Source: Mytilus galloprovincialis
Taxonomy: Eukaryota; Mollusca; Bivalvia; Mytilida; Mytilidae
NCBI RefSeq assembly: GCF_965363235.1
Contig: NC_134846.1
Coordinates: 7,321,001 to 7,385,000, forward strand
Reading direction: 5' to 3'
Length of the DNA: 64,000 nucleotides
The position numbers and the translations under genes were made by a program. Shown in pieces: positions 1 to 64,000 of the stretch (its first letter is position 1; every line of letters starts with the position of its first letter). The notes below the pieces were generated by a model, which had not been told where the DNA came from, did no database searches, and saw nothing but the letters and a program-made list of their open reading frames with translations.

Positions 1-345
1 AAAATCTAAAATTTATAGAAATTGAAAGTTACCTTATGTTAATAGATATAAACAATTCACCAAAAGTCATTGCTTTGTGAAAGCATTTTTGAGATATTAT
101 CAGAAAATTGGAAAAAAAACCCCAATTTTATTGAATAAAAACCCATTACCCAGAAACTTAATATCTAAAATTTATAATAAAAAAACCCACCAAAAAACCA
201 AAAAGGGAGCTCACGTCAATAGATATAAACAATTTCCCAAAGTTTAATGCAAATGGTTAAAGAGTTTTTTGAGTTAATGACCGACATGTTGACAACAGTA
301 TACCATAACATGCATAATACGTTCCGTAAACGAGCGTATAAAACA
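1..345. repeat. Degenerate repeat, two diverged units
   Basis: Two related units follow each other: ATCTAAAATTTATA occurs near 4 and 162, and AATAGATATAAACAA near 41 and 218. No coding potential is seen. It looks like the worn edge of one of the tandem-core elements that fill this window; the family is not identified. Confidence 0.4.
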
Positions 346-1080
346 TATTATAATATATTGAGTAGTAATTTAAACACATTCTAGATACATAACATATATA
401 AATTAATACTAAAAACATAGTCATAAAAAATGGCCCATTTTATGCATTGAATGCATTACAAGGGATTATATCCGTAATACGAAATACTGATTTGTCAAAG
501 ACCGAATAATTTTAATATTTCATTTACTGTTATCTGTTTTTGTCCATTTTAATTCCTTGTTATCTGTTATGAGCCAAATCAATTTGCTGTTTTGCTGTTA
601 TTGGGACCCCCTTGCCCCCCCTCTTTATAGGTACCATTAGTGCCATATAAAATTTAAATTTGGTCTATATATATATTTGTTTTGCTTTGTCACGATAGTT
701 CCACCTTTTGTCCCTTTTCTTAAACCCGAATGAATCAGAGACTATGTATAGATTCTGTATAGTAACTATACAGATTAGTATTGTAGTATATAATACTTCC
801 ATGAATGAATATACGTCATAATCCAAATATAGTATATTCTGATCGGCATTGTCCAATCAAAAGTCCCAGTTGTGGCACACCGCCAAAATACTTTTCTGAT
901 GCAATACACGACGTATTACTATATGCTTGCGCTAAAAAATATAAACCATCATTAAAACACAAACTAATACCAGATTATGATATCAAATCTATCAATCTTA
1001 ATATTTTTTAAATATCTCATATCAATTTATAGAGAAACGATAAAACACTGTTATATATTTTTAACTTCATTTGTTTTGTA
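346..1080. other. Upstream flank of the ATF4 gene, no gene seen
   Basis: AT-rich DNA without a convincing gene; open frames here are short and show no conserved motif. A CCAAT element lies near 846-850, and a TATATAT run near 1052-1058 could place a transcription start around 1080-1090. That start is inferred and is not otherwise supported. Confidence 0.35.
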
Positions 1081-1217
1081 ACCGTTATGCGGAGGAAGAT
1101 AACCTTGAGAAGGAAGTTTAGTAGCGCACCTTGCCCACAATCGTCCATTTTATGATATGCCAACGTAGACAACACAGCGATAACACATTTCCGTGTGCCA
1201 ACACGACGATATTTACG

Positions 1218-1229
1218 ATGGATCTCTAG
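1218..1229 (+). promoter_or_regulatory. uORF1 of the ATF4 leader (Met-Asp-Leu-stop)
   Basis: ATG GAT CTC TAG lies in the inferred first exon, 58 nt before the second upstream ORF. In mammals ATF4 uORF1 is also three codons long and lets ribosomes resume scanning after termination. The reading is seen directly; the role is inferred from that precedent. An in-frame ATG at 1152 would lengthen this ORF to 25 codons if transcription starts early enough. Confidence 0.65.
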
Positions 1230-1287
1230 CGAGGACGTGCCCAACCACAGGAAAGCTTAGGCTTTCAGCTACACTTTATTTTTAATC

Positions 1288-1952
1288 ATGGCGTAAGTAC
1301 AATTACATATATTTGCTAACAGAACGGTTTCCTTGTTGATTTCGTAGACGCATTTTTTTTTACCGCCACGTACATTTTATATTATTATGAACAATGTGGG
1401 AAAAATATACTTACAGTTTAATACAGAAAATGTAATTTTGTATTGACACACTCGTAAAATCGAAAAAATGTCTTTGACAGAAACTAAATGATGGTATTCT
1501 GAAAAAAAGGGGGAGGGTAAATGTCGAAAAGGGGCGGGGGAGTTGGCAGATCCCTCGGACATTTAATCTACATCACTTTGTAATTGAGAATTCGTATGAT
1601 TCATTTCGGTCTTAAATTGCAATAATTTGTTTATGTTTATTGTTTTTTCAAAATTCTGACCAAATTTGGGCACACGTTTAAAAAAAAATTATTATTTAGT
1701 AAAGATTGTTGACTTGGTAGAAATGAGATTTCAAAAGAAATTTATTATTAATGTGATAATTGTTATATTTTCAGGTTACCCAACATACTTTTCTTTGTTG
1801 CCCTATCAGTGGCTTACGATTCTGCAGAAATCACAAGTTTTTCATTGTCATCATTTGAAGATAAAAATGAGTTCATTATTCCAAGAGATGGAGGAGTTTA
1901 CTCTGTTCGACGGGCTTGTCCCGTCGAGCAGCGGCTTCGGGCCGGGAGTTGA
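1288..1952 (+). promoter_or_regulatory. uORF2 of the ATF4 leader, overlapping the main start
   Basis: ATG at 1288-1290 is followed by GC and a GTAAGT donor at 1293. Joined to the acceptor at 1775 (TTTTCAG before it), the frame runs 60 codons through 1776-1949 and stops at TGA 1950-1952. It passes the main ATG (1867) in another frame and overlaps the main coding region by 86 nt. The mammalian ATF4 uORF2 is 59 codons long and overlaps by 83 nt. In mammals this ORF blocks ATF4 translation until eIF2 is phosphorylated. The match in order, size and overlap is strong; the splice junction is inferred from sequence only. Confidence 0.75.
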
Positions 1953-3508
1953 AGACCTTGACAAGTTTGATGTGGGATTTGGAATCCCTGGTGACAGTCT
2001 AGTCAAAGATGAATATGGTCCAGGAGAATTATTTGAGGATGTTTTGTCCTCTGGACCACTTGAAGGTGTGTTTAAGATTAGGATATTTGTGAAAAGTAAA
2101 ATAAGAACTCTAATAAAAAAAATCAAAACAGAAAGCATATAAAATTTAAAAAAAACATGGAATCAACAGCTGAAACACATCAAACTTCTGCACAACAAAC
2201 TGATAGTTTCAATGGATTTACATAGTTTTTAAAACAAGGACTTGACATGTAAACAAACACATATTAAAATCATAATCCATTCAAAATACTAGTTCATGTC
2301 CATAACATATTTGAAATGTAAAGTGTATAAGCATAAATGGTAAATCTTTAATTTACGATAAAAAAAAAATATGTTGCATAAAGCCAGACGGTGCGAGATG
2401 GAACATTCATACTGACACTAGGAATCAAACTTTAAAAAATAAAAGAAAAATTGTAACCTTCCTACTTTTCACTAGAATACCAAATTAACATCTAGAGACG
2501 AGAACAATTTATATAAATATATCTTTGCACACAAGTACATTTTGTAGATGTTTATGTTGTAAATTGCATCAGATAATGTACATGTATTTAAACTTTAAAT
2601 CATTTATTTTGACAGAAAATAATTGGATGGAAACAGTTGATCTCAGCTGTTTACTTGGGGACAATAATTCCCTTCTATCCGAACAAGAGACAATTCCACA
2701 TACCATCAAAAGTGGTCGACTCCTGGAAGAATTACTAACACAACCTATCAAAATAAAATCATCGCCAACTGTTCCAAAGAACACGCAATATGACGCAGTG
2801 AAAGTTATTAAAAACAATTCAGTTGAAAATGAACTGATTAACAACGCAACTGAAGTCTCGAGTCAGAAATTGGACATTAGTATAAAATCTGGCAGTATTC
2901 TTGAAGAAGCAATGGGTGAAATTGATGGTTTAGACACATTGTATTTACAACAGCAATTACAAGAGTTGTATGACTCCAGTATTTCACACTGTGACAGCTC
3001 TATAAGTGATGGTGCTACCTCAAATGAAGTTTCCTTATTGGATAGCAGCAGTTCTAGTATAATGGATGTGTCTATGAACGAATTCATTGCTTCTCCATTG
3101 TCATCGGAAGATATTGACAGTATTTTATCTAGTCCGGAACCTGCTTCACCTGCAAGTAGTATTCAAGAAGATCCGGATTATGTCCCTTACATATCTGACA
3201 GCAGCACGAACAAAAAATCTAAAAAGAGTCCAAAAGAGGGCAAAAGTAAACCCAAGCCCTATGACAAACCTGTTGAAAAACTAGACAAAAAAGAGCGAAA
3301 AAGAATTCAAAACAGGAATGCTGCCATACGATATCGCGAGAAAAAGCGTCAAGAGCGTGGAACAATTCACACTGATGAAGATGTACTCAGTGATAAAAAT
3401 AAAGAACTGAAAACTAAAGTGGAACAGTTGGTCAATGAAATCAGTTATATGAAAAATTTACTTACCGAAGTTTGTCAAGCAAGGGGGTTAAAAATTCAAT
3501 TTAAATAA
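1867..3508 (+). CDS. ATF4: ATF4-like bZIP transcription factor
   Basis: Two coding exons, 1867-2065 and 2616-3508, join in phase 1 (donor GTGTGT at 2066, acceptor TTGACAG before 2616) to give 363 aa. The C-terminus is diagnostic: KPYD-x-P-x-EKLDKK near residue 280 leads into a basic region (about 290-313) containing QNRNAAIRYREKKRQE. A zipper follows with heptad positions L324, L331, L338, M345 and V352. The KPYD and EKLDKK blocks and the basic region match vertebrate ATF4. The middle is Ser/Asp-rich, as expected for a phosphorylated activation and degradation region, but I see no clear copy of the vertebrate DSGxxxS degron. Nuclear regulator of the amino-acid and unfolded-protein stress responses. 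ATG 1867 is chosen because the overlapping uORF leads up to it. ATF5 is the main alternative; the upstream ORFs do not separate the two. Confidence 0.92.
2563..2571 (+). promoter_or_regulatory. CARE/AARE-like nonamer in ATF4 intron
   Basis: ATTGCATCA, the amino-acid response element known from the CHOP promoter, lies 44 bp before the last coding exon. A 9-mer is expected by chance about once in a window of this size, so this is only a candidate autoregulatory site. Confidence 0.2.
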
Positions 3509-3814
3509 AAATTAAGGGAGGAATGTAATTTATTTTCATTTGTAAATACTCATTGACAGGAATGTCACCAGGTTGTACATTTTGTTTCATGATCATGATT
3601 AAAATTATTTCTGCTGTGAGTATGCTTTTCTTAGTATTTTGTCCCACGAGTGAACAAAACATGTCCTTAAAGATGAATTGATATATGATGACCAGTTATA
3701 TAATAAGTACATTTGTAATGGATAGAGGCAGCAATGTTATCCCAACAATACAATTTAAATCAAAAGATACCTTGGGAGGTCAACACAATGTCTTCGTACA
3801 GTATGTCTATAGAT
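3509..3814. other. Probable ATF4 3' UTR and flank
   Basis: Non-coding. An AATAAA overlaps the stop codon (3504-3509) and is too close to act for this gene; an ATTAAA near 3598 is a possible polyadenylation signal. Nothing else recognisable. Confidence 0.35.
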
Positions 3815-4100
3815 ATAGAAAGATGTGGTATGAATGCCAATGAGACAACTCTCCATCCAAGTTGCAATTTGTAAAAGTAATCTATTATAGTTCAAATTAC
3901 AGTCTTCAACACGGAGCCTTGGCTCACACTCAACAGCCAAAAATGACTAGTATAAAACAAATCAAATGGGAAAACTAACAGTCTAATCTAGATAAAAAAA
4001 CGACAAATGAGAAACACCTGTATGAACCACATCAACAAACTAATTAACATCAGATTCCTGACTACGGACAGGTGCAAACAAACTCGGCAGGTTAAATGTT
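3815..4100 (+). repeat. Mussel-type dispersed repeat (GATGTGGTATGA family)
   Basis: Begins AAAGATGTGGTATGAATGCC and continues with CAATGAGACAACTCTCC. The same sequence recurs near 20797, 26978, 38585, 57290 and 57715, and inverted near 29525 and 41288. I recognise it as very common in Mytilus DNA. Non-coding; class (SINE-like or other) not settled. Confidence 0.7.
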
Positions 4101-5465
4101 TTTAATAGGTATCCACCTTTACTATGATAGTATGTCATTGTGATCAGAAAATTATCAAAGCTGATCTATATTAAAAATAGAGACATACACTAGTCAATTT
4201 AAGAATCAAAGAAGCAAAGCTACATGCACATTTAAAAATGCAATTAAAACAAAAATTATTTGTGGATAACCATTTGGAGGCAATGTGTTAATAAAGACCA
4301 CCAGTCACAGAGTAGGATGAATGATATTTAGTAGGGGAAAAAAAACGAATATGCACACGAAACTTATTTTGTCTTCATCAATGGTAAATAAATGAAACCA
4401 CTATCATCTGTTGAAGCATGGGAAGATAACACAACAAAAATTGCAGGATTTCTTCAATGAATCAAACAGAAACCCTGCAATTTTACACTCAAATACTGAC
4501 CCCTGAAGTGAACATAGTAAATAATCAAAAAGCTTAGTTTTCATTGAGCGGATAGATTTTAAATGGAATTTTTGTTTAAAATTTTCCAAGCACATTCATA
4601 CAGACGAGTATTTATTCCAGCTCAAGATGCATGTATGAAGGGGACATTAAAGCTCGCAAGTTGAAGATAAACTGGCAAGGTCATGGCTAAAAAAAGATCA
4701 AATTAAAACAACAGTATTCAAATTAAAACTCATAATAGAAACTAAAGACTGAGCAACACAAACCCATCACTGTAGTTCGCAATTTGGTCAGAATTTTGAA
4801 AAATTACAAGTGCTACACTTACAATCAACATAATTTAAATGAAAAACCAACACCCAATTATTACAAACAAAAAACCAGAAAAGACTGACAGCAATCTTTT
4901 CTGTGATTTTTTAGATATAGCTATTCCTAATGAAAGTTCAAACACAGTTTTTTTTTCATTATATTTGCCTATATACATGATATATGGTCTTTGTGTCTAG
5001 AGAGAAAATAATTTGATCATCTTGTTTTCTTGAAATTCAAACATGGCAATTGCAAGTAGAAAAAATTCAGAAGAGACCTTATATATACGGCAGCCATGTT
5101 CAAAAGATATAACATAATCAGGCCACAATTAAAAATATTTTGGTTTGCCCAAACCCTACCCAAAGGTTGAGACAGTGGGTAGGTAGGTAGGCATTTTCTT
5201 TTCTTTTTTCCAAAAAGAGAAATTGAAGTATCAAGTGTTTATAAGTCTTCATGCCTATCTGATTAAAAAAAACTTCTTCAAATAAGGACAATAAAAGACC
5301 TGTTGACTGACCTACAAGACCTAAGGGGGCCCCTGCTCCAGTCATGCTTCAGTGATTCCCTTTATAATCAATTAAATTTTCCCCACCCAGACCCCCCTGC
5401 ATCTGCCTATTCTGTTATATACTTATATGTGTAATTTGCAATAAAATTCCTCCCCAAAATACATT
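4101..5465. other. No recognised gene or element
   Basis: AT-rich spacer between the convergent ATF4 and ADH5 loci. Several short frames are open but none shows a conserved motif. Confidence 0.4.
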
Positions 5466-5910
5466 TTTTATACGACCCCAAATTTTTTTGGCGTCGTATA
5501 ATGATATCATGTTGCCATCTGAAGACATTTAGTTTCCAGACAAAAACTTTAGTTTAAGTGAATGGAGGTTCAATTCCACTAAAGGAAGGTTGCAATTGAT
5601 TTTGGGAGTTATGGTCCCAATATGTTAGGAGTAAGGGGCCCAACATAAGCATTTTGTAGTTTTCAAACAATAACTTTAAGTTGAAGTGTATGAATCTCTT
5701 TGAAATAATACCATAAGTTTCCATACCATAAAGGTATGGTAAGTATTGTTTGGGGTGGTGGGGTGGGATTATGGCTCAAAATGTTTAGGAATTGGGGGCA
5801 AAAAAAGGGGAAAAACTAGGTTTTTCTGGTAAATGGTCAATTAAGACAATTGAAAAGCAGTGTAAGGGTCAATAAGGGAGGTAACTCAAAAACATTAACA
5901 TACAAGTTGG
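5466..5910 (-). repeat. Degenerate copy of the TATACGACC element
   Basis: Starts TATACGACCCCAAATTTTT and then GGCGTCGTATAATG, followed by worn units with the phrase TTTTGGGAGTTATGGTCCCAA, also found near 12.7-13.2 kb and 61.5 kb. The end cannot be fixed; similarity fades after about 5900. Confidence 0.5.
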
Positions 5911-6413
5911 GTATGTTTCGCATTTGCCTCCTTTACACTACTTGTGAATTATGTATAATTCCAAATTTTTGAAAAGTTTTAAGAAATCTTTCATATGGAT
6001 GGCAGTTCGCAGGTATAGAGAAGAGGGCATCACAGGTTATTACCCACTTCAGAATCAGTAGTATCAAAATGGTTAAAGTCATTTTAGATGTTCCATGTTT
6101 TCCATGCTAGTCCTAATGAGTACATTTAAGGTCAAAGGGAAATAACTCAAAAATTTTATATGTAAAAGTAGACAATTTTTTGGGTACTTAATTACATCAG
6201 TTTCATCTGCTTTCAGGAGTTTCTGTTGCTAGCAGTGTACATATTTCATCTACAAAGAAAACTAGCCTGTCAATGCCAAGGTTGTGAGTTATAAACCCTC
6301 TCATGGCAGGTGTGTTTGACTCTCCTACAACAAAAACTGTCATCTGTGCCTAGACTGTGATAGACAGCCAAGTATGTTGAAAAGGACATTAAACACAACA
6401 TTTTTGCAAAGGT

Positions 6414-6419
6414 TTTAAT
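6414..6419 (-). terminator. Possible ADH5 polyadenylation signal (ATTAAA)
   Basis: TTTAAT on the + strand reads ATTAAA in the direction of ADH5, about 125 nt after its stop codon. No AATAAA was noticed closer to the stop. Confidence 0.3.
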
Positions 6420-6543
6420 GTGTATATGTTCTTTACATTCATCTTGTGTAAAATGGTCTCTCTAACAAAGTAGTATAGCACTAGAATTAGTTAAATGTTC
6501 TGGAATGAATTACTTCCGTCTTTAAGGCATTTCCTTGTCGTTC

Positions 6544-27606
<21,063 letters not shown>

Positions 27607-28140
27607 GCTTTTTCAATTTGTTTGTCTGACTTTGCACACTGTTTCTCACGACCGGCAAAATGTTATCTGTTAATATTTGCACACGACACCCACTTTCCGC
27701 ACTACATCTAGATTTTTCTTCAAATGGTAGGAAAATTCATAGTGTATTCGGAACATTCTTTTGGCACTAGTTATTGCCACATATCATATCATTCTATAAA
27801 GAGACATAATATGATACATTATATTGAAAAATCTATAGTTTGTAGAGTAAAATCTTACCAAAAAAATCCTTGTCAACTTTTTTATTGTCTAATTGAAATC
27901 CTCACCTTTTGGTCATTTTATGAAATTAACTATATTTAAATAATTAAAAACCTATCATTTTGGTCATGGCAAATGCATAGACAAAACGAACATATATATA
28001 TAGTGAAAACTCGACAATAATAGAATGCATGTTAAAACAGTTATCGGTCTCTTTCCTCTCTTTAATAAAAGAAACAACTCAGTGTTTTTATATCATTTGG
28101 TGTAAGAAGAGGGTTTATATTTTCATTATTTAATCCGGTA
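27607..28140. other. ADH5 5' flank
   Basis: Upstream of the ADH5 start codon. The transcription start is not evident; no CpG-rich or TATA promoter stands out. A (TA)n stretch lies near 27995. No other gene seen. Confidence 0.35.
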
Positions 28141-28142
28141 GA

Positions 28143-28500
28143 TATAGCTAGGTCAGGGGTAGGCCTATGCTGCAGTATAGAAAGTCCCTATATAGGTATA
28201 CCATAGTTTGGGTTTTTATAAAAGTTTCTAATGGCAGAAGTCCCAGTTCATTTCTAACAGCTAGATTTGTTGAGCTTCTTTTTGTCCCTTGTACTTGTTT
28301 AACAAACTGTACTGAGCTGTTTTTTTCGAAGATAGTTTTATCAATAAAATGAATAATATCTGGTGTTGAGCTATTTTTGTTAGATCGCAGTTTAGCTCTA
28401 TACCATTGAATATAATTGCCCCTATAACATATTTCATTATTATATGTTAGGATAGGTTTGACCAAAGTTTCGAAAAGGTTACAAGACACTCTCCGACATG
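28143..28500 (-). mobile_element. LINE reverse-transcriptase C-terminal fragment
   Basis: A 113-codon frame on the - strand begins LFETLVKPILTYNNEI, the conserved segment after the RT domain of Jockey/CR1-like LINEs, and includes AVRNELGLLPLETFI. The rest of the element is absent. Confidence 0.7.
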
Positions 28501-28629
28501 AAGTTGTCCAAAGCCTGATGAGTAAGAGCTGATACCAAATATAACTTTTCTTGTCGCGGCTTTTTGCAAGATCTGAACTACAACTATAGTTAGAGAACCG
28601 GTAGATGTTATAAGTTATAACAGTTTACA

Positions 28630-28890
28630 AAAGTATGAATTATTCGAAATACTGAGGATTTTCTTATCCCGGCCTAGCATAGCCATATGTGGCACAACTT
28701 TTTGGAGTTTTGGGTCCTCAATGCTCTTCAACTTTATACTTGTTTGCCTTTTTAACTATTTTGATCTGAGCGTCAATGCATAATGAGTCTTATGTAGACA
28801 AAACGTGCGTCTGGCGTATCAAATTATAAGGCCTGATACCTTTAAAAACTATGCAGTGACGCTCAGATCAAAATAGTTAAAAAGGCAAGT
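28630..28890 (+). repeat. Mussel dispersed repeat ending in a large hairpin
   Basis: Reads GGAGTTTTGGGTCCTCAATG, then GCTCTTCAACTTTATACTTG, and later AAAACGTGCGTCTGGCGTAT. I know this pattern from many Mytilus sequences; other copies lie at 52720-52870 (inverted) and 46404-46480. Its segment near 28750-28785 is repeated inverted at 28848-28889. Confidence 0.65.
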
Positions 28891-29253
28891 CGACTCGTCA
28901 TTCAACTATACCAATTAATGAAAGCGTTAATTATTAAAAGATCATAACAGTCCTTTCAATCGATTTTTACAGTGTATGTTCTTAAAAAATGTTCTCTAAT
29001 TCAATTCAATTAAAAGCTTTATTTATAGTCGGCATTACATATACCAAATAAACATAAGCTTGTTTTTGAGCTTTTATAACCGACAAATACATATACATTT
29101 ACACAATAATCATACACAATGCTAATATTTAAACATAAGAAAACATAGAACATTGTAAATTACATTTCATGCACATGTAGGCTGAAAATTAAGGCTGATT
29201 TTGACGATTTTTTCCCTACACGATTCTATTTAGTTTTTGATTTAGATATATAT

Positions 29254-30066
29254 TAGGCAGTGGCTATTTGACCGGCTCTGAGGCCGGCGGCCGAAGTGAA
29301 TATCAGTTTTTCAAAAGTCAATAAAACCGCATATTTACCTTATCAAAAGACAGTACTTGTATAATATACCAGTAGTTTAAACATAAAAAAAAAGCTAACA
29401 ATATTTGAGATGCATATACCAGTAATCGTTTAAAAACATCATTTATCAGTCACAGTGTAAATCACTATTGAGAATTTTTAATATTTTTTTTTTACACGAG
29501 AATGGTTTACTTTTACAAATTGTGACTTGGATGGAGAGCTATATCATTGGCACTCATACCACGTCTTCTTATATCTATGTAGTTGAAATTAATTTCGAAA
29601 ATATAATGCTTCAAGTATGCATAAGAATAAAGTCGGTCCAATGCTACATGTATGCATAAGAATAAAACCTCTGATTTTTTAACTACACATGTAATAAAAA
29701 AACATAAGTCAAATATCTCATTGCATCATAAATTTTGTAGTTAGAAAACATATACAATTTAACATAGTCAATCACATAGCTTCAAAATTCTAATTATATA
29801 AATAGTTTAAATTAAACTTGCTTTTTAAATAATAGTCAGTTATTTGAATTGCATATAAATGTGTAAACAAAATAGTTTTTATCTTGGCTTCCACTTACCG
29901 ATATAGCTAATACCAGCTTAATAACACATTTCCCATAATTCCAGCGCCAGCAACAATTTCACCATGTTGCTGGTACCGATCAAATAGCCATTTCTATAGA
30001 AATATGCTATTTTGACGGCTTCAATTGAGATATTTAAACCAAAGCCGGTCAAATATCCACTGCCTA
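29254..30066. mobile_element. TIR element, TAGGCAGTGG ends
   Basis: Left TAGGCAGTGGCTATTTGACC and the complement of the right end, TAGGCAGTGGATATTTGACC, form inverted ends of at least 24 bp. CAGTGG recalls hAT-type termini; a target duplication could not be fixed because the flanks are AT-rich. An inverted piece of the GATGTGGTATGA repeat lies inside (about 29525-29580). No transposase. Confidence 0.6.
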
Positions 30067-30394
30067 AATATTCATTATAAAAAATCTAAGAAAGTTTGTA
30101 AGAAATCATGTGACTACTGAGATGATATGATTCCACCAAAGACTGAAAAGCTTTTTGTCGGATGTTGACATAATTGTATTTGAAGAAATGTCTCAAGAAA
30201 TACTTTCTTGAGACATTGCTATAGATATAAGATAAAGTCATTCAAATGATACTGAAAAACTCAAGACATATAACAATGAAAAATTTTAAGATAAACTGTA
30301 ACACAAATTAGTCTTTTTTTACGGCCACATTTTGAAAATACAAACTGGGAGACATGAACGAAAACTTATTTATTGTATATTCTCTCATTAAGAC

Positions 30395-30800
30395 GATTTA
30401 AAAAACAAAAAGAGATAGGAAACTGTTTTGTGCTCTTATCGATTTCGCTAAAACTTTTGATACCGTTTGGAGAAATGGCCTGTGGAAAAAAATAATATTA
30501 AATGATATAAATGGTAAAATTTATAATGTTATTTTTAACATGTATAGTAGTATTAAATCTCGTATTTCATTTAATGGTGAAACTACCGAATACTTTCCAT
30601 GTAATATTGGTGTTAGACAAGGAGAAAATTTATCTCCTCTTCTTTTTTCTTTGTATCTGAATGACTTGGACGATTTTTTTGATAGAAATGATGCAATAAA
30701 ATTAAACACAGTGACAAATGAATATTAACTTGCAACTTTATGTACTAATTTATGCAGATGATACTGTTTTATTTTCTGAAACTGCACAAGATTTATATAT
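30395..30800 (+). mobile_element. LINE reverse-transcriptase fragment
   Basis: The + strand encodes FCALIDFAKTFDTVWRNGLW, then NIGVRQGENLSPLLFSLYLN, and in another frame YADDTVLFSE with the catalytic YADD. These are RT motifs of a CR1/L2/Jockey-like LINE. At least one frame change separates the blocks. No 5' or 3' end is attached. Confidence 0.85.
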
Positions 30801-30814
30801 GATTACTTTTGTTG

Positions 30815-31545
30815 CAGAAAGCTCGACATATGGATAGTTATCCGGCGGCGGCGGCGGCGGCGGCGGCGTTAGCTTACTTCTTAAAAGCTTTATATTTAAG
30901 AAGATGGAAGACATGGAAGCTTCATACTTTGTATATGAGATGCCTTATGTTGCCAAGATTCCGTCAGTCACATGTTTAATGTCCTTGGCCTCATTTTCAT
31001 GGTTCAGTGACTACTAAAAGTTAAGATTTTTTGTAATGTGAAATTCTCTCTTATTGTAAGTAATATGATAACTATATTTGGTATGTGCGTACCTTGAAAG
31101 GTCCTCATGCCCGTCATACAGTTTTCACTTGACCTCGACCTCATTTCATGGATCAGTGAACAAGGTTAAGTTTTGGTGGTCAAGTCGAATCTCAGATACT
31201 ATAAGCAATTTGTCTAGTATATTCGGTGTATGGAATGATTGTAAGGTGTACATGGCTAGCTGGTATTTCTCATCTGACCTTGACCTCATTTTCATGGTTC
31301 AGTGGTCAAAGTTAAGTTTTTGAGTTTTGGTCTTTTTATCTAATACTATATGCAATAAGTCAACTATATTTGGTGTATTGAAATATTTCATAATCTATAT
31401 GTCAGTCGCTCAGATTGAATTCGACCTTGACCTCATTTTCATGGTTCATTGCTCAGTGTTAAGTTTTTGTCTTTTGGTCCGTTTTTTTAAAACTTTAAGC
31501 AATATGTCAACTATATTTGTTGTATGTAGTTCACCATGATTGGAA
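30815..31545 (+). repeat. Element with (GGC)n and ~147-150 bp degenerate units
   Basis: AGCTCGACATATGGATAG, a (CGG)n run at 30842-30869, then GTTAGCTTACTTCTTAAAAG. TCATTTTCATGG recurs at 30991, 31141, 31287 and 31433 (150, 146, 146 bp), each followed by GTTAAGTTTT. Non-coding bivalve repeat; a stray unit lies near 63690. Confidence 0.6.
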
Positions 31546-31800
31546 ATCTTACAAATTTTACTTCAAAAGTTTCTTAATTTGAGAAACATAAATCTAGAAA
31601 GTTTTGTTATAACAATTGTAGATTTCGTTTTAAATACAGATTTGAGTCTGTATCTAAATACAAATTTCCCGTTGACATAGTAAGAAAGAGGGACGAAAGA
31701 TACCAAAGGGACAGTCAAACTCATAAATCTAAAACAAAGAAAAAGACACAAGTTAGTAAACAAATAGAGTTATCCCTCTTTGTACTGGCTTTCTACTGTC

Positions 31801-31963
<163 letters not shown>

Positions 31964-31972
31964 TTTTTAATC

Positions 31973-32557
31973 AAAAGGAGTAGGTCCGGTAAGGACCGAT
32001 TTTGGCCTCAAATTTCAGGTTCATCTGACAAAAGATTTTGATGACTTTTTAAACACTTAAGTGTCTATTTTATTTGATTCTATTAGTTCGTGTGAAAGAT
32101 TTTAACTGATTTTGTCATTAAAAACGACCCGAATCAAGCTCCAATATGAAAAATCTACCAAACATGCCGAAAATGCCACTTTTCAGATGGTTTTTGTCAA
32201 AAATGAAAGTGGCCGCATCCGTGTTCATCCTCAACCTTTATATATGTTATGTAATATCATCAAATACAACTAACATCTTAATATTAAGGATGAACACGAA
32301 TGCGGCCACTTTCGATTTACAAGAAAACCGTCTAAAATTTAACTAAAATGTTAGAATTGTGAAGATTTCAGTGATTAAGCATGACTTAATGGTGCTAGTA
32401 CCCGATATATGTGCATTGTATTGTCAAAAACAGCCCATATTAATGTAGCAGAAGCATTCTACTGTCCAATAAATAACTAAAAGTTTACATTTTAACAATT
32501 TTGTAAAACTTCTATATTTTGGGGCCAAAAAGGGGTCTTACCGGACCTAGTCCTTTT
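31973..32557. mobile_element. 585-bp TIR element with an internal hairpin
   Basis: Ends AAAAGGAGTAGGTCCGGTAA and, complemented, AAAAGGACTAGGTCCGGTAA, followed on both sides by a TTTGGCC-type block. Inside, a 27-bp arm at 32205-32231 is repeated inverted at 32287-32313 (GTGGCCGCATCCGTG against CACGAATGCGGCCAC). No coding frame; MITE-like. Confidence 0.7.
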
Positions 32558-34020
32558 CTATATTTCGTGTTATTCATTTTTAATCCTTAACAATCAGTTT
32601 GTATGTTAAATACATTTGTAGTTCGTGTGAATATTGTATTAACTTTGTGATTTGTATTGATTTATATATGCTATGTATGGACCCTTTAATAAATACATTT
32701 AATTTTGTCTGATTTTATTTAAACCTCAACCGTATTGATCACTGATAAGAAAATACTTGTATCGATCATGGAAGTATTATATTGACAGGAACTACAACGA
32801 TTTATTAGCACTTATTTATAACCTGGGGAGCTCTGTAGAAAAGATATGGAAACTGACTAATTAGTATGTTATCGTTAATAGCCCTTTGTGACCATGTGCG
32901 ATGCCGCCGTCCTAAACTGACCAGACATACTTCTTATCATCACGTGGTTTTTATTGCGAAAGGTTATCTCTAATACCTGTCGGAAAACCCCTTTGTTTAT
33001 TTCAATCTCGTCTGTGGTCTTTCAGAATTATTCAATTTTTCAAAACAAATCGACTGATGTACAAAACAAAAAAATCGGACGAGAACTTTGAATACTACAA
33101 CGTTTTGAAATGGTGAGTGACAATATTTCATTAGTTTGTGGGGTAAGTTTAAATCGTAATTAAGGTGTGTTCCGGTTACCGCCGGTTAAAAATAAATATA
33201 TTTGATAAAAATAAATACTGTGAAGTTTTGAGTAATCTATATAGTTAAGGTACTGGATAATCCTGGAAAGTAGAAATTTCCAGTTTAAAATACGAAAATT
33301 AATCGAACAAGTACCAACATAAACAAAATACAGCAGAAGAAAACAGAGATCTCACTTCGTTGTGTAGCTATTTATATAATGTTGGTTAATATCTTTTTAA
33401 TTGTGAATATAAAAACTTCATGTCTACCCGCAATTGAAAGACCTTTCCGATCATATAAAGCCATGGTCAGTATTTTATCATTTGAACATGTATGACTATA
33501 TATATGCCAATACTAGCCAAGATTTAAAAAAAGTCTTATGACCCGAAGTTGTTTTCTCACAAGGACAAATCTTAAAGTTATCAACTTCTACTGTAAATCT
33601 AATACTTTATATATTCACTTAAAAAACAAGGTTTAATGTCTATATCAAACACGTAAACTGAAACTGTTTTACAGTGCACTTAACATATACATGTCCATGA
33701 AATCAGAATTCAGGGATGTATATTTGGCAGTCAGGATATTTCATATATAATTATATACGTAAAGCCTTATTTAACATGGTGTTATACCAACCCTGGATTT
33801 GGAGTAAGTCTTATAATTGCTCTATAATCAAATTGTCTTTTTTTAAATCTTGATTAAATCCCCTCAATTTTCAATATGTACAGTCCCGAATATGAATGAA
33901 ATACATGCCACTGGACGTAAGACAAATAACTTTCAATCACAACTTATGATGTGCTTTTTCTACCCTTCAACCCTTTAAAACAAATCCAATATAGTCTTTT
34001 TTGTCAACAGATATGGTAAA
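32558..34020. other. Spacer with a short coding-like segment
   Basis: Mostly AT-rich DNA without genes. At 32766-32861 the + strand reads WKYYIDRNYNDLLALIYNLG and ends at a stop; the first 40 bp are shared with the end of the TRIM-like pseudogene (inverted, near 34637). An ATG followed by GTGAGT at 33109-33117 looks like a splice donor but no partner exon is established. Confidence 0.35.
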
Positions 34021-34144
34021 TAATGGACCCAGACTATAACTGTCGTTTATGTGGAACTACAGACTCACCACCTACCATACGAAAAATCAAAATATGCTAG
34101 AGACATAAAACTCTCACTAAACAAATTATGGTCAATTTATAAAA

Positions 34145-34357
34145 CTATTCACAGCATATCCAATCCAAAGGTCCATCGCTGCCAATTTGCAATCCAACAC
34201 ATTGTATGTGATAAAATTTTATTTTGCACTCTTTGCTTTTACATTCGATAAGATGTGACGAATCATCCGATTTACAGGAACAATATATCTCACTTTCAAA
34301 ATGTGAGGAAAAAAAATCATCGGGTATATTATTTGTCTCAAATTCATCCATTGTCAA
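34145..34357 (-). other. PHD-finger-like fragment
   Basis: The - strand encodes IYCSCKSDDSSHLIEC, KEC, FYHIQC and LDWICC, i.e. most of a C4HC3 PHD finger. The last Cys pair is cut short by the stop after WICCE. Such single PHD fingers occur at the C-terminus of transposon proteins in bivalves, and the flank is repeat-like, so a mobile-element origin is likely. A host exon is the alternative. Confidence 0.5.
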
Positions 34358-34436
34358 AGTGTTTCTTTGGAATTAATGATTGTATGTCTCGTTCACATTC
34401 ATCTATACACGTGTGTATAAACTGTTTCCTTAGGAT

Positions 34437-36476
34437 TTATGACAACATCCGCTTTCTTCGTGTATTGCCGTACCCCGGAAACAACCGACACATGACTTTA
34501 TCGCAATGTGCCACACGCTGGTGTATTAATATAGTGCCATGTTTCAAGTTAATTAACATGTCATTAAATGGTACGCGGCATCGCAGATGAACCGTTTGAA
34601 GTCGGGTCGTAGTAGTTCCTGTCAATATAATACTTCCATGTATCGATTTAGAAGATCCAACAAGCCACAGATATCCACATTCATCTACTATCGTGTCAGT
34701 GGTATTAGAAATACCTTCATTTTCACTCAACAAATTTTGCTGAAAAACGCCATTTTCTGATAACATATAGACAAAACCATTTTTGCCATCTGCCAGAAAA
34801 ACATTTCCATAATTGTCCGTAGCGATAGCTTTAAATTCCGCTCCTGATTTATTAAAAGAATTAGGAACTTTAAAGTGTTCATCAGTAAAAAGAACGACAT
34901 CCTCGCAGAATGAAATTACAAAATTCAAGTTTTTAGTTTTCTTCACAGCTACAGCTTTGACTTGGTAACTGTACCTCTTTTTGTGCATTTTTAAAAAAAA
35001 ATCTTCAATCTCAAATTTATTTTGGACATTTCTAGGGTCTGACAACTCATAAAATCTTGCCTCTTTATCATTATACACAAGTAAGTTGCCATTGCGAACA
35101 ACACAACAGAACAATTCATTTGTAAATGGATGTTCGTAATATTGGTTATGCTTGGTGTTTTCTCTCTTTAAACATCCAGATTTCCTTATAATACGTTTTA
35201 CGTTCGACATATTAGATTTATCATTTCTTTTCTCTGATATACCTTTGCAGGTAAGCATTCTAATACCGGTATCGGTTAACACCCAGGCATTGTCATTTTC
35301 TGCTGGAACAATGTCTTTGATATCGGTCTCAAGGACGAACTCAGATAATTTCTCTGCTTTATGCACTGTTAATTGATCTAGTTCAGGCAACGGTAACTGT
35401 GGGTACGTTTGCTTTGTTTCATTTTTCTTTGCTCTAGCAGTAAACTTCCCAAATATATTTTCTATAACATCTTTAGCGACATCTTTAATTTCAAAATTCA
35501 AATTGTGAATAGAAGGAAAGATGCTAACAGATTTACACAATTCGTTATCAAGACGTTTCCCAATGTGCGAAAACTCTTCACGGAAGTGTGTATATGGCAA
35601 TTTATCAATAAAATCCTCTGTTATCGTGGCAAGTCCCGTTAATGACATTATTGCAGTTTCGATTTCATTCAGGTATTTGTCAAGTTCGTTTATGTCTTTC
35701 ATCTTTATATCATCGATAGTATATAAGTTTTAATTTGTTAGTTCATCGACAGTACTACAAAACCGATCTTTCAAATATTTGGCATGTTCTTTTACATCTC
35801 GTTTCATCATACCACAGTGCTTGTCATAATTATTTTCCTTTAATCTTACCATATCAGCAGTATTTTGTAGAAACGAAATTCTGGCTTTGAAGCTAGCGAT
35901 TCTGACTAACAAATTTTCCTTTTTGCTTTGAAGTAACAAATATAAGTTTTCAACTTGATGGCGCCGATGATATCCTTCTGAACACTCGATGCAAAATAAA
36001 CAATTACATGGTTTACAGAAAAAGATAAATTCCTTGCCATGGTCTTTGCATTTTTGTTTATCATTCGCACCAGACTGATCTTCTTCCTCTGATTTATTTT
36101 TTTGCAGAGGTTCAATTGTATGATTCTTCGATGCTTTCAATTTTCCATGGTAATTTTGACAATTACTGCACATATTGATTTTGCATTCCAAACAAGTCGC
36201 CATTGCAATATTTTGTTCATAACATAACTCGCATGAATCCATAATTGCATTTGGTTCCGTCGCATAATCTAATTTATGAGGATAAGGTTTGATACCACTA
36301 ACTCCATTATCCGGTAAAGATATATTTGTTTTACATAACGGACAAACTATTTTACTATCTCTCACATGTAGTTTCTGAAGGCATGGTGAGCAGAAAGTAT
36401 GATAACAGTCTAAAAGTTTAGGTTCTATAAAACAAGACTGACATATTCCGGACTTTGAATTACAACCTTCTGCCAT
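34437..36476 (-). pseudogene. TRIM-like RING/B-box gene, damaged paralogue
   Basis: The start MAEGC at 36476 matches the intact paralogue at 45399. A RING (residues 5-49) is followed by two B-boxes (about 82-120 and 145-178), a coiled coil and a C-terminal propeller-like region resembling the intact gene. Three defects: the first RING Cys is Ser9; an in-frame TAA at 35730-35732 falls in the coiled coil where the paralogue has sense codons; and after LWLVGSSKSI (near 34640) the paralogous ending is replaced by about 68 unrelated codons of repeat-like origin, ending at 34437. It could give a 248-aa RING/B-box protein without propeller. The family comprises ubiquitin E3 ligases, often linked to innate immunity and greatly expanded in bivalves. 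Confidence 0.75.
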
Positions 36477-36560
36477 TCTTGATATTGTGCGGTTCGTTGG
36501 ACAGACCAGGAAGCTATTTAAGCTGATGCTTTGAATAGAAATCAATGCATAGCAACATCC

Positions 36561-36783
36561 ACGCATATTAATTATAAATGTTGAATACGTAATATAACTA
36601 TATATTTACAAAAAATATAGAAATAAAATGCTTAAAACGATAATTATATTACGTATTCAACATGTATAATTAATATGCATGGCTTAGCAACAGCCATGGA
36701 TATTAATTATAAATGTTGAATACGTAATATAATTATCGTTTTAAGCATTTTATTTCTATTTGTTTTGTAAATATATAGTTAAA
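36561..36783. repeat. Large inverted repeat at the 5' side of the damaged TRIM locus
   Basis: Arms of about 89 bp (36595-36683 and 36693-36783) flank a 9-nt centre TTAGCAACA. A third, direct copy of ATTATAAATGTTGAATACG sits just before (36569-36594). The left side reaches the presumed promoter of the TRIM-like locus. Could form a hairpin or cruciform. Confidence 0.8.
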
Positions 36784-37270
36784 TGTCTACTTATTAATCT
36801 AGCACTGTCTTTGTTTACATCATCTGTTTGTTAAAGTACAGATCTGACATATTGACATTTTCTTAACAATATTTATTTACCATGAGGTACGACTGATAGA
36901 AATATAAAAAAACAACAAACGAAATGCATGTTTCTTTCTTTGGTTCAGCTCATAAAAAAAATAAGAAATTAAGAAAATAAGATTTGTAGCTTGTGCTTGA
37001 ACTTGATGAACTCGTTTATCAAATTTAGGATTGAGTAGACGTCTTTTTTTAATTTTTTTTTTTTATCTCAATTGCATGTAGCATACTGATGTCATCACCT
37101 ATGTATTCCCATTTTTACGAATTGATTTTGTTCTCTCAATGTGCGATACTTGCATGAGATAACATTCAGATAAAACAATTCTTACGAATTACCAAAAAAA
37201 AAAAAAAAATCGTCAGCCCCTTTACGTTATAAACTTCTGTAGAAAACATTAAGATAATGGATGAGCACGA
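36784..37270. other. No recognised gene or element
   Basis: AT-rich spacer with T-runs; nothing else seen. Confidence 0.35.
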
Positions 37271-37547
37271 GTATTTGAGACGGGTCAGCTTTATTTTACA
37301 TTGGCTAGAGGTATAGGGGTAGGTTGAGATCTCCCAACCGCATATTTGCGCCTGTCCCAATTCAGGAGCCTCTGTTCTTTGTTAGTCTTGTATGTTTTTT
37401 TTTAGTTCATGTATATGTTTTAGAGTTTAGTGTGACGTCCCTTTTCACTGATTGGTACACAATTTCATTTAGGAGCCAGCTGAGGACCACCGCCGTTTGC
37501 GGGATAATCTCGCTGCGTTCAAGACTAATTGATTGCCTTCGGCTGTT
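37271..37547 (+). repeat. Mussel dispersed repeat, 5' part (split by insertion)
   Basis: Contains AGTGTGACGTCCCTTTTCAC, GGAGCCAGCTGAGGACC and CCTTCGGCTGTT. This repeat normally continues GCTGTTGTCTGCTCTTTGGT, and that continuation is found at 42825. The two parts are separated by the 37548-42824 element. Confidence 0.7.
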
Positions 37548-37911
37548 GAGGCTTGTTTAGGGGGGGGGGGTATCAATATCCCATATCCCATTAAGTTTTT
37601 ATCCCAATATCCCGTATCCCTATAATGTTTACCCCTAATATCCCAATAATTATTTTTTACAAATATCCCATATCCCTAAAACTATCTTAGAACCTTGTAT
37701 AACAATCTCTTTTATGTGATATTAAACGATAAATTTAGTGTATTAAAGGGGTCTTATTTCAGACTTTTTTTTTGTTAATTGTTCAAACCGTGATGCATAT
37801 GACTGTAAAATATAATTTTGATAGCATTCTTCTTTCATTGATAAGAAACTTCATCCTACACGTTAACCTATGTTGGAAAGAACAGAAGGACGCAACCCTG
37901 TCTATTGTCCA

Positions 37912-38386
37912 AGATTGCTCTGACATCCAACGGCTGTTTTGCCAGACAAGCTGAGACTGTGGGACGTCAGAGCACGTCCATATCAAAAAGTGGATATTTA
38001 GCATGCAAGTTCAATAACTCAAAATTTAACACAAGAAAGCTTTCTGCTAATGTACCTACATTACACTTAACTGTTGCAATATTTTTACAGCAGGCAAAAT
38101 TTTGCACAGCCCTTGTTTTGCAAAGAAATAACACATCATTTGACTCTGTGATCTTGAACTTTATGAATTACATAGATCCCAATATTTTTGTTACTTTTTT
38201 TTAATTTCCTTCCTCACAACACCAGTAATAGAAAGAAAATATATTAATTTACATTGATTATTTAGTAATTATTCGTTATTAACATAGTTTATACAGCGAA
38301 ATATCTACTTTTTGATATGGGACGTGCTCTGACGTCCCTCGGCCCAGCTTGTCTGGCAAAACAGCCGTTGCACATCAGAACAATCT
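37912..38386. mobile_element. MITE-like element with ~90-bp inverted ends
   Basis: AACGGCTGTTTTGCCAGACA on the left recurs inverted at the right (to 38369), along with GGGACGTCAGAGCACGTCC and ATATCAAAAAGT. Outer arms reach AGATTGCTC / CAATCT. No clear target duplication. Overlapping short frames are palindrome shadows. Confidence 0.65.
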
Positions 38387-38584
38387 GTAAAACGTGGAGA
38401 CCTCTGAAGATCCTCGCCACGCCACGTAAAAAAATAAGAGGTAAAACACTATAAATTTCCTGTAATCATATAAAGCATCAAAACAAAGAAAACATTGACA
38501 ACAATAAGGCTTAACTCATCAGATGGATACATCTAACAAAAATCTATGATTATTTCAAGAAAATTATCAATACATATGAGCATA

Positions 38585-38991
38585 TAATATAAAAAAAAGA
38601 TGTGGATGATTGCCAATGAGACAACTCTTCACAAGAGACCACGTGACACAGAAATTAACAATTATAGGTCACCGCACGACCTTCAACAATGAGCAAAGCC
38701 CATACCTCATAGTTAGCTATAAAAAGACCTGAAATGACAAATGTAGAACAATTCAAACGAGAAAACTAACGGCCTAATTTATGTATAAAATTAATGAACA
38801 AAAACAAATATGTAACACAGCAACAAACGACAACCACTGAGTTAAAGACTTCTGACTTTGGACAGGCACATACATACAGAATGTGGCGAGGCTAAACATG
38901 TTAGCGGGATCCCAACCCTCCCCTTAACCTGGGACAGTGGTGCAACATAAGAACGAACTATACAAATCAGTTGAAAAAGGCTTAACTCATC
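38585..38991 (+). repeat. GATGTGGTATGA dispersed repeat, 5' part (split by MULE)
   Basis: Runs through ACAGCAACAAACGACAACCA, GGGATCCCAACCCTCCCC and AAAAAGGCTTAACTCATC, where the MULE begins. The 3' part resumes at 41953. Confidence 0.8.
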
Positions 38992-41952
38992 GGTCAACGG
39001 AAAAAAAGTCACAGGAAAAAAAGTCTCAAGAAAAAAGTCACAGGAAAAAAAGTCACAATTAATAAAATTATTTGAAAGAAGTATATAAAATGTTTTTAAG
39101 AAGTATGTTGGAATGCACATGACAAAAGTGATTTTGTATATCAGCTGTATGAAATAAATAATTAAAAAAATTGCAGTTTTGTTAAATAAAAATAATACTT
39201 CTTGTAAAAGTGTATCAGATCAATTATTTTTAAATAAAAGCTTTTAAAATTTATATAGGTAAAGCGCACATCGATATTAACAGATTTCGTTTTATTTATG
39301 GGTTAATAAAATAAAAAAATATATTCTTTTCATCATTTAAAAAAAAAAATAAATACACTAAAAAAAATTATAATAGTAAAAGTGTAATAATTTATGTTCT
39401 CTTTTTCAAAACAAACTCTTAAACAAACAGGATAAGCCATTTGTTTCCTTTTCATTCATGATAAGCCCTAGTTGTTTTTCATGGGTAGGGCTTCCTTCCA
39501 AAAGAGGAAGTGAAAGGTCTACAAAAAAGGGAAAGGTGCCACAAGAAGCCACTAATTAATCTCAACAGTCACTGTCAATAAATGTTGTAATTACATAATT
39601 ATTGTTAATGGGGATGCTTTGTTTGTTTAACATGTAATTGAAGGATTCTCATGATATTGGCAAAAACACAGCTATAGAAAAACAAAAATCACAATAACAT
39701 GTGGTCAAACCATATCATAGACTTTCTAACTTTGACTCAAATTAAAGAAAATGTATGACTTCATTTACTTTTCTATATAAGAAAAAAATAATTTCAAGTG
39801 TTATTAAATCAAATATGGAAGTCATCAAGAGCAACAAAGGCGGGTCCAAACTTTGCTACCAGGGGTACATGTACACCAAGCATACTACCAGAAAGACAGT
39901 ACAGTGGTGGAAATGTGTGAAGCGATCCAGCACTGCATGTAAAGGGTCCATTACAACTTCTCTGCAGAATGAAATCCAACTCCTGGCCAGCCACACAACC
40001 ATGATCCAAGTGATATTAGCATAAAGTACACTAAGTCCAGGTACGCAATGAAAGAACAGGCTGCTCCCACCAGAGACAAACCAAGCCAGATCTTCGCCCA
40101 GGTCGTTTCAACATGTGAAGATGATGTGCAAGCAATGATGCCCAGAGAAGAGAATTGTAAACGCACCATGCGCTACCAGCGTCCAGCATCATCTGTTCCC
40201 CAGAGCTTTGCAGATGTCACACTGCCAACAGAATTCACCATTACAACCAAAAACCAACAGTTCCTACTGTATGACAATGGACAGAATGCTGAGAACAGAA
40301 TGTTGGTCTTTTGTAGTTCTGACAGTTTAAGACGTCTAGCTGAAGCCCATACCCTTTTTATGGATGGTACTTTCTCTGTAGCTCCACATCCTTTTAAACA
40401 GCTGTACACCATCCGAGTACCTTTTAAAGATGTTACAGTCACCACAGTGTATGCTTTCTTGCCGAACAAGAATCAAGATACATACAGAGAGTTATTTCAG
40501 TCATTGGTCGACAAATGCCAAGCCAGCCACCTACCGTTAAATGTTCAGACTGTGGTAACAGACTTCGAAGATGGCGTTCTACGTGCAGTGTCGGCAGTAT
40601 TTGACCGCCATATCAACAACCAGGGATGTTTCTATCATCTTACCCAAGCAACTTGGAGAAAGATACAGAGCCTTGGTTTGGTTCCCCACTACAAGATGAG
40701 CGATGACTTCCGCCTGTTCTGTGGTATGATCAACTTAGTAGGTTATGCCCACCCATCAATATGGAGAGTAGTAGAATGGTGCCAGAAAGAAGAAGCTACA
40801 GTGAGAACCTTGATACAACAAGACGCTGTAGGCACCCCGCCAGTTAAACGGGTCCAACAACGTTATGTCCAACTTCAACTAAGACTTCAAAACTTGTGCA
40901 GAGACTTGACATCAGGCAACAAGACCATTGCAGAATTTCTCAGGGGTGTTGGTTGGAACATAAGACTTAACCATTAGTTGTCGTCTTTGCCATATATCAA
41001 GTGAACTTTAAGTAAAACTATGTGCATCACTTGTTCATTATCTGTTGTTCATTGATAAAGACATTTATTTGTGCTTGATTATTTATTATGTTGCTGTTAT
41101 TGACTTATATTATTATGATGTATACATTAAATCTACATTACTACGTCTTCAATTCGTTTTGCTTAATTTATTTCTTTAACACAATATCAACAGGTCATAC
41201 ATAAAAAAAAAGATATGAAACAAAAAGAACTTCAACATGTATCAGTACACGATCTTGTACAGGTGACCTATATTTGTTAATTTCTTGGTCATTTTGGTCT
41301 CTTGTGGACAGTTGGGTACCACATCTTCTCTTTTAATATATCAATACACGAGCTTGTACAGGTTTTCTTTTGCTTTGCGATTTTAAGTGTAATTTCCAAA
41401 GCAAAAGAGCATAAGACTTGTAGAAAAATACGTTTAGCTGTCTATAACTAGCATCATTCAAGAAAGATATGAAACAAAACTTATTACAACAAAACATTGT
41501 ATCAGTTCACGAGCTTGTACCGGTTTTCTTTTGCTTTTGTAGAAACATATGCTAAGCTGTCTAATTTGCTTCTAATGTAAAAACACATGAAACAAAAATA
41601 ATTACAACAAAACATGTATCAGTAACATTACAAAAAAAATCCTTTGAATGACATTGAAGACCTGTTGGTGAACGTCTGCTGTTGTCTGTTCTATGGTCGG
41701 GTTGTTGTCTCTTTGGCACATTCCCTATTTACATTCTAAATTTTATAATAAAACAAAGGATATGGGGTACAAAAAACACAAAACCATACTTGCACATGAA
41801 CAGCAGAAAAAAAACCACACACAGACAAAAGTCATTACCAATATATAAGTGCAGATCATATGACAGTTTTCATACAAAATATAAATTGTGACTTTTTTTC
41901 CTGTGACTTTTTTTCCGTGACTTTTTTTCCTGTGACTTTTTTTCCTACATTC
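38992..41952 (+). mobile_element. Mutator-like (MULE) DNA transposon, 2.96 kb
   Basis: Inverted ends of about 60 bp are built from repeated GGAAAAAAAGTCACA (left 38998-39060, right 41885-41946). AACTCATC flanks both sides (38984-38991, 41953-41960), fitting the 8-9 bp duplications of MULEs. The insertion splits a mussel repeat that resumes in register. It carries one FLYWCH-MULE transposase gene and smaller inserted repeats (about 41280-41340 and 41655-41770). Confidence 0.85.
39812..40977 (+). pseudogene. FLYWCH/MULE transposase, damaged
   Basis: A FLYWCH zinc finger (39812-40000; GYMYTKHTTRKTVQWWKC, then ACKGSITT) is followed by a MULE transposase domain with FMDGTF (first catalytic Asp), VVTDFEDG (second) and GCFYHLTQATW. 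Two defects. The frame shifts near 40000-40005, just at the second finger His. The text jumps in frame from RLFCGMI to NLVGYAHPSIW (about 40731), where relatives have roughly 90 residues including the RTNN-x-ESW block, so the third catalytic acidic region is missing. It should be unable to cut DNA. The finger and second half together match bivalve FLYWCH-MULE proteins. Confidence 0.85.
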
Positions 41953-42530
41953 AACTCATCAGATGGATACAAATAGAAATACATCTAACAAAAACAGAGA
42001 GTGGACGTGACCGAGTACTTGTACATCCCATCAACAAAAAGACACTAAGTACAGACCTGAGAGTACTTGCAGTTACTGACAGCTATCTCAAAGCCAATTA
42101 CAAGTAATAAAAAGTAATGCATCTGAGACTAAATTATCAATCATTACACATCCAACATCCAATGGCACGGTAAACAACATCTCCGTAAAAATGAGGATAT
42201 GCTACCGTTTGAAATAAAAAAATTTACAGGTAGAACCAAACTTCAAAACCAAATCTAGAATTTAGTAAAGATTTTAAGTGATTTGTGGTAACTAAATCCC
42301 TGACTTAATATTATTTACCAGTAATACATAGATTCCGTTCATTAAAATCCAAAACGTTACAACAGACACGGGCATAGCGGAGGTGTTGTGATATACAAAC
42401 ACTGTAAGATAGTGCCAAAGGAACATCACCATCCAAAAAAGGAAAATTAACAATAAGGAACGAAGTATGGAAAGCAAAACAAATACTTTTAAAATTATCA
42501 GTACACATGAACATATAAATATCGAAAATA
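41953..42530 (+). repeat. GATGTGGTATGA dispersed repeat, 3' part
   Basis: Resumes AACTCATCAGATGGATACAA after the MULE and continues through TTACTGACAGCTATCTCAAA, ATGCTACCGTTTGAAAT and AAAGGAACATCACCATCCAA. It forms one long mussel repeat with 38585-38991. Confidence 0.75.
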
Positions 42531-42824
42531 GATCAATACTTTTCGCTTGGGTTTGGATGACTTTTAAATAAAACGACCATTAACTCAATTAAAATCAACA
42601 AAGCACTAAAATGACCTTTAATACTAAACTTTTTGGGGCAATTTTATCAAGTGAGATGTAAATATTTCTGTACAATTCAATTTATTTTTTTTTATGTTAA
42701 AAATTCAATATCCTTATAAATGCATCAATATCCCATATCCCATTTACTTTTAGGACAAATATCCCGTATCCCTAAAATTAAAATGGCAAATATCCCGTAT
42801 CCCAATATACCCTATACAAGCCTC

Positions 42825-42925
42825 GCTGTTGTCTGCTCTTTGGTCGGGTTGTTGTCTCTTTTAAAATTCCCATTTCCATTCTCAATTTTGTTTTATTTTT
42901 CACATTCGTTATAGTATGGGGTACA
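42825..42925 (+). repeat. Mussel dispersed repeat, 3' part (resumed after insertion)
   Basis: GCTGTTGTCTGCTCTTTGGT, then CGGGTTGTTGTCTC and CCCATTTCCATTCTCAATTT. It continues the repeat broken at 37547. A third copy of this stretch lies inside the MULE at 41668-41760. Confidence 0.75.
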
Positions 42926-43480
42926 TATATTTTTGACTACTCGTTTGTGATTTGGATTCTATATTTTCGGTACATTTCACCTATGTCTTATTTTGTGTAT
43001 AGTCAAGTTAATTTACATTTTCCAATGAAAAAGTATTGTGTTAGTTCAAATTATTATGACGTGCATATCATTAGTTTGGAATAACCGTTTCAATTTAATT
43101 GTATAATTTTCAAGATTACATTGGTTAATTTGTTGATTGCTGAGTCCAGTGGCAAATATTTCATGCATTCAAAAATACATATACGCTACAAAATTACGTC
43201 ATGTTCTGTAGGTTGATCCATTAACATGATTAATTTGAATTGCAGTTTGTGGTGTCCTGTGCTGTCATTTATTCATCGTTATATTGTGGATTACTTCCCG
43301 AACAGGACATGATAACAAGATAAAAACGAAATTATCAATCAGTATTTAATGAACATATATATAGAAAGATAGAAACAGATTGATTGATTTTTAACAAGGA
43401 TTCGTTCTGTTGGAGTGAGAGAAAATTAATTTAGATTTTTGGTACACTAAAAAAAAATTGATTTAATGATAAAAAAAAAA
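42926..43480. other. Spacer downstream of the intact TRIM gene
   Basis: AT-rich, no gene recognised. Confidence 0.35.
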
Positions 43481-43484
43481 TTAA

Positions 43485-43490
43485 TTTATT
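43485..43490 (-). terminator. Polyadenylation signal AATAAA of the TRIM-like gene
   Basis: TTTATT on the + strand, 11-16 nt after the stop codon. It is close, but is the only canonical hexamer nearby that I noticed. Confidence 0.35.
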
Positions 43491-43500
43491 TGCGCATTAT

Positions 43501-45399
43501 TTATTGATACGAAAACACTTTAATACATTTCGATGCTTCAACAATCCACAAATAGCCACATTCATCTACTATCATGTTGGTTGGTGCATATACACCGTAG
43601 CTTTTGTTCAACAACGTTTGTTGAATAACGCCATTTTCAGATAATAAATATATGATATCACTGAAGTAGTCTGCCACGAAAACATTTCCATAATTATCTG
43701 TGGCTATTGCTTTTAATTGCGCATAGAGCTTTTGAAAAGACCCGACAACTATGAAAGAGTTATCAGTGAAAACAACGATATCTTTGCAGAACGATATGAC
43801 GAAATTCAAATTTTTCGATTGCTTCATAATTATATGCTCGCCAGTAAATGCGATATCTTGGGGTAATTTATTTTCTGTATCTTGAATTTTAAATCTTTCC
43901 TGAACCTGAAAGCATTCCAGCCCTGGTTCGAGTAACCCGTAAAACAATTTATCAGATGGATTGTACACTATCAACTTATTATTTCTAAGTACGCAACAAT
44001 GCAATCCATTTTTAAACTGAACTTTGAAGCACATATAATATTTTTCTTCTTTTTTTATTACAACATTATTTCCATGACACAACAATATTCTAGAAGCAGA
44101 CTTCCGCACAAAACGTTTAATTTCAGGCTGGACTTCGTAACTGTTTCCTTTCTTACCTTCACTGCTATACATACACGATAAGTTTGGAGTTAATATCCAT
44201 GCATTGTTCTTATCAGCTGGCACAATGTCGAGGACATTATTAACTACAAATTCGGCCACTTTTTCGGCTTTATGCGATGGAACTAGACAAAGTTCAGGTA
44301 CCGGTAAATGTGGGTAAATTGGTTTTAATTCTTTCTCGTTTTCACTTGCAGTTACCTTTCCAAATATTTTTTCTATAACTGCTTCACTGACAGCATCCCA
44401 TTCATGACCCAAATCGTGCATGGAAGGAAATATATTTACAGACTTACACAAGATGCTATCAAGACGTTTTCCAATTACAGGGAACTCTTCTAGGAAGTTT
44501 TTATCTGATGATTGATTAATAAAATTTTCTGTTGTCATAATAAGTCCTGATAACGACATTTTTTCTGAGTAAATTTGCTTCTTGTATTTATCAAGTTCTA
44601 TCATATCTTTCTTTTTTATATCGTCAATAATGTCTAAATTTCTATTTGCAAGTTTATCAACAGTTCTACAAAACATATCTTTCAAATTTGTTGCATGTAC
44701 TTTAACGTCTTGTTTCAATACGAGACAATATTTATCATAGTTATTTTCTTTCAGTTCAACCATTTCAGCAGTATTTTGCAGAAACGAAATTCTGGATTTG
44801 AAGCTGGCGATTCTGACTAACAACATTTCCTTTTTAGTTTGAAGTAACACTGATAAGTTTTTAACTTTATGGCAGGAATGAAATTCTTCAGAACAATCTA
44901 TACACAATAAAGTATTACACGGTCTACAGAATAAGGTAAGTTCCTTGCAATGGTCTTTACATTTTGTCTTGACAGTTGCTTCAGCATGTTCAGTTTGATC
45001 TAATTTCTCTGATTCAATAATTTTCAACGGCTGAATCACATGATTCTTTGATGTTTTCAATTTTCCATGATAATCGCGACATTTGCTGCATAAATTAGTT
45101 TTGCAGTCCAAACATTTTGACACCGCAATATTTTGATCATCACATAAGTCGCATGCATCCATAACCTCATTGCTTACTTTCACATATTCTAATTTATATG
45201 GATAAGGTTTTAGACCACTTACTCCTTCGACTGGTAATGACATAGATGTCGTACATAAAGGACAGCTTATCTTATTGTCGTTAATATCCAGTTTCTGAAG
45301 ACATGGCAAGCAGAAAGTATGATAACAATCTAAAAGTTTAGGTTCTGTGAAAACAAAAGACAAACATATTCCACATTTCCAATCACACCCCTCCGCCAT
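43501..45399 (-). CDS. TRIM-like E3 ubiquitin ligase (RING, two B-boxes, coiled coil, propeller)
   Basis: Single-exon, 632 aa. The RING uses C9, C12, C25, H27, C30, C33, C46 and C49 (CGIC, CYHTFC, CPLC). B-box 1 spans about 83-120 (CDLC to NH) and B-box 2 about 147-177 (CKDHC to HSCH). A helical, Lys/Glu-rich coiled coil covers about 185-330. The C-terminal 240 residues hold repeats such as IATDNYGNVFVADYFSDIIY and IVDECGYLWIVEASKCI, typical of NHL/SMP-like propellers of the TRIM2/3/56-like bivalve expansion. Likely a cytosolic E3 ligase; substrate unknown. The start is the first ATG before the RING and is shared with the damaged paralogue 7 kb downstream on the same strand, so the pair arose by duplication. 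All key zinc ligands are present. Confidence 0.93.
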   Translation of the reverse strand: MAEGCDWKCGICLSFVFTEPKLLDCYHTFCLPCLQKLDINDNKISCPLCTTSMSLPVEGVSGLKPYPYKLEYVKVSNEVMDACDLCDDQNIAVSKCLDCKTNLCSKCRDYHGKLKTSKNHVIQPLKIIESEKLDQTEHAEATVKTKCKDHCKELTLFCRPCNTLLCIDCSEEFHSCHKVKNLSVLLQTKKEMLLVRIASFKSRISFLQNTAEMVELKENNYDKYCLVLKQDVKVHATNLKDMFCRTVDKLANRNLDIIDDIKKKDMIELDKYKKQIYSEKMSLSGLIMTTENFINQSSDKNFLEEFPVIGKRLDSILCKSVNIFPSMHDLGHEWDAVSEAVIEKIFGKVTASENEKELKPIYPHLPVPELCLVPSHKAEKVAEFVVNNVLDIVPADKNNAWILTPNLSCMYSSEGKKGNSYEVQPEIKRFVRKSASRILLCHGNNVVIKKEEKYYMCFKVQFKNGLHCCVLRNNKLIVYNPSDKLFYGLLEPGLECFQVQERFKIQDTENKLPQDIAFTGEHIIMKQSKNLNFVISFCKDIVVFTDNSFIVVGSFQKLYAQLKAIATDNYGNVFVADYFSDIIYLLSENGVIQQTLLNKSYGVYAPTNMIVDECGYLWIVEASKCIKVFSYQ

Positions 45400-45984
45400 G
45401 TTCGATATTGTAAAATACGTCCGACAAGGAAGTATAAGGGCTTACGTCATCATATGTTTGAAATTCAATGCCAATAACAACCATTTGAATTTGAAGTGGA
45501 ACGTTGAAAACGTGATACAAGTATCGTCTTAATATATAATCAATAATAAATAAATCAATGTTGAAGTATTTTATTGCTGTTTGTTTAGTAAAATTTATTA
45601 GATCTCCTACTCGTACTTATTTTTAAAAACTTTGTCTTATCAGTACATTTGATAAAGTTTTGAGCGCAAACCACACCTGCACAGTTTTTGATATTATGTA
45701 TTGATATTACTGCCCTAAATTAAAATAAAAGATAGATTGATGACTTGTCAATACGACAACTACATGTATCATGTAGTTTGAAGTCAGGAACCTGTATTTC
45801 ATTGGGCTTCTAATATATTTGTTTATTTCTATTTATAGTGTTGTTTCATAAATTTAACCCTTAGTTGTCTTGTTTGAATGGTTTTACATCATTTTTGTCA
45901 TGTCTTGACATTTTATAGTTAACTTCACAATATGGGTTTTGTTTATTGTCGAAGGTCCTACATTGACTTTTAGACATTGCAGTC
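45400..45984. other. 5' flank of the intact TRIM-like gene
   Basis: GATATTGT just before the start codon is shared with the damaged copy, supporting a shared leader. No promoter element is evident and no other gene is seen. Confidence 0.35.
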
Positions 45985-46255
45985 CTACACATTTCGAGCA
46001 CGATATTAGAAAGTAAAAACACAAAAAATACTGGACTCGGAGGAAAATTCAAAACAGAATGTCTATAATCAAATGACAAAATCAAAAGCTCATACACATC
46101 AAACGAATGGAATACAACTGTTATATTCAGGCATCTTCTTATGTAGAAAATGGTGGATGAAACCTTGTTTTATAGCTAGCTATTCCTTTCACATAAAATC
46201 CTGTTATATTGACAACGATGTGTGAACAAAACAAACAGACATAATAAAGTGTAAA
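45985..46255 (+). repeat. Mussel dispersed repeat
   Basis: Contains AAAACACAAAAAATACTGGA, CTCATACACATCAAACGAAT, TTCTTATGTAGAAAATGGTG and CAACGATGTGTGAACAAAAC. I recognise this series from Mytilus DNA. Non-coding. Confidence 0.65.
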
Positions 46256-46950
46256 TTTTTAGACCGAGAACCAATGAGTCTGGTTAACAATTTTCCGTAG
46301 TCAACGATACTACTTCTTTTTATATTGATATACCTAAAAAGTAAAAGAATGGCTACGATCTGTTCTTCAACTTTGTACAATATTTTGCATTTAGTCTTTT
46401 TTTTATCAGTGTCACTGATGAACTTTATTTAGGTGAACCGCCCGTCTGTCGTACAAAATTATAAAACTGGTATCTCGATCGAGTTTTTGCTTATATTCTT
46501 TGGCTGTTCATGTTTCATTTCCGGCAATGTAATTATTTAATCATTTCTGTTTATTTTATATAGTGCTCTTTCTATCTATGACTGCATGCCCAATTAAAAT
46601 TCAAAAACTCAGACTCCTAATATAATCAAATTTTTAAATATATCTTTTTTATTTAAATTTTAATTACAACGCACCAAACTATATAAACTAATGGTAAATA
46701 AAATATATAAAAGCTTTATTATTTGGACGGAATAAAAATCTAGGACTTGGTTTTGAAACTACTTGTACCGTGTAACATTTCGGTAAACTCAACATACTAT
46801 ATACACGTCATATTTGCATAACCTATGTTTAAAATAAGTTCAGAGAGGATTATGTTAGTCAATACTTCATATTAGTATTTTGTTATAACAAATAGATAAA
46901 AAAAAACAGTACAATCCTTTGGTATCTCTTACCTCTCTCTTCTACCTGTC
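46256..46950. other. Spacer
   Basis: A fragment of the CGTCTGGCGTAT-type repeat lies near 46404-46480 (GTCACTGATGAACTT). Otherwise nothing recognised. Confidence 0.35.
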
Positions 46951-46979
46951 AATCAGACAAAAATTAATCAGTAAATAGT

Positions 46980-47650
46980 TCTCCCCTATAGTCCGGCGGC
47001 TACAAGCATATTTCAGATGAATTGTGCTCATCCTGCTACAAGCATGAAATTTGGCATAGACCTTCCTCAATTATTACTCTTTTATTTTAGATAGGGAGGC
47101 ATTTGAAAAAAATGTCTCACTTCCGGTAAAATCCAAAATGGCGGAAATCATAATATGTGAAAAGGTGTTATTAACATTCTACTAACATAATATTTGGTAC
47201 CAACCTTTGTTATATACTAGTTTTGGATATATGATATAGATAAGATGTCTTCAAAAAACCCTACTTCCGGTAAAATCCAACATAGCGGATATAGTACTAG
47301 AATAAGCTTATTTTTAGGGTAATTGAAATGTGTTTTAATGTATTGCTACTATCATTACATTGTGCAGCAACCTTTCTTTTTTGCTTTTCATGGATACAAT
47401 GTACAAGACATATCTCTTTAAAAACCTTAATTCCGGTATATCTAAAATGGCGGACATCATAGAAATATCAATTTTCTATTTTAATATTCAACTTTTTTCA
47501 AAATGTAAAGAAAATGTTTTTTGATGTTGTTTTTTTTGCTTGTCATTAAACTATTGGCTTATAGTTATCATCAAAACCATTAATTTTATTCTGTTGTAAA
47601 TTTTTAAATAACACTTCCGGTAAAAAAAACCCAATATGTTGTAAATTTTA
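46980..47650 (+). repeat. Degenerate repeat with CTTCCGG...AAAATGGCGG blocks
   Basis: ACTTCCGGTAAAATCC followed by AAAATGGCGGA appears at about 47118, and in worn form at 47263, 47429 and 47613 (144, 166 and 184 bp apart). Each block pairs an ETS-like CTTCCGG with a YY1-like ATGGCGG. Probably a decayed tandem-core element. Confidence 0.6.
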
Positions 47651-47924
47651 AAAATGAGTCCTCAATCCATATCTTTGATTTAGAGTTTTAGATAGATCGG
47701 TTAAAACAAAATAAAACTACTAAAGTACTAAAACATTTTTCAAAGTACTACTATTTGGCAACAAATACATGTTTATTCACAGTCACCACCACATGCAAAC
47801 AAAGCAGTGCACGGGAGACCCGATTTTCCACATTGACAACGACCGCGACATCCTCTGTATCTGTATCTGTATGAATATATTGTCGATACCAATTCTGGCT
47901 TTCATATATCAGTTTGAGAGAGCG

Positions 47925-48175
47925 CCGCCGATTTATTGACGAGGCATAAGAGCAGATTTGACGCTCTCTACGCTTGATGCGTGCACTACAGTGTCGTCTA
48001 GCTGATTCGACGCGATCACTGTCTTTACAAAGAATGAGTTTGAGTATTGTGGTGTTTTCCTTAGTGGAATGTCAAAACACTTAGAGTGATTCTTAACTTG
48101 CTTTTCCACAATATTTGTTGAGTGGTATTCTTCGAACTTATTGGCAGTCATGTTTCTCTTGGGACGTGCTTTTTG
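47925..48175 (-). mobile_element. LINE C-terminal fragment
   Basis: The - strand reads PLRKTPQYSNSFFVKTVIAS, then NQLDDTVVHASSVESVKSAL. This matches the very C-terminus of Jockey-like LINE proteins (YxxSFFPRTI..WN.LP..VV....F...L). Nothing else of the element is clear. Confidence 0.7.
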
Positions 48176-48969
48176 AGAAATTCGTCTGATTCAATAGCGG
48201 GAATCAGCCCCTAAACCACTTTGTACATAAATAACAACTTCTAGCTTGTTCGTCTTGCAAAACTAAATGATTGGATGTAAATGTCTGTTCTAAATCTAAG
48301 TCTTAATTGAATGGTAGAGCAGTTTCTATATGTCTTTTAGTTGAGTTCGTTTTGTTTCTTAATTATCACTTATAACTGTTGATTTAGTCTTTTAGTGGAG
48401 TTCGTGTTGTTTCTTAATTATTATTTATAACTGTTGATGTAGGACATTGGTTTTGTGAGTCTTTGTTTACTCCTTGGTTTTGATTGTTATTGTCTTAGTT
48501 AATTCTCATATCAGCGCATGCCTATAAATCTCTTGTTTTCATAATCTTACAAAACCAAATAAAAATAACGTGTTGGCAATTTTTTTCGTACAAGACGGTA
48601 ATGGTTAAGACAGTATTCCGTTTTTTTCATGATTAGCAATACACATTTTTGTTTTAACGATTTGCCTAAAATAAATGTGAGAATCCGATAACAAAAACAA
48701 ATTCGGGAGACATAATTTGTCTTGCAAACAATTTAACAGACTATCTTGAATTTATAATTAACCACGTAGTGTAACAGCTTTATAACATCTGATATTGCTG
48801 TTATATTTATATTCGATACCATATAGGATAATAATTTGAAAGCAGTTAAAACGCTTCTAAAGCTCAAAATCCTCCTTGCAAACTGCTTTCAGGTGACTTT
48901 AATTGGTGCTATATCATTGCGTTCATTTCTTTTATGATATGTAGCAAACATAATCAATAAAAGTTGCTA
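48176..48969. other. 3' flank of the WD40 gene
   Basis: ATTAAA (TTTAAT at 48898-48903 on the + strand) about 70 nt past the stop is a possible polyadenylation signal. No other gene. Confidence 0.3.
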
Positions 48970-51900
48970 TCATAAAATCGAGCACACCGATGATAATTTA
49001 TGATTCGAGTTGTCAACAGCTTTTCTGGTGAGTAATTGATAATGTTTACTTTTGCCCGGTTTACGTCTTCCTTTCTTTTTGCTTTGCGGAGCTCTCATTG
49101 GTGACACCTGAAGTGAAAATATTAATAATTTTGATCTATTATATTAACCTGTCCGTATTCAGAAATTAATTCTTCTAATTTAAACACATTAAATGGAGAG
49201 CGCTACATACTTCATATTTGAATATTTCAAATATAAAAACGCTAAAATTCCTCCAACAATTCAATGAAAGTAGGTGCACAAATTCAACATATTTTTCGAT
49301 ATTTTTGTGAATTTTCAGGGATCAGGGTTGAACATTGCACTAGATGTTCATAACACAAAACAAGTCCCCGCTATCATAACTTTTTGATGAAAAAAACAAG
49401 CGGGTGTGTCTTATTGCTGTGTGGCGGCCGTAGAAATTTTCTCAGTGATGGAGTTGTACTCTTTTTTTGTTTTCTTTTAAAGCTATAGTGTGTGTGTTCT
49501 TAAACTAATTCCTCTTATATGTGCCACATCATACTCTCAATTTTAGGCAAGTTTGTGTACAAAACTTTCATTAAGACGCGGGTATTTTTTATCCCGTTCC
49601 TTTCCAAACATTTATTAATGGTGAAATCAGTACACCTTTATATTATCTTATAGACACACCAGACCGTACTGGTTACCTGGACTCTGGATACACAAATCAA
49701 GGTACTTCATATAGGAGAATTTTAGAAACCATTTTCATATGATTATTTTTGTACAGTTTAAAAGTGTCAGTCAAAATGTGTTATTACTGGTCCTTAAAAT
49801 TTCATTTTTTACTTCAAATACATATAAAAAAGGGACTACTTTGTTTTGAATATGTGCTTCTGTCTAGTATCTTTAATTTGTTTGTTAACAGATTTAAAGT
49901 CTCTCAAAATCATTTTGCAAATAAGTCCGCTAAAACCGGTGATTATGGTCCGTATTAAACTTGCAGTTAGGTGTTTATTTGCTCTGTGTTGATGGTCTCG
50001 CTGTGACTTGAGATGACGAACAGCAACAAAAGAGCTGTAACTTTTTAAATTTTATGATTTTTGTGTATTTATTGATTTTTTCTCATGGATAGATCCCCCT
50101 TTATATTTTGTATTTTTTTTGTATAATATTCCCAAGTCTAAAGAATTAAAAAGAAATTGTCGATTAATTTTTATAACAGAAGGTGCACAACTTCAACATA
50201 AGTAGACTTCTGTGAGATCTGTGTTGAAAAATGTAGGAGTGGTTGATTTCACAAATTAGATATCCACTTTTAACCACCCCTAAACCCCCTCTCATGTTTG
50301 CTAACTGGATAGCATAGTAATACTAAGACAGTTTTAGATTAGGTTTACAGTACAGTATATTGAGTGAGATTTAAGTGATAATGTGCAAGACATTAACAAC
50401 ACAAGTCATGTATGAAGTTACCGTCCTTATGCTGAAGTCAGTAATATAAACAGACAATAAAACAGCCGTGAAATGGATAAGCAATAAATTTAAATTTGAT
50501 ACATTTCCGCAAAAACTACAAAAAGATTGTAACATGCTGGTATTATCGCTAATTACCTGAAATTACTTAAGGGGGATTGGGACTATTCGACTGCGCATAA
50601 TTTCATGCATGAATTACCATGCACACGAAAAGTTTGTGTCGTAAATTCACTATTATGTTTTTAATATTTTGATTGAATGAAAACGTTAAATAATGGTATT
50701 TTTGTCAATTAAAAAATATTATCGTTATCATGTGTATCTGCAAAAGGCTCAAAATGACATTTCACCCAATTTCACCATTTCCCCTCCAAATTTTGGGTTT
50801 TAATGCAAAATATTTTTTTCTTTATCGGTGTACAGTTTTCGCAGACAGTTTTCTTGATATTCCGATAAAAATATGTCAACACCTCTATTTTCCCTATTAC
50901 TTCATAAAAAATGGTCCCTTTTACATACCTGTTTAAAAGTAATATTTTGAGCTTAAATAATCCAGGACCCCCTGTTTTTTTCGACCAATTTGATTCCCTC
51001 ACTGCAAAGATTAAAATAACAAAATGCTATACAATTTGAATATTAGCACTTTTTATAAATACATAAGAGCTTACCTTAACAATTTCTGGTACACTGGACA
51101 CAGAGTCGATTCTTTTCCTTGCAGGAAGTCGTTGTACAGGATATTCTAATGCAAGTCGATGCTGTCTGGTCTTAACATTGATAGGTAATACTTTTGTTAT
51201 TTCTGGAATACGGAATAATATTTAGAAAACATTCATTTTCGGGGAACAAAACAGTCAAAAAAGATATACAAAGAGAGGCAACCAGCAATAGTCAGAAGCG
51301 TGTTGAAACGAAAATAATTTCAATATCATCAAAATTAGTGGTTGGAAAAAGTATTCCTGTATTTCAATAGAGATACATAGTCATATAATAAATAATCACA
51401 AGACAAACTTACATATTGTTCACAGTTTTGTTATTGTAACATAGAGAGCAGTTGCTTCATAGTTATTACCCAATCGTTTGGAGTGTTTGAGCTTGGATTT
51501 TGCCAATTTTCGTTTTGAATTTTCCTTCAAGTTCTGTATTTCTATTATTTTTCTTTTTATATGAAAAAAAATATCATTTGCAATTAAAAAACTATAAGAA
51601 TAAGAAAATCATAAATAAATTATTATAAACAAGTTGGAACAATACAAAATTATGGATTCATTTATTTTTCGAGGGTACCAATAAGGATTGAAAAAAAGTG
51701 TATTTTCGTGGACATTTAAAAGCGAGATATTTCCAAAGTCTAAATATATGAATAGAAAATTTGAAATTCGTTGAACATTTATATTCGAAGTTTACATGCA
51801 TCCACAACATTCTTGCAATCTAGTATTATACCACAATCTTAAAAGACAAAACTAGAATAAATGTATATGCCTATACATGTTTTCCTTTTCTGCCAAGTTG

Positions 51901-54900
51901 AAAATGAGTCAAATCGTTCGTTTTGTCTATAAATACATTCTTTCTTACCTGGATCCCATGGTGGATTACCTTCCACTGAAGGACTATTATGTAGACAAAG
52001 TAATGGCGAGTATTTGTTCTTCTCTAACTGTACTACCATTCGGGAGGCGTCTTCAGACATTGAGAAGTTGATAACTGGGCAGTGCATATCAATCATAGTT
52101 ATCTGTTGTCCATATTGTAAACTCCACAATCTGATTGTGCTGTCCATAGAGGCTGAAACACAATAAACGAACATCATATAAGGTGCTCCGGAAAGGATAG
52201 AAGATTGTAAATAATGTACTCAAACACTTGTTTTCCTGCGAGTAGTCAGCCGCGAGAAAAAAAACCCACTTATCATTTTTTTTAAAACACAAGTTGAAAC
52301 ATCTTTTCTATTTCACAATTGGTTACTTTAATTAAGTATAATAATACAGATAATACTACTTTACTTTTTTCTTTGTCTAATACAACAGTGTTTGTCAAAA
52401 ATCAACAATCGAAATTTGTTTTATCTAATTTATTTTGCCAATATAACTGTTTAAGGTATGTCATACAAATTCAAGTTAACTTTCAGTAAATGTAAACATG
52501 GTAAATGTGACTGTCGACAGTACATAAGTTTTACCATGACCAATTTGATGTGTCTCAACATGCTAGCTACATATCATTCGCAATACTACATCTTTAGATT
52601 ACAGTATAGTCGTTTGATCTGTTATTTTACCGATCTGTTCTATTTCAGATTGTGATGTTTAGTCTGTGGCATGGATGGTGATGCATACATAACAGGAGAC
52701 GATTGCCCTATAGATGCATCTGGTATCTGATATTTGAACATAAACTTGTAAATAAACTCATCATAGATACCAGAATTGAAATATTTTATTTACGCCAGAC
52801 GAACGTTTCGTTTACAAAAGACTCATCAGTGACGATCGAAAATGTTAAAAAACCAATAAAGTACGAAGTTGAAGAGCAATGAGGATCAAACATAAAAGTT
52901 TTTCCAGATACAGCTAAGTTATCTATTCCTGAAACTACTGTATCAGAAATTTCTGCCCATTCCCAACACTTATTGTTTTTCAATTCATCCTAACCTGAAA
53001 TAATCAATTTTCCTTTATTTGTCAATTTGACAACTGTGATACCATTGGTATGGCCGATAAGTTGATATTTAACGACCCCAGTGTGGACGCACCATGCAGT
53101 TAGTTGTCCATTCTTGCAACCGGAAACAACATGTTCGTTATCATCACCAATGGCAACAGTACAAACGATAACAGTGTGCTCGACTAAAACCTGTAATTGT
53201 ACACATATGTATAAGTAATGTTAATGAATCGCTTAAACTAGGAATGGAATTAAAACAAATAATTAGAATTGTTTTATCAATGGCTTATCACATGTATAAC
53301 AAACTCAAAGGTAAACAGTTCTCTGGTGAACACAATTAGGTCTGTTAGGGGCTAAACCTGCAACAAGAGTTACTTGTTTGGTTAGAAGAACAAGTTGTTT
53401 ACATATATAACAGATACTTCAATATCATTTAAACCTTGCATAGGTTGTTTGTTTAAACTAATTCTTATAGATCTCATAGTAATCATAAGTAGGGTGCTTG
53501 TATATTTTCAATTTTTCAGCATATCAACTATAGATTGAAGTGTTTCTATTAGTTTCTATTAGTTTAATATATACCAATGAAAGTGAATGTTCTGTTTGTG
53601 ATACTCAATAACGAGACATTAAAAACATATTGAATCTCAGTTTGATTGAATTTTAAGATTATGTGATAATTAACATATACATCTACACTCATCACAATAA
53701 AGACATCTATTAAAATATGATAATGTAAGTTATAACATGATTCGCAATATCATGTCGATTTTTTCACATACATACAATTGTGAACTTTTAGCGCAATATT
53801 GTAGTTGCTGAATTATACAAAAGATGGACGCAACTCGTTTTGATTCAAAAGCAAAAAAAGCTTATATATTACAGCAGATGACAATATGAGAAAAACTGTA
53901 GGTGTGTAAATACAAATCATTTTAGAGGGGCGTGTCCTATAACTGTAAAACCAAATTAATTCTGAAATTATTTTTTGAAAGTCTATGACAATATAAGAAG
54001 CCTATCTGTACCAGTAACCAGTAAACATTTCCATTGCAGAATAACATAGGATTGAACATACCTGAATGAGTTTTCCATTAAACATTTCCCATATTTTGAG
54101 AGTTTTGTCGGCTGACCCTGTTACCATATACTTATCATCAACGGAACAGGCAAGACAAGTAACATGTTCAGCATGGTTAATGTATGCAACTATTGACTCA
54201 TCTTCCAACGCTACAACCTTCACACTGTAAAGGTTTTTATTACTTTATATTTTAGTTTGTTATAATAAACATTTCAATTATTAAAGTTATAAGATACTCA
54301 GAATTCTTAAATCTGATTAAAGCATTTCTTACAGGACTATTAAAAGAAAGGCGATTGATTTTTCTGGCGCACTCCATACGAGTACATATTTGGATATGCA
54401 TTTTTGAAATATAAGTACTACTAAGAAGTAGCGTTGTCGGAAAATACGCGATGTACAAACATTACGCTATGGTAACGTTGTTACCAGAACGCTATACTGT
54501 GTGACGTTATATTATATGCATTAGCTATCACGACGATTAAACGTATAGAAAACACAACGCATGATTTATTAAGATTCTTCAACATTTAATGGTGCCGTAA
54601 CCTTTGGATATATATGGATTCAAAGCTGAAGTCAGTTCGTGCTGGATACAAAGGAGCCGTCACGAAGCTACTGGTGAAATTCGACGAGTTAAAGTCAAAA
54701 ACAGACACAGAAGTTGTCGAAGTGAAAGCCCTTGATGATGCCGTCACGCAGAAACAGAAAACATTGATTGACCTGAATAACAGACTTTTGGAACAAACAT
54801 CAGAGGAATATCTGGAGCAGGACTCAGATGGGTATCTGTACGAACTTGATTGCAAAATTAGACGAATTCGGAAATTTATTAAGTCCTTTGAAACAAAGAC

Positions 54901-57900
54901 TATAATTTCGCATGATAATGTTTGTCCTTCAACGAGCAGACTTAACCCAGACGCATATAATTTCACACCCGAAGCTAGAGTTGATATGAACACATGTGCA
55001 ATAGATTCTATGAACCAACAGTATTCAATTCACGCCCATGCAGTGCATACCCGTCCGTCAGAGAATGTCATGTTTCAAGTCCCGTCAGAACCGATATCTT
55101 CAAGATCTAATTACCATAGGCTTCCAAAGTTAGACGTACCCTATTTTAATTGAGATATTCTCAAGTGGCAGACATTTTGGGATTGTTTCGAGTCATCTAT
55201 ATACTACAACGTCACATTAACGCCAATCCAAAAGTTCAACTATCTTAAAGCCCAGCTAGAGGGAAGCGCCGCGCAAACAGTAGAGGGATTCGCTTTGACT
55301 AATGGTAACTACGAAACCGCAGTCAACCTTCTCAGAGAGCGGTTCGGACAACCTAGCAAACTGATAATGCTTACATGAAAGCACTCATGAACTTACCCAC
55401 ACCGACAAATGATGCATTTAGCTTGAGGTCTTACGGAGACAAACTTGAATCATATGTGCGAGGATTAGAGTCACTTGGTCAAACACCAGAGATGTATGGA
55501 TCGCTTTTGGTACCTGTAGTATTGGACAAGTTACCAATTGACATAAGAAAGAATATTGCACGAGAACACGGGAGAGATAATTTGATATAAGATAATCTAC
55601 GCAGATCTATAAATAACGAGATTGAAATACTTGAGGCAGGACAGGGAGTCATGGAATCGGACAGATTTTACGCTCTGCATTTTTTATGGGTACGTATTCA
55701 CATTCATACAAGAGCAAATTCACAGACACACATAAGAAGAAAAATACACGTACATGTATTTTCTGTTCAGGTGAGCACCATCCGACGGAGTGCTCTGAAG
55801 TTACAGACGCAAACGCTAGAAATCATATTGTAAAACAGAAACAGTTATGCTTTAACTGTTTAGGGTCACACCGAGTGGCCACATGTAAGTCTACAAAACG
55901 ATGCAAAAAATGTGACGGAATGCATCATACAAGCATATGTAAAGGTAAAGAGGTAATTCCAGGTACGACACCGGAGCCTACAATACAACAGTCAGCAATA
56001 AACGAATTTGAAACACCAAACGAGACTAGAGTAATGTATTCATCACAACATAGTCACGACATTCTCCTGAAAACAGCAACTGCACCAGTTACATATAACA
56101 ACCAAGAAGTAGAATGTAACATGTTATTTAACGAGGGAGCACAGCGTTCTTTCATAACTCAGAATTTGGCTGATAAACTAGAAATTAAACCAACAGAAAA
56201 TGTCAGCATTCAACTGTCTGCGTTCGGAGATTTATCTCAGAAAGTTCGTAACTTAGACACTGCAACAATACAACTACAGACCGACACAGGAGAAAAGGTG
56301 CATATTAACACACTTATTGTTCCGGAAACTGTCGTCCCAATTAAGAACAATATTTCCCAGACTACAAGGAGCTTGCCACACTTAAGAGAACTTAAACTTG
56401 CACATTCTGTGCAAAGTACAGAACGTTTTGAAATCAACTTACTCATAGGCGCCGACCGCTATTTGGACATTATCGAGGACGAAGTAATTATAGGAAACGG
56501 ACCCACCGCTATTCAGTCAACGATCGGATATCTATTATCAGGACCGATCAATAGAAACATCAATCAGCCGTCCACAGTTCTTGTAAACGTCATTGCAGAC
56601 AAGAACACAACTATTGATAACGAGAAAGGCAATTCCACAGAAGGGTTGCCTTGGAAACATGACCATCCAGATGCTATACCTTCAGTTATGACCGTTGCCA
56701 AAAAAAGACCAGAAAACACATCGCAATGGCTCATACAAAGCAGATCGTACATGAACCAATTTGAGGAAACACTCTAAGGAAGTTACTTGCTACCTAGACC
56801 ACCCGAACAAACACACCCTCAACTGTTGGAGTCAACAAGCCACATAGATACAGGACAGATACTTATAACGCGTAAAGAAATTAACCGCTTAGTGAAGTTA
56901 CCGTGTGTGCCAGAAGAAACATCCATGAATGGACTAAAAGATAAACTGTAATTGTGTTCAGTCAAGGTTAAGGAACTAGATTATTTTATTTGAGATGGAC
57001 ATTATTTTAAATTTATTTATCTATATTGTGAATTTACATTTTTTTTTAAATTTTCGTTACATATTTCACTTTTGTCGGCCCCCAGAATGTCGGAAAATAC
57101 GCGAAGCACAAACATTACGCTATGGTAACGTTGTTACCATAACGATATACTGTGTGACGTTATATTATATGCATTAGCTATCACGACGATTAAACGTATA
57201 GAAAACACAACGCATGATTTATTAAGATTCTGCAACAAGCGTAACGTGTTTTGGATACTATATACAAAGTATGGAAAAGAAATAAGATTGATTATGAGTG
57301 TCAACGAGACAACTCTCCATTCAAATCACAACGTTTTTAAAAGTAAACCTTTAAAGGACAAAATACGGCCTTCAACACGGAGTCATAACTAAAACCGAAC
57401 AGCAAGCTTTAAAGGGCCCAAAAATGACTAGACTAGATGTGAAACAATTCATTCACAAAAACCATCGCTGTATGTTAAATAACAATCATATGTCAATATT
57501 TACTAACATTATTAGGATATCAATTAGTACAACTATTATATCTCACCTAACTTTGACTTCATGATATAACAATTTGATAACTCTTTCATGAATGATTATT
57601 TAGTTTTGTTGAAAATTTACGTACGATATCTACAAGTGGTGACAGAAGAATAACTTATCTAACTTTTACCACCACATCAAATTGTTTGGACCAAATTTAT
57701 AAGTAAATATATATGATAATATGTGGTATGATTGCAATGAGAGAACACTCAAAAAGAAACCAAATGACACATTAATTGACAACTATCGGTCTCCATACTG
57801 TCTTAAATAATTAGCAAAGCTCATATTACCGCATAGTAAGCGTGTATATATTTGTTAGTTATTTGTTTTCTAACTTAAATAATTTATTCGTTTATTTGTT

Positions 57901-58103
57901 ATCTACCTTTGATCTCCTCCAGTGGTTACAAGGTGACTGCCATGACTGGACAATAAGAAAAGTCTTGCGTTGATATTTGTATAACTCCTTAAGGTTTGAG
58001 CAGTGTGAGGTTTCCATATGTATACAATACTGTTACAGTCTATAGATATCACTTGTGAGTCGTCAGTAAAAATGCATAATGCTTGTATTGGTGCCTTGTG
58101 TTC
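48970..58103 (-). CDS. WD40-repeat protein, 3' half of the gene (NWD-like, tentative)
   Basis: Six exons on the - strand: 58103-57907, 54224-54062, 53190-52995, 52152-51949, 51202-51075, 49107-48970. All have GT/AG borders and compatible phases, giving 341 codons to a TGA at 48970-48972. Earlier exons were not found in the window, so the protein is longer. About five WD blades are visible: SIVYIW, a worn GGDQSVKVVA, YMVTGSADKTLKIWE, HVVSGCKNGQLTAW and LIISASMDSTIRLWS. The last ~100 residues are not propeller; they are basic (APQSKKKGRRKPGKSKH) and may contact nucleic acid or membranes. The blade layout recalls NACHT/WD (NWD1/NWD2-type) proteins, but no NACHT part lies in the window, so function stays open. 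The 3.7-kb intron after the first listed exon holds a BEL/Pao fossil. Confidence 0.8.
49108..51074. other. Intron of the WD40 gene (1.97 kb)
   Basis: AT-rich; several short open frames, none with a recognised motif. No repeat identified. Confidence 0.4.
52720..52870 (-). repeat. CGTCTGGCGTAT-type dispersed repeat, inverted copy
   Basis: TCATAGATACCAGAATTG, TTTACGCCAGACGAACG, ACAAAAGACTCATCAGTGAC and GAAGTTGAAGAGCAATGAGG mirror the copy at 28630-28850. Lies in a WD40-gene intron. Confidence 0.7.
53191..54061. other. Intron of the WD40 gene
   Basis: AT-rich, no recognised gene or repeat; a TTAGTTTCTATTAGTTT duplication lies near 53547. Confidence 0.4.
54435..54584 (+). repeat. 5' LTR of the BEL/Pao fossil
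   Basis: 150 bp, TGT...ACA ends, about 97% identical to the 3' LTR. A TGGTGCCGTAACC-like primer-binding region follows a few bases later. Confidence 0.85.
57088..57237 (+). repeat. 3' LTR of the BEL/Pao fossil
   Basis: 150 bp, same ends as the 5' LTR; followed by the AGCGT target duplication. Confidence 0.85.
57290..57850 (+). repeat. Two worn copies of the GATGTGGTATGA repeat
   Basis: GAGTGTCAACGAGACAACTC at about 57295 (to 57440) and ATGTGGTATGATTGCAATGA at 57720 (to 57850). Both sit in the same WD40-gene intron as the BEL/Pao fossil. Confidence 0.6.
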
Positions 58104-58192
58104 CTGTAGATTAAAACACAGAAAGGACTTTAAAGTGTCCAATATTATGGTACATTTAGAAACATTTACAACGTCTAGTTTATTGATTGAGC

Positions 58193-58216
58193 GTGTTTGT
58201 GTGTGTGTGTGTGTGC
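58193..58216. repeat. (GT)n microsatellite
   Basis: Short GTGTGTGT run, about 11 units with one interruption. Confidence 0.8.
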
Positions 58217-58434
58217 TCTTATCAATGGAAAGTTTGCAATAACTCCCTGAACGGAGATTTATTTTTTAAGGTTTTGAATAAACACATTTACTAATTGTGA
58301 ATTAAATTTGATTTTCAGTGAAATACACGTCAAATTTTGTGATATTTTGTGCCTTTTGAAAAGCAATTTTACAAAATTTCACCATGTTCATACAGCAATT
58401 GAAAAATAATTATATATTAGAACATGTAACGTTA

Positions 58435-58670
58435 TAAATAAAGGCAACAGTAGTATACCGATGTTCAAACTCGTAAATCCATGGACAAAAAACAAAATCG
58501 GGGTAACAAACTAAAACTGAGGGAAACGCATTAAATATAAGAGGAGAACAACGACACAACACTACAATGTAACACACACAGAAACGGACCAAGCAACAGA
58601 CAAAATCCCACGAGAATAACAAATATAACATCAAAACCAAATACATGAATTTGGGATAGACAGTCATGTA
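58435..58670 (+). repeat. Mussel dispersed repeat
   Basis: TCGGGGTAACAAACTAAAAC, TGAGGGAAACGCATTAAATA and ACACAGAAACGGACCAAGCA; a series I recognise from Mytilus. Non-coding. Confidence 0.65.
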
Positions 58671-59985
58671 CATGTATCAACTATTTCGTTGATAGATATA
58701 GATATTGTAATGAAACAATTTGGAAGTCCTACTTTATTCGTTCAATCCTTTTTTTGTAATGTTTGTTTTTCAGAAATCGTGTTATTTACGCCCCAAAAAT
58801 AACAAAGTAATCCAATTGGCAACTATCATTTCTTATAATTCAATATTTTTAATGAAGCTTTTAACGTAATTTAACAGAGAAAAGCTATTTAGAAAAAAAA
58901 TCACGAAACAACTACAAACTATTCTAATTATTTTAAGTACCGGTCTTTGTAAGAATCATGCAGGTTCCTGTTGATGGGCGATTAATGACCCCTCTTCAAA
59001 TGTCTTTATATTTTGTTTATGATGAAGGTATGGTATGAAAATAAGTTTTCTGTATTAATTTTTTCTTTTCAACTTTGGTTGCCATGGAAACCATCCTTAC
59101 AAAATTTTGCCTAAATACGTCCATAAGTAGCCTTTGAAAATTGAAATATAATGGATTTTAAAGAACCATAGAAATAAAGTTAATCAATACAAACAATATG
59201 TATATTTACAGTATTGACAAACACAACCCCAAACTATACAAAAACGTTAAAATTTTGAATTTACTAAATAGTTTGTTTCCATAGCAACCATTTAAAAACG
59301 TGTTAAAATTCGAAAATGAAAAATTTCAAAAACTTTAAAATTTTAAATCTGTTTATCTCCCAAGACCAACAATACCATGACATGTCATTGACAAATTTTG
59401 AAAGACCACATTCTATATATTCAGAAAATAAAAAGAAAGTCGTGTGTTTTTTTTTTCTTTAAAAAAATAATTTTAGTCAAAAATTGTCAATTTTCACCAA
59501 AATTCAGATTACCAAACAGATGAATACTGAAACATTTTGAACTTAAAAAGCTAAAACATTCCATTTATGCGTGCATTCCTGACACAAATTTGGTAATTAT
59601 AAATGAGAAAATATGATTGATAGAGATATTTTTGTAGAGAAGGACATTTTTTCTTTCTGGGCATGGTGCCCCCCCCCCCTTTTTTTTTCAAAATTCAAAA
59701 AATCATTAATAAATTTAAAAGATGGAATTCAATTGTGAACATTTTGAGCATTAAAACATGAAATTTCTTCAAAGGGTGAGGGCAATAATAGAACCCCCTA
59801 CACCATTTTTATATATTAGATTTTTTTTTAGAAATGGGGAATGTGTCAAAGAGAGAACAACCCAAACAGAAATTTAAAATCTTTAGATTCTATTTCATGG
59901 TCTTTAAAATTGACTCTAAAGAACCTGAATCGATCACCTGTAATTTTTGGTTAAATCTTGCATCAATGATTATTTGTCCCTTCAA
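58671..59985. other. No recognised gene
   Basis: Upstream of the first WD40-gene exon found. AT-rich with homopolymer runs (C9T9 near 59670). No further WD40 exon could be found here, so the gene's 5' part is probably beyond the window. Confidence 0.35.
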
Positions 59986-59989
59986 TATA

Positions 59990-60740
59990 TATCAATGAGT
60001 GGCTTAACAATTCCATTTAAATGTTCTTTGTATCTGTCGTTTTTTCTTCAAAAGCAAAAAATGAATTTTACCCCTATGTTCCATTTTAGCCATAGTGGCT
60101 AAGTTTCTTGAAGTACAAGGAAATAAAAAACTAAATTTATACAAGATTATAACTCCCAAGTTGGACTGAAATTGATTAAGCATATTCAATATCAAAAGAA
60201 GATTTTTTTTTAAAGGAAGCAAACTAGATGAACAAATTGTGAAAAATTTCTTTAAAGGGCTATAACTCCATACGGATTCAATTGACAATTCTGGTCATAT
60301 AAACTTATTTGTAGATCCTACTTTGCTGAAAGTTGTGCTGTTTACAGTTTATCTTTGTCATTAATAATATTCAAGATAATAACCAAAACTGCAAAATTTC
60401 CGTACAATTAACAATTAAGTGGCAGCAACCCAACAATGGGTTGTTAGATTCATCTGAAAATTTGCTCTTAAAAGGCTTTAGTGTTTGAGATATGAGCTGC
60501 ACACTGCATTTTACCCCTATGTTCTTATTTTACCCATGGTGGCCATGTTTTTTTACAAAATAGAAAATAGAACACAAACTTAATTCTAGATATCCTAAGG
60601 ATCATTCAGTTTATAAGTTTTACTGGAATTGGTTAAGTAGTTTCAGTGGAAATGTTTCAAATATTTTACACCGGACAGACGACAACGGAAGCAAAGTGAT
60701 GGCAAAATTCACAGTTCCTTTGAAACGGTGACCTAAAAAA
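59990..60740 (+). repeat. Degenerate ATAACTC-type element
   Basis: AAAGGGCTATAACTCCATAC near 60254 and CACCGGACAGACGACAACGG near 60670, followed by TTTGAAACGGTGACCTAAAA. This matches the general plan (ATAACTC units, then a GGACRGACG block) of other elements in the window. Confidence 0.5.
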
Positions 60741-60779
60741 ACTACGTCCGTTCTATCAGAAATAAACTGAAAATAAAAA

Positions 60780-61180
60780 ATAAAAAATTTGTACCATCGA
60801 GAGCGCTAACAAGGCAACTTTCCATAAATTTTAATATTTTTAAGGGTCATAACTCTTTTAAAAAAGTCAATTGTCCATGATTATAGAACTCATCCGAGAT
60901 ATTGTTGATATTAATCTAGTGTATAAGTTTTATTAAAAATCTGGCAAGAATTGTACCTGTGGGAGCGTTAAAGGGGCTATTTTCCATAAATTTATTATTT
61001 TCAAGGGTTATAAATGTTTTTATTAAAGTCGATTGACCACCAATATCTAACTTGTTCGAGATATTGCTTATAATAACCTAAAGTATTAGTTTCTTAAAAA
61101 TCTGACATAATTTGTACATGTGCGAGCGCTGCAAGGACAGCCAGATGGACACAAGGACGGATGGCAATCAAAATTTTAAG
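60780..61180 (+). repeat. Element with ~162-bp units
   Basis: TCCATAAAT occurs at 60821 and 60983 (162 bp), each preceded by GAGCG(C/T)TAA-type text; a third unit begins near 61121. Ends in GGACAGCCAGATGGACACAA and GGACGGATGG. Confidence 0.6.
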
Positions 61181-61234
61181 CAGACCATGTTTAAACGAAA
61201 AAAATTAAGTTCTAATTTCGATTTTTATTAATTG

Positions 61235-62082
61235 AAAATTTTTTGGTCGCATATTGGTATCACGTTGGCGTCGTCGTCGTCCGAAGACATTTGGTTTTCG
61301 CACTCTAACTTTAGTAAAAGTAAATTGAAATCTATGAAATTTAAACACATGGTTTATGACCATAAAAGAAAGGTTGACATTGATTCTTGGTGTTTTGGTC
61401 CCAACAGTTTAGGAATTAGGGGCAAAAAAGGGCCCAAATAAGCATTTTTCTTGGTTTTCGCACAATAACTTTAGTATAAGTAAAAAGAAATCTATAAAAT
61501 TTTAACATAAGGTCTCTATGACCACAACAGGAAGGTTGGGATTGATTTTGGGAGTTTTAGTCCCAACAGTTTAGGAATTAGGGGCCAAAAACAGGTCCCA
61601 AATAAGCATTTTTCTTGGTTTTTGCATAATAACTTAAGCATAAGTTATTAGAAATCTATGAAATTTTAACACAAGGTTTATAACCACAAAAGAAAGGTTT
61701 GGATTGATTTTGGGAGTTTTGGTCCCAACGAATTAGGGGCCAAAAGGGGCCAAAATTAAACTTTGTTTGATTTCATCAAAAAAATAATTATTGGGGTTCT
61801 TTGATATGCCAAATCTAACCGTGTATTCAGATTCTTAATTTTTGGTCCTGTTTTCAAATTGGTCTACATTAAGATCAAAAGGGTCCAAAATTAAAATTAG
61901 CTTGATTTTAACAAAAAAAGAATTCTTGGGGTTCTTTGATATGCTGAATCTAAACATGGTCATAGATTTTTGATTATGGGCCCAGTTTTCAAGTTGGTCC
62001 AAATCGGGGTCCAAAATTATTATGTTAAGTATTGTGCAATACCTCTGCGGTCGTATAAAGCTGCGCCCTGCGGAGCATCTGG
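61235..62082 (-). mobile_element. TATACGACC-type tandem-core element, inverted copy
   Basis: Reverse-oriented relative of 10329-13390. GCGTCGTCGTCGTCCG near the left, about 161-bp units (GGTCCCAACAG phrases), then the A and B monomers, and the right end ACCTCTGCGGTCGTATAAAG then CTGCGCCCTGCGGAGCATCT. Non-coding. Confidence 0.7.
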
Positions 62083-62493
62083 TTTATTTATAAAAATACT
62101 ATTTTTGATATAACAAAAATAAAGAAATAAAATATTTTTTTTGTCTTAAATCAGTGGTGTTGATAAGATAATAACACTCTGTAAAGATTAGACAAATGGG
62201 ATAGTTTTAATCTTGGTACAGTGTTTCCAATTTCATTATCTATGGAAAATACATTGCCTTGCATCGTTTCTTTTGTGGACTAGTATACTATTGCACAGAG
62301 TCAGATTATGTACACATAATGGCTGTTACTATTTACCTCCCATGTAAATCGACATGTATCGAAACCTTTATGCAAACACTTATTTGTCACTGTCGATTTA
62401 ACTGTGCTAAAATTGAAATTGAAGAAGAACTACAGAACCTTTCTTTTTATTCTAATATATAATAATCTAACTTATCTAAAAGATTTGAAATAA

Positions 62494-63050
62494 ATGCGGA
62501 ATGTGTCCATTGGACACAGATGATGCTCCCGCTTCCATATCATAAAAGTCATAAACGGACATGACTGAAGACACTTACCAATTGTGTACTAACTTTTATG
62601 GTGATAAGAATTGTGTAAAAGTTTCGTAACATTTGGTTGAGGCAAACTAAAGAAAGAAATACAAAACAAAAAATTCAGCAACTTTTTCCCTCTATAAAGA
62701 GGCATTGCATAGAACAGTGAAAGTTACACCAGCAAAATTCAAAGTTGATCTGCATTTGGTGGTTTTAAGCATTGTGTATAATTTTAATAACATCTGGTAA
62801 AGACAAACTAAAGTTAGAGAACAGAAACGGAAATTCAGCAATATTTCTATTTGTAAAGGACATAACTCTTGGACGGTTTAAGTGACACCACCAAACTTAG
62901 TCTTGTTTTATGGTAATAAGCAATGTGATTAGGTTTCATAACATTTGGTTGAGGCAAACTAAAGATAGAGAACAGAAACCAACGTTGGGACATACTGACG
63001 GACGGACAAGGGTTAACCTTAATGCCCCCTCCGCCACTGCGGGGGCATAA
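62494..63050 (+). mobile_element. GCCCCC-hairpin element, copy 3
   Basis: GTGTCCATTGGACACAGATG start, repeated GAACAGTGAAAGTTACACCA-type units, a GGACGGACAAGG block, and an end hairpin TGCCCCC / GGGGGCA at 63023-63047 with 7-bp perfect arms. Confidence 0.75.
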
Positions 63051-63378
63051 AAATATGTAAATATAACAATTGATTAAATTAGGCAAAATTCAAGAATGGC
63101 CATTGCACATGGTTGTCATAAAGGTTTGAGAATCATAACAGTATACAATAGTTCGGACCAGCAAATTTTCCTCAGGGCCACAAGGATAATATTTTTGAGA
63201 ACCATAAAAAAAACGCGATTATTCTGCGGTATACAAATAATAATTTAGTTAGTTTTAAAAAAAATAATAGACAAGCTGTCCTTTTCCACCATATACAATA
63301 GAAACATTGACAAATTCTTGCACAATTAATGTAGATCGTTGGTATATATTTCCTCAGATAGAACATGTAGAATTTGTA

Positions 63379-63665
63379 TGCCCCCACTGTAGCAAAGGGG
63401 GCATTAAGTTGTACCCTTGTCTGTAAGTACGTCCGTTCCAGAGTTATACCCTTATAGAAATGGAAAAAAAAATACTGTCTTTTTTGTTTCCGTTCTCTAA
63501 CTTAAGTTTGCCACAACCAAATGTTTTGAAACTTATACACAATGCTTATTTCCATAAAATTCAAAACAGTTAGAATGTTATTGGTGTAACAGGTACTGTC
63601 AATAAGTTATACCCCTTTAAAAATGGAAAAAATGCTGAATTTTCCGTTTCCGTTCTCTTTTTTTC
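63379..63665 (-). mobile_element. GCCCCC-hairpin element, copy 4, inverted
   Basis: Opens with the TGCCCCC / GGGGGCA hairpin (63379-63403) and runs into complements of the same units (CCGTTCTCTAACTTAAGTTT, GAGTTATACCC). Its far end merges into another repeat near 63670. Confidence 0.7.
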
Positions 63666-64000
63666 GTCTGTCTGACATAGTTCATCTTACCCTGACCTCA
63701 TTTTCTTTGAACATTGATAATGTTAAGTTAATATGATACTTGTATTAAAATCTTTACATAACACTTACAGAGTTTCAAAAGTAATTCAGTTATAAATAAA
63801 ACCAACCAGACATTTCAGGGTGAGTCTTCTTGTTTAGCAGATCTTAGTCTAGGGTTAAAGTTTTTAAAGCATCAATCTGTTTCAAAAACCAACAATGAGT
63901 TGCATTAAATTGTTACGGTAACTTCTTTATAGCCATTTTGAAAGAGAAAGTATCCTAAGCTATTTTTTTTTAAATGTTCAGTAAGATTTGTTTTATAGAT
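63666..64000. other. Window edge, no gene
   Basis: A single worn unit of the CCTGACCTCATTTTC repeat (see 30815-31545) at 63690-63750; otherwise nothing recognised. Confidence 0.4.

Follow-up and report, generated by a model that had tools for sequence, protein, structure and literature searches.

Paired upstream open reading frames and a predicted hairpin in the ATF4 leader of the mussel Mytilus galloprovincialis

RESULTS

The ATF4 gene and its surroundings

The stretch of DNA that we analyzed, referred to below as the window, comprises 64 kb of the genome of Mytilus galloprovincialis. On its plus strand lies a gene whose coding sequence is divided between positions 1867-2065, beginning with an AUG at 1867-1869, and positions 2616-3508, which carry a bZIP domain. 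Once 2066-2615 is removed as a second intron, the frame specifies 363 amino acids. Among solved structures, the best match to this product was ATF-4 (1ci6, E 4e-7), followed by an ATF-4 fusion (E 0.023) and then by others with E values of at least 0.065. Judged from solved structures only, the bZIP domain is closest to ATF4 among bZIP families, and the product also contains a bZIP_1 domain (E 4.5e-10). Based on the structure match together with the domain, we therefore took the gene to be ATF4.

Eight of the 14 bZIP loci listed for the mussel's own genome were compared. One of them (L003) is the ATF4 gene of the window itself, and among the other seven only L006 matched the ATF4 bZIP region, weakly (31% over 64 residues, E 6e-4). 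No Rfam family was found at gathering scores within positions 1-8000, none of 35 pattern matches in viral contigs was confirmed as a relative, and NCBIfam returned two sub-threshold TonB matches and nothing else. A sigma-70 promoter scan was discarded as inapplicable to an animal gene.

The remainder of the window holds genes and repeats of other kinds. Two TRIM-like genes on the minus strand (43501-45441 and 34437-36605) both have RING and B-box domains according to Pfam; the latter is interrupted by one in-frame stop, which divides it into a part with the RING and B-box (35730-36605) and a part with no Pfam match (34437-35729). On the plus strand, the open frame at 39973-40977 encodes a MULE transposase domain (PF10551, E 3e-10), and retrotransposon-like frames at 54590-56777, presumably of the BEL/Pao type, include a DUF1758 putative peptidase in 55635-56777. 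The open frame at 16198-16899 on the minus strand is made of tandem, near-identical units of about 55 residues, has two frames open simultaneously, and gave a borderline match to DUF806; it is probably a tandem repeat, not a gene. Finally, two pieces on the minus strand (51839-52219 and 57903-58265) resemble exons of WD40/beta-propeller proteins, with every match falling below curated cut-offs.

Layout of the ATF4 leader

Two upstream open reading frames (uORFs) precede the ATF4 start codon on the plus strand. The first, uORF1, occupies 1218-1229 and reads ATG GAT CTC TAG (MDL). This three-codon frame starts in a strong context (A at -3, G at +4), and we predict that it is a reinitiation-permissive element. 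The second, uORF2, begins 58 nt after uORF1 with ATGGC at 1288-1292, again in a strong context (A at -3, G at +4), has a 5' splice site at the end of this first part, and would continue at 1775-1952. Once spliced, it would be 183 nt long, with 60 codons and a TGA at 1950-1952. Since the ATF4 AUG is at 1867 and uORF2 ends at 1952, the two frames overlap by 86 nt, with uORF2 running past the ATF4 start in a different frame. The ATF4 AUG itself has A at both -3 and +4, and upstream of it the spliced ATF4 frame is blocked by a TAA at 1283-1285. Given the predicted junction between 1292 and 1775, uORF2 is the last AUG before ATF4, and its AUG lies 97 nt from that of ATF4. The initial annotation had placed a 3-codon uORF at 1218-1229 and a 60-codon uORF2 at 1288-1292 and 1775-1952 with an 86-nt overrun; both sets of coordinates were exact to the base, the splice junction being a prediction.

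Intron 1 is predicted from sequence only, at 1293-1774 on the plus strand (GTAAGT ... TTTTCAG). Its donor reads ATGGC/GTAAGT and its acceptor TATATTTTCAG/G before 1775, from which we infer the 1292/1775 splice junction. Intron 1 of human ATF4 likewise splits uORF2 after ATGGC. In the portions of the literature returned by our searches, and among the matches listed, we found no mention of the human intron splitting uORF2.

The 5' end of the transcript can be placed provisionally from base composition. The GC content rises from 0.173 (1000-1080) to 0.465 (1080-1150), and this step at about 1080 suggests that transcription starts nearby. If so, AUGs at 1087, 1152, and 1157, which were absent from the initial annotation, would also precede uORF1. 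The AUG at 1152 shares its frame and stop with uORF1 and could open a longer uORF (1152-1229, plus strand, 25 codons) in a weak context (T at -3, A at +4), usable only when transcription starts upstream of 1152. The AUG at 1157 could open an extra three-codon uORF (MPT; 1157-1168, plus strand) with G at -3 and C at +4. A survey of ATF4 leaders describes a similar weak-context uORF upstream of uORF1 (PMC4176352).

The layout compared with chance

For four assumed positions of the 5' end, we generated 4000 dinucleotide shuffles of the leader each. A uORF overlapping ATF4 out of frame arose by itself in 1290-1701 of the 4000 shuffles, so that an overlap of some length, which the initial annotation had stressed, is by itself ordinary. 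The full layout, that is, a short uORF followed by a last uORF that overlaps ATF4, was found in 121-173 of 4000 shuffles; 2-4 of 4000 also had an AUG-to-AUG spacing of 97 ± 3 nt. When both uORFs were required to have A or G at -3 together with G at +4, the layout was absent from all 4000 shuffles at each 5' end. Because the full layout is rare among shuffles, the arrangement of uORFs is unlikely to have come about by chance.

The open frame of uORF2 was rejected as strong evidence when taken alone. In addition to the frequency of overlapping uORFs among shuffles, the ATF4 frame is also open across the same stretch of exon 2, and two rounds of synonymous recoding left the uORF2 frame intact in 400 of 5523 cases and 400 of 4879 cases.

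A stable predicted hairpin within the overlap

Absent from the initial annotation is a predicted perfect hairpin of 12 bp midway through the overlap of uORF2 and ATF4 (1903-1931, plus strand; -20.5 kcal/mol), which reads CUGUUCGACGGG-CUUGU-CCCGUCGAGCAG and covers ATF4 codons 13-22. Its 5-nt loop (1915-1919) corresponds to ATF4 nt +48 to +52, in codons 17-18. The base of the hairpin lies 133 nt after the uORF2 AUG, and a second in-frame ATF4 AUG (Met8, GAGATGG; 1888-1890, plus strand) lies 15 nt 5' of it. When we folded all 30-nt windows on both strands of the 64 kb, this was the strongest fold on either strand and the only place on the plus strand at or below -18 kcal/mol. The minus strand reached that value at the palindrome of the hairpin itself (-18.1) and at one unrelated place (17010, -18.2). 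From 1170 onward, no other fold in the spliced mRNA was better than -10.0 kcal/mol. With the leader as context, 11 of the 12 stem pairs had a probability of at least 0.85. The overlap as a whole was also more stable than its dinucleotide shuffles (z -2.75), with 3 of 200 folding equally well. A weak second hairpin is predicted immediately downstream (1932-1951, plus strand; about -7.6 kcal/mol alone). Having a pairing probability of at most 0.04 in the leader context, it was rejected, and it is probably of no importance.

The hairpin lies in a GC-rich stretch (68% in the 50 nt of 1903-1952 versus 32.5% in the window) that is also coding sequence. We recoded the first 30 ATF4 codons synonymously, drawing on the codon pool of the gene, on uniform synonyms, or on a local permutation of codons. 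None of 1000 recodings from the gene codon pool and none of 1000 with uniform synonyms reached -20 kcal/mol, and the same was true of both sets of 400 recodings in which uORF2 was kept open. Under the strictest control, local permutation, 7 of 1000 reached -20 and 160 of 1000 reached -15. Codon choice does not readily account for the hairpin, a stable fold in the middle of the overlap for which the least favorable control gave 7 in 1000.

Comparison with human and other animal ATF4 leaders

Mammalian ATF4 is reportedly controlled by a paired-uORF switch based on delayed reinitiation, as described by Harding in 2000 and by Vattem and Wek in 2004. In human, as in the mussel, uORF1 is three codons long, and uORF2 is of nearly the same length in the two species, with 59 codons in human and 60 here (PMC11832788). 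The out-of-frame overlap is likewise similar, at 83 nt in human (PMC5666893) and 86 nt in the mussel. From these human figures, the distance between the uORF2 and ATF4 AUGs follows as 180 - 83 = 97 nt, the 180 nt being 59 codons with their stop; it is thus identical in both species.

Part of the comparison relies on human ATF4 letters that we take to be correct, which give the same 59 codons, 97 nt, and 83 nt and place a loop of 5 nt at +45 to +49. On those letters, the human loop comes one codon before that of the mussel hairpin, which is at +48 to +52. The N termini of human and mussel ATF4 showed no similarity, 263 of 500 shuffles scoring as well. We also rejected a conserved uORF2 peptide, since 14 of 500 shuffles matched the score against the human peptide and the alignment was out of register. 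The gap between the two uORFs, about 87 nt in mammals, is shorter in the mussel, at 58 nt, and the mussel leader would differ further in its extra upstream AUGs should transcription start near 1080.

Midway through the human overlap lies a stem-loop, SL3, that is described as highly conserved among vertebrates (Smirnova 2024, PMC11058473). In that study, the loop exposes an AUG (AUG3) at codon 17, opening SL3 raised ATF4, and a longer distance of SL3 from the start of either uORF2 or ATF4 removed its negative effect; SL3 is said to work with a CUG 20 nt upstream, and its authors propose a queue of ribosomes reaching back to the uORF2 AUG (PMC11058473). The mussel hairpin is like SL3 in being stable, in lying in the middle of the overlap with a loop that falls on or beside ATF4 codon 17, and in having a start codon a short distance upstream. 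It differs in its 12 uninterrupted pairs of other sequence (relative to the human stem as we take it to be), in its upstream codon, an AUG (Met8) at 15 nt versus a CUG at 20 nt, and in having no AUG in its loop. The printed stability of human SL3 is -15.4 kcal/mol versus -20.5 here, values that come from different programs. We looked for a CUG about 20 nt upstream and found no CTG among the ATF4-frame codons of 1867-1902; a CTG at 1903 sits within the hairpin stem. Mussel uORF2 also lacks an RRACH motif comparable to the one at the human m6A site.

Outside the vertebrates, paired ATF4 uORFs have been described in the mollusc Aplysia as well as in Hydra and insects, and the survey regards them as conserved throughout the metazoa apart from nematodes (Hiraishi 2014, PMC4176352). 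The leaders of Aplysia, Hydra, and arthropods resemble that of the mussel in their short uORF1 and long uORF2, and the leaders of the survey resemble it in the weak-context AUG upstream of uORF1. Insect uORF2 is described as containing a second in-frame AUG, which is lacking inside uORF2 here. In Drosophila the overlap with ATF4 is given as 125 nt (PMC4433282). The words Crassostrea, oyster, and Mytilus are all absent from the main text of the survey, and among the matches listed from the open-licence literature we found no bivalve ATF4 uORF and no SL3-like hairpin outside vertebrates.

DISCUSSION

Our results indicate that the leader of a real mussel ATF4 gene has the anatomy of a delayed-reinitiation switch, as the initial annotation had proposed. 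The identity of the gene (the 1ci6 match), the open reading frames, and their start contexts all support this part of the proposal. Given this anatomy and how widely the arrangement has been published among animals, we consider it probable that the leader operates as the standard metazoan uORF switch of ATF4 in the integrated stress response. Since paired uORFs have been published across the metazoa, the central claim was already in print in its general form, and their presence in insects, Hydra, and Aplysia argues against calling the switch specifically vertebrate-style. The further suggestion that the length of uORF2 is itself under constraint is doubtful, because the published Drosophila overlap of 125 nt implies that this length is not fixed in animals. 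What is new here is the strong hairpin in the overlap; the uORF pair adds one more genome to a published arrangement.

In such a switch, ribosomes would translate the three codons of uORF1 and then scan on. With abundant eIF2 ternary complex, they would reinitiate at uORF2, 58 nt downstream, and read past the ATF4 AUG out of frame. With eIF2 phosphorylated, some ribosomes would cross the uORF2 start unprimed and initiate at ATF4. The hairpin may well add to this scheme in the manner described for human SL3. If a ribosome stalls at the base of the hairpin, 133 nt past the uORF2 AUG, a queue may extend back onto the uORF2 start, and under stress the stalled ribosome may favor initiation at Met8, the AUG 15 nt before the hairpin. 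The roles of reinitiation, queuing, and Met8 are what we infer from the layout. Based on the position and stability of the hairpin and on the recoding tests, we give an even chance to its being an SL3-type barrier outside the vertebrates. The mussel and human hairpins share their geometry and differ in sequence. Because the N-terminal peptides are dissimilar, any homology between them would be of position alone, and the resemblance could reflect such positional homology, convergence, or coincidence.

There are other ways in which the same sequence may be read. The switch could be real and the hairpin incidental, a GC-rich coding patch that is kept for the protein or by drift and that has no role in translation. 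We regard this as a substantial possibility, somewhat short of even. It draws on the 68% GC stretch and on the local permutations that proved as stable (7 of 1000, with 160 of 1000 reaching -15); the difference between the mussel N-terminal peptide and the human one, as we take it to be, leaves room for a lineage-specific protein reason, and our view is from one species only. Yet the hairpin has twice the stability of the next best local fold in the spliced mRNA (counted from 1170), is unmatched in strength on the plus strand of the 64 kb, was not equaled by any of 2000 unrestricted synonymous recodings, and has a loop within one codon of that of human SL3.

Less weight attaches to explanations in which the uORFs are used differently. 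That uORF2 alone acts as a constitutive or leaky-scanning brake, with uORF1 not serving as the reinitiation element, seems unlikely. It would follow if transcription started downstream of uORF1 or if upstream AUGs altered the use of uORF1, and it draws on the extra AUGs at 1152 (in the uORF1 frame) and 1157, on the short gap of 58 nt, and on the published observation that stress still induces a reporter carrying only uORF2 in human cells (PMC11058473). Against this, uORF1 has a strong context and a three-codon length that the survey describes as permissive, the GC step at about 1080 suggests that uORF1 lies within the exon, and the surveyed leaders also include a weak-context uORF before uORF1 (PMC4176352). 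Very improbable, in our estimation, are alternative transcripts that would avoid the spliced uORF2 by starting in intron 1 or by retaining it. The ATF4 frame is open from an ATG at 1723 (1723-2142, plus strand) through exon 2, such that a transcript starting within the intron could give a longer ATF4 without uORF2, and retention of the intron would turn uORF2 into ATG GCG TAA. However, the retained intron carries eleven AUGs (1387-1751), of which only that at 1723 opens into ATF4, and by eye both splice sites, at 1293 and 1774, look good.

Returning to the reading of the hairpin as a barrier, we offer an extension that is tentative and on balance doubtful. The barrier and its 133-nt spacing may be an ancient bilaterian feature, in which selection would act on the length of the ribosome queue that reaches from the hairpin back to the uORF2 AUG and not on the peptide or the length of uORF2, and in which a start codon before the hairpin, an AUG in the mussel and a CUG in human, would catch stalled ribosomes. 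More generally, should the mussel hairpin prove to be a non-vertebrate counterpart of SL3 that matches it in position and differs from it in sequence, the ATF4 switch would have two ancient layers, and the question of uORF2 length would become one of a spacing rule that can be measured across molluscs.
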